From: a virus
DNA length: 54,038 bases
Reading direction: 5' to 3' (one strand)
Virus record (IMG/VR): IMGVR_UViG_3300048590_000251
Location: 1 to 54,038 of that record
A program made the position numbers and the translations under genes. Below are positions 1 through 54,038 of this stretch, in pieces (position 1 is the stretch's first letter; the number at the start of each line of letters is the position of its first letter). A model generated the notes under the pieces. That model was not told the DNA's origin and made no database searches. It saw only the letters and a program-made list of their open reading frames with translations.

Positions 1-33
1 CGATTGTGGGCAGTCCAGAGGTCAGGGTTCATC

Positions 34-261
34 TCAAAACCCCTCCCTGATTGCGCGCAGATCGCTGCCTGCCTGCCGCATCGCCATGTCGAAAGCATCG
101 GCAAGGGTGCGGGCGTCGGCGGGGCCGGACGCGGGGACGGGGAGTTTCGGGGTGTAGTGGTGGTGCTGCGCGAAGCGGCAGAAGTCCTGCCAGCGGTGCA
201 GCGCGGGCCAGAGCCGCTTAACGATGGCGTCGAGGTCGGCGGTGGTCGGCAGCAGCAGCAT
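34..261 (-). CDS. small hypothetical phage protein (75 aa)
   Basis: I do not recognise a family. The ATG is chosen because an AGGAGG ribosome site sits just before it; the longer upstream reading frame is arginine-rich and looks non-coding. The product is a soluble, mostly helical protein with an aromatic centre (WPALHRWQDFCRF) and a histidine run (HHH). It is transcribed away from the integrase, as is its neighbour at 354-692, so these two could be the distal part of another leftward unit that continues past the left edge. Function unknown. Confidence 0.55.
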   Translation of the reverse strand: MLLLPTTADLDAIVKRLWPALHRWQDFCRFAQHHHYTPKLPVPASGPADARTLADAFDMAMRQAGSDLRAIREGF

Positions 262-353
262 GATGATCCTCCTTGAAAAGGCCCCGCCGGCGGGAAACGT
301 TAACCGGCGGGGCAAGTTGGCGGCGCGAGAGCAGTGACCGCGCCGCAGACGTT

Positions 354-692
354 TCAGTGGCTGTCGCTTCGGGCCGTTTTCAGATCCTCGATCCGCCGCG
401 CCAGCTTGTGTGCGACCGCCACGGCCTCGCTGCGCTTCCGGTAGGTGCCACGAAGCGGCTTCCCGACCCGCTCGGCGGCCCAGCCGATTATCCCGACGCA
501 TCCCTCCGGCATCGGGTCCGGATGCGACAAGACCCAGATCGGGCCGTATTCATCCATGTCCTCGGTGACGGTGAAACCGGGGCACCCTCGAACCTCGAAG
601 GATCTTCGCGGGGGTTCAGTGTCCGTCGATTTGCCGCTCATTTTGCCGCTCATTTTGCCGCTCATGTCCTTCATATCAGGAAGCGAGATCAA
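354..692 (-). CDS. hypothetical protein with N-terminal MSGK repeats (about 112 aa)
   Basis: Unknown function. The first TTG gives 112 residues, but the true start is uncertain because the N-terminus contains three tandem MSGK units, each with its own ATG, encoded by three 12-bp DNA repeats. The body (WVLSHPDPMPEGCVGIIGWAAERVGKPLRGTYRKRSEAVAVAHKLARRIEDL) has normal amino-acid composition and ends in a basic amphipathic helix, so it is probably coding. It is divergent from the integrase. The same 12-bp DNA repeats recur nearer the integrase, so the repeats may matter as DNA sites and be translated only incidentally. Confidence 0.5.
   Translation of the reverse strand: MISLPDMKDMSGKMSGKMSGKSTDTEPPRRSFEVRGCPGFTVTEDMDEYGPIWVLSHPDPMPEGCVGIIGWAAERVGKPLRGTYRKRSEAVAVAHKLARRIEDLKTARSDSH
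631..666. repeat. three tandem 12-bp repeats (TTGCCGCTCATT)
   Basis: Three head-to-tail copies of TTGCCGCTCATT, the last ending in G. Two related copies (TTGCTGCTCAtt/aaa) lie at 852-875 in the same orientation, just upstream of the integrase. Tandem short repeats in this position could be arm-type binding sites for the tyrosine recombinase. On the minus strand they encode MSGK units of the gene at 354-692. Confidence 0.6.
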
Positions 693-719
693 TCTATTAG
701 GATAATTTCATCAGCGGTG

Positions 720-740
720 TGGCGGACACACTGTCCGCCA
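720..740. repeat. perfect inverted repeat between the divergent genes
   Basis: Arms TGGCGGACA and TGTCCGCCA are perfectly complementary (9 bp) around a 3-base CAC centre. The element lies between the two sets of 12-bp tandem repeats and upstream of the integrase start. It could be the operator of a regulator, the core of an attachment site or an RNA hairpin; there is no T-run on either side that would make it a clear terminator. Confidence 0.55.
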
Positions 741-851
741 GCCTCAAGACTATCATCCCGAACCCCACAGCCTTGATCGCCCTTGTTTTCTTGTGGTTTC
801 GTCCACGCTATAGCACAAGACGGGCTAGATATGGTAGATATTTCTCCAACT

Positions 852-875
852 TTGCTGCTCATTTTGCTGCTCAAA
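852..875. repeat. two tandem 12-bp repeats related to those at 631-666
   Basis: Two head-to-tail copies, TTGCTGCTCATT and TTGCTGCTCAAA, differing by one transition and the last bases from the upstream array. They are 42 bases upstream of the likely integrase start. Together with 631-666 they flank the 720-740 inverted repeat, an arrangement that resembles arm sites around a core site. Confidence 0.55.
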
Positions 876-916
876 ACGCAGCGCCCAAATGCTTGCGGAA
901 TCGACAGGGACTTGCG

Positions 917-2227
917 ATGGAACAGGATGCTCAGACCACCGAACCGGCCGACATGACCATAACGCCCCGAGGCGCCGGGGGGATGCTGCACCTTCGCAAG
1001 CGGGTGCCGAAGCGATTCGCCTCGGTCGATGACCGGGCCTATGTCTGGATCAGCCTCAAGACAGACAGCCCCGAGATAGCCAGACAGAAGGCCCCCGTCG
1101 TCTGGAGCGAGATGTGCGCCGCATGGGAGGCGCGGCTCGCCGGAGATACGACAGGCGCCGAAGCCGCCTATGAGGCTGCCCGGAACCTCGCCCAGCGCCG
1201 CGGCTACCGATTCCTGTCTCCCTCCGAGATTGCCAGGCTGCCGCTGCCCGAAGTCCTCGACCGGATCGACGCGGTTCACGATCACCGCGGCCGCCCGATG
1301 AAGGCCGATGTCGGCGCGATCCTCGGTGCGGCGGCGCGACCGAAGATCACCGTCAGCGCCGCGCTGGAAACCTACTGGAAGCTGGCCGCTCCCGAGGTCG
1401 CCGGGAAGAGCCCGGATCAGATCCGGCGCTGGCGCAACCCGCGCATCAAGGCGTTCAGGAACTTCATCGACGTGATCGGGGACAAGCCCCTGGATGAGAT
1501 CACCGCCGACGACATGATCGACTTCACGACATGGTGGGGCGAGAAGATCGAGGCCGAAGGGCTGACCAGAAACAGCGGCAACAAGGATCTGGCCTATCTC
1601 GGCAGCACATGGCGCAAGGTGAACATGCGCAAGCGTCTCGGCCTGGTCCTGCCGCTCGACGGGATTTCGTTTGGCGAGGGAGAGGCGGCGCGGCGCCCGC
1701 CGTTCTCGGCCGACTGGATCAGGGACCGCCTGCTTGCTCCAGGCGCGCTGGACGGGCTGAACCCGGACGCCCGAGGCATCCTTCTCGGCATGGTCAACAC
1801 CGGCTATCGGCCCAGCGAGGGCGCCGCGCTGCGCCGCGCCCATATCCACCTGGACGACGAGACTCCCCATATCTCGATCGAGCCGGACGGGCGGCAGTTG
1901 AAGAGCCGCAATTCCCGCCGTCGCATCCCGCTGGTCGGCGTGAGCCTCGCGGCCTTCGAGGCGCACCCCGACGGCTTCCCCCGCTACTCCGACAACTCCG
2001 CGACCCTCTCGGCCACGGTCAACAAGTTCCTGCGCGAAAACGGCCTGATGGAGTCCCCGAAGCACGTCTTCTACTCGCTGCGCCACAGCTTCGAGAGCCG
2101 CATGATGAAGGCCGGGATTGACGACAGGATCAGACGAGAACTGTTCGGCCACGCCCTGAATCGGGAGCGATACGGCGAGGTCGATCTCGCCCATGCCGCC
2201 GAACTCCTGCGGGGGATCGCGCTCTGA
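917..2227 (+). CDS. int: phage integrase, tyrosine recombinase family
   Basis: Catalyses site-specific recombination between attP and attB. The C-terminal catalytic domain shows the first arginine in NTGYRPSEGAALR, the box II segment YSLRHSFESR (the usual first histidine of H-x-x-R appears replaced by tyrosine, as in several phage integrases), the LFGHA histidine and the nucleophilic tyrosine in NRERYGEV. The N-terminal half carries a core-binding SAM-like domain (KITVSAALETYWK through ADDMIDFTTWW). I chose the ATG preceded by AGGGA; the frame is open upstream to 719 but that part is low quality and covers the 12-bp repeats. Product 436 aa, normal for this family. It converges with the leftward operon, with only about 8 bases between the stop codons. 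Confidence 0.93.
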   Translation: MEQDAQTTEPADMTITPRGAGGMLHLRKRVPKRFASVDDRAYVWISLKTDSPEIARQKAPVVWSEMCAAWEARLAGDTTGAEAAYEAARNLAQRRGYRFLSPSEIARLPLPEVLDRIDAVHDHRGRPMKADVGAILGAAARPKITVSAALETYWKLAAPEVAGKSPDQIRRWRNPRIKAFRNFIDVIGDKPLDEITADDMIDFTTWWGEKIEAEGLTRNSGNKDLAYLGSTWRKVNMRKRLGLVLPLDGISFGEGEAARRPPFSADWIRDRLLAPGALDGLNPDARGILLGMVNTGYRPSEGAALRRAHIHLDDETPHISIEPDGRQLKSRNSRRRIPLVGVSLAAFEAHPDGFPRYSDNSATLSATVNKFLRENGLMESPKHVFYSLRHSFESRMMKAGIDDRIRRELFGHALNRERYGEVDLAHAAELLRGIAL

Positions 2228-2235
2228 GAGGCGCA

Positions 2236-2577
2236 TCAGAACCCGCCCTTCCGCTTGCCGGAAACGACCGTTCTGTCACGAGCCGTCCCGACATCGTAGC
2301 CAAATCTCTTCACGATATTTGTGGCTGCTGACGCATCCTCGTAAAGCCACGCGTCGCGCAGTTGCTGGATGGCGATTGCATATCGAAGCGCATCGCCACC
2401 GGCGGCGCAGGGACCGATTTCGATGCCACGATGCCACATTCTAAGCGGGTCGAATCCAGTTCCGGAGAAGGCTGTGAACTCCAGCGAAGACAAGTCCATT
2501 GCCACGGTCTCTTGCCCGACCCACCTGGGCGTAAGAAGGTGGGTGGCCCACGCCACGCTTCGGGATTCATCCGGCAT
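2236..2577 (-). CDS. hypothetical phage protein (113 aa)
   Basis: Last gene of the leftward early operon, ending almost against the integrase stop. The ATG is fixed by a GGAGGTGA ribosome site five bases upstream; it overlaps the preceding gene by 11 bases, which suggests coupling. The sequence (MPDESRSVAWATHLLTPRWVGQETVAMDLSSLEFTAF..) is mixed and globular, with no transmembrane segment and no motif I recognise. The C-terminus is basic (KRKGGF). Confidence 0.6.
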   Translation of the reverse strand: MPDESRSVAWATHLLTPRWVGQETVAMDLSSLEFTAFSGTGFDPLRMWHRGIEIGPCAAGGDALRYAIAIQQLRDAWLYEDASAATNIVKRFGYDVGTARDRTVVSGKRKGGF

Positions 2578-2773
2578 GATCGTCACCTCCGGGATGGACG
2601 GTCCCCCCATGCTCTCCCATCACCTTCAGCCCCGGAAGAAGATCACAGTTATCGTCCAGTATCTGTTGCGGGTCCGACCCATGCAGGACGATGCTATAGC
2701 GCCCGTCCGGACCGTCATATTCGCAAACCCAAGCCGTCATGCCGGGGATGCGCTGCGGCGGAGTGAAAATCAT
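2567..2773 (-). CDS. small hypothetical protein (68 aa)
   Basis: Member of the leftward operon, overlapping its upstream neighbour by four bases (ATGA), the coupling style used throughout this operon. The sequence has a compact beta-like pattern (GMTAWVCEYDGPDGRYSIVLHGSDPQQILDDNCDLLPGLKVMGE), typical of small early phage proteins of unknown role. No catalytic motif seen. Confidence 0.6.
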   Translation of the reverse strand: MIFTPPQRIPGMTAWVCEYDGPDGRYSIVLHGSDPQQILDDNCDLLPGLKVMGEHGGTVHPGGDDHAG

Positions 2774-2964
2774 CCCTCCGCCCTCTTGGCCCTGACCTTC
2801 ATCCGCGCCGCCGCAACCGGATCGCTCACCAGCGCGCTTTCGGCGGCGGCCAGTTCTTCATCCAGACGCTCGAAGATCGGCGCCAGCGCGTCATGCTCAA
2901 GCAGCAGGGCGGCGGCGCGGCGGTGCGCGAGGCGGAGACGGTCGATGCTTTCAGCGAGCGTCAT
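2770..2964 (-). CDS. small helical hypothetical protein (64 aa)
   Basis: Very short protein dominated by an amphipathic helix with heptad-like leucine spacing (ESIDRLRLAHRRAAALLLEHDALAPIFERLDEELAAAESAL), probably a coiled coil or a helical hairpin. Overlaps both neighbours by four bases (ATGA), so it is translated as part of the leftward operon. Function unknown; a small regulatory or adaptor protein is possible. Confidence 0.6.
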   Translation of the reverse strand: MTLAESIDRLRLAHRRAAALLLEHDALAPIFERLDEELAAAESALVSDPVAAARMKVRAKRAEG

Positions 2965-3344
2965 TGCACCCCCCGCAATCCCGCAATGATCGCTTCAAGC
3001 CGGCTCACCCCTTCGTTGGCACGAAGATCTTTAAGGGCCGCGTCCAACTCTTCGGAGACATCCTCGAACACTTTCCGCGCGATCCAACGGATCACCTCAT
3101 CGCGCGCCTCCTCGACACGGTAACGATGAGGCTCTGAACCGCGCCTGACAATCCTCGTCGCTCCAAGCCGGATGTCGAAGTGGTAGGTGGGGGCGTTGCT
3201 GTAATCATCCAGTTCCAGTCGCAACAGGGATTGCATGATCGGCGGCAGCAACGCGACATCCAGCGTCTTGCCGGGGGTGGATCGAACCCCTGCACGCAGA
3301 GCCGTCAGAAATCTCGGAATGAACGGGGCCGGGTTTTCCATCAC
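2961..3344 (-). CDS. hypothetical phage protein (127 aa)
   Basis: Unrecognised early protein. An N-terminal segment (PAPFIPRFLTALRAGVRSTPGKTLDVALLPPIMQSLLRLELDDY) is followed by a charged helical C-terminal half (VIRWIARKVFEDVSEELDAALKDLRANEGVSRLEAI). Four-base overlaps with both neighbours place it in the same translation-coupled operon as GapR-like and RecT. No membrane segment or cysteine cluster. Confidence 0.6.
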   Translation of the reverse strand: MMENPAPFIPRFLTALRAGVRSTPGKTLDVALLPPIMQSLLRLELDDYSNAPTYHFDIRLGATRIVRRGSEPHRYRVEEARDEVIRWIARKVFEDVSEELDAALKDLRANEGVSRLEAIIAGLRGVQ

Positions 3345-3601
3345 ATGCCCAGCGCGGCTTTATACATCTCAAGGATCGCCTCTTCCTCGGCGATGTCATC
3401 CTTGTCGCGCTTCCGGAGCGCGATCACCTTGCGCATGACCTTGGTGTCGTAGCCGCGCCCCTTGGCCTCGGCCATGACTTCCTTCTGCTGGTCGGCGATG
3501 TCCGTCTTTTCTGCGGCCAGCGCCTCGAATCTTTCGATGAACTGACGCAATTCGTCAGCGGTGACGCTGTAGGTCGCGTCGGGAATATTGGGGGTATTCA
3601 T
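3341..3601 (-). CDS. GapR-like DNA-binding protein (DUF2312 family)
   Basis: 86 residues, close to the roughly 89 of Caulobacter GapR. The whole chain matches the family pattern: VTADELRQFIERFEALAAEKTDIADQQKEVMAEAKGRGYDTKVMRKVIALRKRDK, then a helical tail EEEAILEMYKAALGM. GapR is a nucleoid-associated protein of alphaproteobacteria that clamps overtwisted DNA ahead of replication and transcription and helps type II topoisomerases; small relatives are common in alphaproteobacterial phages. The start was chosen at the ATG with AGGGAG upstream; a longer frame extends to 3670 but overlaps the neighbour out of frame. In this phage it probably supports DNA replication or rightward/leftward transcription. 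Confidence 0.85.
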   Translation of the reverse strand: MNTPNIPDATYSVTADELRQFIERFEALAAEKTDIADQQKEVMAEAKGRGYDTKVMRKVIALRKRDKDDIAEEEAILEMYKAALGM

Positions 3602-3626
3602 TCTGTTCTCCCTCTCGAAGCCTTCG

Positions 3627-3893
3627 TCACTCCGGCAGAACGCCGGACACCACCATGTCGCCGCCCGCATCCCGGACCGGCACCAGGTATTTCGTCACCG
3701 AGATTGCGCGGGTGCGGCTGGGCAGTCTCTCGATCAGCCCCTCCGACTCCAGCACGTCGAGCCCCAGAGAAACCCTGCTCTTCGACCGGACGCCCCATGC
3801 GTCCGCGATTTCGGCAAAGGACGGCCCGACACCGCGACCGGCGCGCATCAGGCGCAGCAGCGCCGCAAAGCGCCACCAGTCCAGAGTCCTCAC
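3627..3893 (-). CDS. winged-helix DNA-binding protein (88 aa)
   Basis: Small putative transcription regulator. Residues 1-60 show a winged helix-turn-helix of the LexA/MarR-like kind: LRLMRAGRGVGPSFAEIADAWGVRSKSRVSLGLDVLESEGLIERLPSRTRAISVT, with the recognition helix around SRVSLGLDVLESEGLI and a basic wing (PSRTRAISV). GTG start overlapping the upstream stop codon by four bases. A competing frame covering almost the same bases (3598-3906) lacks any recognisable fold. It sits directly upstream of the GapR-like gene, so it may tune the operon. Confidence 0.7.
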   Translation of the reverse strand: MRTLDWWRFAALLRLMRAGRGVGPSFAEIADAWGVRSKSRVSLGLDVLESEGLIERLPSRTRAISVTKYLVPVRDAGGDMVVSGVLPE

Positions 3894-4099
3894 GGCAGCC
3901 CCGCAAGGTGCAGACTGGTGGCCCCGCCGCCGATCCCCACGGCCAGGAACGCAGTTGCCGCCCAGATCAGCGCCTGTGCGCGAGCCATGGCCTCGCCCCG
4001 GCTTTCCGGGCGCATCGCGCCGGCGCGGTGCGCATGGTGCAGCGATGCCGCCAGCGCGGCCAGCCCCGCGAAAGCCGCGGAGACAGCGATAGTCGCCAT
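3890..4099 (-). CDS. small membrane protein (69 aa)
   Basis: Two alanine/glycine-rich hydrophobic stretches, near the N-terminus (ATIAVSAAFAGLAALAASL) and near the C-terminus (ALIWAATAFLAVGIGGGAT), separated by a charged loop with HHAHRAG and RPESRGEAMARAQ. It should sit in the inner membrane with two crossings. The second of two adjacent ATGs is best spaced from GGAGG; the first overlaps the HNH stop as ATGA. Role unknown; a membrane protein in an early operon could act in exclusion or host take-over. Confidence 0.6.
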   Translation of the reverse strand: MATIAVSAAFAGLAALAASLHHAHRAGAMRPESRGEAMARAQALIWAATAFLAVGIGGGATSLHLAGLP

Positions 4100-4482
4100 C
4101 ATTTCCTCCAAGCCTCCCTGATGATCCTGCCGGTGGCGCGCTCGATCACGGCGCCATTGATGCACCTCTTGAACGGCGAGGCTACGGACCCTGCCACGAT
4201 ATGCCGCGGCGCCCGGTAGGTGCCGTCGTGCTTCGCCTTCACGCGCTTCGCCTTGGCGATCTTCCGGATGTCCTTCGCAGTTTTTCCGGCGTGACATCCG
4301 ACATGCGCAGGGCGCCAGTTGTCGAACGTGTCGGCGCCACCAAGCGCGAGCGGAACGACATGCTCGACCTCGAAATCTTCGCGGGCGAGATTGATCCGAC
4401 TGCCGCAGATGTGGCACTCCCCGCCGTGCGCGTGATGCACGGCGAGGCGTTGCTTCTTCGTGAGGCGGCGACGGTCAGACAC
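4099..4482 (-). CDS. HNH endonuclease
   Basis: 127-residue nuclease of the HNH/McrA fold. The zinc and metal-binding pattern is visible: CHICG, then EVEHVVPLALGGADTFDNWRPAHVGCHAGKT, giving the H (EHV), N (DNW) and H (GCH) positions plus a CxxC...CxxxK-type zinc site. The remainder is basic (KKQRLAVHHAHGGE; IRKIAKAKRVKAKHDG), suited to DNA binding. It lies between RecT and a small membrane protein in the leftward operon, so it is more likely a recombination or host-DNA-degradation enzyme than the packaging-associated HNH, which normally sits beside the terminase. Confidence 0.88.
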   Translation of the reverse strand: MSDRRRLTKKQRLAVHHAHGGECHICGSRINLAREDFEVEHVVPLALGGADTFDNWRPAHVGCHAGKTAKDIRKIAKAKRVKAKHDGTYRAPRHIVAGSVASPFKRCINGAVIERATGRIIREAWRK

Positions 4483-5605
4483 CGAGCGACCCCTGTTCCT
4501 CTTCGCTACCGCCGGTGTCTTCTCCGTTCAGGAGAAAAGCATCGGCCTCCTCCATCAGACGACCGTGAAGCGCCGGATCGGCGGCCTTCATCCGATCCAG
4601 GGTTTCGGACCTGTCTTCCAGATCCACGGCCGGATCGGCGCCATCCATCCATCCTGCGACAAGCATCTCATAGAAGGCGGTCCAGTCCTCGGCATCGGCC
4701 TTCGTGTTGGGCTTCTGTCCGGCTTGCGTCTTTTCTTCCGGTTTCGGCTTTGCCGCAGTCTTCCGCTCGGCCGGCGGCGCAACCTTTCGCTCCGGTTCCG
4801 GGTCGGGCTGGACCTCACCCGTCACCTCATCAAAGTCACCCTCGATCGTCATGTCATCGAGCGGGTTATAGCCGGGCTCCGGCAGAGTGTTCGCCCCGGC
4901 GCGCTCGTCGGCCCGGATCGCGGCCAGGAACTCGTTCGCCATCGGCATTTCGCCGGCATTCGCCAGCGCCCGCAGCGCGGTCTTTGCCGCCATCCTGTCG
5001 GTATGGGTGTGCCAAGGACTCTTGGCGGTCTTCCCGTATTTGACCGCCGACTGCCAGCCCTGCGACTGATCGCGGGTTTTCAGAACCTGCGCCCATGGCA
5101 GGACCGTGAAGGCTTCGCCATCACGCAGCTTCACGTAGCAATAGGCGTGCGTCGGCTTTCCCAGCCGCGGGCCGGGCTTGTGCCGAAGGTGAACGCCCGA
5201 GCCATATTCGTAGGTCCAGAGGTCATCATCGCTGTAGACGACATCGGAATGGATCGACACCACCGAGGGGTGGCGCCGTGCCAGATCGGCCATGCCCTTG
5301 TAGCCGATGACGAAGGTGCATTCCTTGCCGTAGGGGATAAGGAAGGCGTGCTGCTGGACCGTGTTCGGCTCCAGACCCAGAGTCGCGCACTGGATCATGG
5401 CGTTGAACACGCTCATCGGGTCGCAATCCCCGATCTTCGGGGTGCGGCGCAGGGCTTCGATGGTCAGCTTGACCAGCTTGTCGGCACCAAGCTGCTTGGT
5501 GGCGATGGAGGCAAGGCGCGTCTCGGCCTCCTTGTTGACCAGCAGTTGCCGGACATTCTGAACCTGGCGCAGAGGCAGCGCCTCGACCGTGGAAAGATCG
5601 CTCAC
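4475..5605 (-). CDS. recT: RecT-family single-strand annealing protein
   Basis: Phage recombinase that anneals complementary single strands during homologous recombination and replication. Residues 1-235 carry the RecT/Bet core, with the hallmark segments KLTIEALRRTP, SVFNAMIQCATLGLEPNTVQQHAFLIPYG, CTFVIGYKGMADLARRHPSV and MAAKTALRALANAGEMP. The last about 140 residues are an acidic, lysine/proline-rich tail (DFDEVTGEVQPDPEPE; AKPKPEEKTQ) ending in an acidic GEDTGGSEEE patch, possibly for SSB or partner docking. It overlaps HNH and the coiled-coil gene by four to eight bases. No recognisable YqaJ/lambda-Exo partner nuclease occurs in the operon. Confidence 0.93.
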   Translation of the reverse strand: MSDLSTVEALPLRQVQNVRQLLVNKEAETRLASIATKQLGADKLVKLTIEALRRTPKIGDCDPMSVFNAMIQCATLGLEPNTVQQHAFLIPYGKECTFVIGYKGMADLARRHPSVVSIHSDVVYSDDDLWTYEYGSGVHLRHKPGPRLGKPTHAYCYVKLRDGEAFTVLPWAQVLKTRDQSQGWQSAVKYGKTAKSPWHTHTDRMAAKTALRALANAGEMPMANEFLAAIRADERAGANTLPEPGYNPLDDMTIEGDFDEVTGEVQPDPEPERKVAPPAERKTAAKPKPEEKTQAGQKPNTKADAEDWTAFYEMLVAGWMDGADPAVDLEDRSETLDRMKAADPALHGRLMEEADAFLLNGEDTGGSEEEQGSLGV

Positions 5606-6336
5606 GCGATGGACTCCTTTTCCTTGACGATGAAGCCGGGGATCTGCTTGCGTCCCTCCTTCGAGCGGATTTCGGCGGTGGCCAGGCGCTCCAGAACCGC
5701 AACCACTTCCGGATGGTCGCGGAACTGCATGAAGGCGAGGCTGGCGTTGTCGATCACGGCGAAGCGCATCGTGCGCAAGGCCATGGTCCGGCCGCCGCCG
5801 GTCGCGGATTGCACGTTGGTCTTCACCGGGCGGGCGGCCGCCTTGGCGGCCTTCTCGGCCTCCTTCGCGGCCGCTTCAGCCTCGGCCTGTCCGACGACAT
5901 CGTTTCGGGCCTGTGCCTCGCTCGCAAGGCGTGCGGCCTCTGCGGCGGCTTCAGCGGCGGCTCTCTGTTCGGCCATCCGCCTTTCTTCCGCCGCGCGCCG
6001 CTCCCGCGTCGCGAAGTCCGCCAGTTTCGGGCTGGTCTTCGACACCAGCAGATCGAGCGGCGCGATCAGGCGGGCGAAACTCTCCTGCACCGCCTTCGCC
6101 GCCTCATCGAAAGGTTTCTTCGCGGCGACGCGGGCGGCATCGACCTCCTTTTTCAGCGCCTTGGCGCCACTCAGGAAATCCGCAAGCAGGGATGCCTGTT
6201 CCGCATCCTCGATCGAGGCGACCTCGATCCACGCCGCGCCCTTGTCGGCATAGTCGTAGACCTTCCGGGCGATTTCCGCGGGCGGCGTCGTTACCGGGGG
6301 CATGTTGTGCCCGATGCCGGGCGTGAGTTCATTCAT
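5602..6336 (-). CDS. coiled-coil protein encoded with RecT (244 aa)
   Basis: Central long alanine/glutamate/arginine coiled coil (residues about 65-165: KKEVDAARVAAKKPFDEAAKAV through AEAEAAAKEAEKAAKAAARP), flanked by an N-terminal glycine/proline segment and a C-terminal globular part (MALRTMRFAVIDNASLAFMQFRDHPEVVAVLERLATAEIR). This layout matches hypothetical proteins that commonly accompany phage RecT genes, but no enzymatic motif is visible. It is immediately upstream of RecT with a four-base overlap, so it may be a recombination accessory factor. Confidence 0.7.
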   Translation of the reverse strand: MNELTPGIGHNMPPVTTPPAEIARKVYDYADKGAAWIEVASIEDAEQASLLADFLSGAKALKKEVDAARVAAKKPFDEAAKAVQESFARLIAPLDLLVSKTSPKLADFATRERRAAEERRMAEQRAAAEAAAEAARLASEAQARNDVVGQAEAEAAAKEAEKAAKAAARPVKTNVQSATGGGRTMALRTMRFAVIDNASLAFMQFRDHPEVVAVLERLATAEIRSKEGRKQIPGFIVKEKESIA

Positions 6337-6338
6337 GG

Positions 6339-6692
6339 TCAGGCGTCCTTCCTGCTGGTTTTCTGTTCGAGGAGCGCGATTTCGAGCGTCAGCAGCGACA
6401 ACCTGTTCTCCAGGCTTTCGGCCGCATCGAGTTCGACCGGAACACGGCCCCGCAGGGCGCGCAGGATTGTCGCGCGGCTATGCCGCCGGCCGATCAGATC
6501 GCGGATCTCGCTGATCGGAAAGCCGCAGTCCCGCATCCGAAGGATGAAGGTGATCCGCTCGACCTGTTCCTCGTTGTAAATCCGGGACGTGCCGCGCCGC
6601 TCCGGCGCAAGAAGCCCCTGATCCTCGTAGAAGCGCAGAGCCCTCGCGGTCACGTCGAAGCGGCCACGCACCTGCTGAATGGTCAGGCCCAT
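6339..6692 (-). CDS. MerR-family transcription regulator
   Basis: 117 residues: an N-terminal MerR winged HTH (LTIQQVRGRFDVTARALRFYEDQGLLAPERRGTSRIYNEEQVERITFILRMRDCGFPISEIRDLI) followed by a predicted dimerisation helix (ESLENRLSLLTLEIALLEQ). The typical YED-GLL-P-R-x-x-R-Y signature of the family is intact. There is no cysteine-rich effector loop, so it is not an obvious metal sensor. MerR proteins twist promoters with long spacers; the target here is not known. It is the second gene of the leftward operon, so it may act on phage late or lysogeny promoters. Confidence 0.85.
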   Translation of the reverse strand: MGLTIQQVRGRFDVTARALRFYEDQGLLAPERRGTSRIYNEEQVERITFILRMRDCGFPISEIRDLIGRRHSRATILRALRGRVPVELDAAESLENRLSLLTLEIALLEQKTSRKDA

Positions 6693-7078
6693 GCCGACCT
6701 CCTTGGCTGCACGATGGTTCTGGTCAGGTCGATCTGGGCGTGAGTGGCGGCCATCGCTGCGGCGCTGCCATGCAGATCGACCAGCGCGATATAGGCATCC
6801 CGACTTATCGCGGTGCAGTAGGGCCAGACCCAGACAGGATCGACGGCGTTCCCGAGCCAGTCAGCCCGGACCTCTTCCGGCGCAACCAGTTCTCCAGTCA
6901 TCGGGTCGATGTCCTGGTCAAGCCAGATGCGGACCGGGACGAACGGGCCATCCTTGACGAACCGCCGCCGATACCAGCCTACCTCTGGCTCATCCTCGAA
7001 CCTTGGCGGGCGCAGGCCCGCGATGGTGGCTCGGTGCCACGCAAGTTGCGTTTCGATGGAGGTGGGTTGCCGTATCAT
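6683..7078 (-). CDS. hypothetical early protein (131 aa)
   Basis: First gene of the leftward operon, immediately downstream of its promoter region. Soluble, with aromatic and acidic segments (RFEDEPEVGWYRRRFVKDGPFVPVRIWLDQDIDPMTGELVAPEEVRADWLGNAVDPVWVWPYC). The pattern is that of a small beta-rich hypothetical protein of alphaproteobacterial phages; no active site seen. Overlaps the MerR-type gene by 10 bases. Confidence 0.65.
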   Translation of the reverse strand: MIRQPTSIETQLAWHRATIAGLRPPRFEDEPEVGWYRRRFVKDGPFVPVRIWLDQDIDPMTGELVAPEEVRADWLGNAVDPVWVWPYCTAISRDAYIALVDLHGSAAAMAATHAQIDLTRTIVQPRRSAWA

Positions 7079-7165
7079 CGGACGTTCCGTCCGATCCTGA
7101 GCGTCATCCTGACAGTCACCGGCAGTCTCCCGAAGATGGCAAAGCGTTCAAGCGCGCCCTACCCT

Positions 7166-7194
7166 CCGGTAAATGGACTTTTCTCCCTAGTCAA
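7166..7194 (-). promoter_or_regulatory. candidate promoter of the leftward early operon
   Basis: On the minus strand TTGACT (-35) is followed by a 17-base spacer and TACCGG (-10, weak match). The first leftward start codon is about 90 bases further on. A GAGTATTCTC decamer directly abuts the -35. Confidence 0.4.
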
Positions 7195-7247
7195 GAGTAT
7201 TCTCCACAAACCCTTGGCAAGGGCGAAACTGGAAACGGAGTATTCTC
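7195..7247. promoter_or_regulatory. pair of GAGTATTCTC decamers (candidate operators)
   Basis: Identical decamers at 7195-7204 and 7238-7247, 43 bases apart start to start (about four helical turns), in otherwise non-coding DNA. Each is partly palindromic (GAG..CTC). The first touches the candidate -35 of the leftward promoter. Likely protein-binding sites; the protein is unknown (repressor, Cro-like or MerR-type are candidates). Confidence 0.45.
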
Positions 7248-7317
7248 GTGCGGCTCATGGCAATCGGGCAGCAAGTCGTTACCACTAGGACGGGATAATC
7301 CAGAAAGGGAGGTCGCG

Positions 7318-7500
7318 GTGAAGGCGAGCGCAACGGACAAACCGGCGATTTCCGATCTTGTCGGGCAACTGGACGAATCGGAGCGGGCGTCGCTAAGGGC
7401 GGTCCTGACTCTGGCCCTCAGGTTTTCCGGCGATGAGAGAGCAGCCCTTCTAGTTGCGCTCGAACGATCTCTTGCTCCGTCGGGGTCAGCCGGGCGATGA
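7318..7500 (+). CDS. small helical protein, 3' half antisense to the repressor (60 aa)
   Basis: GTG start with a strong GGGAGG ribosome site six bases upstream. The product (AISDLVGQLDESERASLRAVLTLALRFSGDERAALLVALERS) is almost all helix with a helix-turn-helix-like spacing, but I recognise no family. Its last 28 codons run antisense through the 3' end of the repressor gene. A GGGATAATCC palindrome lies about 17 bases before the start and could be an operator. It might be a regulator that opposes the repressor; alternatively only the transcript matters. The first 33 codons do not overlap anything and look coding. Confidence 0.45.
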   Translation: MKASATDKPAISDLVGQLDESERASLRAVLTLALRFSGDERAALLVALERSLAPSGSAGR

Positions 7501-7738
7501 GCGTCAGAATGTCGCTGTTCTCGACCTCTGGAATGTCGCCGATGAACTCCTCGACGGTCTTCCCGAAAAACCGGGCGATCCGCAGAGCGTCATGGACATT
7601 CGTGCTGGCGACCTTGCGCTGACGCAGCTTCTCCATCTGGTCGCGAGACACGCCGGTCGCATCCGCCACCTGGCGTGTGTTGAAGCCGGCAGCGTCGAGA
7701 TGCGCGATGAACGCTTCGCGGAAACGTAACTTGTCCAT
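7418..7738 (-). CDS. CI-like phage repressor, XRE-type HTH
   Basis: 106-residue regulator likely to hold the lysogenic state. N-terminal HTH: RFREAFIAHLDAAGFNTRQVADATGVSRDQMEKLRQRKVASTNVHDALRIARFFGKTVEEFIG, the classic five-helix XRE fold with recognition helix around GVSRDQMEKLRQ. The short C-terminal part (LIARLTPTEQEIVRAQLEGLL) is presumably for dimerisation; there is no LexA-type peptidase domain, so induction would not be by RecA-driven self-cleavage. The frame is open upstream to 7945 but the residues there are not protein-like. No Shine-Dalgarno precedes the ATG, so the mRNA may be leaderless, as for several phage repressors. Confidence 0.85.
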   Translation of the reverse strand: MDKLRFREAFIAHLDAAGFNTRQVADATGVSRDQMEKLRQRKVASTNVHDALRIARFFGKTVEEFIGDIPEVENSDILTLIARLTPTEQEIVRAQLEGLLSHRRKT

Positions 7739-7847
7739 GAGGAAACTTGTAGCCGGACTATCCTCGCATGGCGATATCCCCTGCGAAAAACCGGTCGGGA
7801 TAAAACTCTCTTGACCGTTCTGGAGAAAAATCCTACTCGTCGCAATC
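7739..7847. promoter_or_regulatory. divergent operator/promoter region of the immunity switch
   Basis: 109-bp gap between the divergent repressor and Cro-like genes. It contains TATCC at 7759-7763, TATCCC at 7775-7780 and the inverse GGGATA at 7797-7802. The last two form a 6-bp inverted repeat with a 16-base spacer. A related GGGATAATCC occurs at 7292-7301 before the other rightward gene. These are candidate half-sites for the repressor. Confidence 0.5.
7811..7839 (+). promoter_or_regulatory. candidate rightward early promoter
   Basis: TTGACC, 17-base spacer, TACTCG, with the ATG of the Cro-like gene nine bases after the -10. If used, the transcript would be leaderless or nearly so. The -35 lies just beside the GGGATA half-site. 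Confidence 0.4.
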
Positions 7848-8129
7848 ATGCTGAACATTCCCAAACTGATCCGGGACGTCAATGCCTTCTGCGAAGAGTT
7901 CGGCATCATCCCGGCGACGGTCGCCAACGCGGCCCTTGATGACACTTACGGCCTGGTCAGACTGATCCGGGCCGGAGAAAAGAACGACGCCAAGGCCAGA
8001 AAAATAAGGGCCTACATGGCTGAGAGGCGCCGCGCAGCCCGACGTAAAGTCGATCTCTCGCAAGAAAAAGTGCCGCAAGGGAAACAGTCGGTTTCGCGGA
8101 CGGCGCATGATGACCAGCGCGGGGAGTAG
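7848..8129 (+). CDS. Cro-like small DNA-binding protein
   Basis: 93 residues, divergent from the repressor. The N-terminal half (IPKLIRDVNAFCEEFGIIPATVANAALDDTYGLVRLIRAGEKNDAKARKIRAYMAERR) has the length and hydrophobic pattern of the small HTH proteins that sit opposite CI in alphaproteobacterial prophages: helix, turn at GIIPATVANAAL, then a recognition-type helix. The C-terminus is basic and polar (RRAARRKVDLSQEKVPQGKQ). By position it is the first gene of the rightward early operon, so a lytic-switch repressor is the best guess. Confidence 0.65.
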   Translation: MLNIPKLIRDVNAFCEEFGIIPATVANAALDDTYGLVRLIRAGEKNDAKARKIRAYMAERRRAARRKVDLSQEKVPQGKQSVSRTAHDDQRGE

Positions 8130-8183
8130 GGCGACCCACCCGGTTCCGACCGTCCCGCCTGCGGGTTACGGCGGGCATCGGTA

Positions 8184-9038
8184 ATGAAGAACGGGCTCCC
8201 TTACTATCGGGCCTTTCCTCGTGATTTTCTGGAGGGCACGATCGGGATGCCGCTGGAACTCAAGGGCGCATACCGGCTCATTCTGGACTTGATCTACATG
8301 CAGGGCGGCGACCTGCCGGACGATGCCCGATACATTGCGGGGCTTCTGGGATGTTCGGTCCGGAGATGGCACGGGATAAGATCCGACCTCATCGCAAGAG
8401 GCAAGGTTGAGGTTTTCGACGGGATAATCTCGAATAAAAGAGCGCGAAACGAGCTCGAAACTCTCGCCAAATTTCAACATAAACAGAGCACAAATGCATC
8501 CCGACCCAATAAAAACAATAACTTGCAAAAGCCATGGCTTAACCAATCAGAGTCAGAGTCAGAACCAGAACCATATAGATCTGATGCTGAAGAAGAGGAC
8601 GCGCGCGCGGAAATCCTCACCCCACAGAACGAGCGTGAAGAACTGCTCGTCGCCATGGGATTCGACCCCAGTGGAGTGACGGCTTCTGGCCGCCTGATGG
8701 GAAACCGGGCCGATATGTCCGAGCGCGACCGATGGCGCAACGACCTCGGGCTGTCCCATGCCGACCAAATCGAGATCATCCGGGATGTCGTCGCCAAGAT
8801 GGGCGACCGTCGCCCAGGCAGTTTCAGGTATTTCACCAAAGCCATGGCCGAGGACGCGGGCCGCCGCGCCGCTTTGCCATTGACCCCGACACCACCCGAC
8901 GATGGAGGATTCCATGACCGATATTCCGGCAGTCCAGCAAGGTCTGCCCAAGGATCGAAACACCGGCCTGACCCTGCCCTTGAGCAGATCGCTAGACTCG
9001 CGGTCCTTAGACCGCCACCGCGCCCTTCTGGCGATTGA
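8184..9038 (+). CDS. DUF1376-type phage replication protein
   Basis: 284 residues. The N-terminal 75 residues match the DUF1376 pattern (LPYYRAFPRDFLEGTIGMPLELKGAYRLILDLIYMQGGDLPDDARYIAGLLGCSVRRWHGIRSDLIARGKVEV), a winged-helix domain found in phage replication-organiser proteins. A low-complexity linker (SESESEPEPYRSDAEEED) leads to a second helical domain (ADQIEIIRDVVAKMGDRRPGSFRYFTKAMAEDA) similar to DnaD/replisome-organiser tails. It probably binds the origin or loads the helicase. Its last 125 bases overlap the next gene in another frame, where this product becomes proline-rich. Confidence 0.78.
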   Translation: MKNGLPYYRAFPRDFLEGTIGMPLELKGAYRLILDLIYMQGGDLPDDARYIAGLLGCSVRRWHGIRSDLIARGKVEVFDGIISNKRARNELETLAKFQHKQSTNASRPNKNNNLQKPWLNQSESESEPEPYRSDAEEEDARAEILTPQNEREELLVAMGFDPSGVTASGRLMGNRADMSERDRWRNDLGLSHADQIEIIRDVVAKMGDRRPGSFRYFTKAMAEDAGRRAALPLTPTPPDDGGFHDRYSGSPARSAQGSKHRPDPALEQIARLAVLRPPPRPSGD

Positions 9039-9402
9039 ACTTGAGGTTCTGGCAAAGAAACTCGACCGATGGGGTTGGGAGAGGGACCGTGGAACCGCCT
9101 CGCATGATCGGATCGTCACCGACTGGATGGACGCCTTGCAGGATTTCCCGCTGCACGAGGTTCGGGCGGCCTGCGCCGCGGCGATCCGGGACAACCCGAA
9201 CCGGATGCCGAACGAGGGGCATATTCTGGCCGGAATCATGGCAATCCGGCGTGACGCCGTGAGGGAGCGCCCGAAACCCTCAGCACCGCCGGAGCCGAAG
9301 CCCGTCACCGCCGAACAGGCCCGCGCGATCATGGAAAGGGCAGGGTTGTCGATCACCGACGACGGTCGCTTGGTCGGACTCGGGCCGGGAGCGCCGCGAT
9401 GA
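8914..9402 (+). CDS. hypothetical replication-region protein (162 aa)
   Basis: Start set at the ATG five bases after GGAGG. The protein is helical (LDRHRALLAIELEVLAKKLDRWGWERD; TDWMDALQDFPLHEVRAACAAAIRDNPNRMPNEGHILAGIMAIRRDAV) with a proline-rich linker and a short C-terminal helix (AEQARAIMERAGLSI). The central WMDALQDFPLHEVRAAC...RMPNEGHI block resembles the conserved block of phage helicase-loader or primosome-associated proteins, but I cannot name a family. It overlaps the DUF1376 gene by 125 bases and the next gene by four. Confidence 0.65.
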   Translation: MTDIPAVQQGLPKDRNTGLTLPLSRSLDSRSLDRHRALLAIELEVLAKKLDRWGWERDRGTASHDRIVTDWMDALQDFPLHEVRAACAAAIRDNPNRMPNEGHILAGIMAIRRDAVRERPKPSAPPEPKPVTAEQARAIMERAGLSITDDGRLVGLGPGAPR

Positions 9403-9638
9403 CGGCGCGCTGTGTTCTCTCCGCAGATCGGACTCGCGCCACGATTGCCGGAACGCTTTGGCGCGAAACCATCGGCGTTGATGAGCTTCCGGGTCGCCTG
9501 TCGCTCTATCGACGCCTGCGAGACCGCAAGGATGGCGCCTATGCCGGGTTCTACCGTCCGACCGTCGAGGCGATCGAGAAGGCGATGGCAAGAGCAGGGA
9601 TGACGATAAACCCAGGCTCAAGATCGAAAGGTGTGTGA
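9399..9638 (+). CDS. small hypothetical protein (79 aa)
   Basis: Coupled to the previous gene by an ATGA overlap. Mixed sequence (CVLSADRTRATIAGTLWRETIGVDELPGRLSLYRRLRDRKDGAYAGFYRPTVEAIEKAMARAGM), probably an alpha/beta miniprotein. No recognised motif. It lies between the replication genes and the methyltransferases. Confidence 0.6.
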   Translation: MTARCVLSADRTRATIAGTLWRETIGVDELPGRLSLYRRLRDRKDGAYAGFYRPTVEAIEKAMARAGMTINPGSRSKGV

Positions 9639-10761
9639 TGTGGTGCTACCTCCCAAAATCGGCCTCAGCCTCTGTGCAGGCGGCGGCGGACTTGACGTGG
9701 GTCTTGGCCTTGCCGAGCCGGGCTTTGCCACCGCCTGCTACGTCGAGATTGAACCCTATCCCCGCCGAACCCTCATCGCAGGGCAGCGCGCCGGGTATCT
9801 CCACGCCGCCCCGATCTGGGACGACCTCAAGCTGTTCAGCGGCACCGCGTGGCGCGGTATCGCCGACACGATCCTCGCCGGATACCCATGCCAGCCGTTT
9901 TCCCAAGCGGGACAGCGCAAAGGGGCCGACGATCCCCGCCACCTTTGGCCGCACGTCGCCCGGATCATCCGCGAAGTGCAGCCCCGCTGGGTGTTCCTCG
10001 AAAACGTCGCGGGACACGTCAGCCTCGGCGCAGAAGCCGTGCTGCGAGACCTATGGCAAATGGGCTGGACGCCTGCGGCTGGCCTATTCTCGGCGCAAGA
10101 AACTGGCGCAACGCATGAAAGGCTCCGCTGGTTCTGCGTGGCCTACCGCGACGACGGAAGCCGGTCTCCACAACCGCAAAGGCGCGAGCGCGACCAGCGG
10201 CGACGGTCTGTCGACGGCAGCGAAGGCATGGGGCACACCGAGAGCCTCGGACGCGGAGAAGGGCGGACCGAACCAGGCATTCGGGGCGGGCGGGACGCCG
10301 CTTCCAGCACAGGCGGCGCAGTGGCCGACGCCAGCGGCGCGCGACCACAAGGGCGAGAACAGCCATGCGCATCTTCTGAACGGGACCGGGCGGCTGCATC
10401 TGGACCAACTGCCGAACGCAGTCGCCCATGCCTGGCACCACCCGGACCAGGTGACACGGACGCATGGGCTGCCGTCATCGACCACGCGCCCGATCTCGCG
10501 CCGGCTGTTTCGTTCGGCGGCATCAAGACTGCCGCAGATCATTTTGCGGCGCTGGTTGCGCAGGGGCGCCTGGCGGAACCGGAGGCTCAATCCCGCCTTC
10601 GTCTCATGGCTGATGGCATGGCCGCCCGGCCACGAACTCTGCGCCTGCTCGGAAACGGCGTTCACCCGCTGGCAGCGGGATATGCGTGGCGCACTCTCGC
10701 AACTGCCCACGGCCTCGGGCGCGTTGATTTGGCAACCGCCGAGGCCACTGATGAACCGTGA
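9631..10761 (+). CDS. DNA cytosine-5 methyltransferase (frame A)
   Basis: Transfers methyl groups to cytosine C5 in DNA, probably to protect phage DNA from restriction. Motif I is IGLSLCAGGGGLDVGL, the catalytic PCQPFSQAG loop (Cys nucleophile) is motif IV, ENVAGH is motif VI, GATHERLRWF is motif VIII, and motif X is RLLGNGVHPLAAGYAWR at the C-terminus. Between VIII and X lies a low-complexity target-recognition segment. GTG 9631 gives the longest product; GTG 9640 is better spaced from AAGG. The 3' half (10139 on) is also open in the +1 frame, which carries another set of methyltransferase-like segments (see the entry at 10139). This frame stops 33 bases short of the next gene, unlike its tightly coupled neighbours. 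Confidence 0.88.
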   Translation: MCDVVLPPKIGLSLCAGGGGLDVGLGLAEPGFATACYVEIEPYPRRTLIAGQRAGYLHAAPIWDDLKLFSGTAWRGIADTILAGYPCQPFSQAGQRKGADDPRHLWPHVARIIREVQPRWVFLENVAGHVSLGAEAVLRDLWQMGWTPAAGLFSAQETGATHERLRWFCVAYRDDGSRSPQPQRRERDQRRRSVDGSEGMGHTESLGRGEGRTEPGIRGGRDAASSTGGAVADASGARPQGREQPCASSERDRAAASGPTAERSRPCLAPPGPGDTDAWAAVIDHAPDLAPAVSFGGIKTAADHFAALVAQGRLAEPEAQSRLRLMADGMAARPRTLRLLGNGVHPLAAGYAWRTLATAHGLGRVDLATAEATDEP

Positions 10762-10798
10762 CCTTGGCAACCTGTTCGATTGGGGGTGGACCACATGA
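10139..10798 (+). other. overlapping +1 frame with methyltransferase C-terminal motifs (frame B)
   Basis: In the +1 frame relative to the methyltransferase, the product reads WPTATTEAGLHNRKGASATS, TPRASDAEKGGPNQ, WPTPAARDHKGENSHAHL and QLPNAVAHAW. It ends with LNPAFVSWLMAWPPGHELC and CSETAFTRWQRDMRGALSQL. Repeated W-x-TP units and an LNP-F-V-x-WLM-x-WP block are the sort of C-terminal region I associate with phage DNA methyltransferases, from memory only. By hand count about three quarters of the last 68 codons in this frame end in G or C, against about 60% in frame A. Its TGA overlaps the next start codon as ATGA, exactly as other gene junctions here. There is no obvious independent start, so a frameshift from frame A or an overlapping gene are both possible. 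Confidence 0.5.
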
Positions 10799-11382
10799 CC
10801 GCCTACAACCGCTTCGAGGACATTCCTCTTTACCGCTTCGGGCTCATCATGGCGGATCCGCCATGGTCGTTCCAGAATTGGGGTGATCCTTCCGCTCGCG
10901 CTGCTGAAACGCATTACGGCACGATGAGCCTGGAGGACATCCGCGCGCTGCCAGTCGAGCGGATCGCGGCGCCGGATGCCTGGCTGTGGCTCTGGGCGAC
11001 GGGGGCAAACCTGCGGCTGGCGCTTGGCGTCCTCGACGCCTGGGGGTTTACCTACGTCACCTCCGGGCACTGGACCAAGACGCAGAAGGCAAATCCGGCG
11101 CGGCCGCGCATGGGCCTCGGGCACGTCCTGCGGGACTGCGGAGAACCCTATCTGATCGGGCGCATCGGCAGCCCGAAGGTCGAGGACAAGGGCATCCCGA
11201 GCGTCATCATGGCTCCGCGGCGCGAACACTCTCGCAAGCCGGAGGAGGCCTATTCAAACGCCGAGCGCCTCGCTCCGGAAGGATCGTGGATGCTGGACAT
11301 GTTCAGCCGCCAGGGCAGGCCGGGATGGGACTCATTCGGCAACGAAACCGGGAAATTCGAGACAGAGGGAGCGACGGCATGA
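10795..11382 (+). CDS. MT-A70-family adenine N6 DNA methyltransferase
   Basis: 195 residues. The N6-adenine methyltransferase catalytic motif is present as MADPPWSFQNWG near residue 20 (DPPW), followed by the MT-A70 pattern HYGTMSLEDIRALPVERIAAPDAWLWLWAT and a C-terminal AdoMet-site region (ERLAPEGSWMLDMFSRQGRPGWDSFGNE). ATG chosen because GGGGGTGG lies five bases upstream; an in-frame TTG occurs 15 bases earlier. This enzyme and the cytosine methyltransferase before it probably modify phage DNA against host restriction or regulate phage promoters. Confidence 0.9.
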   Translation: MTAYNRFEDIPLYRFGLIMADPPWSFQNWGDPSARAAETHYGTMSLEDIRALPVERIAAPDAWLWLWATGANLRLALGVLDAWGFTYVTSGHWTKTQKANPARPRMGLGHVLRDCGEPYLIGRIGSPKVEDKGIPSVIMAPRREHSRKPEEAYSNAERLAPEGSWMLDMFSRQGRPGWDSFGNETGKFETEGATA

Positions 11383-11609
11383 TCCCGCGACGCATCTACG
11401 ACGCTACAGACAGAAGCACCCCGAACGACAGCGGTCGGACTGTCTACGTTTCACTGGCGTGCGAGCCATGGCTGCCTCCGGAGGAGGTCGTCCACCGCCG
11501 CCGCTGGATATGCGATGTCTGCGGCACGTCAGTCGGGACTGGCAACACGAGATGCGGCAAGCATCTCCGCTCAAGGCGCCATCATCGACGGAATGGGGGC
11601 GACGAATGA
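11379..11609 (+). CDS. small zinc-ribbon-like protein (76 aa)
   Basis: ATGA overlaps on both sides place it firmly in the operon. The C-terminal half has a probable zinc site (ICDVCGTSVGTGNTRCGKHLRSRRHHRR), with CxxC and a downstream C and H. The N-terminal part is polar (RIYDATDRSTPNDSGRTVYVSLACEPWLPPEEVVHRR). Nucleic-acid binding is plausible from the zinc site and basic tail; no closer identity seen. Confidence 0.6.
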   Translation: MIPRRIYDATDRSTPNDSGRTVYVSLACEPWLPPEEVVHRRRWICDVCGTSVGTGNTRCGKHLRSRRHHRRNGGDE

Positions 11610-11899
11610 GCCGGTATCGCCTGGAGAGCCGCCTCCGCAAGAACGCGGACTTCCAGGCGGTCACGCGCTATCTCGATGATGCCGGCCTTGAATGGCGGGT
11701 CGTCAAGCGCAACGCCAAGGGGCATCCGCACTTGAGGGTCGAGGACCAACTCGGAACCGTCGCATGGCTGATGATCGCATCGACCCCGATGGGGGGCTGC
11801 AACACGGCGAGCCGGGTTGCCGGCGCGCGGCGCATCCTTATCGCGGCCGGAATCGCGGCGCCTCTGCCAAAAAATGCGAGGGAAGACGGAGGCAAATGA
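11606..11899 (+). CDS. hypothetical protein (97 aa)
   Basis: Starts within an ATGA overlap. The protein (RLESRLRKNADFQAVTRYLDDAGLEWRVVKRNAKGHPHLRVEDQLGTVAWLMIASTPMGGCNTASRVAGARRILIAAGI) resembles the HicA toxin fold in pattern: a helix, then a WRVVKR-K-GHPHLRV strand with a conserved-looking histidine, followed by strands and an R-rich helix. That likeness to a small double-stranded-RNA-binding-like fold is only by eye. No HicB-like partner is adjacent. Confidence 0.6.
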   Translation: MSRYRLESRLRKNADFQAVTRYLDDAGLEWRVVKRNAKGHPHLRVEDQLGTVAWLMIASTPMGGCNTASRVAGARRILIAAGIAAPLPKNAREDGGK

Positions 11900-11982
11900 A
11901 GTTGACACTGATACAATATTTCACCATAAGGGCGGTAGGCGGCGCAGCAGCGCAGGCCGAAAGTCACAGGAGACTGACATGA
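11896..11982 (+). CDS. possible 28-residue microprotein
   Basis: Start codon overlaps the upstream stop (ATGA) and is preceded by GGAGG; its stop overlaps the next ATG, again as ATGA. The peptide MKLTLIQYFTIRAVGGAAAQ plus eight further residues has a short hydrophobic N-terminus. The arrangement is exactly that of the larger genes, which favours translation, but the same bases also form a promoter-like element, so it may instead be a leader or spacer. Confidence 0.4.
   Translation: MKLTLIQYFTIRAVGGAAAQAESHRRLT
11902..11930 (+). promoter_or_regulatory. candidate internal promoter
   Basis: Consensus TTGACA, a 17-base spacer and CATAAG, the best sigma-70-like -35 in the window. It lies in an AT-rich patch and would transcribe the distal small genes from 11979 onward. 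It is also inside the 28-codon frame described above. Confidence 0.4.
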
Positions 11983-12233
11983 ACAAACCCGCTCGGGTCT
12001 GCACCCCTCACAACATCACCACCATCGCGGTCATCGACGGCCGCCCGACCGCCTGCCCGAACCGGGTGCAGGGTGTCGTCAGCGCCGCCGACTGGATGGA
12101 CATAGACCACCCCGACGCGCTGGAGGTCGAGTTCTACGAGGCCGCGCTGATCGAACCGCATCCGTTCCTGATCTGCGGCGGTGTCTACGAAACCCGCGCG
12201 CTGATCTCGGCGCTTGCCCGGTCGGAGGCCTGA
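11979..12233 (+). CDS. hypothetical protein (84 aa)
   Basis: ATG with AGGAG about seven bases upstream. A compact alpha/beta protein (RVCTPHNITTIAVIDGRPTACPNRVQGVVSAADWMDIDHPDALEVEFYEAALIEPHPFLICGGVYETRALISALARSEA). I do not recognise the family. It is followed after three bases by another small gene, so it belongs to the same operon. Confidence 0.6.
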   Translation: MNKPARVCTPHNITTIAVIDGRPTACPNRVQGVVSAADWMDIDHPDALEVEFYEAALIEPHPFLICGGVYETRALISALARSEA

Positions 12234-12236
12234 GAC

Positions 12237-12452
12237 ATGCCGCATCGCGTAGCCATGGTCTGCCGTGACTGCGGCAGCGAAAACGTCGCTGCCGACGCTT
12301 GGGCAAAATGGGACACCGTGGAGCAGGACTGGTCACTCGGAGTCGCATTCGATGAGGGTTTCTGCGACGATTGCGACGCGCCCACCAAGATCATCTCGCG
12401 CAACATTGCCGCGACCAAGCCCGCCTTGTCGAAAGGCCCTGCGCTGGACTGA
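12237..12452 (+). CDS. small zinc-ribbon protein (71 aa)
   Basis: Two CxxC motifs, CRDCGSENV near the N-terminus and CDDCDAPT about 30 residues later, define a likely four-cysteine zinc ribbon with an intervening tryptophan-rich strand (AWAKWDTVEQDWSLGVAF). Such ribbons occur in many small phage proteins of unknown role. GGAGG lies upstream of the ATG. Confidence 0.7.
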   Translation: MPHRVAMVCRDCGSENVAADAWAKWDTVEQDWSLGVAFDEGFCDDCDAPTKIISRNIAATKPALSKGPALD

Positions 12453-12507
12453 CCATCGCCGACATGGCACAAGGCGGAATATCCTAACACCAGAGAAGGA
12501 TGCGAAG

Positions 12508-12885
12508 ATGACCCTCACCCCCGCCCAGGCAGTTGACGCCGCGATCGTGTTCCGAACGTGGCGCGGCTCTCGTCCGGGCGGGGCTGCTGGCGTGAGGGCG
12601 CGGGCTGACATCCAGCGCGCCGCCACCGCCGTTCCGCCGAGCGAAAGAGGCGCCGCAGAGGCGCGTCGGCTCATGGCGGTATCCATCGCCGACATGCCGG
12701 CCGATCCCGACGATGTGTCACTGCTGCTCGATGTGATCGGATTCCGTCATGGGCTGACCACCCGCGCCGACTGCTGGCGCCGCATCGGCATCAATCCGGA
12801 GCGCGGTCGCGCCCTGCTGACTCGCAACAAGACGGCGCTGGACTGGCCGATCTGGCGCGCCCTGGTCGCCGAAGCACTGGAGTGA
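12508..12885 (+). CDS. hypothetical protein, helical (125 aa)
   Basis: Arginine- and alanine-rich helical protein (LTPAQAVDAAIVFRTWRGSRPGGAAGVRARADIQRAATAV; DDVSLLLDVIGFRHGLTTRADCWRRIGINPERGRALLTRNKTALDWPIWRALVAEALE). The C-terminal half looks like a helix-turn-helix (TRADCWRRIGINPERGRALLTRN). Upstream GAAGG is the ribosome site. Last gene before the structural operon; it could be a regulator of late genes, though nothing proves this. Confidence 0.6.
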   Translation: MTLTPAQAVDAAIVFRTWRGSRPGGAAGVRARADIQRAATAVPPSERGAAEARRLMAVSIADMPADPDDVSLLLDVIGFRHGLTTRADCWRRIGINPERGRALLTRNKTALDWPIWRALVAEALE

Positions 12886-12951
12886 CGCGAGCGCGCGACA
12901 TTCCGGCCGACGACCCCCGCTCTTGACCTTACGCAAACAAAAGCCAACATC

Positions 12952-12978
12952 ACTCCCGTCGCGCTCCGCGGCGGGAGT
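12952..12978 (+). promoter_or_regulatory. 12-bp hairpin covering a ribosome site
   Basis: Arms ACTCCCGTCGCG and CGCGGCGGGAGT pair over 12 positions (one G-T wobble) around a CTC loop, followed by TTT. The GGGAG of the right arm is the Shine-Dalgarno of the 44-residue membrane protein starting at 12985, so the folded RNA would hide it. It may alternatively act as a weak terminator of the upstream operon. A TTGACC (12923-12928) lies before it with only a poor -10. Confidence 0.6.
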
Positions 12979-12984
12979 TTCCAC

Positions 12985-13119
12985 ATGGCCACCAACGATG
13001 TCCCCTTCCTTTTCCTTCTCGACCCCGGTTTTCTCACCTTCCTCGTCATCGGCGGCGGCGCCCTCGTCCTCGTCCTCGTCCTCTGGTCCCTGATCGACCG
13101 CATCCGGGGCCGCGACTGA
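12985..13119 (+). CDS. 44-residue single-span membrane protein
   Basis: Short frame: MATNDVPFLFLLDPGFLTFL, then a VIGGG-ALVLVLVLW hydrophobic run, ending in the basic SLIDRIRGRD. One transmembrane helix with the positive tail probably in the cytoplasm. GGGAG lies seven bases before the ATG, inside a stable hairpin. It sits alone between the early operon and the late operon. Size and topology suit a holin-like or superinfection-exclusion peptide, but there is no direct evidence for either. Confidence 0.6.
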   Translation: MATNDVPFLFLLDPGFLTFLVIGGGALVLVLVLWSLIDRIRGRD

Positions 13120-13125
13120 TCCGCG

Positions 13126-13178
13126 CACAAGATGTGGTATCTGACGCAAGGATTTTTGTCCTTAAAAACCACATCTTG
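13126..13178. repeat. inverted repeat CAAGATGTGG / CCACATCTTG before the late operon
   Basis: Perfect 10-bp arms (13128-13137 and 13169-13178); the left arm lies within CACAAGATGTG (13126-13136). Between them is a smaller AAGGA/TCCTT hairpin (about 13148-13163). The right arm overlaps the -35 of the promoter upstream of TerS. The same 9-bp arms recur, in the opposite order, at 19655-19694 before the major capsid gene. Likely an operator or activator site for late expression; alternatively a structured RNA. Confidence 0.7.
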
Positions 13179-13204
13179 ACGCGAGAATAATCCATCGCGA
13201 CAAT
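13176..13204 (+). promoter_or_regulatory. candidate late promoter for the packaging/head operon
   Basis: TTGACG, 17-base spacer, GACAAT; predicted start about 17 bases before the TerS start codon. The -35 shares bases with the right arm of the CAAGATGTG inverted repeat, so binding there would directly control it. Confidence 0.55.
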
Positions 13205-13227
13205 GGCGCGGCCCGCAGGAGGCCCCA

Positions 13228-13797
13228 TTGGCGCGTCTGAAAAACCTCAAGCACGACGACTTCGCCCGTCAGTATGTCATTGATTTCAATGGCACTCAGG
13301 CCGCGATCAGGGCGGGGTATTCTCCCAAGGCCGCAGGGCAGATCGCCTGCGACCTCCTCAAGAATCCGAAGATCAAGGCCCGAATTGACGAGCTGGTCGA
13401 ACGCCGCAACGACCGTCTCGACATCAGTGCCGATCGCGTTCTCCAGGAAGTCGCCCGCACCGCCTTCGCCTCGCTGGGCGACTTCCTGAACATCAGCAAG
13501 GATGGTTCATTCGAGGTCAGTCTCGCCAATGCCACCCCGGATCAACTGACCGCCCTGACCGAAGCGACATCGGACAAGGAGACGATCAGGGGCAAGGAAG
13601 GCGGGAGATCGAAGACCATCGTGACCAACAAGGTCAAGATGTCTAACAAATTGGCCGCCCTGTCGAAGCTGGGCGAACATCTCGGGCTCTGGAAGCCGGA
13701 AGAGAGCAAGGCGATCGACGCCATGGCCGAGGCGCTGGCCGAGATCAACAGACGCGGATCCAGTGCGCCGATCGCCAAGCACAGGGGGAAGAAGTGA
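13228..13797 (+). CDS. terS: terminase small subunit
   Basis: Recognises phage DNA for packaging and partners TerL. The N-terminal region matches the Terminase_2 pattern: KNLKHDDFARQYVIDFNGTQAAIRAGYSPKAAGQIACDLLKNPKIKARIDELVERR, a helix-turn-helix DNA-binding domain, followed by an oligomerisation region (ADRVLQEVARTAFASLGDF) and a C-terminal basic tail. The start is a TTG, preceded by AGGAGG at good spacing; a near-cognate ATT overlaps it. First gene of the late operon, directly downstream of a candidate promoter. Confidence 0.9.
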   Translation: MARLKNLKHDDFARQYVIDFNGTQAAIRAGYSPKAAGQIACDLLKNPKIKARIDELVERRNDRLDISADRVLQEVARTAFASLGDFLNISKDGSFEVSLANATPDQLTALTEATSDKETIRGKEGGRSKTIVTNKVKMSNKLAALSKLGEHLGLWKPEESKAIDAMAEALAEINRRGSSAPIAKHRGKK

Positions 13798-14102
13798 AGC
13801 CGCCAGAAACAGCCGCCGAGTGGCGGGCGTTTGCCGCCAAATGCGTCTGCGCCGATGATCTCCAGATCGCGCCGAACCGCCGGTCTTCTCGCTCGCCGAA
13901 CGGCATCGCCTTCACTGTGCCGTTCGAGTGGCAGCAGAACGGCAGCGTGGTGCGGAAGCACCTCTTCGGAGAGTCCGCAACGCAGCGGGATGCGTCGGGG
14001 ATAATCAACTTGGCCGTCGATTGGATGGCGCGCGAGATGCGCGATCACTTCACCGCCACCCAGCGGGGCGATGTCACTGGACCTGCGGAGGTCTCTCAGT
14101 GA
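13794..14102 (+). CDS. hypothetical protein between TerS and TerL (102 aa)
   Basis: ATGA overlap with TerS and GTGA overlap with TerL show translational coupling. The sequence (AAEWRAFAAKCVCADDLQIAPNRRSSRSPNGIAFTVPFEWQQNGSVVRKHLFGESATQRDASGIINLAVDWMAREMRDHFTA) is unrecognised. By position it could be a packaging accessory factor. Confidence 0.65.
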   Translation: MKPPETAAEWRAFAAKCVCADDLQIAPNRRSSRSPNGIAFTVPFEWQQNGSVVRKHLFGESATQRDASGIINLAVDWMAREMRDHFTATQRGDVTGPAEVSQ

Positions 14103-15694
14103 CCACCGCCACCGCCACCCTCCCCGAGATGGTTCCGACCACGCCGGAAGAGCTGGTGGCCTGCCTGGCGTCCTGGGAGTGGCGGATATTCTCGGGCCAG
14201 ATATACAAGATCATCGTCAAGGACGACGACGATCCCGACGATCCGGGCGTCGTGAAGGCATTCATCCCGAACGCGATGCAGCGCGACCTTCTGATGAAGT
14301 TGCACCACCGCAACGTGGTCCTGAAGGCCCGGCAGCTCGGCTGCACCACTCTGGTCGCGATCCTCTGGCTCGACCACGCGCTTTTCAATGCCAACCAGCG
14401 GTGCGGCATCATCGCCCAGACCCTGCCTCTGGCATCAGCGATCCTGCGCGACAAGGTGAAATTCGCCTACGATCACCTCCCCGAGGGCTTGCGCGCCCGG
14501 ATGCCGACGATCCCGCCGACCAACGAGGAAGAGATCACTTTCGGCCACAACGGCTCCAGCATCGCCGTCGGCACCTCGTTCCGGTCGGGCACATTCCATC
14601 GCCTGCACGTCTCGGAAATGGGCAAGATCGCCGCCACCAGCCCGGCCAAGGCCCGCGAAGTGGTCGCAGGCTCGATCCCGACCGTCCCGTCATCCGGCAT
14701 CGCCATCGTGGAATCGACTGCGGAAGGCCAGAGCGGGGAGTTCTACACCATGGCGAGCCGGGCCGAGGCGCTGGCGCAGCGCGGCCTTCCTCTCGCAGCC
14801 GCCGAATACGCCTTCCACTTCTACGCCTGGTGGTTCTCGGACGAATACGAGGCCGACCCCGAAGGCGTCGAGATCAGTCCCGCCGACCATGCCTATTTCG
14901 CCGATGTCGAGAGCAAGATCGGGCGGCCGCTCAGCCCCCGCAAGCGCGCTTGGTATATCCTTCAGCGCGAGCAGACATTCGGCGGCGATGCCGAGAAGAT
15001 GTGGACAGAGTATCCTTCCACCTCGGCGGAGTGCTGGCAGCGATCCACCGAGGGCGCGTTCCTTGCGCCGCAGCTCGCCCGCGCCCGCGTCGAGGGCCGG
15101 ATCGGCCGGGTTCCGCATCTTCCTGGCGTCCCCGTCAACACCTTCTGGGACATCGGCGCATCGGACGGCACCGGAATCTGGCTGCACCAGCACGTCGCGG
15201 CCGAGAACCGCTTCCTGCGCTACATCGAGGGCTGGGACTCGGGCTACGACGAGTATGTAAGCGTCCTGAATGCCACCGGCTATGTCTGGGGCACCCATTT
15301 CATGCCTCACGATGTCATTCACGAGCGCCAGGGCGTGAATGGAACCGCGTCGCCGCTGTCGATGCTGCGAACCTTGGCGCCATCCTGGAATTTCTACGTC
15401 GTGCCACGGGTCCAGACCTTCGAGGCCGGGATGACCATGCTGCGGCAGACGTTCCCGACCTATCTCTTCGACGCCGAGGGATGCAAGGAGGGGCTGATCC
15501 ACCTCGCCGAGTATCGCAAGGCATGGAATAGCCAGTTAGGGGTCTGGAAGGACACACCGCCGCCGGACAGCCCGCACCGCGAAGCCGCCGACAGTCTGCG
15601 CCAGCACGCGCAGGGATTCCGGCCTGAACTTGTCGGCCGCACGGCCGCAACCGCGCGCCGCAGCCGCCGCGCCCTTGGAGGAATGGTGGTATGA
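14099..15694 (+). CDS. terL: terminase large subunit
   Basis: Packaging motor of 531 aa, ATPase plus nuclease. A degenerate Walker A with its arginine finger-like start appears as LKARQLGCTTLVAI (about residues 77-90); the Walker B-like acidic step follows as LHVSEMGKI, and the coupling motif as IVESTAEG. The C-terminal RNase H-like nuclease begins at FWDIGASDGTGIWL with its first catalytic aspartate and continues to the HREAADSLRQ acidic site. GTG start overlapping the previous stop codon. The frame is open further upstream but that is another gene. Confidence 0.93.
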   Translation: MTTATATLPEMVPTTPEELVACLASWEWRIFSGQIYKIIVKDDDDPDDPGVVKAFIPNAMQRDLLMKLHHRNVVLKARQLGCTTLVAILWLDHALFNANQRCGIIAQTLPLASAILRDKVKFAYDHLPEGLRARMPTIPPTNEEEITFGHNGSSIAVGTSFRSGTFHRLHVSEMGKIAATSPAKAREVVAGSIPTVPSSGIAIVESTAEGQSGEFYTMASRAEALAQRGLPLAAAEYAFHFYAWWFSDEYEADPEGVEISPADHAYFADVESKIGRPLSPRKRAWYILQREQTFGGDAEKMWTEYPSTSAECWQRSTEGAFLAPQLARARVEGRIGRVPHLPGVPVNTFWDIGASDGTGIWLHQHVAAENRFLRYIEGWDSGYDEYVSVLNATGYVWGTHFMPHDVIHERQGVNGTASPLSMLRTLAPSWNFYVVPRVQTFEAGMTMLRQTFPTYLFDAEGCKEGLIHLAEYRKAWNSQLGVWKDTPPPDSPHREAADSLRQHAQGFRPELVGRTAATARRSRRALGGMVV

Positions 15695-16152
15695 GCGACT
15701 TGATTCTGCCGGACAGCGTGAACTTCCGGCCGGCGTTCGATCTGAACATCTACCACCGCCGCTACGATCATTCCGCGATCGTGGTCTGGATCACATGGGA
15801 CCGCGCCACGGGTGAGCCGGTGATGGTCCTGACGCCGAACACGGATCGTCCGGGGCACGAGCGCGTCATTCCTTGCGTCGTCCCGCTCTCGACCTCGTGG
15901 ATGTGGACCGAAGAGGTGGGCGATGCGAGACACTGTGCCACTGTCGCCCCGATCTTCGTCTCCAACCTCGGGCTGAACCCGAATTCGCCGCGCCACGTCT
16001 ATGGCGTCCTCAGCACCATCCGCGGTCATCTGGAGGATCTGGTGATGTGCCCGCCGATACCGGCGGAGGACCGCAGCAAGGCCGCCGAAATGCTGATCAC
16101 AAACAACGAGACCGAGACGGTCACGCACAGGGAGGTTTCGGACTATGCGTGA
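15691..16152 (+). CDS. hypothetical protein between terminase and portal (153 aa)
   Basis: ATGA coupled to TerL and overlapping the portal start by eight bases. Beta-rich globular sequence (NIYHRRYDHSAIVVWITWDRATGEPVMVLTPNTDRPGHERVIPCVVPLSTSWMWTEEVGDARHCATVAPIFVSNLGLNPN). The repeated short strands resemble a small head-associated protein, but I cannot name it. The C-terminal third is helical and acidic. Confidence 0.65.
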   Translation: MSDLILPDSVNFRPAFDLNIYHRRYDHSAIVVWITWDRATGEPVMVLTPNTDRPGHERVIPCVVPLSTSWMWTEEVGDARHCATVAPIFVSNLGLNPNSPRHVYGVLSTIRGHLEDLVMCPPIPAEDRSKAAEMLITNNETETVTHREVSDYA

Positions 16153-18424
16153 CGACGACGAGCAGTTTGCCAACCAGACCTATGGTGCCGAAGCGCACCG
16201 CCCCGCATTCGATGAAACGACCTCGATCCTCGACTCATGGACCGTCGATCGCGTCGCAAAGGCCGCCGGGTCAGGCCGCACCCGTCTCGACGGCGCCCAT
16301 GCCCGGAAGATCTTCAACAGGATCATGGGGCACTATCTGCGGGAACTGGACATCCAGGCCGCGAACCGGGCTCAGATGGCGACCGACGAAGATTTCGGCG
16401 ACCACGAGCAATGGACCGAAGAGGAAAAGCAGGTCCTGGCCGAGCGCGGGCAGGATCCACTGGTGTTCGATGTCATCTCGACCTCCTGCAACTGGATCAT
16501 CGGCACCGAGAAGCGGAGCCGCACGGATTTCAAGGTGCTGGCGCGACGCAAGGAAGGCACGCAGGGCGCCGAAAAGAAATCGCAGCTCCTCAAATACCTC
16601 GGAGACGTGAACCGAACCGAGTTCTCGATCAGTGACGCCTTCACCGAGACGGTCAGGGCCGGCCTGTCGTGGCTGGAAAGCGGCGTCGTGGGCGATGACG
16701 GCGACGAACCGATCTATGACCGCTACGAGTCGTGGCGCAACGTCATCTACGACAGCAAGGCGCGCGAGAAGGATCTCGGGGATGCCCGCTACATCTTTCG
16801 CCACAAATGGGCCGACCTCGACACTGTGATGGCGACGTTTCCGGATCGCGCCGGCACCGTGCTGGCGGCCACCGTTCGCGGCCTTGACATGGTGGGCGGC
16901 ATCGACTCGATGGGCGATGACGCGATGGATTCGGGCGAGGACGATCTGATCCTCGGCGGATCCATGCGAGACGAAGACTATGGCGACGGCAACCGTCAGC
17001 GCCTGCGGATCATCGAGGCGTGGTTCCGCATCCCGGTCCAGGCAGAGCGCCTGGTTGGCGGCGATTTCCATGGCGAACTGTTCGACCCTTGGTCGGACGG
17101 GCATATCGGCGAGGTCAGCGCCGGTCGCGCCCGTGTCCGCAAGAGCCTGACCCATCGTGTCTATGTCGCGGTCATGACCACCGCCGGGCTCCTGACGCTG
17201 GAGGAATCGCCCTATCGGCACAACCGATTCCCGTTCACTCCCGTCGTCTGCTACCGCCGCAGCCGCGACGGCGCGTTCTACGGCATCATCCGCGGGATGC
17301 GCGACGCCCAGCGCGACATCAACAAACGGCATTCCAAAGCGACGGCCATCCTGTCCTCGAACAAGGTCATCATGGACAAGGGTGCCGTCGATGACCTTGA
17401 CGATTTCGAGGAGGAGATCGCGCGGCCGAACTCGATCATTGTCAAGAATCCCGGCACAAATTTGACGATCAACGCCGACCGCGACCTCGCGGCCTCGCAT
17501 CTGGCGCTGATGGAAATGTCGATGCGGATGATCCAGTCGCTGAGCGGCGTCACCGACGAGAACATGGGCCGATCGACCAACGCCAAGTCCGGCATCGCCA
17601 TCCAGCGCCGACAAGAGCAGGGCGCACTGACCACCGCCACGATTTTCGACAACCTGCGCTATGCGCGCCAGGTGCATGGCGAGAAGATGCTGAGCCTGGT
17701 GGAGCAATACATGGATGAGGGCAAGCAGTTCCGCATCACCAACAAGCGCGGGTCGCCCGACTATGTGACCATCAATGACGGTGCACCGGAAAACGACATC
17801 ACGCGCACCAAGGCCAGCTACATCATCTCGGAATCCGACTTCAACGCGACGATCCGCGAAAGTCAGGTTGCCGAACTCATGGCGCTGATGTCGCAACTCG
17901 CCCCGACGGCGCCGCAGATCGTCATGGTCATGCTGGATCTGCTGGTCGAGACGATGGACATTCCGGCCCGAGACGAGATCGTCAACCGCATCCGTCAGGT
18001 GACGGGCATGGAAGACCCGGACGCGGATCCGGATCAGCCGGACCCGGATCGCGATGCCCGCAAGGCGGCGCAGAGCGCGCAACAGGAGATGCAGATGCGC
18101 GGCGCCATGGCCAGTCTGGCAAAGCTGGAGGGTGAGGCAGCGCAGAAGCAGGCACAGGCTGCGAAGGCCAAGGCCGATGCAGCGAAGGTGCTGCACTCCA
18201 TGGCTGGCACCACGATCGAACAGCAGCGCAACGCGCTCGAACTTGCTATCGCCATGCTGGGTCAGGTCGCATCCGTCGATGTGGCTGACCGCCTCTATGC
18301 CAACGCCGTGTCGGGCGGAGGCGATATGCCGCAACCGCCGCCCGACCTGGCCGCCGCAGCGCCAGCGATGCCGCAGCAGCAGCAACCCCAACCGGCGCCC
18401 ACGCCGGACATGATCCCCGCCTGA
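16145..18424 (+). CDS. portal protein, P22-like
   Basis: 759 residues, matching the large podovirus portal family. Dodecameric ring at the unique capsid vertex through which DNA enters and leaves. Recognisable blocks: ADRVAKAAGSGRT-type N-terminal clip, QDPLVFDVISTSCNWIIGTEKRSRTDFKVLARR (stem/wing), AFTETVRAGLSWLESG, a long central domain with RYESWRNVIYDSKAREKDLGDARYIFRHKW, the crown region, then RKAAQSAQQEMQMRGAMASLAKLEGEAAQKQAQAAKAKADAAKVL, a helical barrel. The tail is Pro/Gln-rich. Long antisense frames on the other strand here are shadows. Confidence 0.92.
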   Translation: MRDDDEQFANQTYGAEAHRPAFDETTSILDSWTVDRVAKAAGSGRTRLDGAHARKIFNRIMGHYLRELDIQAANRAQMATDEDFGDHEQWTEEEKQVLAERGQDPLVFDVISTSCNWIIGTEKRSRTDFKVLARRKEGTQGAEKKSQLLKYLGDVNRTEFSISDAFTETVRAGLSWLESGVVGDDGDEPIYDRYESWRNVIYDSKAREKDLGDARYIFRHKWADLDTVMATFPDRAGTVLAATVRGLDMVGGIDSMGDDAMDSGEDDLILGGSMRDEDYGDGNRQRLRIIEAWFRIPVQAERLVGGDFHGELFDPWSDGHIGEVSAGRARVRKSLTHRVYVAVMTTAGLLTLEESPYRHNRFPFTPVVCYRRSRDGAFYGIIRGMRDAQRDINKRHSKATAILSSNKVIMDKGAVDDLDDFEEEIARPNSIIVKNPGTNLTINADRDLAASHLALMEMSMRMIQSLSGVTDENMGRSTNAKSGIAIQRRQEQGALTTATIFDNLRYARQVHGEKMLSLVEQYMDEGKQFRITNKRGSPDYVTINDGAPENDITRTKASYIISESDFNATIRESQVAELMALMSQLAPTAPQIVMVMLDLLVETMDIPARDEIVNRIRQVTGMEDPDADPDQPDPDRDARKAAQSAQQEMQMRGAMASLAKLEGEAAQKQAQAAKAKADAAKVLHSMAGTTIEQQRNALELAIAMLGQVASVDVADRLYANAVSGGGDMPQPPPDLAAAAPAMPQQQQPQPAPTPDMIPA

Positions 18425-18437
18425 AAGGAGACCCACC

Positions 18438-19451
18438 ATGGCCGATCCTAAAAGCACCCCACTTGAGGACGATGATTTCCTCACCCCGCAGGAACTCGAA
18501 GCCCTGCAACTCGGCGACAATCTCGATGCCGACGGCAATCTCGTCGCGGCAGAGGAAGAACCGGAGCGCGACCTCGACAAGGAGGATGCCGCAGAGGCCG
18601 AAATTCTCGCGAAGGAAGAGGCAGAACGCGCCGCGGCGAAAGCCAGAGGCGATGAAGCCGACGAAGAGGACGCCGATGAGGCGCCCGAGCCGGAGAAGAC
18701 TCCCGCCGACTCCCCCGAGGTGAAAGCCGATACAGATCCCGCGCTTGAGGTCGATCCCGAACCGGATGATGAAGCCATCGCCGCCGCCGAAGCCGCCGCC
18801 GAGGCCGAACGGCTCGCCACGCAGGATCGTATCGAGAAAGCGGTCGCCCAGCGTGCCAGCGCCGCCAAGAAGGCGGCCATCGAGGCGTTCGAGGAAGGGC
18901 AGACGACCTCCGAGGATTTCCAGGCCGCGCTGGATGCCGTGGACGATCAGGCGAAATGGGACCGCGAGGTGTGGACCTATATCGCCGAGAACAAGGGGCT
19001 GGCGGAAGAAGGCCACGCCTACACGTTCAGCGAAGCGGTGAAGCGCGTCGGCAACGACGAGGCGAGCGACAAGCTCAGCTATCGGCAGGTTCTGGAGAAG
19101 GCGCACGACCTCTATATCGGCGCCGCCGCCGTCGCGGGGCTGACCCCCGTTCCGAAGGCGGGCGCCAAGCCCGTCGCGCCAAAGCCGTCGGCCCCGGTGA
19201 AGGCCGAACAGCCGAAGCCTGAAGCGGCAAAGCCCGCCGCTGACGCCATGCCGAAGAAGGCGACGACTCCACGGCCGCCGCCGCCGACCACCATCGCGCG
19301 TATCCCGGCCGCCGAGGACAGCCTTGTCGTGGATGGACGCTACGGGCAACTCGCCCTTCTGGCAGAGGGGGACGATCCCGAGGCGCTGGAAGCGGCTCTC
19401 GCGAAGCTCACCCCCGATCAGCAGGAAGAGTTCGCCTCGCTCGACATCTGA
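18438..19451 (+). CDS. scaffolding-like protein (337 aa)
   Basis: Position immediately before the capsid gene, high acidic/alanine content and coiled-coil stretches fit an internal assembly scaffold. Residues 1-120 are Glu/Asp-rich (LEDDDFLTPQELEALQLGDNLDADGNLVAAEEEPERDLDKEDAAEAEIL), followed by helical segments (EAIAAAEAAAEAERLATQDRIEKAVAQRASAAKKAAIEAFEEGQ), a globular middle (KWDREVWTYIAENKGLAEEGHAYTFSEAVKRVG) and a basic Pro/Ala/Lys linker near the C-terminus. The last 50 residues carry a short conserved-looking piece (RIPAAEDSLVVDGRYGQLALLAEGDDPEALEAALAKLTPDQQEEFASLD). Confidence 0.75.
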   Translation: MADPKSTPLEDDDFLTPQELEALQLGDNLDADGNLVAAEEEPERDLDKEDAAEAEILAKEEAERAAAKARGDEADEEDADEAPEPEKTPADSPEVKADTDPALEVDPEPDDEAIAAAEAAAEAERLATQDRIEKAVAQRASAAKKAAIEAFEEGQTTSEDFQAALDAVDDQAKWDREVWTYIAENKGLAEEGHAYTFSEAVKRVGNDEASDKLSYRQVLEKAHDLYIGAAAVAGLTPVPKAGAKPVAPKPSAPVKAEQPKPEAAKPAADAMPKKATTPRPPPPTTIARIPAAEDSLVVDGRYGQLALLAEGDDPEALEAALAKLTPDQQEEFASLDI

Positions 19452-19464
19452 CAGGAGTCGCCTC

Positions 19465-19650
19465 GTGTTCTTCAAGGTCATCAAGGACGGCGAAACCATA
19501 CAGATCGGTGACGACGTGCTGATGTCCGTGATCCGCGCGGGCGGTGGCCGGGTGCATCTGAAATTCGATGCGCCCGCCGCCGTCCGAATCCGATCTGCTG
19601 CGGAAAAGGCCACGCTCGCGACACCGGCGACACGACGAGATGACGCATAA
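19465..19650 (+). CDS. CsrA-like small protein
   Basis: 61 residues, GTG start with AGGAG seven bases before. The core FKVIKDGETIQIGDDVLMSVIRAGGG then RVHLKFDAPAAVRIRS lines up with the CsrA pattern (GETxxIGDDVxVxV, G-x-V-x-xxxAP-x-x-V-x-xxR). CsrA binds GGA-containing RNA and controls translation. Here several RNA-contacting positions look changed: the R-R before GET reads I-K, and the arginine after the AP-V stretch is displaced by one residue, so affinity or specificity may differ. It lies between the scaffold and the capsid gene, just before a regulatory inverted repeat, and the capsid mRNA leader has GGA motifs (19721-19727 and the GGAGG Shine-Dalgarno), a possible target. Confidence 0.65.
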   Translation: MFFKVIKDGETIQIGDDVLMSVIRAGGGRVHLKFDAPAAVRIRSAAEKATLATPATRRDDA

Positions 19651-19654
19651 AGGA

Positions 19655-19694
19655 CACATCTTGCGGATTCTGTTTTCAGGCACCACAAGATGTG
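19655..19694. repeat. inverted repeat CACATCTTG / CAAGATGTG upstream of the capsid gene
   Basis: Perfect 9-bp arms at 19655-19663 and 19686-19694; the right arm sits in CACAAGATGTG, identical over 11 bases to the left arm at 13126. A TTGCGG with a 17-base spacer and CACAAG fits a promoter-like arrangement in which the left arm overlaps the -35 and the right arm the -10. The capsid start codon is 59 bases downstream. It appears to be a shared control site, so capsid expression may have its own promoter in addition to read-through from TerS. Confidence 0.65.
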
Positions 19695-19752
19695 CTAAGA
19701 CTACCCCAATCTGTCTGGTGCAGGACGCGCCCTCTCTCAACTGGAGGCACGC

Positions 19753-20856
19753 ATGGCCGGCACTCTGATCCCCTGGGGACACCCTTCTGCGCAGAAGAAG
19801 TGGTCCGCAGTTCTCTCCAACGACATTCGCCGTCGCGGCTATTTCAAGCGCCGCTTCATGGGCAAGGGCGAGAACAACATCATCGAGGAAAAGACCGAGA
19901 TCAAGGAGGACGCGGGCGACCGCGTGTCGTTCGACCTGTCGGTCAAGATCAGGCAGGAACCGACCGAAGGCGATGCCCGCCTCAAGGGCAAGGAGGAGCA
20001 ACTGCGGTTCTATTACGATGAGGTCATCATCGACCAGTCCCGCCATTCGGTTTCGGCAGGCGGCCGGATGAGCCGCAAGCGCACCGTCCACGACATGCGC
20101 AAGATCGGCAAGTCGAAGCTCCAGGAGTATTGGGCCGCGTTCGAGGACGAGGTGATGTTCGCTTACCTCTCCGGCGCCCGCGGCGTGAATGCCGAATTCA
20201 TCGTCACGACCGCCTGGACCGGACGCGCGGGCAACCCGCTGCAAGCGCCCGATGCCGCGCATATCCTGTTCGGCGGGGACGCCACGCAGAAAAGCGAGAT
20301 CGTCGCGGCCGACACGATGACCAAGCAACTGGTCGAGCGCGCCAACACCCACGCGAAAATGATCAGGGAATACGACCCCGACGCGCAGGAAATGGCCCCG
20401 GTGGACATCGACGGCGGCGCGCACTTCGTCATCGTCATGTCCGAGTTCCAGGCTTATGACCTGCGGCAGGAAACCGGGGTCGTCGGCTGGGCAGACATCG
20501 CCAAAGCCGCTGCCGGCGCCGAGGGCCGCAACTCGCCGATCTTCAAGGGCGGCCTGGGCATGATCGACAACACGGTCCTGCACAGCCATGGCAACGTGAT
20601 CCGGTTCTCGGACTATGGCGTCGGTGTCAACCTTCCCGCCTCCCGCGCCCTCTTCATGGGGCGCCAGGCTGGCGTCATCGCCTACGGCACGCCGAAGGGG
20701 ATGCGCTACATGTGGCAGGAAGAACTGGAGGACTTCGGCAACGAGCCGACGATCGCCGGTGGCGCCATCTGGGGCTTCAAGAAGACCCGCTTCAACGGCA
20801 AGGACTTCGGCGTCATCGCCATCGACACCTACGCCAAGAACCCGCGTCTGGGCTGA
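19753..20856 (+). CDS. major capsid protein, N4-gp56-like
   Basis: 367 residues forming the icosahedral shell. The N-terminal TLIPWGHPSAQKKWSAVLSNDIRRRGYFKRRFMGKGENNIIEEKTEIKEDAGDRVSFDLSVKIRQEPTEGDARLKGKEEQL is typical of the N4-gp56/DUF4043 capsid family, with the P-domain continuing through WAAFEDEVMFAYLSGARGVN, HFVIVMSEFQAYDLRQETG and NSPIFKGGLGMIDNTVLHSH. GGAGG spaced seven bases from the ATG. Strong structural-gene arrangement: scaffold before, terminator hairpin directly after. Confidence 0.92.
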   Translation: MAGTLIPWGHPSAQKKWSAVLSNDIRRRGYFKRRFMGKGENNIIEEKTEIKEDAGDRVSFDLSVKIRQEPTEGDARLKGKEEQLRFYYDEVIIDQSRHSVSAGGRMSRKRTVHDMRKIGKSKLQEYWAAFEDEVMFAYLSGARGVNAEFIVTTAWTGRAGNPLQAPDAAHILFGGDATQKSEIVAADTMTKQLVERANTHAKMIREYDPDAQEMAPVDIDGGAHFVIVMSEFQAYDLRQETGVVGWADIAKAAAGAEGRNSPIFKGGLGMIDNTVLHSHGNVIRFSDYGVGVNLPASRALFMGRQAGVIAYGTPKGMRYMWQEELEDFGNEPTIAGGAIWGFKKTRFNGKDFGVIAIDTYAKNPRLG

Positions 20857-20864
20857 CGAGATCG

Positions 20865-20884
20865 GGGCGCCCTTCGGGGCGCCC
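20865..20884 (+). terminator. Rho-independent terminator after the capsid gene
   Basis: GGGCGCCC arms pair over eight bases around a TTCG tetraloop closed by C-G, the extra-stable form, followed by TTCCT. It begins a few bases after the capsid stop codon. The short T-run makes termination likely partial, which would lower expression of the downstream tail genes compared with capsid. Confidence 0.75.
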
Positions 20885-20934
20885 TTCCTGACAACGACAG
20901 GGCCAGCACCGCCCGAACCCAAGGAGACACAAGC

Positions 20935-21387
20935 ATGGCCCTGAAGCGCACCACGATCGCCAAAGGCACCGCCCCCGTCCTGACGTCGTATGCGTCGGGA
21001 CTTGTCATGGTCCAGAGGGCACGTTTCGCCTTCACCGAGACATTCACCGCCGCGTCCGACAAGCTGGAGATGTTCTGCCTCCCCGCCGGGTGCGTCCCCA
21101 TCCGGTTCACCATCTGGGGCACCGGCGGTTCGCTCGGCACCCTCAACGTGGTGGCCGGCCTGGTTACGGGCGATTTCGGAAGTGATGACAACGCCCGCAC
21201 CGTCGGCGCGGAAATCCTCACCGCCACCGCCATCGGCTCCAGCGCGGTGGTCGAGGCGACGAAACCGCTGCTGGACCTGATTGCGGCAGACCAGACCAAG
21301 CATCGCGGCGTCGGCATCACGCTCTCCGCCAACGTTTCGGCCGGGGTTCTCGGGATCTCCGCCGCGATGGAATACGTCGCCGTCTGA
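20935..21387 (+). CDS. head-associated protein after the capsid gene (150 aa)
   Basis: Beta-rich sequence (ALKRTTIAKGTAPVLTSYASGLVMVQRARFAFTETFTAASDKLEMFCLPAGCVPIRFTIWGTGGSLGTLNVVAGLVTGDFG) with alternating hydrophobic residues and many alanines, resembling head decoration or minor capsid proteins that follow N4-gp56-type capsids. An AAGGAG box sits about ten bases before the ATG. No membrane segment. Confidence 0.7.
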   Translation: MALKRTTIAKGTAPVLTSYASGLVMVQRARFAFTETFTAASDKLEMFCLPAGCVPIRFTIWGTGGSLGTLNVVAGLVTGDFGSDDNARTVGAEILTATAIGSSAVVEATKPLLDLIAADQTKHRGVGITLSANVSAGVLGISAAMEYVAV

Positions 21388-21520
21388 TCCATTGTCAGCG
21401 GACGGCGACGCCCCGCCCGCCCGTCTTCCAACGGGTGAGCGGGGGACCAGCCCGGCGGATGTCCTCCCCCATCCAGATGCCGGGCTGGACTGACCCCACC
21501 AGAACAGAGAACACCCACCC
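21388..21520 (+). other. structured intergenic region with two hairpins
   Basis: 133 bases without a gene. A first hairpin has CCCGT/ACGGG arms near 21419-21434. A second, 21448-21487, has perfect 9-bp arms CAGCCCGGC/GCCGGGCTG with an inner GGATG/CATCC stem and a C-rich loop. Neither is followed by a clear T-run, so they may act as RNA-processing or stability elements. Confidence 0.5.
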
Positions 21521-22138
21521 ATGTTGATCGAATGTCTCCGCCGCCGCACCAAGGGCACCGTCGTTTCGATCGGGGACGCGGTTTACACCTTCATCCCCCT
21601 TCCTGACGGCGCCCATGTCTGCGACGTGACGCACCCGGACCACATCAAGCGGCTTCTGATGGTCGAAGCATACGTTCCCTATGGTCCGGCCGCCACCGGC
21701 GCCCCGGTCGAGGAGGCGCCGCCTCCGGCCAATGTCCAGCCGCCGCGCGACCTGACCATCGACCCGGCGCTGTTCCTCGGGCTGCAGCCGGGCGGAGTGG
21801 CATCTGCGCCGTCGATCAAGACTGGAATCGTCGGGGCCGCCAATGCTGAACAGCAGAGCCAGCCCACGATCGAGGGCCATGCGGCCGACAGCCCCGATAT
21901 TGCACCCGTGCAGGGAGAAGCGAAGTCCGGCGCGGAAGATGACCCGCCAGCGTCGGACGACCCTGCCGCCGATGAGCAATCCGATGCAAGCCAGGGCGAG
22001 GAGGTCAGCGCGGCACCGGACTATGCCGCGCTGACCGACGAGGAACTCGCCGAGGCATATGAGGCGCGGTTCGACAAGCCGCCGCACAACCGCATGAAGC
22101 GCGAAACCATCATCGGCCATCTGACCAAGGAGGACTGA
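21521..22138 (+). CDS. structural protein with Ala/Pro linker (205 aa)
   Basis: N-terminal about 60 residues form a compact beta domain (LIECLRRRTKGTVVSIGDAVYTFIPLPDGAHVCDVTHPDHIKRLLMVEAYVPYG). A disordered acidic/alanine/proline linker follows (residues 60-165), and the last 40 residues make a HeH/SAP-like helix-extended-helix motif (YAALTDEELAEAYEARFDKPPHNRMKRETIIGHLTKE), a putative nucleic-acid or peptide binding module found at the ends of phage head-completion proteins. Six-base spacing to the next gene, so cotranscribed. Confidence 0.65.
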   Translation: MLIECLRRRTKGTVVSIGDAVYTFIPLPDGAHVCDVTHPDHIKRLLMVEAYVPYGPAATGAPVEEAPPPANVQPPRDLTIDPALFLGLQPGGVASAPSIKTGIVGAANAEQQSQPTIEGHAADSPDIAPVQGEAKSGAEDDPPASDDPAADEQSDASQGEEVSAAPDYAALTDEELAEAYEARFDKPPHNRMKRETIIGHLTKED

Positions 22139-22143
22139 ACGAC

Positions 22144-22851
22144 ATGGCGCTGACCGCTGGCCTGATCCTCGGTCGCGCCCAGACCGCTCTGCAAGACCAG
22201 GCGGGAACGCGCTGGCCGCTGACCGAACTTCTCGGCTATCTCAACTCAGGCATTCAGGAGATCGCGCTTCAGAAGCCGACATCCTTCTCGAAAACCGTTC
22301 TGATCCCGCTTGCCGCCGGAACCTACCAGGTGGTGCCGACGGGCTATTCGGCCGTCATCCGCGGAATCCGCAACATCACGTCTGGCGTCGGCGTCACGCC
22401 TCGCATCGCCGGTCGCGCCATCCAGCCCGCCCGCCGCGCCGACCTCGACGCGCAATTCCTCGACTGGCACGATGTCGGAGAGGTGCCGATGGCAAAGAGC
22501 GTCATGCACATCATCGCGGACGAGGCCGACCCGCTGGTCTTCTACACCTTTCCACCCAACGACGGGACCGGGCTGATCGAGGCCGTGGCCGCTGAAATCC
22601 CCGCCGCGATTCCCGTTCCGGCCAGCCCGACAGTGCTGGCATCCTATACCGCCGTCCTGCCGCTCTCCGACATCTACGAAGGGCCGCTGGCCGATTATGT
22701 GATGTTCCGTGCGCTGTCGAAGGAAACCACCCTGGCGGGCGCCGGACAGAAGGCGCAGGCCCACTACCAGTTGTTCGCATCTGCCCTCGGTCTGAAGCAG
22801 CAGATCGAGGCGCAGGCCAACGTCAACGCCACAAAGCGTTCAGGAGGCTGA
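22144..22851 (+). CDS. head-tail adaptor-like protein (DUF6682-like)
   Basis: 235 residues. The pattern LTAGLILGRAQTALQDQAGTRWPLTELLGYLNSGIQEIALQKPTSFSKTVLIPLAAGTYQVVPTGYSAVIRGIRNI, followed by a beta-rich middle and a helical C-terminus (DYVMFRALSKETTLAGAGQKAQAHYQLFASAL), matches adaptor proteins that close the portal ring. DUF6682 is my best guess from memory. Directly downstream of the head operon and next to the nozzle-like genes. Confidence 0.65.
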   Translation: MALTAGLILGRAQTALQDQAGTRWPLTELLGYLNSGIQEIALQKPTSFSKTVLIPLAAGTYQVVPTGYSAVIRGIRNITSGVGVTPRIAGRAIQPARRADLDAQFLDWHDVGEVPMAKSVMHIIADEADPLVFYTFPPNDGTGLIEAVAAEIPAAIPVPASPTVLASYTAVLPLSDIYEGPLADYVMFRALSKETTLAGAGQKAQAHYQLFASALGLKQQIEAQANVNATKRSGG

Positions 22852-22854
22852 TCC

Positions 22855-23517
22855 ATGGCCGCGACCGTCGCCCTGTCGAAGTTCCTTCCGCTGGTGCTGC
22901 CGCACGTCCCCGGCGTCCCGCAGTTCATGGCGACGTTCAACCTGAGACTCTCGGCCATCGAGTTCTGCAAGCGCACCCGCTGCTGGCGCCACGTCGTCTC
23001 GGTGCTGTTTGATGCGGCCACCGAAGCGGTTGTCGCCCCCGCCTATGCCGCGATCCACGAGTTCGAGACCGCGCTCTGGAACAACGAAACTTATCTTCGC
23101 CCGATCCAGTTCTCCGACGTGGATGAGCCGTCGGCAACCGCTGCCGCCGGATCGGTGCCGCAATATGTCACGCAGGCCGAGTCCAACACCGTCCGCGTCA
23201 TACCCGCCGCCGACGGGACGCTCGCTCTCACCCTGTTCCTGATGCCGGTGAACGGATCATCCTTCGCCGCGGATGCCGACGGCAACATGGTCGATCTCTA
23301 CGACGTGGTTCCGGATTTCCTCTACCTGCAACACGCGGAGGCTATCGCCGCCGGCGCCATCGCCCGGCTGATGTCCATGCCGGGAAAGGACTGGACCAAC
23401 CCGCAACTTGCCGCCGTTCATGCGGCCCGGTTCCACGACTCCGCCACGACCCATTTCAGCGTCAGCCTGCGCGGCCAGCATCGCGCCCGGCCCAGGGTGA
23501 AGCTGCAAACCTATTGA
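22855..23517 (+). CDS. tail-adaptor structural protein (220 aa)
   Basis: Starts three bases after the previous stop. N-terminal helical segment (SKFLPLVLPHVPGVPQFMATFNLRLSAIEFCKRTRCWRHVVSVLFDAATEAVVAPAYAAIHEFETALW) and a beta-rich C-terminal half (YVTQAESNTVRVIPAADGTLALTLFLMPVNGSSFA) are consistent with a podovirus neck or tail-tube component. No family named with confidence. Confidence 0.6.
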   Translation: MAATVALSKFLPLVLPHVPGVPQFMATFNLRLSAIEFCKRTRCWRHVVSVLFDAATEAVVAPAYAAIHEFETALWNNETYLRPIQFSDVDEPSATAAAGSVPQYVTQAESNTVRVIPAADGTLALTLFLMPVNGSSFAADADGNMVDLYDVVPDFLYLQHAEAIAAGAIARLMSMPGKDWTNPQLAAVHAARFHDSATTHFSVSLRGQHRARPRVKLQTY

Positions 23518-23530
23518 GGGAGAGCGACCC

Positions 23531-25138
23531 ATGGCAATCCGCCTCTCCGGCTTCAAGGGCCAGTTCCCGCACATCACCCCGAGATTGCTCGACCCGTCCG
23601 CCGCGATCGAGTGCATCGACGCGATCCTGGAAGACGGAACCATCAAGCCGATCCGGGGGACAACCGCCGTCCATACCTTCGGGTCGGACATGGCCTCATT
23701 CGTCCAGTTCGGTGGGTCATGGATCGGCTTTGCGGCCGACACCTATGCCGTGCCCGGCCCGGTCGCCGCGGATCGGCTCTACATCGCCGACGGCGTGAAG
23801 CCCAAGATGAAGGTCGGGGCCACCACCTACGACCTTGCGCTGCCGCCGCCGCTCAACCCGGCCACGACCGAAACCCTCGGGACGCTGAACCCCGACCTGA
23901 TCGAGTCCGTCACCTACGTCTACACATGGGTCACGGGATTTGCCGAGGAATCGGCGCCGTCCCCGACCTCCTACCTCATCGACTGGTCCCCCGGACTGAC
24001 CGTTCGCCTGACCGCGATGGATGCGGCCCCTGCCGGACGCAACATCACGCTCCGCCGCATCTATCGCTCGCAGACCAGCGCCAGTGGCGTGACGGACTTC
24101 TATTTCGTGGCCGAACTCCCGGCCGCGACCCTGACCTATGATCACGACCTCGACCTCGCTCCGATCCAGAATGTTCTTCCGACGGCCGAATACGACGAGC
24201 CAGCCAACGGGCTGACCGGGATCATCGCGCTCCCCAACGGCGGAATGGCCGGGTTTCGCGGCAAGGAACTGATGTTCGCCGAGCCCTACCGGCCCCATGC
24301 CTGGCCGACGAAGTATCGCCGCACCGTCGATTACGAGATCGTGGCACTGGTGGCGTTCGGCTCCAGCGTGGCGATCCTGACCAAGGGCACCCCTTACATG
24401 GGGCAGGGCCGCAGCCCGGCAGATTTCGTCATCGAGAAGATGGAGTCCGGGCTCCCTTGCGTCTCGGCCCGAGGTGTCGTGGATCTGGGCTATGCCGCCG
24501 CCTATCCCTCGAATGACGGTCTGGTGACGATTTCTCCGCAAGGCGCGCAGATCGCGACCGCGGGATTGTTCACCCGCAAGCAATGGCGGTCGATGAACCC
24601 CTCCAGCTTCGCCGCCGCGCAATCAGAAGGCCGATACGTGTTCTCACACCAGGTCGGCGCCAGCCGCGCCATGGGCATCATCGACCTGACGATGGAGGCG
24701 CCATTCTTCACCCGCACGTCGGATGTGGCCGGGCAGATGATCTACGACCAGACGGACGCCGAAGTCTACATCCTGACCGGCCTTCGCGTGGTCAACCGAT
24801 GGAACGATGTCGCTGCCGCCGTCCGCACCGCGACATGGCGATCGAAGGTCTTCAACCTTGTCTCTCCGGAGAGTTTCGGCGCAGCGCAGATCGACATTGA
24901 CCCGCCCCTCGGGGCCGCTGCGATCGGCGTTCCGGCGGCCGACGCTGCGCCGGTTCTGTCGCTGGCCTGTCGCGTGTTCGCCAATGAAACCCTCGTCGCG
25001 ACCATCACGGAGGCCAACCGGCCGGTGCGGATGCCGGGTCAGAACCTCGCTGAACGCTGGATCGTGGAGATCATCACCAACACCCCTGTCGTCGGGTTCG
25101 CCATGGCCGGAACGATCGAGGGGCTGGGGACGGGCTGA
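23531..25138 (+). CDS. tail nozzle-like protein (535 aa)
   Basis: Beta-propeller-like repeats of about 70 residues with W and G-rich turns (IRLSGFKGQFPHITPRLLDPSAAIECIDAIL; GTLNPDLIESVTYVYTWVTGFAEESAPSPTSYLIDW; IIALPNGGMAGFRGKELMFAEPYRPHAWPTKYRRTVDYEIVALVAFGSSVAILTKGTPYMGQG) are what the nozzle of short-tailed phages looks like. I would expect it to cap the tail tube beyond the adaptor proteins. The stop codon shares a base with the following gene's ATG. Precise identity uncertain. Confidence 0.65.
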   Translation: MAIRLSGFKGQFPHITPRLLDPSAAIECIDAILEDGTIKPIRGTTAVHTFGSDMASFVQFGGSWIGFAADTYAVPGPVAADRLYIADGVKPKMKVGATTYDLALPPPLNPATTETLGTLNPDLIESVTYVYTWVTGFAEESAPSPTSYLIDWSPGLTVRLTAMDAAPAGRNITLRRIYRSQTSASGVTDFYFVAELPAATLTYDHDLDLAPIQNVLPTAEYDEPANGLTGIIALPNGGMAGFRGKELMFAEPYRPHAWPTKYRRTVDYEIVALVAFGSSVAILTKGTPYMGQGRSPADFVIEKMESGLPCVSARGVVDLGYAAAYPSNDGLVTISPQGAQIATAGLFTRKQWRSMNPSSFAAAQSEGRYVFSHQVGASRAMGIIDLTMEAPFFTRTSDVAGQMIYDQTDAEVYILTGLRVVNRWNDVAAAVRTATWRSKVFNLVSPESFGAAQIDIDPPLGAAAIGVPAADAAPVLSLACRVFANETLVATITEANRPVRMPGQNLAERWIVEIITNTPVVGFAMAGTIEGLGTG

Positions 25139-27831
25139 TGCGACAGCGGAGCGTCTTTTCAGCGCCGGGAGCCACATCGGACGGGACCGATATCGACGCC
25201 AGGCGGATCCGCGAGACTGTCGAAATCCTCGCCGGGTCGCGCGGCGCCGAAGGCGACAGGGCTGTCCGTCTCCGCGAGTTCAATCTCCTTCTGGATCGCG
25301 TCACCAATACCATCGCGGCGATCGACCGGCTCGCGGGGCGCGGCATCATCGAGAACCCTCGGGCCCCCTCTCCGGATATCGGAGGGATCATCGGCGACAT
25401 ACCGGGGATCAATACCGACCCGCCGGCCACCCCGACCAATCTCCTGGTCAATACCTTCATCCTGACCGATGGCGTCGCGCGGCTGGAGGCATCATGGGAT
25501 GCCGCGCCAGAACCGGATATCGGCTACTATGTCGCGGAGATCGGGTTCGACGGCGGGAACATGATTCCTTGGGTTGTCGCCGGTCCCCAATTCGGCATCA
25601 ACTGCCAGCCCGGCCAGACCTATTCCATCCGCGTCTTTGCTGTCGATGTGGCCGGAAACGTGTCCGGACCCACAACAGCCGCCACGGGAACGGTGGTCGC
25701 CGACGATGAGCCGCCGGCCGTTCCGACCGGACTCGCGATCACGAGCGGATTTCAGCTTCTCTGGCTGAAATGGAACCGCAACGCCGAGCCGGATCTGCAT
25801 CACTACGAAATCTACGAGGCGGCGACCTCGACACCGGCCCCGACGACGGGAACCGTCGCGACCTTCTCGGCGACAGCCGACCAGATGGCGCGCAGCGGCC
25901 TGCCCGACAGCGCGACCCGGCATTACTGGATCCGAGCCGTCGATACATCCGGAAACAAATCGGCTTGGTCTACGCGCGTGCAAGGCACGACGGCGACAAG
26001 TGCTGGTGTCGATCCTGTCGCGCTGGCGGACGCTCTTTCCGCAGCGGTCGGTATTGTCCCGAGTGCCGCGATCGCACCACGGGCGATCGTCTCGTCGCTG
26101 ATCGCCGTCACCGATCCGGAAAACCTGGTGCCGGACGGAACGTTCTCGCAGCAGGACAGCAGCCTGATTGCTGCCGGAGGTGGCACTTCGGCGTCGTTCC
26201 TTGCGGTGACGACGGCCAGTTCCGGCACCGTGCTGAGATGGCAGCGAGCTGGGGCCGGAATAGCCGCCGACGTTCGGCAACATTCTCTTTACAAGACTCC
26301 GGTGAGCGATACGCAGAAGCTCGCGCTTGAAATCCGCATGCGGGCCAGCAGTTCGGGGACCGGGCCGAACCTTCAGCCGCGCATCATCTTCCACGACTCC
26401 GCGGGCGCGGTTCTGTCGTCGGTTGTGATTGACGTCATCGCCTCCCTTCCTACCAGTTTCACCCCCTATGCCGGCCAGGTCACGCCGCCCGCCGGCGCCT
26501 GCTTCGCGTCATGGTCACTGCCCACATTCGATACGACCTCTCCTGTCGATGTGCAGATCGACTACGTTCGGATTCGCCGGGCCGGCCTCGGACAACTGCT
26601 CGTGGATGGCGAGATTCAAGCCAATCATCTGACGACGGGTGAGCTTCTCACCCTGACCGCGCAGATCAAGAACGCGATCATCACCGACGCCAAGATCGCC
26701 AACCTGTCGGCGGCCAAGCTGGTCGCGGGAACGGCGCTGACCAGCTCGCTCACGGTGAATGGCGATGCGCTCTCGACCATCCAGGGCCGGGCGGCCGATC
26801 CCGCGGCGCGGATCAACGCCGCTTCGACACAGATCGACCCCGGCAAGATCGTCATTTCCGGCGGCACCACTCTTGCCGACTGGCGCAAGGGCGGGGATCT
26901 GACGAAGATCGACGGCGGCAACATCTCGGCCAACACCATCGCCGCCAATTCCGCCGTGATCGGCATGCGGGGCATCTCGATCTCGGGCGTCCAGTTCGAG
27001 CACAACAGCCCGACTGCCAACAAGGTATCCTGGACCGGCGGCACCATCCAATACATCAACGACGCCGGCACCGCGACGACCGCGACGATCACCGCCTCGA
27101 ACGCGACCTGGACCAGTGGCACGCTCTATCTCTACTGGGAGAAGGGCACCACGACCATCGGCAGCACCACGACGCTTGCCAGCGCGATGCTGGACACGCG
27201 CATCGTGCTGGCGACCTATCGCGGCGGCGTCGATCTGATCACGAATTACGGCCGCACGGTCATCGACGGATCGATCATCAAGACCGGCACCGTGGATGCC
27301 GCGCAGATGGCAACCGGCGCCCTGTCGGTGCAGGGAATGGCGGCGTTCGGCGGAACGCTGCAATCGTCGCCGTTTACGCCCGGATCGACGGGATGGCAGA
27401 TCAAATCCGCCGGCGATGCCGAGTTCAACACGGCGATCATCCGAAATCCGACCATCATCCGACCTCTTGTTCTCGACAGCGGCACGATCACGGTCGGCGA
27501 CTTTACACCAACCTCCTCCGGGTCCGGCCTTCCCACCAGTGATGGATGGGGCACGATCGGCAAAAGCATCTGGGTCGATACAACGTCCGTCCCGATCTCT
27601 GCATGGGCTGGGACCAACAAGACCTATGTCTGCAACGTCGCAATGACGGCCGGGACTGTTTTCAGAGTTGGCGGAACGGAAGATATCTACTGGGGCTGGG
27701 TCGCCACGGTTCTGCCGCTGACCCGCTGGAACGTGCCGCAGACGCTCAGACTGCGGATCGACTTCTACAGTCATCTCGTGAGCAACGTCACGGGCTGCGA
27801 AATCACCTGGAAAATCTACGAGATCACCTGA
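25138..27831 (+). CDS. large tail tip/fibre protein with fibronectin-III domains
   Basis: 897 residues. Residues about 95-285 hold two fibronectin type III-like domains (PATPTNLLVNTFILTDGVARLEASWD..YSIRVFAVDVAGN and PAVPTGLAITSGFQLLWLKWN..HYWIRAVDTSGNKS). These are followed by a carbohydrate-binding-like sandwich (NLVPDGTFSQQDSSLIAAGGGTS through CFASWSLPTFDTTSPVDVQIDYVRIRR) and a C-terminal part rich in I-T-D-A-K-I and N-T-I/A-A-N-S-A repeats. That last part (AQIKNAIITDAKIANLSAAKL; GNISANTIAANSAVIG) resembles the C-terminal region of lambda gpJ/DUF1983-type tail tip proteins. Likely host-receptor contact, encoded directly after the nozzle-like gene. Confidence 0.75.
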   Translation: MRQRSVFSAPGATSDGTDIDARRIRETVEILAGSRGAEGDRAVRLREFNLLLDRVTNTIAAIDRLAGRGIIENPRAPSPDIGGIIGDIPGINTDPPATPTNLLVNTFILTDGVARLEASWDAAPEPDIGYYVAEIGFDGGNMIPWVVAGPQFGINCQPGQTYSIRVFAVDVAGNVSGPTTAATGTVVADDEPPAVPTGLAITSGFQLLWLKWNRNAEPDLHHYEIYEAATSTPAPTTGTVATFSATADQMARSGLPDSATRHYWIRAVDTSGNKSAWSTRVQGTTATSAGVDPVALADALSAAVGIVPSAAIAPRAIVSSLIAVTDPENLVPDGTFSQQDSSLIAAGGGTSASFLAVTTASSGTVLRWQRAGAGIAADVRQHSLYKTPVSDTQKLALEIRMRASSSGTGPNLQPRIIFHDSAGAVLSSVVIDVIASLPTSFTPYAGQVTPPAGACFASWSLPTFDTTSPVDVQIDYVRIRRAGLGQLLVDGEIQANHLTTGELLTLTAQIKNAIITDAKIANLSAAKLVAGTALTSSLTVNGDALSTIQGRAADPAARINAASTQIDPGKIVISGGTTLADWRKGGDLTKIDGGNISANTIAANSAVIGMRGISISGVQFEHNSPTANKVSWTGGTIQYINDAGTATTATITASNATWTSGTLYLYWEKGTTTIGSTTTLASAMLDTRIVLATYRGGVDLITNYGRTVIDGSIIKTGTVDAAQMATGALSVQGMAAFGGTLQSSPFTPGSTGWQIKSAGDAEFNTAIIRNPTIIRPLVLDSGTITVGDFTPTSSGSGLPTSDGWGTIGKSIWVDTTSVPISAWAGTNKTYVCNVAMTAGTVFRVGGTEDIYWGWVATVLPLTRWNVPQTLRLRIDFYSHLVSNVTGCEITWKIYEIT

Positions 27832-28379
27832 TGGCACAGCGCGCGTCCTACATTCTGAACGGAGATGGCATCAGCATCGTGAACGATACGGGCGGTGCGA
27901 TGACCGTCTCGACGGTCTGGGCGGGGTCTCCGGGCTGGGATGACGCCGTGGCGCTGGTGGCTGCGTCTCCGGATCAGATGACGCCTGCGCCACCGCCGAC
28001 GCCGGAGCAGGCCGCTGCGAATCTGGCGAACGAACTGAAGCGCGAGATCAACGCCGAGCGCGATCGGCGCGTTCTCATGGGCGCCGACATCGACGTGTCC
28101 GGTTATGGCTCGATCCCGGTGCAAGGCGGTCCAACGGACCAGATCAACCTTTTGGCCCTGGGTGCCACGGCGATGGAGCTGATCGCGGCCGGGATCACCG
28201 GAGCCGTCATTCCCTTCCGCGACGCGCTGAACGTCATGCACCAGCTCACTCCCGCACAGATTGCGGAACTGGTGCGCAAGGGCAAGATGGTCGTGACTGC
28301 GATCTACGCCGCTTCCTGGGCGCTCAAGGACGCCAATCCGATCCCCGAAGACTTCACAGATGACAGCCACTGGCCGTAG
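27831..28379 (+). CDS. DUF4376-type tail protein (182 aa)
   Basis: Residues 60-165 show the DUF4376 pattern: LANELKREINAERDRRVLMGADIDVSGYGSIPVQGGPTDQINLLALGATAMELIAAGITGAVIPFRDALNVMHQLTPAQIAELV. Proteins with this domain are often fused to or follow phage tail fibres and may be chaperones or fibre partners. The start codon immediately follows the stop of the fibre-like gene. The N-terminal 60 residues are a beta-rich short domain with a proline stretch. Confidence 0.75.
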   Translation: MAQRASYILNGDGISIVNDTGGAMTVSTVWAGSPGWDDAVALVAASPDQMTPAPPPTPEQAAANLANELKREINAERDRRVLMGADIDVSGYGSIPVQGGPTDQINLLALGATAMELIAAGITGAVIPFRDALNVMHQLTPAQIAELVRKGKMVVTAIYAASWALKDANPIPEDFTDDSHWP

Positions 28380-28388
28380 GAGAACCGC

Positions 28389-28673
28389 ATGACTTTCGAT
28401 CATCTGCCCCTGCTCGTCCTCGTCGTCCTGGTGATCCTCGACACGATCACCACGATCCGCGCCCTGCGCAGCCCGAGCCTGCGGGAGGCCAACCCGATCC
28501 TCGCATGGGCGATGCGGCACGGCCGGGTCTGGATTGCCCTGAAACTGGCGGTCAGCACCGGTGCGATCTGGCTGCTGCGCGACCAAACCAACCCCGTCAC
28601 TTTCTGGATGACTTGCGGTGTCGCGGCGCTCTATGCTGCGGTCGTCGCCAGCAACATCCACCATACCCGCTGA
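28389..28673 (+). CDS. small integral membrane protein (DUF5658-like)
   Basis: 94 residues with three hydrophobic stretches (PLLVLVVLVILDTITTI; VWIALKLAVSTGAIWLL; FWMTCGVAALYAAVVAS) and the D-x-x-TT-x-x-A-L-x-S-x-x-L-x-EANPIL motif near the first loop, which recalls the DUF5658 membrane family. Possibly a holin-like or exclusion protein, although it lies in the tail region and not with the lysin. Confidence 0.7.
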   Translation: MTFDHLPLLVLVVLVILDTITTIRALRSPSLREANPILAWAMRHGRVWIALKLAVSTGAIWLLRDQTNPVTFWMTCGVAALYAAVVASNIHHTR

Positions 28674-28686
28674 CGGAGGCCGTCAC

Positions 28687-29148
28687 ATGATCGTCACCTT
28701 CAAGTTGCAGGAGAGACTTCTCGCATGGGCGGCGCCCCGGTGCGATACCCATGAGTGGCCGAAAGAGAGCGTGGCCTTGGGCGTGATCGACCCGACAGGC
28801 GGCCGCATCCGCGCGGTCGTCGTCATCAATGCCCGCTACGGGCACACCCTCGCCATGCACATCGCCAGCGACGGCAGCCGCGCATGGGCGACGGAGGCCG
28901 TTCTGAGGTCCATCTTCACCTATGCCTTCGACACGCTCCAGGCGGGCCGGATCAACGCCGTCATCGCCGAGCGCGACATCAAGACAACGATCATGGCCCT
29001 CAAGCTGGGGTTCCGCATGGAGGGGACACTCAAGTCTGGTGCAAATGACGGCAGCGATGGTATACTGATGCGGATGTTGGCGCAGGAGTGCCCGTGGATC
29101 GAACACGAGGTTACTCCACATGGGCAAGAAATCCCCGCCGCCCGCTGA
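28687..29148 (+). CDS. GNAT-type acetyltransferase-like protein
   Basis: 153 residues. Fold cues: the central beta strand and AcCoA-binding loop (RIRAVVVINARYGHTLAMHIASDG), the helix FTYAFDTLQAGRINAVIAERDIKTTIMALKLGFRMEGTLKSGANDGSDGILMRMLAQECPW, typical of GNAT N-acyltransferases in phage tail regions (LGFRxEG-L). Substrate unknown; it might modify a virion or host protein. 13 bases after the membrane protein, and its 3' end overlaps the next gene by 29 bases. Confidence 0.75.
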   Translation: MIVTFKLQERLLAWAAPRCDTHEWPKESVALGVIDPTGGRIRAVVVINARYGHTLAMHIASDGSRAWATEAVLRSIFTYAFDTLQAGRINAVIAERDIKTTIMALKLGFRMEGTLKSGANDGSDGILMRMLAQECPWIEHEVTPHGQEIPAAR

Positions 29149-30049
29149 CCCGAGGATCGGTGAGGCCGCCCTGGAGTCCGCGCGGCTCGGGACCGAATAT
29201 CTCGATTTCATGCGCGGGCAGGCCGATGTCACGAACCGGTGGGCGGAGGAAGACCGCAGCCGGTTCCAGACGGTTTTCCAGCCGCTGCAAGACCAGTTCA
29301 TCGCCGACGCGGCGTCCTACAACACGCCGGAGCGGCAGTCCGCGGCGGCGTCTGCCGCCGTCGGGGACGTGCGGCAGCAGGCCGAGATTGCCCGACAGTC
29401 GTCCGCGCGCAACCTTGCCTCGATGGGGGTTGATCCGAGGTCCGGAGCCTATGCCGCCGAAGCCCGCCGCAGCGCCACCGCAGAGACGCTTGGCGCGGCG
29501 GGTGCGGCGAACAGCGCCCGCCGCCAGGTCGAGGCGATAGGGGATGCCAAGCAGGCCGCCGCGATCAACATGGGCAACGGACTGGCCGTCAACCCTGCGA
29601 CCTCGATGCAGATTTCCAACGGCGCCACATCGGCCGGGTTCAATGGCGCCATTGGCGGCCAGCAGCAGATGGGCAATCTGCTCAACACTCAATACCAGCA
29701 GCAGTTGGAAAGCTGGCAGCAGCGCAACGCGATGCTGGGCGGCATCGGAAGTGCCCTCGGGCAACTTGGCGGCGCCTTCATCCTGTCCTCGAAAGAGGCG
29801 AAGACGGACAAGACGAAAGTCAGGGGGGCGCTCAAGGCGCTCAAGGATATGCCTGTCGAGGCGTGGACCTACAAGCCGGGTGCCGGAGACGGCAAGCGCC
29901 ATATCGGCCCCTATGCCGAGGACTTCCAGAAAGCGACCGGGCGGGGCGATGGCAAGACCATCGACTTGATCGACTCCATCGGCATCACGATGGCTGGAGT
30001 GAAGGAACTCGCCGACGAGGTGTCGGCGCTCAAGCGGAGGTCTGCGTGA
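29120..30049 (+). CDS. virion protein with S74-like C-terminal chaperone domain
   Basis: 309 residues. Residues 1-225 are alanine/glutamine-rich and helical (AALESARLGTEYLDFMRGQADVTNRWAEEDRSRFQTVFQPLQDQF; QQQMGNLLNTQYQQQLESWQQRNAMLGGIGSALG), like internal ejection proteins. From about residue 225 the sequence matches the Peptidase_S74 intramolecular chaperone (SSKEAKTDKTKVRGALKALKDMPVEAWTYKP, then RHIGPYAEDFQKATG, VKELADEVSALKRR), with the Ser-Lys dyad region at SSKEAK. S74 domains usually release trimeric fibres, so the pairing with an ejection-like body is unusual. Confidence 0.75.
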   Translation: MGKKSPPPADPRIGEAALESARLGTEYLDFMRGQADVTNRWAEEDRSRFQTVFQPLQDQFIADAASYNTPERQSAAASAAVGDVRQQAEIARQSSARNLASMGVDPRSGAYAAEARRSATAETLGAAGAANSARRQVEAIGDAKQAAAINMGNGLAVNPATSMQISNGATSAGFNGAIGGQQQMGNLLNTQYQQQLESWQQRNAMLGGIGSALGQLGGAFILSSKEAKTDKTKVRGALKALKDMPVEAWTYKPGAGDGKRHIGPYAEDFQKATGRGDGKTIDLIDSIGITMAGVKELADEVSALKRRSA

Positions 30050-30741
30050 TGGCCGCGAGTTTTCTCGAAGGCATGATCGGCGGTGTCGCCGACGCCAAGG
30101 AAAAGAAGACCTCGGAAGCTGAGCGCAAGCGGCAACTCGACATCGCGGAGCAGATGGCCAATCGGCCGGTCTGGGGCGGTGCCGATCAGGCTGTCGCGAT
30201 GAACGCCGGATCCGGTGGCGGCGGCGCTCATTCCAGCGCCACGTCCTACACCTATGACGGAAAGATCGGCGACCGCGCCGGGTATGCCTACAACTACTTC
30301 GTCAAGAATGGTGTCCCCCCGGCTGCCGCTGCCGGTCTGGTGGGCAATATGATGCAGGAGAGCGGAACGGACATCAATCCGGCCGCAGTCGGTGACAGCG
30401 GCAATGCCTTCGGCGCCGCGCAGTGGAACGGCCCCAGAAAGAGGGCCTATCTCGGCTTTGCCGCAGCGCGCGGCACCAGCCCGACCGATTACGACACGCA
30501 ACTCGATTTTCTTCTGCATGAAGGACGAACCTCTGAGAAGGGCGCATGGGGTGGTATCCTGGATGCGCGCACCCCGCGCGAGGCCGCCGTCTATGCCTCG
30601 GACAATTTCTGGCGCCCCGGTCTGCCGCACAACGATCGCCGGGCGGCCTATGCCGAAAAGGTCTACAACACCTACTACAAGCCGCAGCCAACCGAGAAAT
30701 GGCCGTGGTTCCAGAATTACAGCGGAGGCCAGCAGCCGTGA
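30049..30741 (+). CDS. tail lysozyme/peptidoglycan hydrolase of the virion
   Basis: 230 residues. From residue 80 the phage tail-lysozyme fold is clear: YAYNYFVKNGVPPAAAAGLVGNMMQESGTDINPAAVGDSGNAFGAAQWNGPRKRAYLGFAAARG, with MMQESG carrying the catalytic Glu and the GAAQW loop, then YDTQLDFLLHEG. It cuts the host cell wall during DNA entry. The N-terminal part is polar and may be virion-binding. Starts by TGATG overlap with the S74 protein; its product would be ejected or sit inside the head. Confidence 0.88.
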   Translation: MAASFLEGMIGGVADAKEKKTSEAERKRQLDIAEQMANRPVWGGADQAVAMNAGSGGGGAHSSATSYTYDGKIGDRAGYAYNYFVKNGVPPAAAAGLVGNMMQESGTDINPAAVGDSGNAFGAAQWNGPRKRAYLGFAAARGTSPTDYDTQLDFLLHEGRTSEKGAWGGILDARTPREAAVYASDNFWRPGLPHNDRRAAYAEKVYNTYYKPQPTEKWPWFQNYSGGQQP

Positions 30742-33119
30742 GTTTCTTCGATGGAGCGGTGTCCGGGTTCTTCGCCGGGCGGGATTGGCGCGAAGGCAGA
30801 GATGCCCGCAAGCGTCAGCGTGAACTTGCGGAGATCGAGGAAAACCGACGCGCCGAAGAGTTCGGGTGGCGCCGGGATGAGCAGAAATTCCGCGTCGATA
30901 CCCTCTCCGCCCAGAAACGCGCCCGCGAACAGGCCGAGAAAGACGCCGAGGAAGAGCGAAAGGCGTTTGCCGAAGCCTACGGGGACGCCAAGGCGGCATC
31001 CGAGGGCGATGCGGGCACAGAGGCCGGGCCCGGCGCCCCTGACCCCAATGTCGCGCCGGACACGCCTGCCGGCGAGAGCACGAGCCCGCAATCGGTGCGC
31101 GAGATCACCGCAGGGCGGTCTGCGCCTGCTTATGGCGACGTTGCCCCTCCGAGGCCGCAGAAGCCGCCGGCCATTGTCAGCGATGCCCCGTCGATCGGCG
31201 CCTCTCTCGCGTCCGGGCCGGACGCGCCGCAAATGCCGGCCATGCCCGATATGCCGATCCCGCGACAGGGAGGGAAGGCGCTGCACCCGCCCTATCTCGA
31301 TCCGGCGCCCAACGTGCCGCCGCCGGACGGAAAGACCGGGCGTGTGGTCTTCGCGGAGTCGAGTGGTCTTCCGCAGCCCTATATCGCCAAAGCCCGCGAA
31401 TTTGACGCCTTGCAGGCGTGGCTTGAGCGCGGAGTCAGCACCGATACCGGGCAGCCGCTCAGCGAGACCGAGCGCGCCAGCGCGATTGCACGGCTGGCCG
31501 AGTTCGACCGGACGCTGCGCGGCGCCGCCGACCAGGTGGCAGAGGCAACTGGAGGCAGAAAGAGCGTTGCCCCGTCGCAGGAGATGGCCCACAGACCGCA
31601 GCGCATCGGCGACCGGCCTTCCACCTATGCGCCGGACGCGGCTCCCGCCGCGCCACAACCGCCGCGACCCATACCATCGGACGGGCTTGGCCCCCGTGCC
31701 GCCTTCGCCGAGGGCAACGGACTCGACGCGCAGACGGTCCTGATGGCGCAGGAAGCCGACAGGATGGAGGCCATGTTGCAGGATTCCGCGATGGAACCCA
31801 ACATGCGCAAGACTGTCGAGGCACGCCTCGCCGCACATGAAGAGCGACTCAACGGAGCCGCGCTCGCCGCCGGAATTGCCCCGCCGCGCGATCCGCGCGC
31901 CACGGATGCCGCCGTTCTCGACCAGCGCGCCCCGCCGCCGCAAATGGCCGTGGTGCCTGCCGGGATGCCGTCTCCGCCGCCAGATACCGCGATGGATGCC
32001 GGGTTTGTGCGTCCCGCTCCGGAGGAGAAGGTAAGCCGGGAGGCGCGGATCACCAGGCCCGACCTGCCGATCCCGCGTCCCCGTCCAGCGACCGTGGGCG
32101 GCGTCCGGGTTCCGTTTGGAGAGAAAGGCGCGGTGGACGCGCCGCCGGTGGTGGATGGGCCGCCTGCGGGCCCCGTGAGCAGCGCGCCGCCGGCCGCCGC
32201 CCAGCCCCCGTCCGATCCGGCTGCACCGCAACCCATCGCGCAGACCCCGCCGCCGCCGCAGGCAGCGCCTGACGGCGTTCCGTTGACGGAGCAGGGAACA
32301 CCGGCAACATCGGTCGATGCGGCGCAGGCGACCGCGCCGAAGCGCGATCACCCCGCGAAGAAGGGCGTGATCGGAGAGGGGATGCCGGTCAAGGCCACGC
32401 AGAAGCAACGCGAAAAGGCGGGCAAGGACTTCCTGACCTACTACGCCGAGAAGGGCGCGCCCAGGATCATCGAACACTACCTGAAGACCGGGCAGGTCGA
32501 GAAGGCTGTCGCGTTCCGGGATTTCATCCAGGACGAGCAGGTGAAGGCGGGGATGAAGAGCTGGTCGATGGCAGCTCACGCCGCAGCGATCGGAGATGAC
32601 GAAGGGTTCGTCAAGTATCTGGCCGAAGCCTACAACAGGCGCGGCTATTTCGATGACGGGTTCTCCGTCGTGGCAGAGGACTCCGGCCTGATCCGCGACA
32701 AGAGCGGCAGCGTAACCGGCGCCCAGATCACCTACAAGAAGGACGGCACCGGCGAAATATTCGTGGAGAAGGTCGATTCTCTCGATAACCTCTACGAGCA
32801 GGGACTCTGGATGCTGTCACCGGAGAAGATATTCGAGACAGGGTGGAACGATGTCCAAGCGGGCAGGGCCGCGCGGGCTGAAGTGACCAAGAAACTGGCG
32901 GAGGCGGGTCTCCCCGCCACACGAGCGAAGGCGGTCCTCGACACAATGGAAAAACTCTCGAAGTCGAACCTCAACTTCTCGCAACTGCCAGTGGAGGAAC
33001 AGGTGTCGCAGGCCATCGCCTTCCTTGATAGTGGCGGCGCCACGCCGACACCACCTTCCGCCACCGCATCCGGCGTCGGCGCCAACCCGCAGGGCGGCAG
33101 CCTGCCCTTCTACAACTGA
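30738..33119 (+). CDS. ejection-module protein with internal duplicate (793 aa)
   Basis: GTG start overlapping the lysozyme stop (GTGA). Residues 1-95 form a charged coiled coil (QRELAEIEENRRAEEFGWRRDEQKFRVDTLSAQKRAREQAEKDAEEERKAF). A long Pro/Ala-rich region follows, containing two related helical modules at about 190-275 (FAESSGLPQPYIAKAREFDALQAWLERG...ASAIARLAEFDRTLRGAADQVAEA) and 315-378 (FAEGNGLDAQTVLMAQEADRMEAMLQDS...KTVEARLAAHEERLNGAALAAG). The last 240 residues are a well-ordered helical domain (KATQKQREKAGKDFLTYYAEKGAPRIIEHYLKTGQVEKAVAFRDFIQDEQ). Position and size match an internal virion/ejection protein. Function at atomic level unknown. Confidence 0.75.
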   Translation: MSFFDGAVSGFFAGRDWREGRDARKRQRELAEIEENRRAEEFGWRRDEQKFRVDTLSAQKRAREQAEKDAEEERKAFAEAYGDAKAASEGDAGTEAGPGAPDPNVAPDTPAGESTSPQSVREITAGRSAPAYGDVAPPRPQKPPAIVSDAPSIGASLASGPDAPQMPAMPDMPIPRQGGKALHPPYLDPAPNVPPPDGKTGRVVFAESSGLPQPYIAKAREFDALQAWLERGVSTDTGQPLSETERASAIARLAEFDRTLRGAADQVAEATGGRKSVAPSQEMAHRPQRIGDRPSTYAPDAAPAAPQPPRPIPSDGLGPRAAFAEGNGLDAQTVLMAQEADRMEAMLQDSAMEPNMRKTVEARLAAHEERLNGAALAAGIAPPRDPRATDAAVLDQRAPPPQMAVVPAGMPSPPPDTAMDAGFVRPAPEEKVSREARITRPDLPIPRPRPATVGGVRVPFGEKGAVDAPPVVDGPPAGPVSSAPPAAAQPPSDPAAPQPIAQTPPPPQAAPDGVPLTEQGTPATSVDAAQATAPKRDHPAKKGVIGEGMPVKATQKQREKAGKDFLTYYAEKGAPRIIEHYLKTGQVEKAVAFRDFIQDEQVKAGMKSWSMAAHAAAIGDDEGFVKYLAEAYNRRGYFDDGFSVVAEDSGLIRDKSGSVTGAQITYKKDGTGEIFVEKVDSLDNLYEQGLWMLSPEKIFETGWNDVQAGRAARAEVTKKLAEAGLPATRAKAVLDTMEKLSKSNLNFSQLPVEEQVSQAIAFLDSGGATPTPPSATASGVGANPQGGSLPFYN

Positions 33120-33156
33120 TCCGACCCGTTGCCCTCTCAGACGAAAGAGTGACCCT

Positions 33157-36100
33157 GTGGCCGACAACATCTTCGCCAAGAACCCTCTGGATGCCACCCT
33201 GGAGGGCATGACCGCCCTGAAAACGCCGCCGCAAAGCCCGCGCGCGGCGTTCGAGGCCGCGTCGCGCTCCAGCGGAGTGCCGATCAACATTCTGCTGGCG
33301 GCAGCGGAAGCCTCGGGGGCGAAGACGGGAGAGGATGCCATCCGCGTCGTAGAGGCTGTGTCCGGAGAGTGGGGCGGCAGGATCAGGGCCGGGGAACCGA
33401 TCGAGCGCGTCGTCGGCGCGACCCTTGGTGGCGACGAGGCGGCGACGGCACAGTTTCTGGACCGCGCCCGCGCTCTCGGCCGGGAGTATTACCCCGATCT
33501 GGCGCCGAAGGAGCCGGGTTTCGTCGGCAATGTCGGGCGGGTTCTCGGCGCCTCTCTGGTGCGCGGCGGCGGAATGGCCGCCGAAGGTGTTGCCAATGCG
33601 GCGGCCTCCGCCATGGACAGCCAGCGCGCCATCCTCGGTGGGATCGGCGATGCCGCCCGCAAGGCCGCCGATGCCCTCGGGGTCAAGGACTTCGGCGGCT
33701 ACGTTGCCGACGAACTCGGCGTCACCACAGCCGCGGAATGGGCAGACCGGGGCGCCAGAGAGGCCGCTGATCGGGCGCAGGATGCCGGACGCTTCGTCGG
33801 CGACGCCGCCGCAGACAAATCGGACAGCATCCGGGAAGGTCTGTCCGACCGCGCCAGGCAGGCAATGGCGGGCAGCACCCCTGACGGGGTGATCTACGAC
33901 CCGCGGACATGGAGTCTCGGCGAGAACGCATCGTTGGAGGGCTACACCTATCACGCCGTCGATGTGCTGGGATCCCTGATCCCCGTCATTCTCGCCGGGA
34001 TCGCCACGGGCGGTATCGGAGCGGCGGCAGTCGGCGCCGCCATGGGCGGCGGCGAGGGCTCGCAGACCGCGCGGCAAGTGGTCGATGAGGCTTACAAGAA
34101 CGGCACCCTCGACCAATCGCCGATGTTCAGGCGTCTGGTCGCGGAAGGCGCCAGCCCGGACGATGCCTATGACCGAGTGCGCCGCGAGGCAGCCAAGGCC
34201 GGGACGCTGTTCCAGGCCCCGGTGAGCGCCTTCGGCGGATACGCCACCGCCTCGATCGTCAAGGGAACGGTCGGAAAGGCCGTCGGCGGTGGGATCATGC
34301 GCCGCGCCATTGCCTCCGGCGTGGCCTCGGCCGCCGAGGAGGGCTTGCAGGAGGCGGCGGAAACCGTCTCCGCAAACCTTGGCATCAAGGCCACGACTGG
34401 CCTGAAAATCAACATCGCCGACGGCACGTTCGGCGATTTCGTCTTGGGCGCCATCGGCGGCGCCGGTCCGGGCGCGGTCGGTGGGGCGCTTGGGCGGGGT
34501 CATGCCGGTGATCCGTCCAGGCGGCCGCCTGTCGCGGCACCCCCCCAGGAACCACCGGAGCCGGAGCCGGATGGGGGCATTCCCGCGGCAGGCGGTCAAC
34601 AACCCGTTCCAGCGGCGCCCGACCTCGCGCCCGAGCCGTCGCCGCTCCGGGATGCCGCCCGCGCCGCACCGCCGCCGGCCGCCGGAGATATCGCGCCGGG
34701 GTCGCGCGTCATCCTGAAATCCTCCGACAGCGCGCCTCCCGGCGAGCGTGTCCCCGACATGACCGGAACCTTTGTCGGCGAAAAGGGCCGCATGGTCCTG
34801 ATTGCCGACGAGGACGGAGAGGTTGTCGAGATTCCGCGCAACGCTTTCGATCTGGGAGCAGTGTCGATGCAGGCACTTGCGCTAGATCCGATGCTGCCGG
34901 AAACAGACGCGCCGGCCGATCCGGAGGCTCCGCCGCAGCCAGATATGGCTCAAGCGCCCCAGCCTGACCTTCAGCCGCCCGCGCCGGCCGCAGAGGTGCC
35001 GCCGCCGCAAGAAATTCCGCCGGCCGTAGATGTGTCTCCCGCTCCGGACGTCCCCGAGGATGTGGTGCGCCGCCGCTTGCGCATGATCGAGGATATCGCC
35101 AAACGCGACGGATGGACCGCCGATCTGATCGCCCAGCGAGACGCAGCCCGTGAGGCAGTCGCCAGAATTGGCGCGTCCATGGGCGTGGGTCCGGAACCCA
35201 GGCCACCGAACCCAGAGACGGAGGATACAGGCGATGTGGTTGAACCTGGACGAGCTTCAGAGGGACAGGGTGATCACGGCGTGGGAAGCGACCGCGCTGC
35301 GCCAGTGGCTCGACTCCCCGACGCCGGAAGTCCTGCCGAAGGAATGCCCGCTGTCAGAGATCCTGAACCGGATCCGCCTCCATCAATGGACCCCGGACCG
35401 CGCGCACTGACTCAGGAGACTGCGGAGAAGAAGACGGTCACGCCCGATCTGGTGACGGTTCGGGATGTCTACGGCAAGAGACACCGCGTGAGAAAGCCGG
35501 ATCTGGACGGCGACCGGGCCATGCTGCCCACGTTCAACGCCAATGGCGAAAGGACGAATGGCACGCTGCTGCACCGCGACAACATCGACCCGGACGGGTC
35601 CGGGGTGCGCGCCACCTACGCATCCGCGCCTTACATCGCCAAGGAAAATGACCGGCCGTTCGCGACCGAGGCGGCGGCGAAGGCCGCTGTGCGACACGTC
35701 AATCAGGATTTGGCGGATTTCAAAATCAAGCCGGTCAATGGCGGCTTTGTCGCGGTGCGCAAGAAGGCAAAACCGGACGCGGAGACGGCGCCAGAGACCC
35801 CGGATGCCCTTTCGATCGAGGATATCCGCACCAAGGCGGCGATCCTGCGCGGCTGGACCGGCGACAAGCCGCCCGTGGTCGACGGCGTGCTGTTTTCCCA
35901 CGATGTGAAGGCGGGCGGGTATACCTTCTCCCGCAAGCACAAGGAGAAGGTCGGGGCGGCGCTCAAGGTGGGTGCGAAGCCCGCGGCAGGCGAACCCCTG
36001 ACGGGCGAGATCATCACCCCGGAAGATGACGCGGAAGCGCGGCGCAAGGCGGCCACTTCGGTCGGCATCGAGCTGACCGATGCGCCGTTGCCGGTGCGCG

Positions 36101-39100
36101 CGCCGTGGTGGACCGACGCCAGCCCCGAGGTTCGGGCGGCGATCCTCGACGCGGCAGGCCCGCAGGCCACCAGAGACGCGCGCCAGACCCACGGATGGGA
36201 AAACCTGAGCGATGCCACCCGCAGGGCGCTCCTTGACGCGCACGGCCGCCTCTATCGCGCGGGCGAGATCACCAATGTCGGCACCATCGAGGCGCCACGC
36301 TACGCGCTGGCGGGCGCGAAGCCTGACGGCAGCCCGGCCTTGCCGGACAAGGACGCCGCGCGGATCTGGAACGCCACCCCGCCAGCGCGACGCGAAGCCA
36401 TCGTTGTCGAAGCCGGATGGGTGGTGAGCTCCGGCGTGAACAAGGGCCATGCCAGCCCGGTGGGCCGCAAGATCGCGCAGCGAACATGGAAGGAGCACCC
36501 GGAGAACATCGCATCGGTGCTGAGCGCGGCGATGAACAGGCTCGGGATGCGTTCGGCTCTCGAAGACACGATTTCCGGGACCAACGCGGACACCGAATCG
36601 GCATCTCAGGAAAATCCCGCAACGACCGACCAGAGCGAACCGACGCAAACCGCCGCGTCTCCCGCTGTGCCGACCCCGGCGCAGGCCGAGGCCGGCAACT
36701 ACCGCATGAAGCACGTCAGCTTTCAGGGCCTCGACATCACCATCGAGACCGAGAAAGGCCAGGAGCGGCGCGGCAAGGACAAGGACGGCGAGGAATGGTC
36801 GGTCACGATGCCGGCCGATTATGGCTACATCAAGCGCACCGAGGGGGCCGACGGCGATCACGTCGACGCCTATCTCGGCGACATGGCCGACAGTGATTTC
36901 GTGCTGATCGTCAATCAGGTCGATGCCGACACCGGCGCCTTCGATGAACACAAGGTCATCCTCGGGGCGATGGGCCGCAATGCGGCGCTGGACATCTACC
37001 GCGGCGGGTTCTCGGATGGCCGCGCCAATGACCGGATCGGCTCTTTCACCGCGACCAACATCGCCGGGTTCAAGGCATGGCTGGCAGCGGGGCCGCACAA
37101 GGCCGCGACGCAGAATCTGGACTTCCCGTTCAAGAAGAAGGCCGCCGATACGGATCGGACTCAATCGACGCCGATCATTTCCGATGACAAGCCAGCAGCC
37201 GATCCCGACACCGCCGAACAGGCCGCGATTCGCGCCCGCATCGAGAAGGAAGAGAAGGCCAACCCGGATCCCAAGCCGGTCATCGACTTCCGCGACATGA
37301 CCCAAGGGGTCGAGGGCCTGGCGCTGATCCGCGCCCTGCGCCTCGCCGGGGATGACGCCGCAACCCGGCAGCGGACGGCGAATGAGTGGGTGCATGGGCA
37401 ATTCAAGCGCACCGGCATGGAGCATCTGGTCGTTCTCGACAGGGAGGGCAAACTGTTGGTGGCGGCCGAGGGATCGGTCAACCATGTCGGGTTCCCGAAC
37501 TGGCTGAGCAATTACGCCAAGACCAAGATGATCTCCTACAATATCCACAACCACCCCTCCAACAGGGGCCCGAGCCCGGGCGACCTGGCGGCGGCGGCCT
37601 CCGGTTTCCGACCGGTCCATATCATCGGTGCGGACAAGGCGCTGCGCGGCTACAGCCCGACCCCGACCTTCATGGAGGGAGCGCCCAAGAGCATCTTCGC
37701 CTATGATGCCATTCGGGAAATTATTGACACGATCGACGGCGCCGTCGTCGGCATCATTCAGGCCCAGATCACCAATGGCGCCGTCAAGATAGATGACGCC
37801 AACGTCCTGCACAGCCATGCTGTTGCCAGGGCGATGGCCGAGGCCGGGGCGCTGGAGATCACCGGCAATGACATGGCGGCCGAAATCGACGCCGCCGGCA
37901 TCAATCAGGGAGAGATCAATGAGCGAGTCGCAGAAATACTTGCCCCATGGCTTCGACGGACCGGACAGCCTGTCGCCAAAGTCGGAGATCAAGGCGCTGC
38001 TGAACCGGCTGAAAGCGATACCGGCACCGGACGGCGTGGTGAAGAGGCGGATACGGCAGACCGAGAAGATGCTGGGCGCGGCGACGCTCAAGGGCGGGTT
38101 CCGACCCCCGCCGCGGTAAAGCCGGCCAAGGCCGGTTCGGCTGCCGTCCAGTTGAAAAACTGGACCGGGCTGGAGGTCAACGCCTACGACGACGAGACTT
38201 CGGATGATGGCCGAAATTCCAAGGTCAAGAACGAGTGGAAGAGCGACGCCACCCGATTTGGCCGGGCCATTGCGGCGATCCTGAAAGATGCCGGGTTCAC
38301 CGCGCCGCTTCCGGGCGGCCGGGCGCAAAGGGGCAAGACACCGAAGCCGATCAACCCGGTATCGTGGAATGCCAGCGGCATCGCCGGGTCTGGTGAGGTC
38401 AGCGTTTCGCTCGACGGCCCGGATGGGTTCGGCGTCTATATCCACATGGATGCCGATGGTCGGTCCATGGGCGGGGAAAGCCCGGTCCGCATCTACTGGC
38501 GTGTTCGGAAGAACACCGACTCGCCCTACGGCGGCGAAATGAACCAGTGGGTTCAGGACAAGCAGATTGCCGCTGGCGACATCACTGACATGATCCTGAA
38601 AGCGATCGAGCGCCGGGCGGCACAGCCCGAGGCGGCAAAGCCAGAGCCGACTCCGCAGCCCATGACCGAAGACCCGAAGATCCCTCGCGGATACGAGTTG
38701 ACCTATATCAAGCGCGCGACCGGACCAGAGGCCCGAGCCAACGGCTTCACTCCGGGAGAGCCGCACAAGGCGGTCATCAGGCGCGACCAGCCCTACGGCG
38801 TCTACGATTTTGTTGGAAAGACCCGTGCGGATGCCATCGCAGGCGCTCTGAGACTGGCAATGAAGCCCGCGACCCGCCCGACGCCCCAGGTGCCGCCGAT
38901 GGCCGGAATGACCCCGATGGGGGCCAAGCCGGAGCCCGACGCGACCAAAAAGCCGTCAGATGTTGAGGCCGAACAGGCGGAGACAGATCCGGGCACTGTC
39001 CCCACTTCTTCGCAAACATCTCCCCCAACAAATGCCGATAATCCGGCGATTATCCCGATCACGGAGCCGCCGAAGAAGAGCGGCGCCCTGTCCAACCTGT

Positions 39101-42100
39101 CGCAGGCCAAGCAGGACCGGGCCGCTCTGCTGCGCGCCAGGATCGCCGACCGGCTCAAGAACCAGTTGAACACCGGCGTTGACCCGGCGCTGCTGGTCGA
39201 TGCGATCGAACTGGCCGGCATCTACATCGAATCCGGCTTCCGCAAATTCCGCGACGTGCTGAAAGCCGTCGCCGCCGACATGGGCCTGACCGAGGTCGAT
39301 GCCGAGCCGTGGGTGCGCGCCGGCTACAACGAGGCCCGCGACGGCCTCGAACTGGCGGATGAAGATGTCTCCGACATGGACGACAGCAAGGCCGTGCTGG
39401 CGCATGTCCGCGACATCAGGAAAGCCGCGAAAGAAGGTTTGGAAAAGCCGGTAGACGCACCTATATCTGACGCACCAGCCACCGAGGGTGAACCCGATGA
39501 GCCGCAGACAAGAACTGGTCGAGATGGCCGAGGAAATGAAGGCCGAGAGTCAGGCGCTGATCGACAAGGAAATCTCGGAACCGGGGAGCCGGATGGAAAC
39601 CGAGGCGATCGAGACCTGGAAGAACAACAACCCGACACTCTACCGGGTGATGAAGGAACGCGGCGCACTGGAGGCGACGGCACACGTCGTGGTCCATCGG
39701 ATACTGGAGCAGGCCAAGCGGATGACCAAAGCGGGGATGCCGCCGTCGGAAGCCCGGACGGAAGCCTACCGCGACCAGATGATGCTGGACTAGAAGCGCA
39801 AAAGCCCGACGAACCGGCATCGCCGGCGCGCTCGAACTACCGCATTGATGATCCCGAGGCTCTGGTCGGCGGAACGCCGAAGCGCCGCTTCGCGCGCAAC
39901 CGTGAAGCCATCGAAGCCTATCAGAGCATCAGGGACGAAGCCCGCGAGCCTACCCCGCAGGAACTGGATGCCATGGCATCCTATATCGGCTGGGGATCGT
40001 TCGGGCAGCAACTCTTTCAGGGAACCTGGACCCGGCCGCGGTTCGTGGACGGCTGGAAATCCGAGAACGAATGGCTGCGTCAGCACTTGGGCAAGGACGA
40101 GTGGGAAGACGCCCAGCGCAGCATCATCAATGCGCATTATACCGACCCGCCGACGGTCAGGGCAATGTGGGGCATGGTCGAGCGACTCGGCTTCAAGGGT
40201 GGCAGGGTGCTGGAGCCCTCCATGGGAATCGGCAACTTCTTCGGCATGATGCCCGCGCAACTGGCCGCCAATTCGCAGCTCACCGGAATCGAACTGGACT
40301 CGCTGACCGGCGGCATGGCGAAACTGCTCTATCCGCGCGCTGCCGTGTCCGTGATGGGCTATCAGGACAGCCGGACGCCTGACAACTTCTACGATCTCGT
40401 GATCGGCAACTGGCCCTTCGCCAATATCGAGGTGCCGGATCGGCGCTACATGAAGCTGAAGCCGAGCCTGCACGACTACTTCTTCCTCAAGGCGCTCGAC
40501 CAGGTGCGGCCCGGCGGCCTCGTGGTCGGCATCACCTCCGCCTTCACCATGGACAAGAAGGCCACCAATATCCGGGCGGCACTCGCCCGCCGCGCGGATC
40601 TTGTCGCCACCTTCCGCCTGCCAAGCGGTGCGTTCGAGAAATATGCCGGAACCAGCGTCGTCACCGACATCATCATCCTGCAAAAGCGGCAAGAGCCGAT
40701 CCTCGACATTTCCGGGGTTACGTGGGTTCGGACAGCAGAGGTGGACACCCCGGCAGGAACGCCGGTGACGGTCAACCAGACCTATGCCGACAACCCGGAT
40801 AAGGTTCTCGGCACCCTCAATTTCGGCACCGGATCGACCTATGGCGCCCCGAGCATGATCGTGGATCGACCGGCCGATCTCCTGGAGCGGCTGGAGGCGC
40901 TGCCGGCGACGCTGCCGGAAGGGGTCTACACCGCCACCCAGCGGGGCAAGGAGCCGCGGTTCATCTCAAACCACACGACCGCGCAGCAAAACAGCGTGAC
41001 CGAGGTCAAGGGTGTTCTCTACCAGGTCCAAGGCGAGCGGCTGGTCCGGTTCGAGGACGTGGCGAAATACAAGGTGAAGGACGCCAAGAAGACCGCAGCG
41101 CGCGAGGCCGAGATCATCGCCTTCATCGACATGCGCGAGAAGTTGGGCGCGGTCATCGACGCCGACCGGGCCGGCACCGAGGATGCCGACACCAAGCGCA
41201 AGGCGCTACGCAAAGCCTTCGATGCCTTCCGCAAGGCGCACGGGAATATCGCCGACTCGCTGGCGCTGTCGCTCCTGCTTCGGGCCAAAGACCCCGGCGC
41301 CCCGATGGTTCAGGCGCTGGAGGCCAAAGACGGCACGCCTGCGGCAATCCTGTCCCGGCCCACCATTCGGGCGCCCTCGACGCTGGAAAACCCCAGCATC
41401 CGTGACGCCTTCGTGATTGCGCGCAACGAGTCCGTGGCCTTCGACCTCGAACGGGTCGCAGCGCTTGCCAAGGCGAAGCCCGAAGAGGTGATCGCGGATC
41501 TGGCCGGATCCGGGGCAATTTATCGCACTCCCGGTGGCGCCTATGAGGTCGCCGATGCCTACCTGTCGGGGAACGTTCGGCAGAAGTTGCGGGAGGCAAA
41601 GGCCGCTGCCGAGGCTGGTGAGGATATGGCGGCTTCGATCTCGGCGCTGGAAAAAGTCCTGCCGCCGTTCCGGCCCTATTACGACATCGAGGCCAAACTT
41701 GGCGCGATGTGGATCCCCGATCAGGTCTATATGGACTTCCTGACCGAGAAACTCGGAATGTCGCCGATCCAGAGGCAGAACAGCGAAGTGCGCTGGTCAG
41801 CGGGCGCATGGCGGCCGCGCCTCGACCCGTCGCTCAACCACAAGCCGGAAGCGTCCTCGGTCGGTCACTCAGATGTCCGCATCGGCAGCTTCATCAGCCA
41901 CGCGATGAACAACCAGACCATCATCGTGAAATACCGGGACAACGAAGGGGAACACAAGGACGAGAAGGCGAGCGAGGAAGCCAACGCCAAGGCGGCCAAG
42001 CTGCGCGAGGACTTCTCCGAATGGGTCTGGTCCGATCCCGAGCGGCGCCACGACCTTGAACTGGCCTATAACGAGCAGATGAACGCCATCGCCACCCCGC

Positions 42101-45100
42101 AATTCGACGGGTCGTTCCTCGATTTTCAGGGCATGGCCCTGCAACGCGGCGATCAGGAGTTCAACCTGCGCCGGCACCAGGCCAATGCGATCTGGCGCGG
42201 CATCCTCAACGGGCGTGGCATCTATGCCCATGAGGTCGGCACCGGCAAGACCATCACCATGGCCGGCATCGCCGTCGAGAGCCGCCGCTACGGGAAGGCC
42301 AGAAAGCCGCTGGTCGTGGCGCATAACGCCAACTCCAAGGCTGTCGCCAACGAAATGCAGGAGACCTATCCGGGTGGGAAGTTCCTCTACATCGACAACC
42401 TGGCCCCCGGCGAAATCGAGGCCGAGATGCGCCGCATCGCCACCGACGATTGGGATGCGGTCATCATCCCGCACTCGCTGCTGGACCGGATGGCGTTGAG
42501 CCAGAAAACCCTCGAGGCTCTGGCCGCAAAGGAAATCGAGGCGCTGGAAGCCGAAGCTCTTGCCGCCGCCGCAGAGGATGGAGCCGACCTCACCCTTGAG
42601 GACATGGACGATCCGGACGCCATGAAGAAGGTTCGATCCCCGACCGCAAAGCAACTGGTCAAGGCGCGCGAGAACATCATCGCCTCGATCCAGAAGGCCG
42701 CGCTGCGCGCATCGAAAGACGGTGCCGTGCCATTCGAGGATCTTGGCATCGACATGCTGATCGTGGACGAGAGCCACGAGTTCAAGAAGCCCTCGATCGC
42801 CACGCGGATGACCGTGAAGGGCTTGAACAAGGCCACGTCGGCGCGCTCGATCCAGTTGAAATTCCTGTCGGATTATATCCGCGGCCAGAACAACGGACGC
42901 GGCGTCCACGTCTTCACTGGCACTCCGATCACCAACACCCTGACCGAAATCTACCATCAGATGCGCTATGTGATGGAAGACGTGATGGAGCAGAGCAACA
43001 TCTCGGCCTGGGACGGGTTCTTCAACACCTTCGCCGCCTCCGTGCCCGACATCGAGCTGACCTCGGCCGGCGATTACCAGAGTGTCGAGCGTCTTTCGTC
43101 CTTCGTGAACGTGCCCGAACTGCGCCGGATGGCCGGGCAATACATGGACATCGTGTTCGCCGACGACATGCCGGAAATGCAGCCACGGCGCGCGTCGAGC
43201 GGCAAGACGCTTCTCGACAGCGACCTCACCAAGGCTGACCGGGACGAATTGCGCAACGGGCGCCAGGAGAACCCCGAAGGCCGCCCCTACAAGGAGGTGA
43301 TCCACGACATCGCCGACATGGAGCCGGATCAGCGCCGCATCCTCGATCAATCCATTCGCTTCGCCAGGCAGTTTCGCGTCCTGTCGGGCAGGGATAAGAT
43401 TGACGTCATGCGCCGCGGTGGGCCTGATGCCCCGATCGTGTTCGATGCCGTGCCGTCCAGGGCCGGGCTCGATATCCGACTCCACGAGATCGACGCCGAG
43501 GACTCGCCGACCAGCAAGGCCAACCGCGCGGTGCGCAACGTCACCCAGATCTACAATGAGGACAAGCACACCACTCAGGTCATCTTCATGGACGAGGGCT
43601 ATTCGGACTCGGTAACGAGGGTGAAGAAGAAAGACGGTGAAGTCGTCAGCCGCGAGAAGGTCGAGAAGTTCAACCTTGCCAAGGATATCGTGGCAAAACT
43701 GGTGGCGGCCGGGATCCCCGAGGCTGAGATCGCCATTGTCAACAAGGATGTGTCGAAGGAACAGCGCGCCAAGATTTCCGAGCAGATGAACAACCTGCAA
43801 ACCCGCGTCGTGATCGGCCTGACCTCCACTCTTGGCGTCGGCGTGAACATGCAGAAATACCTGCGGGCCATGCACCACCTCGACGCGCCCTGGATGCCTG
43901 GCGATCTGGAGCAGCGCAACGGACGCGGCCAGCGTCAGGGCAACGAGTGGAACACGGTTCTGGAGTATCGCTATCTGACGGAAGGGCTGGACGGCCGCCG
44001 CTGGCAGGTTCTCACCATCAAGGACCGCTTCATCAAGGCATTCCTGAAAGCCGAGGATGGCGTGAGGGTGATCGAGGGCGACGCCACTGATGACGCCACC
44101 AGTATGGGCGCCGACGATCTGGCCGCAACGCTGTCCGAGGCGGCCGGCGATCCGCGCATCTTTCAGGTCAAGAAGTTGGAAAAGGACATCGAGCGCCTGC
44201 AACGGCGCGAACGGCTGCACGTCGATGGCGTCGCCGATGCCAGGCGCAAGGTCAAGAAGTTGCGCGATTCCATCCCGCGAACCGAGGATAGTGTCGCCGA
44301 CCTGGAGCGAGCGACAGAAGAAGTCGCGATGGCGCGCGAAAAGGGCTTTACCGCGACCATCGACGGAAAGACATTCGACAGTCGCGACGATGCGGCAAAA
44401 GCCATGGATGCGCTTGTCCAGCCGATCGTGGCGCGCGGGGGGCACAGCCTCTCGACAGAGTGGCGGGATATCCCGGCATCGGTGCAGGGCTTCCAGATCC
44501 AGATCAAGAGATCGAACCTGATGCGAGACGGTCAGGTCCTGGTCGATTTCCGCGTCAAATACGATGGCGTTGGCGATTATGACACCATGGGGGCGCCGAG
44601 CGTCGCATCCGCAGAGGCGGTGCTCCGCAAGATCGCGGATCGGCTGGAGAGGGCCCGCACCCAACTGGCAGAGGACCGCGCCAGTGCAGACCGCATCGAG
44701 AAAGCCGCCGCCGCTCCGTTCCAGCAAGCCGAAGCCCTGAAAAAGAAGAAGGTTCAGGTTGAAGCCCTGCTTCAGGATCTCAAGGATAATCCCGTTGCGC
44801 CGCCGTCGTGGTTGCGACAGGGCGCTCCGATCGACAGCGTGATCCACGTTGACAAAAAACCCCGCGCCGTGACCGGACATCGCTGGACCAAGGATGGGTG
44901 GTTCGTCAGCACGGAAGCGGGAGACGTTCCGTATCTCGACGCCCGAAGCGAGACGGGGGTTCCGCTCTATCAGGAACGCCCCTTCGAGCCGCCGCAGATC
45001 GAGGAAGGATCGAAGCTCCGGACCGGCGACGAGCGGGATGAAGCGGAGATGTCGGAACCGAGGCCCCCACCCGTCACATCCCTGACGGGTGATGAGCTTG

Positions 45101-48100
45101 GGATTGTGGCGGATATTCGGGAACTCGGCCGCGCCGCGGAAGGCTGGTATACGGACAACCTCATCGGGAAATCCGTGGTCAATGCCGAAACCGGCTGGGA
45201 TATCCGCTTCTCCCGTCGAGGCGCGAAGAAAATCGGCGGTCGAAAGGGTGAGTATCTCTATCGGATCGTGCCTGCCCTCGCCGAGATCGTGAGGGGCGGG
45301 CATCTGATCGGAACCGAGATAGACCGGGGCGCAGACGGCCAAACGACAAGGTGGCATCGGTTCTCGGCGGCTGTCGAACTCGCCGGGGTCATCAAGGACG
45401 TGATCATCACCGTCCGTGAGGCCCCGAACGGCAAGTTCCACTACGATCTATCCAGGGACACCAGCGACGGCGCCCGCTTCTTCCATGCCAGCCCTCCGGT
45501 ATCAGAAGCCGGTGCGAGGCAGGATGACGCGCGCGCCGCCTCACTGAATATAGATGAGGTATCTTCCTTCGGCAACGGGGCAGAGGAAATTCCTGATGCC
45601 GACATTGCCGCCATCGCGGCCGAGGTGGACAGCCTGATGCGCCGCATCGGACTCGCCGGAACGGTGCGGACCGACGTCGTGAGGGCGATCATCGACGCGG
45701 CCGGGACGGAGCGGGCCGGCGCCAGTGGACTCTACAGCCGCGGCGCTGGTCGCATCCAGATCCGGGCCGACGCGGTTGCGGGGCCGATTCCGACGTTGCG
45801 CCACGAGATCATCCATGCGCTGCGCGACGCCGCGCTCTGGGGGCGGGACTACGGCCTCTTCACCAGGGAAGAATGGCGGGCGCTGGTGCGCTCGGCGCGG
45901 GCCGACAAGGCGGCAGTCAAGGACGTTGACGCCCGCTACCCGAACCTGCCCGAGATCGGGCGCACCGAAGAACTGGTTGCCGAACTCTACCGCAAATGGG
46001 CGACAGGGGAAGTCTCGCCGGGCCTGGCGTCAACCGCCCTTGGCCGTATCCGGTCCTTCTTCATGGCGCTGGCAAATGCGCTGCGCGGCAGGGGCTTCAC
46101 TTCGACAGCCGCGATCTTTCGCGGCATCGAGCGCGGCGATATCGCCGCCAGAGCCATGCCGCGCGACGCCAGCGGGCAGTTCATCAGCCTGGCGGAAGCC
46201 GCGATGGTGGACATGTCCGCCGAACCGGAAGCCACCACCGAGACCGCGTTCGACCGCAAGGAACGCAAGTTCCTCTCGAACCTGTTGACCGATGCGATGG
46301 GCGGGCGCGGGCGCTTCAATCTGCTTGCGCTGGTTCCGGGCCGGCCACTGTTCACCGAACTCGGGCGGAAGATGCCGAGCGCGCTGACATTCCTGCGCAT
46401 CAAGGAGGAAATGGACGCGACACGGCAGGAGTGGCATGAAGCGTCCGACCGTCTGGCGACCGATTGGCGCGGGCACCTGTCCCGCGACGGTGCGGGAAAC
46501 CGCGCGATGATGGATCTCATGCACGATGCCACGATCGCCGGGCTGGACCCGTCCAAGCCTTACAAGTCCGCGGTCCGGGACGGTGATGAGCGCCTTGCGC
46601 ACGGCGACGACGAGCGGGCGGAGGCGGCGCGCGGGCGACTCATGGCAGAACCGAGGCGCCGGGCGAAATACGACCGTCTTCAAGCGAGGTTCCGGGATCT
46701 GTCTCCGGACTTCCAGCGCCTGTTCGGCGAAGTTCGCGACATGCACAAGAAGATGGGCGCCGACTTCGAACGCACCATCCTCGACAATGTGCGCAAGGCC
46801 ATGGAAATCGCCAGCGACCGGGCGCGAGAGGCTTATGACGACGAGATGCGGCGCATCCGCGACGAGGGCCTGCAAGGCGCAGAGCGGACCGAGGCCGAGA
46901 AGGAGGCGCGGAAGAAACGCGACGGCGCCCTGCGTCGCCAGCACGTCGCCAAGGCGGCGCGACTCGCATCCCTGCGCAGCATCTTCGAGACGAACAAGGT
47001 GGAGGAGCCGTATTTCCCCCTGATGCGCTTCGGAAAATACGTCGTGACCGTGCGCGATGAAGAGGGGAAGGTGATCTCCTTCTCCAAGTTCGAGAGCGAA
47101 GCCAAGCAGCAGGCTTTCGCGGCAGAGATGCGCGCGATCCGCGGGCAGACCGTCCAGATCGGAACGATGGACGACGATTTCACCGCCCGGAAGCATGTGG
47201 ACCCGAACTTCGTGGCCGATGTCGAGGAAATGATCGGAGATACCGTCGCCGATCCGGAGATCATGGACGCGATCTGGCAACGCTGGCTCGATACCCTGCC
47301 CGATATGTCGGTGCGCAAGAGCCGCATCCACCGGAAGGGGACGCCAGGCTATTCGGATGACGCCTTCCGCGCCTTCGGCTACCAGATGTTCCACGGCGCG
47401 CACCAGCTCGCGCGCCTGAAATACACCATGGACCTCGACAAGGCGGTGGAGGACGCGAAGCGCGAGGCGGCCGCATCCGACGACCCCAACCGGACGATGC
47501 TAGTCGTGTCGGAAATGGAGCGCCGCAAGGCGTTCACGATGAACCCGACCGGAAGCGCGACAGCGCAGATGTTCACCTCCGCCGCCTTCATCTACTATCT
47601 CGGGTTCACGCCCGCCGCGGCGATGGTGAACCTGACGCAGACTACAGTGGTCGGGATCCCGATCCTGTCGTCGGCTTTCGAGAAGGGCGGCGTGGCCCGC
47701 GCCAGCCGGGAACTGATGCGGGCCGCCGGCGACTTCGGTCGCGGGAAGGCGCACGCAGAACGCTCGTCGCGCCTGACCGAGGACGAGCGCGCTGCGCTGG
47801 CCGAAGCCTATCGGCGCGGCACGATCGACAAGAGCCAGGCGCACGATCTGGCCGGCGTCGGCGAAACCGGCATCGAGCCCGACTCCACGATGCTGCGCCG
47901 CATCCTGAGCGACCGGGCGGCCCATCAGTGGGTCGGGGTCCGCAAGAAGGCGATGGCCGGGATCTCCTTCATGTTCCATCACACCGAAAGGGCGAACCGA
48001 GAGATCACCTTCCTTGCCGCCTACCGGATGGCAAAGGACAACGGGTTCACCGGCGAGGCCGCGATCGACAAGGCTGGCGACGTGACGTGGAAGACGCATT

Positions 48101-49119
48101 TTGACTACCAGAACTCGTCCAGGCCCCGCCTGATGCAAAACGACACCGCAAAGGTTCTGCTGGTCTTCCGGAACTTCCAGTTGAACATGCTGTGGCGCCT
48201 GTTCCGCGACACGCACCAGGCATTCGCCGGAGAAACCCCGCAGCTTCGCCGCGAAGCGCGTGGGCAACTGATCGGGATCACGGCGATGCTGATGCTCCAT
48301 GCCGGAGTCCGCGGCGTCTGGGGCTATGCAATCATCATGGGGTTGCTAAGCCTCCTGCCGGGCGCCGGAACCGCCGATGATCTTGAGGACGAAATCAAGA
48401 CGGCGCTGGTCAATCTCTTCGGCCCTTATGTGGCTGGGCTCATTCTGAACGGCGTCCCCGGCCAGGTTCTCGGGGTCGATCTTACTGCCCGCATCGGGAT
48501 GCCGGAGCTTTGGTTCCGATCATCAGATCGAAACCTCGAAGGCGATGATGCCTACAATTACTGGCTGCAACAGATGGTCGGGGCGGTCCCCGGCATGTTC
48601 GAGAACGGCTGGCGCGGCATGAGCATGATTGGCGACGGCGAGGTCGCTCGCGGCATCGAGGCGATGATGCCGAAGGCGGCGCGGGACTGGATGAAGACCT
48701 ATCGCTATCTCCGCGAAGGCGTCACCACCTATCGCGGCGACCCGTTGATCGACAACCTCTCCGCAACTGATGCGATCAAGCAGGCGATCGGTTTCACGCC
48801 TGCAAAGGTATCGGAGCGATACGAGGAGAACACCAGGCTGCGGAACCGCGAAGGCGAAATCATGGGCGCACGGAAGCGGGTTCTCAATGATGCGGCGGCC
48901 GCGATCAAGAGGGGCAAGGGGCTACCGTCGAGCGTTCTGGAGTCGATCGACGCCTTCAACCGCGCGAACCCGGACTATCCGATCACCGGCGACACGATCC
49001 GCCAGTCGATGCGTTCGCGGCTGCGCTACAGCGACCAGACCGAAGGCGGAGTCCGGTTGAACCCGAAACTGAACGAGCGTCTGCGACGGGAGGCGGCGCC
49101 ACGCATCAGCGGCGGCTGA
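33157..49119 (+). CDS. giant polyvalent ejection protein (5,320 aa)
   Basis: Begins at a GTG after a weak GAAAGAG box; the longer upstream frame is arginine/histidine/proline-rich and not protein-like. In order: an N-terminal helical, weakly transglycosylase-like segment (about 27-115); Ala/Gly-rich hydrophobic segments (about 267-302 and 379-405); an SH3-like domain (509-572); an inorganic-pyrophosphatase-like domain (1182-1325; GDHVDAYLG); a JAB/Mov34-like domain with IHNHPSNRGPSPGD (1463-1476); a DarB-type adenine methylase (LEPSMGIGNFFG 2352-2363; GNWPF 2417-2421); an SNF2 helicase (HEVGTGKT 3025-3032; VDESHEF 3203-3209; EQRNGRGQRQG 3585-3595); a coiled coil (3672-3730); an HEIIH zincin (4216-4220); a C-terminal LPD38-like region (about 4615-5310) with a hydrophobic span (5042-5072). 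The likely role is an internal protein ejected with the DNA, shielding it from restriction. Linkers are Pro/Asp/Glu/Gly/Arg-rich and hide three small ORFs. Confidence 0.9.
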   Translation: MADNIFAKNPLDATLEGMTALKTPPQSPRAAFEAASRSSGVPINILLAAAEASGAKTGEDAIRVVEAVSGEWGGRIRAGEPIERVVGATLGGDEAATAQFLDRARALGREYYPDLAPKEPGFVGNVGRVLGASLVRGGGMAAEGVANAAASAMDSQRAILGGIGDAARKAADALGVKDFGGYVADELGVTTAAEWADRGAREAADRAQDAGRFVGDAAADKSDSIREGLSDRARQAMAGSTPDGVIYDPRTWSLGENASLEGYTYHAVDVLGSLIPVILAGIATGGIGAAAVGAAMGGGEGSQTARQVVDEAYKNGTLDQSPMFRRLVAEGASPDDAYDRVRREAAKAGTLFQAPVSAFGGYATASIVKGTVGKAVGGGIMRRAIASGVASAAEEGLQEAAETVSANLGIKATTGLKINIADGTFGDFVLGAIGGAGPGAVGGALGRGHAGDPSRRPPVAAPPQEPPEPEPDGGIPAAGGQQPVPAAPDLAPEPSPLRDAARAAPPPAAGDIAPGSRVILKSSDSAPPGERVPDMTGTFVGEKGRMVLIADEDGEVVEIPRNAFDLGAVSMQALALDPMLPETDAPADPEAPPQPDMAQAPQPDLQPPAPAAEVPPPQEIPPAVDVSPAPDVPEDVVRRRLRMIEDIAKRDGWTADLIAQRDAAREAVARIGASMGVGPEPRPPNPETEDTGDVVEPGRASEGQGDHGVGSDRAAPVARLPDAGSPAEGMPAVRDPEPDPPPSMDPGPRALTQETAEKKTVTPDLVTVRDVYGKRHRVRKPDLDGDRAMLPTFNANGERTNGTLLHRDNIDPDGSGVRATYASAPYIAKENDRPFATEAAAKAAVRHVNQDLADFKIKPVNGGFVAVRKKAKPDAETAPETPDALSIEDIRTKAAILRGWTGDKPPVVDGVLFSHDVKAGGYTFSRKHKEKVGAALKVGAKPAAGEPLTGEIITPEDDAEARRKAATSVGIELTDAPLPVRAPWWTDASPEVRAAILDAAGPQATRDARQTHGWENLSDATRRALLDAHGRLYRAGEITNVGTIEAPRYALAGAKPDGSPALPDKDAARIWNATPPARREAIVVEAGWVVSSGVNKGHASPVGRKIAQRTWKEHPENIASVLSAAMNRLGMRSALEDTISGTNADTESASQENPATTDQSEPTQTAASPAVPTPAQAEAGNYRMKHVSFQGLDITIETEKGQERRGKDKDGEEWSVTMPADYGYIKRTEGADGDHVDAYLGDMADSDFVLIVNQVDADTGAFDEHKVILGAMGRNAALDIYRGGFSDGRANDRIGSFTATNIAGFKAWLAAGPHKAATQNLDFPFKKKAADTDRTQSTPIISDDKPAADPDTAEQAAIRARIEKEEKANPDPKPVIDFRDMTQGVEGLALIRALRLAGDDAATRQRTANEWVHGQFKRTGMEHLVVLDREGKLLVAAEGSVNHVGFPNWLSNYAKTKMISYNIHNHPSNRGPSPGDLAAAASGFRPVHIIGADKALRGYSPTPTFMEGAPKSIFAYDAIREIIDTIDGAVVGIIQAQITNGAVKIDDANVLHSHAVARAMAEAGALEITGNDMAAEIDAAGINQGEINERVAEILAPWLRRTGQPVAKVGDQGAAEPAESDTGTGRRGEEADTADREDAGRGDAQGRVPTPAAVKPAKAGSAAVQLKNWTGLEVNAYDDETSDDGRNSKVKNEWKSDATRFGRAIAAILKDAGFTAPLPGGRAQRGKTPKPINPVSWNASGIAGSGEVSVSLDGPDGFGVYIHMDADGRSMGGESPVRIYWRVRKNTDSPYGGEMNQWVQDKQIAAGDITDMILKAIERRAAQPEAAKPEPTPQPMTEDPKIPRGYELTYIKRATGPEARANGFTPGEPHKAVIRRDQPYGVYDFVGKTRADAIAGALRLAMKPATRPTPQVPPMAGMTPMGAKPEPDATKKPSDVEAEQAETDPGTVPTSSQTSPPTNADNPAIIPITEPPKKSGALSNLSQAKQDRAALLRARIADRLKNQLNTGVDPALLVDAIELAGIYIESGFRKFRDVLKAVAADMGLTEVDAEPWVRAGYNEARDGLELADEDVSDMDDSKAVLAHVRDIRKAAKEGLEKPVDAPISDAPATEGEPDEPQTRTGRDGRGNEGRESGADRQGNLGTGEPDGNRGDRDLEEQQPDTLPGDEGTRRTGGDGTRRGPSDTGAGQADDQSGDAAVGSPDGSLPRPDDAGLEAQKPDEPASPARSNYRIDDPEALVGGTPKRRFARNREAIEAYQSIRDEAREPTPQELDAMASYIGWGSFGQQLFQGTWTRPRFVDGWKSENEWLRQHLGKDEWEDAQRSIINAHYTDPPTVRAMWGMVERLGFKGGRVLEPSMGIGNFFGMMPAQLAANSQLTGIELDSLTGGMAKLLYPRAAVSVMGYQDSRTPDNFYDLVIGNWPFANIEVPDRRYMKLKPSLHDYFFLKALDQVRPGGLVVGITSAFTMDKKATNIRAALARRADLVATFRLPSGAFEKYAGTSVVTDIIILQKRQEPILDISGVTWVRTAEVDTPAGTPVTVNQTYADNPDKVLGTLNFGTGSTYGAPSMIVDRPADLLERLEALPATLPEGVYTATQRGKEPRFISNHTTAQQNSVTEVKGVLYQVQGERLVRFEDVAKYKVKDAKKTAAREAEIIAFIDMREKLGAVIDADRAGTEDADTKRKALRKAFDAFRKAHGNIADSLALSLLLRAKDPGAPMVQALEAKDGTPAAILSRPTIRAPSTLENPSIRDAFVIARNESVAFDLERVAALAKAKPEEVIADLAGSGAIYRTPGGAYEVADAYLSGNVRQKLREAKAAAEAGEDMAASISALEKVLPPFRPYYDIEAKLGAMWIPDQVYMDFLTEKLGMSPIQRQNSEVRWSAGAWRPRLDPSLNHKPEASSVGHSDVRIGSFISHAMNNQTIIVKYRDNEGEHKDEKASEEANAKAAKLREDFSEWVWSDPERRHDLELAYNEQMNAIATPQFDGSFLDFQGMALQRGDQEFNLRRHQANAIWRGILNGRGIYAHEVGTGKTITMAGIAVESRRYGKARKPLVVAHNANSKAVANEMQETYPGGKFLYIDNLAPGEIEAEMRRIATDDWDAVIIPHSLLDRMALSQKTLEALAAKEIEALEAEALAAAAEDGADLTLEDMDDPDAMKKVRSPTAKQLVKARENIIASIQKAALRASKDGAVPFEDLGIDMLIVDESHEFKKPSIATRMTVKGLNKATSARSIQLKFLSDYIRGQNNGRGVHVFTGTPITNTLTEIYHQMRYVMEDVMEQSNISAWDGFFNTFAASVPDIELTSAGDYQSVERLSSFVNVPELRRMAGQYMDIVFADDMPEMQPRRASSGKTLLDSDLTKADRDELRNGRQENPEGRPYKEVIHDIADMEPDQRRILDQSIRFARQFRVLSGRDKIDVMRRGGPDAPIVFDAVPSRAGLDIRLHEIDAEDSPTSKANRAVRNVTQIYNEDKHTTQVIFMDEGYSDSVTRVKKKDGEVVSREKVEKFNLAKDIVAKLVAAGIPEAEIAIVNKDVSKEQRAKISEQMNNLQTRVVIGLTSTLGVGVNMQKYLRAMHHLDAPWMPGDLEQRNGRGQRQGNEWNTVLEYRYLTEGLDGRRWQVLTIKDRFIKAFLKAEDGVRVIEGDATDDATSMGADDLAATLSEAAGDPRIFQVKKLEKDIERLQRRERLHVDGVADARRKVKKLRDSIPRTEDSVADLERATEEVAMAREKGFTATIDGKTFDSRDDAAKAMDALVQPIVARGGHSLSTEWRDIPASVQGFQIQIKRSNLMRDGQVLVDFRVKYDGVGDYDTMGAPSVASAEAVLRKIADRLERARTQLAEDRASADRIEKAAAAPFQQAEALKKKKVQVEALLQDLKDNPVAPPSWLRQGAPIDSVIHVDKKPRAVTGHRWTKDGWFVSTEAGDVPYLDARSETGVPLYQERPFEPPQIEEGSKLRTGDERDEAEMSEPRPPPVTSLTGDELGIVADIRELGRAAEGWYTDNLIGKSVVNAETGWDIRFSRRGAKKIGGRKGEYLYRIVPALAEIVRGGHLIGTEIDRGADGQTTRWHRFSAAVELAGVIKDVIITVREAPNGKFHYDLSRDTSDGARFFHASPPVSEAGARQDDARAASLNIDEVSSFGNGAEEIPDADIAAIAAEVDSLMRRIGLAGTVRTDVVRAIIDAAGTERAGASGLYSRGAGRIQIRADAVAGPIPTLRHEIIHALRDAALWGRDYGLFTREEWRALVRSARADKAAVKDVDARYPNLPEIGRTEELVAELYRKWATGEVSPGLASTALGRIRSFFMALANALRGRGFTSTAAIFRGIERGDIAARAMPRDASGQFISLAEAAMVDMSAEPEATTETAFDRKERKFLSNLLTDAMGGRGRFNLLALVPGRPLFTELGRKMPSALTFLRIKEEMDATRQEWHEASDRLATDWRGHLSRDGAGNRAMMDLMHDATIAGLDPSKPYKSAVRDGDERLAHGDDERAEAARGRLMAEPRRRAKYDRLQARFRDLSPDFQRLFGEVRDMHKKMGADFERTILDNVRKAMEIASDRAREAYDDEMRRIRDEGLQGAERTEAEKEARKKRDGALRRQHVAKAARLASLRSIFETNKVEEPYFPLMRFGKYVVTVRDEEGKVISFSKFESEAKQQAFAAEMRAIRGQTVQIGTMDDDFTARKHVDPNFVADVEEMIGDTVADPEIMDAIWQRWLDTLPDMSVRKSRIHRKGTPGYSDDAFRAFGYQMFHGAHQLARLKYTMDLDKAVEDAKREAAASDDPNRTMLVVSEMERRKAFTMNPTGSATAQMFTSAAFIYYLGFTPAAAMVNLTQTTVVGIPILSSAFEKGGVARASRELMRAAGDFGRGKAHAERSSRLTEDERAALAEAYRRGTIDKSQAHDLAGVGETGIEPDSTMLRRILSDRAAHQWVGVRKKAMAGISFMFHHTERANREITFLAAYRMAKDNGFTGEAAIDKAGDVTWKTHFDYQNSSRPRLMQNDTAKVLLVFRNFQLNMLWRLFRDTHQAFAGETPQLRREARGQLIGITAMLMLHAGVRGVWGYAIIMGLLSLLPGAGTADDLEDEIKTALVNLFGPYVAGLILNGVPGQVLGVDLTARIGMPELWFRSSDRNLEGDDAYNYWLQQMVGAVPGMFENGWRGMSMIGDGEVARGIEAMMPKAARDWMKTYRYLREGVTTYRGDPLIDNLSATDAIKQAIGFTPAKVSERYEENTRLRNREGEIMGARKRVLNDAAAAIKRGKGLPSSVLESIDAFNRANPDYPITGDTIRQSMRSRLRYSDQTEGGVRLNPKLNERLRREAAPRISGG
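35234..35410 (+). CDS. nested ORF 1 in the giant gene (58 aa)
   Basis: In the +1 frame relative to the giant gene. ATG with GGAGG nine bases upstream. Product MWLNLDELQRDRVITAWEAT and further 38 residues (ALRQWLDSPTPEVLPKECPLSEILNRIRLHQWTPDRAH) has normal, helix-forming composition, while the giant frame at the same place is a Pro/Asp/Glu/Gly linker (residues about 693-752). Function unknown. Whether it is translated is untested. Confidence 0.5.
   Translation: MWLNLDELQRDRVITAWEATALRQWLDSPTPEVLPKECPLSEILNRIRLHQWTPDRAH
37919..38119 (+). CDS. nested ORF 2 in the giant gene (66 aa)
   Basis: In the +1 frame, overlapping the linker (giant residues 1588-1654) just after the JAB-like domain. The ATG is six bases from GGAG within AGGGAGAG. 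Sequence MSESQKYLPHGFDGPDSLSP then KSEIKALLNRLKAIPAPDGVVKRRIRQTEKMLGAATLKGGFRPPPR: compact basic helical protein, well-formed composition. The giant frame here is Gly/Asp/Arg-rich. Function unknown. Confidence 0.55.
   Translation: MSESQKYLPHGFDGPDSLSPKSEIKALLNRLKAIPAPDGVVKRRIRQTEKMLGAATLKGGFRPPPR
39497..39793 (+). CDS. nested ORF 3 in the giant gene (98 aa)
   Basis: In the +1 frame, in the linker just before the methylase domain (giant residues 2114-2212). ATG with GAGGG eight bases before it; an in-frame GTG lies three codons earlier. The product MSRRQELVEMAEEMKAESQA, then LIDKEISEPGSRMETEAIETWKNNNPTLYRVMKERGALEATAHVVVHRILEQAKRMTKAGMPPSEARTEAYRDQMMLD, is a regular helical protein. By hand count about 80 of 98 codons end in G or C, so the codon pattern of this stretch fits the small ORF. 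The giant frame is low-complexity here. I do not know its function. Confidence 0.6.
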   Translation: MSRRQELVEMAEEMKAESQALIDKEISEPGSRMETEAIETWKNNNPTLYRVMKERGALEATAHVVVHRILEQAKRMTKAGMPPSEARTEAYRDQMMLD

Positions 49120-49205
49120 AACAGGGGGCTTTGCCGCCGCCCGTCTCTGTGCTATTTCTACCGGAGGTATCGTGCAGGACGCGCGCTTCAGGAAAGCAGC
49201 GTTCG

Positions 49206-49421
49206 GTGACGATCGACATACCCAGCCTCCTTTCTGCATACGGACTCCCCGGCCTCATCATCGGGGTTCTGCTCTATGCCGTCAGCGCGCTCTGGTCACG
49301 GAGCAATGTCGTGCAGGATGCCCGGATCGAGGACGGCAAGGCCGAGGCGCAAAGAACGCTTGAAATCACCCGGACACTGGAACGGGCCATCGCCGTCGTG
49401 GAGGGCCGCAACCGTGCTTGA
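49206..49421 (+). CDS. small membrane protein at the start of the lysis region (71 aa)
   Basis: GTG start with AGGAAAG upstream. One hydrophobic span (PSLLSAYGLPGLIIGVLLYAVSALW) near the N-terminus, then a charged helical tail (ARIEDGKAEAQRTLEITRTLERAIAVVEGR). Topology suits a holin or a holin-partner. The frame is open further upstream to 49131 but without a ribosome site. It is the first gene of the lysis cassette and overlaps the next by eight bases. Confidence 0.65.
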   Translation: MTIDIPSLLSAYGLPGLIIGVLLYAVSALWSRSNVVQDARIEDGKAEAQRTLEITRTLERAIAVVEGRNRA

Positions 49422-49599
49422 AGCCCTGCGTCAATGGCGCGCGGCGCCACAGAAGGAGATGGCCCGCAGATCCGAGCTGGAAGAGACGCGGCGGAAGGCC
49501 GAGTTGCTGAGGCTGAAGCTGGAAGCCTCGATCGCCAGAGAGGCGGAAATCAACAGGCTGTTCGCCGCGGCGCTGCCGAAGCATGAGGACAAGACGTGA
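49414..49599 (+). CDS. small coiled-coil protein of the lysis region (61 aa)
   Basis: GTG start after GGAGGG. Highly charged helix (EALRQWRAAPQKEMARRSELEETRRKAELLRLKLEASIAREAEINRLFAAALPKHED), probably a coiled coil without a membrane anchor. It may be a holin regulator or a spanin-like accessory; no family recognised. Overlaps both neighbours. Confidence 0.55.
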   Translation: MLEALRQWRAAPQKEMARRSELEETRRKAELLRLKLEASIAREAEINRLFAAALPKHEDKT

Positions 49600-49988
49600 A
49601 CTTTCTGAGCGGAATTTCCGGAATCCTCGCCTCTGTCACGATGTTGTTGGTGGCGCGGGGTTTTGTGCCCTATCTGCGCTGGCGGATCTGGGACGATATT
49701 GCCTACATGCGTCTGTCCATCGTGTTGCTGTCGGCATTGTCTGTGACGCGCATGGCCTGGTGGGACGTGCTGCGCCCGGCGATGGGTAGCGCGATGCTGA
49801 TGAAGCCGTTTCGCCCCGACATTCTCAGCCAGTCGATCAACGCCGGCTTCAACCTGCTGACGCTGGCCGCAGCGGTGGCGGCGCTTGCGGCCCTGCACCA
49901 CTCTATCCCGCTTCGCTTTCGCAACCGATACAACTGGTTCACCGCTCCGTTCTATCCACCGCACCAACCGAGGGAGACCGACAAGTGA
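49596..49988 (+). CDS. multi-span membrane protein, holin candidate (130 aa)
   Basis: GTG start coupled to the previous gene by GTGA. Three hydrophobic stretches: LSGISGILASVTMLLVARGF, MRLSIVLLSALSVTRMAW, and INAGFNLLTLAAAVAALAALH; the C-terminus is basic/polar (RFRNRYNWFTAPFYPPHQPRETDK). A three-span, about 130-residue protein just before the endolysin is the usual profile of a class I holin, but sequence alone cannot prove it. Confidence 0.6.
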   Translation: MNFLSGISGILASVTMLLVARGFVPYLRWRIWDDIAYMRLSIVLLSALSVTRMAWWDVLRPAMGSAMLMKPFRPDILSQSINAGFNLLTLAAAVAALAALHHSIPLRFRNRYNWFTAPFYPPHQPRETDK

Positions 49989-50266
49989 AGATCGCCCTCG
50001 CCCTGATCTTTCTCGCCGCCCCGGTCGTCGCCGCACCCGTCTGCGCGCCGCGCGATGTGATCCAGCGCGTGCTGGTCGATCGCTACGGCGAGACGCCGCG
50101 GGTGGCCGGGCTGACGCCGGATGGCGCGCTGATGGAGGTCTACGGCAGCGAAGCCGGATCGTGGTCCGTCACCGTCACGGCGCCCGACGCCAGCCAGACC
50201 TGCGTGATTGGCGCCGGGGTGGCGCTGATGATCCTGCCGGCGGAAAAGAAGGGGAGCCTGAACTGA
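49985..50266 (+). CDS. secreted small protein (93 aa)
   Basis: GTG start coupled by GTGA. A clear signal peptide (KIALALIFLAAPVVA, with cleavage near AAPV) precedes a periplasmic domain with two cysteines (CAPRDVIQRVLVDRYGETPRVAGLTPDGALMEVYGSEAGSWSVTVTAPDASQTCVIGAGVALMILP). Present within the lysis block, directly before the muramidase, so it may assist lysis or act in the periplasm. Confidence 0.65.
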   Translation: MKIALALIFLAAPVVAAPVCAPRDVIQRVLVDRYGETPRVAGLTPDGALMEVYGSEAGSWSVTVTAPDASQTCVIGAGVALMILPAEKKGSLN

Positions 50267-50922
50267 TGGACTTCCAGGGCAAGGCCGAACGGCTGGCAGA
50301 CATCGACATTCCGCGCATCGGACACCGGATCGGCGTCGGCGAGGATGAAATCCATGCGGTGATGGACGTGGAGGCGCGGTCCTCGGGGTTCGACGGTGCC
50401 GGCCGTCCCGCCATGCTGTTCGAGCCACATATCTTCTGGCGCCAGCTTGGCCCCGGTGCGGCCCGCGAGGCCGCCGCCCGTGCAGGACTTGCCTATGCGT
50501 CATGGGGCGCCAAGCCATATCCGAAGGACAGCTACCCACGCCTTGAGGCGGCCATGGGTATCGAGGAGAACGCTGCGCTGCGCTCCTGCTCCTGGGGTCT
50601 CGGGCAGATCATGGGCTTCAACGCCGAACTGGCTGGATACCAGAACGCCTCTGCGATGGTCGAGGCGTTCAAGGACAGCGAAACCGCGCAGATGGATGCG
50701 ATGGTGCGTTTCATCGAGGCTGCGGGTCTGGACGACGAGTTGCGGCGCCACGATTGGGCGGGTTTCGCCAGAGGCTACAACGGCCCCGGCTACGCGAAGC
50801 ACGGCTACGACCGCAGGCTGGCCGAGCGGTTCCGCTGGTGGCAGGGCAAGCCCGATACGCCGTGGTCGCCCGCAAGCATGGGCTGCGCCTGCCCGCACCC
50901 CGACGAGGTGGTGCCCGGATGA
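50266..50922 (+). CDS. endolysin, N-acetylmuramidase domain
   Basis: 218-residue cell-wall hydrolase. The DUF3380/N-acetylmuramidase pattern is visible: IGVGEDEIHAVMDVEARSSGFDGAGRPAMLFEPHIFWRQLG, with the catalytic Glu in DVEARSSGF, and then ALRSCSWGLGQIMGFNAELAGY and DAMVRFIEAAGLDDELRRHDWAGFARGYNGPGY. No signal peptide; it is therefore a classical endolysin released by a holin. Start in TGATG with the previous stop. Confidence 0.9.
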   Translation: MDFQGKAERLADIDIPRIGHRIGVGEDEIHAVMDVEARSSGFDGAGRPAMLFEPHIFWRQLGPGAAREAAARAGLAYASWGAKPYPKDSYPRLEAAMGIEENAALRSCSWGLGQIMGFNAELAGYQNASAMVEAFKDSETAQMDAMVRFIEAAGLDDELRRHDWAGFARGYNGPGYAKHGYDRRLAERFRWWQGKPDTPWSPASMGCACPHPDEVVPG

Positions 50923-50987
50923 TCGAAGATATGGTCATTGTCGTGGCCTGCATCGGGGCGCTCCTGCTGATCTGGGGGCTGTCCTGA
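50919..50987 (+). CDS. 22-residue transmembrane microprotein
   Basis: The sequence MIEDMVIVVACIGALLLIWG plus two residues (LS) is almost entirely a single membrane span. ATG overlaps the endolysin stop (ATGA), and its stop overlaps the next gene start (TGATG). Perfect coupling at both ends makes translation plausible. Perhaps a helper of the holin/spanin system. Confidence 0.45.
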   Translation: MIEDMVIVVACIGALLLIWGLS

Positions 50988-51328
50988 TGTGGCGGCTTGG
51001 TGCCCTTGCCGCCGTCATGGCGATCCTTCTCGCCGGGCTGGCCTATGTCGCCTCCATGAGGGCCAACAACGCCCGCCTCAGCGCCTCGGTAGCGGCGCTA
51101 CAGGCCGAAGTCGCCATTGCAGAGCGGACGGCCGCGCAGAAGGCGGAAGCGGCACGGGTGGCCCGCGCAGAGGCCGAGAGGCTGCGGGCAGCCGCCGCCG
51201 AATATGACGCCATCCGCGAATGGATCATCAGGAGTGACGACAATGCGCCCATTCCCCCTCTGCTTCGCGCTGCTCTGGACCGCATCCTGCGCGGCCCCGG
51301 TGGTGCAAACCCGCATGGTAGTCCCTGA
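50987..51328 (+). CDS. Rz-like i-spanin (113 aa)
   Basis: N-terminal signal-anchor (GALAAVMAILLAGLAYVASM) followed by a long periplasmic coiled coil (NNARLSASVAALQAEVAIAERTAAQKAEAARVARAEAERLRAAAAEYDAIREW): typical topology of an inner-membrane spanin. Together with an embedded lipoprotein gene in another frame (51243), it forms an Rz/Rz1 pair that fuses inner and outer membranes at lysis. Overlaps the preceding stop codon by one base. Confidence 0.75.
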   Translation: MWRLGALAAVMAILLAGLAYVASMRANNARLSASVAALQAEVAIAERTAAQKAEAARVARAEAERLRAAAAEYDAIREWIIRSDDNAPIPPLLRAALDRILRGPGGANPHGSP

Positions 51329-51521
51329 CGTGCCCGCCGAACTTCGCCAGCCATGTGTCGCGCCGGAACGGCCCTACGAGACGCTGGCCGATGTGGCGCT
51401 GATCCTGACCGATCAGGTCGAGGCGCTGGACTGCGCCAATGGCCGGATCGGCGCGATAGACACAATTCTGACCGAAGCTGAATCCGCTACCCGCGCCGCG
51501 CAGCCGAAAAAGGAACACTGA
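51243..51521 (+). CDS. Rz1-like outer-membrane lipoprotein spanin (92 aa)
   Basis: Begins inside the Rz-like gene in another frame, with AGGAGTGA before the ATG. Signal peptide with lipobox (FALLWTASCAAP: LLWTASC, Cys as the lipidation site). The mature chain is proline/valine-rich at first (VVPDVPAELRQPC), then helical (ADVALILTDQVEALDCANGRIGAIDTILTEAESATRAAQ). Overlap of the two reading frames (86 bases) is the classic spanin arrangement. Confidence 0.75.
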   Translation: MRPFPLCFALLWTASCAAPVVQTRMVVPDVPAELRQPCVAPERPYETLADVALILTDQVEALDCANGRIGAIDTILTEAESATRAAQPKKEH

Positions 51522-51522
51522 C

Positions 51523-51810
51523 ATGGCCGCTACCGCTTACGACCCCACGACCGCTTGGACCGCAGCGGCACGCTACACCGCTGCGGCAGAAACGCCGGTG
51601 AAGATCTCGAACCCCAACATCCAAAGCCGCAGGTTCGTCGGGTGGACAATCACGACCAGCGACACGATCCCAACGATCGACCCGAGTTATGCCAACCCGA
51701 TTGCGCCCGGAGAGTCTGACTCGGCATCTCCGACGCTTGCGATCGGAGAGCGTCTCTGGCTGGTGATGATGAACGGATTCGGCGCCGGTCGCGCGACGAT
51801 CGAGATCTGA
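51523..51810 (+). CDS. small beta-rich structural protein (95 aa)
   Basis: Begins one base after the spanin stop codon. Sequence of alternating T/S/A strands (AARYTAAAETPVKISNPNIQSRRFVGWTITTSDTIPTIDPSYANPIAPGESDSASPTLAIGERLWLVMMNGFGAGRATIEI), no cysteines, no signal peptide. Probably a head- or tail-decorating protein or a fibre adaptor. It is followed by a very large probable receptor-binding gene. Confidence 0.6.
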   Translation: MAATAYDPTTAWTAAARYTAAAETPVKISNPNIQSRRFVGWTITTSDTIPTIDPSYANPIAPGESDSASPTLAIGERLWLVMMNGFGAGRATIEI

Positions 51811-51814
51811 CCTG

Positions 51815-54038
51815 ATGGCGCGGTTCGACTCATCCCCCCGGTTTTCGGCAACGAGATTCCACAGCGCCAGATTCGGCCGGAGCCCCGCCGCCCCCGCCGG
51901 TCCCGTTTTCACGGTCCAACCTGTCCTCACCGGCACCCCGACCGTGGGCCAGACGCTATCCGGCAGCACCGGCACGGCGACCGGCACCGGAACCGTCAGC
52001 TATGCGCGCCAGTGGCTGCGCGACGGCGTGGCGATCAGCGGGGCGACGGGCGCGACCTATGTCGCGCAGGCGGCGGATGACGGCACCACCGTGACCGTGC
52101 GGGTGGCCGCGACAGACGACAACGGCACCACCTATGCGACCTCGAACGGGCTGGCGATCAGCTATGCCAAGGCTGTCGCGGCTGGCGCGCTGGCGGATCA
52201 ATCCTACACGCAGGGCACCGGCGACCAGACCGTCAACGCGGCGACGGACTTCACCGGCGCGACTGGCGGCACATGGTCGGTCTCGGGCGGAGGTGCGTCG
52301 ATCGACGGCAGCGGCGTTGTCACCATCCCGACGACCTCGCTGCTGGCCGGGGTGACGATCACCGTCAGCTATACCAACTCGGGCGGCGTGGCATCGAGCG
52401 CGTTCCAAGTCACGGTCGCGGCGGCTGCCTCGTTCACCACGACGCTGGTATCCTCGCTCACCTATCGTGGCATCACCGCCAATTTCTCGCCCTCCGTTCT
52501 TCTGGGCTACGATGCGACGGGCCGACCGATTGTCGTCACCGACCGGGAAATCCGGCTCACCAGTTTCAGCACCCCGTCCACCGCCGACAAGCACGGCGCG
52601 ATGCGGCGTCCCCGAGCGACCGACAATGCCACGTCTGCGCAGGGATGGGATACCATCATCGGAACAGCCCCGGTGAGCGGGACCGGCAAGATTGCCTACG
52701 ACCCGGCGCTCAACGTCGATCCGGGCAAGACAGGAGCGGATTTTGTCGTCGCCTTGGGGGCGCGAGACAGCATCGTCAAATCGACGCGGCGGACCGATAC
52801 CTCGACCTATCGGCAACTGAACCAGTTGATGACGATCATGTTCCTGCCGCCTGGCGACTGCTTCGACGGCATGATTGCGCCCGGTCCGTCCGACCCGGAT
52901 GGCACGATCTACAACTCCGCCGATATCGACCTGACGGCGTTCCGCAACCTGTCGAAACCGAGCGGCTTCCCGACCGTCGCGGAGGTGATGTCGCTGGACG
53001 AGGAGGCATGGCCCTACTACGGCTGGTCCGGCGAGAACCTGCGCCGCATCCAGACGGCGGGCTGGGCCTCGGCCGAGAACTATTCCGGCAACATCGCCCA
53101 ATATACCAGCCAGTTGCTCTATGCCGGGCATTATGCGGGCAACGACACTGACCGCATGACCATCGCCCTGGCGCTGATCCGGCATGGCCTGGATATCGAC
53201 GCCGCCGTCACGGGCGCGGGATGGCCGGGAATCAAGGGGGCCGGACAGGGGCATATCCATGCCCAGCCGCACTACGCCGCCGCCTTCCTGCTTGGCGACA
53301 GCGATCTGCTGGATCGCGCGGTTGCGACCGAGAGCAATGCTTTCATGCACCCATCGCTGAACGGGTCGGAACTCGAGGGCATGTATGTGCAGTTTCCGTC
53401 CAGCAATGGGCAGAAATCGCATTACCAGCGGACGTTCTATGCCGACGACATAGGCAAGCCGTGGTGGATCGAGGTGCAGCGCGGGTCGCAGCCCTCTGCC
53501 CGCTATTCGACGCAGGCGCTGGTGCCGAACATCTATGAGGCGTTCCCCGTGTTCCTGTTGCAGAACGGGCCAAGCGGGGAAACCGGAGCGCAGGCGGCTC
53601 TGGACGGACCCAACGACAGCAGCAACCCGCGCAGCGCGCTGTTGAAGATCTACGACCGGATCAGGTCGTGGCCTGACCTTGCGCGTAGTTTCTCGACCAC
53701 CAGTCCGACCAGTTTCAGCTACGAGACGGCCTTTGCCGACTGGCGGTCCTACATCTCCGGTTTCGGATGGACCGGAACGCCTGACCTCTACGACAGGTCC
53801 GACGCGGCGAAACAGGATTTCACCACCGACATTACCGGCGGGTTCTCCTGGGCGATCCCCGGCACCGAGTATACCGGCAACCAGACGATCACCGAGGTCG
53901 GTGTCGAATACTCGCTGGACGGGGTGCAATACGTCGACACTGGCGTCACGACGCTGACCGGCAGCAAGACCGGGTTGCTGCGGGGCGTGGAGCATATCGG
54001 CCGGTTCCGGCAGAAGAACGCATCGGGGTTCGGGCCGT
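51815..54038 (+). CDS. receptor-binding or depolymerase-like protein, partial
   Basis: ATG four bases after the previous stop; the frame stays open to the window end (at least 741 codons). Residues about 30-120 look like an Ig-like domain (TGTPTVGQTLSGS; YARQWLRDGVAISGATGATYV; TVRVAATDDNG) and 120-200 like a second sandwich. The remaining stretch resembles an alpha/alpha-toroid polysaccharide lyase: SADIDLTAFRNLSKPSGFPTVAEVMSLDEEAWPYYGWSGENLRR, QYTSQLLYAGHYAGNDTDRMTIALALIRHGL and GQGHIHAQPHYAAAFLLGDSD. A capsule or LPS-degrading tail spike is the likely role, but the active site cannot be defined by eye. Confidence 0.7.
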   Translation, partial: MARFDSSPRFSATRFHSARFGRSPAAPAGPVFTVQPVLTGTPTVGQTLSGSTGTATGTGTVSYARQWLRDGVAISGATGATYVAQAADDGTTVTVRVAATDDNGTTYATSNGLAISYAKAVAAGALADQSYTQGTGDQTVNAATDFTGATGGTWSVSGGGASIDGSGVVTIPTTSLLAGVTITVSYTNSGGVASSAFQVTVAAAASFTTTLVSSLTYRGITANFSPSVLLGYDATGRPIVVTDREIRLTSFSTPSTADKHGAMRRPRATDNATSAQGWDTIIGTAPVSGTGKIAYDPALNVDPGKTGADFVVALGARDSIVKSTRRTDTSTYRQLNQLMTIMFLPPGDCFDGMIAPGPSDPDGTIYNSADIDLTAFRNLSKPSGFPTVAEVMSLDEEAWPYYGWSGENLRRIQTAGWASAENYSGNIAQYTSQLLYAGHYAGNDTDRMTIALALIRHGLDIDAAVTGAGWPGIKGAGQGHIHAQPHYAAAFLLGDSDLLDRAVATESNAFMHPSLNGSELEGMYVQFPSSNGQKSHYQRTFYADDIGKPWWIEVQRGSQPSARYSTQALVPNIYEAFPVFLLQNGPSGETGAQAALDGPNDSSNPRSALLKIYDRIRSWPDLARSFSTTSPTSFSYETAFADWRSYISGFGWTGTPDLYDRSDAAKQDFTTDITGGFSWAIPGTEYTGNQTITEVGVEYSLDGVQYVDTGVTTLTGSKTGLLRGVEHIGRFRQKNASGFGP

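Follow-up and report, generated by a model that had tools for sequence, protein, structure and literature searches.

Genes that share their DNA with a gene in another reading frame have been described in phages. In the ShiLan insertion, an HNH endonuclease is hidden in a phage methylase (PMC11855218), and lambda Rz1 is encoded within Rz (PMC5295617), where internal initiation yields two proteins from the same phage DNA read in different frames. The giant gene considered here is of the same kind as the DarB-like polyvalent proteins (PMC5512222) and the virion-packaged DarB of P1 (PMC9024508); virion packaging and protection of DNA from restriction are known for its relatives (PMC9144972, PMC9024508). 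A search by term found no mention of overlapping genes in the paper on polyvalent proteins (PMC5512222). TnpV, a small protein of Tn4451-type mobile elements, is described as the product of a stand-alone transposon gene, and a role in excision has been postulated from its likeness to lambda Xis (PMC3158075).

The window, i.e. the whole stretch of 54,038 nucleotides of viral DNA that was analysed, contains a giant frame on the plus strand (33025..49119) encoding a DarB-like polyvalent protein of 5,364 aa. Its domains comprise an inorganic-pyrophosphatase-like domain (PF18823), a methylase region, a ResIII/SNF2 helicase, Helicase_C, LPD3 and LPD39, and a single late phage gene thus provides both the methylase–helicase dyad and polyvalent-protein domains, as expected for the DarB-like group. 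The protein is 52.6% identical to that of USP_18 over 1,000 aa and 32–35% identical to DarB-like phage proteins, and full-length matches were obtained over its methylase region. P1 darB, unlike this giant, is a shorter and separate gene. As 51 unique peptides of JC1 gp69, a homologue of the giant, were recovered from virions (PMC9144972), translation of the giant frame is established for at least one relative.

Three small ORFs on the plus strand lie in the giant gene at the positions given by the original prediction, each at offset +1 to the giant frame: ORF1 (35234..35410, 58 aa), ORF2 (37919..38119, 66 aa) and ORF3 (39497..39793, 98 aa), the last located directly 5′ of the methylase domain. 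The predicted Shine-Dalgarno (SD) boxes were also found, namely GGAGG at 35220..35224 (+) for ORF1, GGGAG at 37908..37912 (+) for ORF2 and GAGGG at 39484..39488 (+) for ORF3, with duplex energies of -9.5, -8.2 and -6.4 kcal/mol, respectively. Among the 130 ATGs of the +1 frame of the giant, these starts rank 1, 3 and 8 by anti-SD duplex energy. As in lambda Rz1/Rz, two proteins would be obtained from the same bases; unlike in lambda, several unrelated small genes are present in separate linkers of one giant.

The proposal that the small ORFs resemble real genes is supported by their codon structure. GC contents at codon positions 1/2/3 were 0.63/0.46/0.86 for ORF1, 0.61/0.48/0.85 for ORF2 and 0.62/0.39/0.83 for ORF3, matching the ordinary genes of the window (0.58–0.77/0.43–0.55/0.76–0.87). 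It is the giant frame which is displaced over the ORFs (0.83–0.87/0.61–0.63/0.39–0.48 compared with 0.67/0.48/0.79 for the whole giant). Its GC3 over ORF1, ORF2 and ORF3 was 27, 32 and 39 compared with expected values of 46.8, 52.4 and 76.3, which corresponds to z-values of -6.7, -6.4 and -9.3, and none of 20,000 simulations with synonymous codons gave values as low. When segments were scored for codon usage, with the other genes of the window as training set, the +1 frame outscored the giant frame in 16 of 531, 15 of which are at or adjoining the three ORFs. Openness of the +1 frame was dropped as evidence, because this frame stayed open by chance in 85–94% of the simulated synonymous recodings at the ORFs, +1 stops seldom arising in linkers with few Leu, Val, Met and Ile residues; the giant holds 22 +1 ORFs of at least 58 aa that start with ATG. 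The informative signal is the synonymous codon choice of the giant frame, not openness. A GC3 screen is biased towards +1 by design and in addition catches tails of upstream genes that overlap the start of the giant's open frame (e.g. L040, L092, L119), and our statements on phase are therefore based on homology-based counts only.

ORF3 is a real overlapping gene with wide conservation, and it is new to the literature searched. The nearest giants also contain a small +1 ORF directly 5′ of the methylase domain, at the junction occupied by ORF3. A clear family (A1) comprises members from rhizobial, enterobacterial, vibrio and other phages, and the window's own clade (A2) matched A1 in profile comparison with a probability of 95 and E 2e-8. 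Using an HMM of the family built without the window clade, ORF3 of the window was recovered with E 9e-8 at rank 2 of 4,002 pieces, and other members of A2 ranked beside it. L118–L123 belong to this clade; L118–L121 and L123 were added by a further scan, all of them at +1. A tblastn search of phage records with one family member as query matched 21 records, in which the match was nearly always located under an annotated giant or DarB-like gene and in no case was a separate gene. Scans of genomes and viral contigs gave 84 loci, many of them near-duplicates and hence not independent. In 79 of the 84 the small gene is nested at +1 in an open frame that extends across it, directly 5′ of the methylase–helicase domains; none is at +2, and 5 have no giant. 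In about 20 giants of isolated phages and relatives of the window, the ORF3 relative is nested at +1 and unannotated. Bcep22-like phages showed a weaker match to the family at the same place, and phage 8P has an unrelated small protein in the ORF3 slot. Few copies were obtained by genome-family sampling, plasmids gave no match to a rhizobial family member, and the P1 darB region gave no credible match to the family. P1 Ulx was rejected as a stand-alone ORF3, as it lies downstream and not upstream of darB and is not matched by the HMM. Our literature searches, carried out mostly outside subscription journals, found this nested arrangement described nowhere.

At +1, position 2 of the small frame coincides with position 3 of the giant frame, and selection on the giant alone would make position 2 of the small frame the most variable one. 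Among 269 pairs of relatives, substitutions were distributed over small-frame positions 1/2/3 as 28/24/48%, and over the flanking giant codons as 22/14/64%. The value of 24% at position 2 therefore indicates selection on the small frame. Moreover, the small protein was more conserved than the giant frame read from the same DNA in 269/269 pairs, and in 29/29 when only non-overlapping pairs were taken. Selection on the giant frame only does not describe ORF3; purifying selection on the small frame beyond that on the host frame was found, for the ORF3 family only. When the small protein was held fixed and recoding was simulated, the giant frame was open in a median of 1.7% and a +2 host frame in 0%. 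Taken together with the conservation of the small frame, this indicates that both frames are kept intact, and avoidance of stops accounts for the invariable +1 phase.

The start signals of the family agree with this. By anti-SD energy, the small-gene starts (median -6.6 kcal/mol) were stronger than the remaining +1 ATGs of these giants (median -2.4 kcal/mol; p 4e-45), and 93 of 94 small genes begin with ATG or GTG. AlphaFold2 predicted five helices from the ORF3 alignment (pLDDT 95.1, pTM 0.86), whereas the giant frame over the same bases, modelled from an alignment of like depth, had no helices (pLDDT 61.3, pTM 0.14). Searches with the ORF3 model matched no solved structure in the PDB. One viral match, unnamed, was obtained in the structure search. 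Homologues of ORF3 also exist as stand-alone genes; four of five of these have stops well within the would-be giant frame, which in the Variovorax copy stays open until shortly before the end.

The ORF3 family shares a core, W/Y-L-K-E-x-x-P...Y...L...G.L, with TnpV. At E ≤ 0.1, PF14198 (TnpV) matched 43 of 65 members of the family, with 1e-8 as the best value and the Fibrobacter member exceeding the cut-off of this profile; family A matched the TnpV profile with E 9e-6. A PF14198 search with ORF3 of the window itself gave no match, the similarity being below detection, and the window clade alone reached a probability of 1.9 against TnpV profiles. Judged from its sequence, the family is TnpV-like, and ORF3 of the window appears to be tied to TnpV via the intermediate family. 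True TnpV is also nested: bona fide members (E 1e-24 to 1e-41) occur at +1 in giants of human-fecal phage records, and Monoglobus, Cohnella and Enterococcus plasmids (Bacillota) have TnpV at +1 in SNF2/methylase giants, for Enterococcus as judged by match position and profile hit. The annotations of Monoglobus and Cohnella list a 'TnpV protein', and that of Monoglobus lists the SNF2 gene with a start far downstream. One Monoglobus plasmid has one stand-alone and two nested TnpV genes, and the TnpV gene of phage phiNJ3 stands alone, adjoining recombinases. In contrast to the stand-alone TnpV of the literature (PMC3158075), ORF3 lies inside a giant gene and has no serine recombinase or transposon context. 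TnpV as an overlapping gene was described in no paper found.

Like the hidden gene of ShiLan (PMC11855218), ORF3 is small and lies out of frame within a phage methylase gene that itself remains an open frame, and in both cases the structure makes sense in the hidden frame only. The ShiLan gene, however, encodes an actively spreading homing HNH nuclease, whereas ORF3 encodes a helical non-nuclease found at a fixed inter-domain junction in several phyla; the Pfam matches of the 65 family members included no nuclease families. ORF3-type giants, unlike the ShiLan case, contain further hidden families besides that of ORF3. Family B (IDPPSPWDTLQSW...) is located at +1 after the helicase in 24 mostly rhizobial loci, Erwinia phages have two further hidden genes, and USP_18 and L118 share a basic hidden gene approximately 2 kb into the giant. 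ORF1 is located at a depth comparable to that of this basic gene, and a homology search between them was negative. Matches of relatives to a PHROGs 'endolysin' profile were not taken as a function, since only the last ~100 positions of this long profile match the small protein; its best match is PBC5, whose orf33 is fused in frame to the small protein.

No homologues of ORF1 and ORF2 were found in anything searched. A homology of ORF1 to a nested gene of Erwinia phages (35% in a MAFFT alignment) was dropped, as there was no significant match. The evidence for ORF1 and ORF2 consists of gene-like codon structure and strong SD sites, and they are probably genes of the same sort as ORF3, without relatives.

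The overlapped parts of the giant were originally described as Asp/Gly/Arg/Pro/Glu linkers whose composition is dictated by the small genes, and both parts of this description agree with our data. The residues D, G, R, P, E, T, Q, S and A make up 83–91% of the giant frame in the overlaps compared with 65% overall, and the stretch richest in D/G/R/E of the entire giant begins at 39484. Of 91 giants, 89 have their D/G/R/E maximum, taken over stretches of 70 aa, in the overlap with the ORF3-family gene, and in two examined giants without a TnpV-like small gene the D/G/R/E peak was 0.41–0.43 compared with 0.51–0.66. This supports the conclusion that the odd linker of the giant is the shadow of the small gene and not the reverse.

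Very probably, ORF1, ORF2 and ORF3 are genes in their own right, concealed in the +1 frame of a DarB-like giant and translated separately from it. On the mRNA of the giant, some ribosomes would begin at the internal SD/ATG sites and terminate at the stop codon of the small gene, and other ribosomes would pass through the same bases in the giant frame, yielding a disordered linker; we infer that the three proteins are made. The +1 frame is so often open in simulations, and long +1 ORFs are so frequent in the giant, that the ORFs might be taken for chance products of a GC-rich low-complexity linker without a coding role, and the missing homologues of ORF1 and ORF2 fit this. Such an origin is nevertheless hardly credible, as the synonymous codon choice of the giant is abnormal exactly at the ORFs. 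For ORF3 it is already refuted by the conservation of protein, start, SD, fold and substitution pattern and by stand-alone homologues with other frames closed. In PBC5 the N-terminal giant piece (orf33) continues in frame into the small gene, which would suggest that ribosomes reach the ORFs from the giant frame by programmed frameshifting and thereby produce truncated giants ending in a small C-terminal domain. PBC5 is, however, a single old record that may contain a sequence error. The small frame is closed 42 nt 5′ of ORF3, and 38 of 87 relatives likewise have it closed within 60 nt; together with the nearly invariant ATG/GTG start, the strong SD and the stand-alone copies, which begin at the same point, this makes frameshifting very unlikely.

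How the nested arrangement arose can be answered with less confidence. The small genes may have invaded inter-domain linkers and been kept where the giant frame stayed open, as in PMC11855218, which we regard as a possible but tentative explanation: comparable slots hold different families (TnpV-like, Bcep22-like, the phage 8P protein and family B after the helicase), and +1 is the phase most often left open, but these genes have no nuclease or integrase, and the TnpV-like gene, which occupies a single junction in different phyla, seems to have been inherited rather than to be mobile. The original prediction favoured a former operon, in which small genes that were ancestral and separate were later covered by extension of the giant frame. 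The normal codon structure of the small frame next to the odd giant frame, the stand-alone homologues and the position of TnpV upstream of the methylase ORF where the giant is split (L131, L045) agree with this proposal. Even in split giants, however, the small gene is still overlapped at +1, and among the relatives scanned none stands between separate giant-gene pieces. Furthermore, the stand-alone copies are scattered in the tree, partly within nested clades, so that some at least look like later escapes. The tree, which is based on few columns and has an arbitrary root, shows six nested/stand-alone changes, at least three of them forced by well-supported branches, and the Variovorax stand-alone copy sits inside a nested clade. 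We therefore consider the former operon rather unlikely, although the part of the prediction concerning stand-alone homologues held. De novo origin of the small gene from a pre-existing giant linker would fit the vast excess of nested over stand-alone copies in the scans made; it is improbable given the genome-typical codon structure, compact fold and independent homologues of the small frame, and given that the linker composition follows from the small gene and not vice versa.

The nested arrangement is common to proteobacterial phages and Bacillota elements. There is nearly an even chance, in our view, that the giants of phages and conjugative-type elements from several phyla are 'operons inside a gene', housing several hidden +1 genes at set positions between domains. 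The foremost of these would be a TnpV-like protein, retained from a time before the proteobacterial-phage and Bacillota lineages diverged or underwent exchange, and serving the giant as an obligate partner. Because ORF3 stays beside the methylase–helicase dyad in phages and conjugative-type elements, it could conceivably be a small accessory partner of this dyad, a chaperone or regulator, a role that its position suggests but that we consider doubtful.

Our data expose a widespread gene family that annotation has missed because gene callers disallow full overlap: phage records list the giant only, and a plasmid annotation lists TnpV and starts the SNF2 gene further downstream. The nested genes explain the odd D/G/R/E linkers of these giants, and the family provides approximately 100 natural cases of two-frame selection together with stand-alone controls. 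Finally, the role of TnpV becomes testable beside its likely partner.

A second conserved family of hidden genes, i.e. small ORFs in the +1 frame relative to the DarB-like giant gene, is located 3′ of the helicase region of the giant. This IDPPSPWDTLQSW... family comprises a +1 member at 16619-16819 of locus L029 (coordinates are those of each relative locus) and members in 23 further, mostly rhizobial loci; they carry no annotation.

Giants of Erwinia phages contain two additional hidden +1 genes (L017, 9529-9759 and 17950-18180; also L018 and L023), with a GC3 z of the giant frame of -6 to -8. In Pseudomonas phage 8P, the slot 5′ of the methylase domain is taken by a small +1 gene that is unrelated (ANRWMMGWPDRVKALI..., L012, 11750-12022). 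In L121, a second hidden +1 ORF (7812-8000, 62 aa, z -5.4) ends directly 5′ of the TnpV-like gene, a tandem of two hidden genes.

The giant polyvalent gene of Itty13 (L009, 7546-18804) is absent from the annotation of the record, which instead calls three long minus-strand ORFs on the strand opposite to the giant. In the deposited genome of PBC5 (L010, 4943-11500), orf33, the N-terminal piece of the giant, is joined in frame to the TnpV-like gene, with a separate ORF encoding the methylase giant; this joining reflects either a real fusion or a sequence error. A stand-alone 262-aa protein of Pseudidiomarina (L041, 9974-10762) fuses a TnpV-like domain to an apparently membrane-spanning C-terminal part, and an apparent type I modification gene lies in its neighbourhood.
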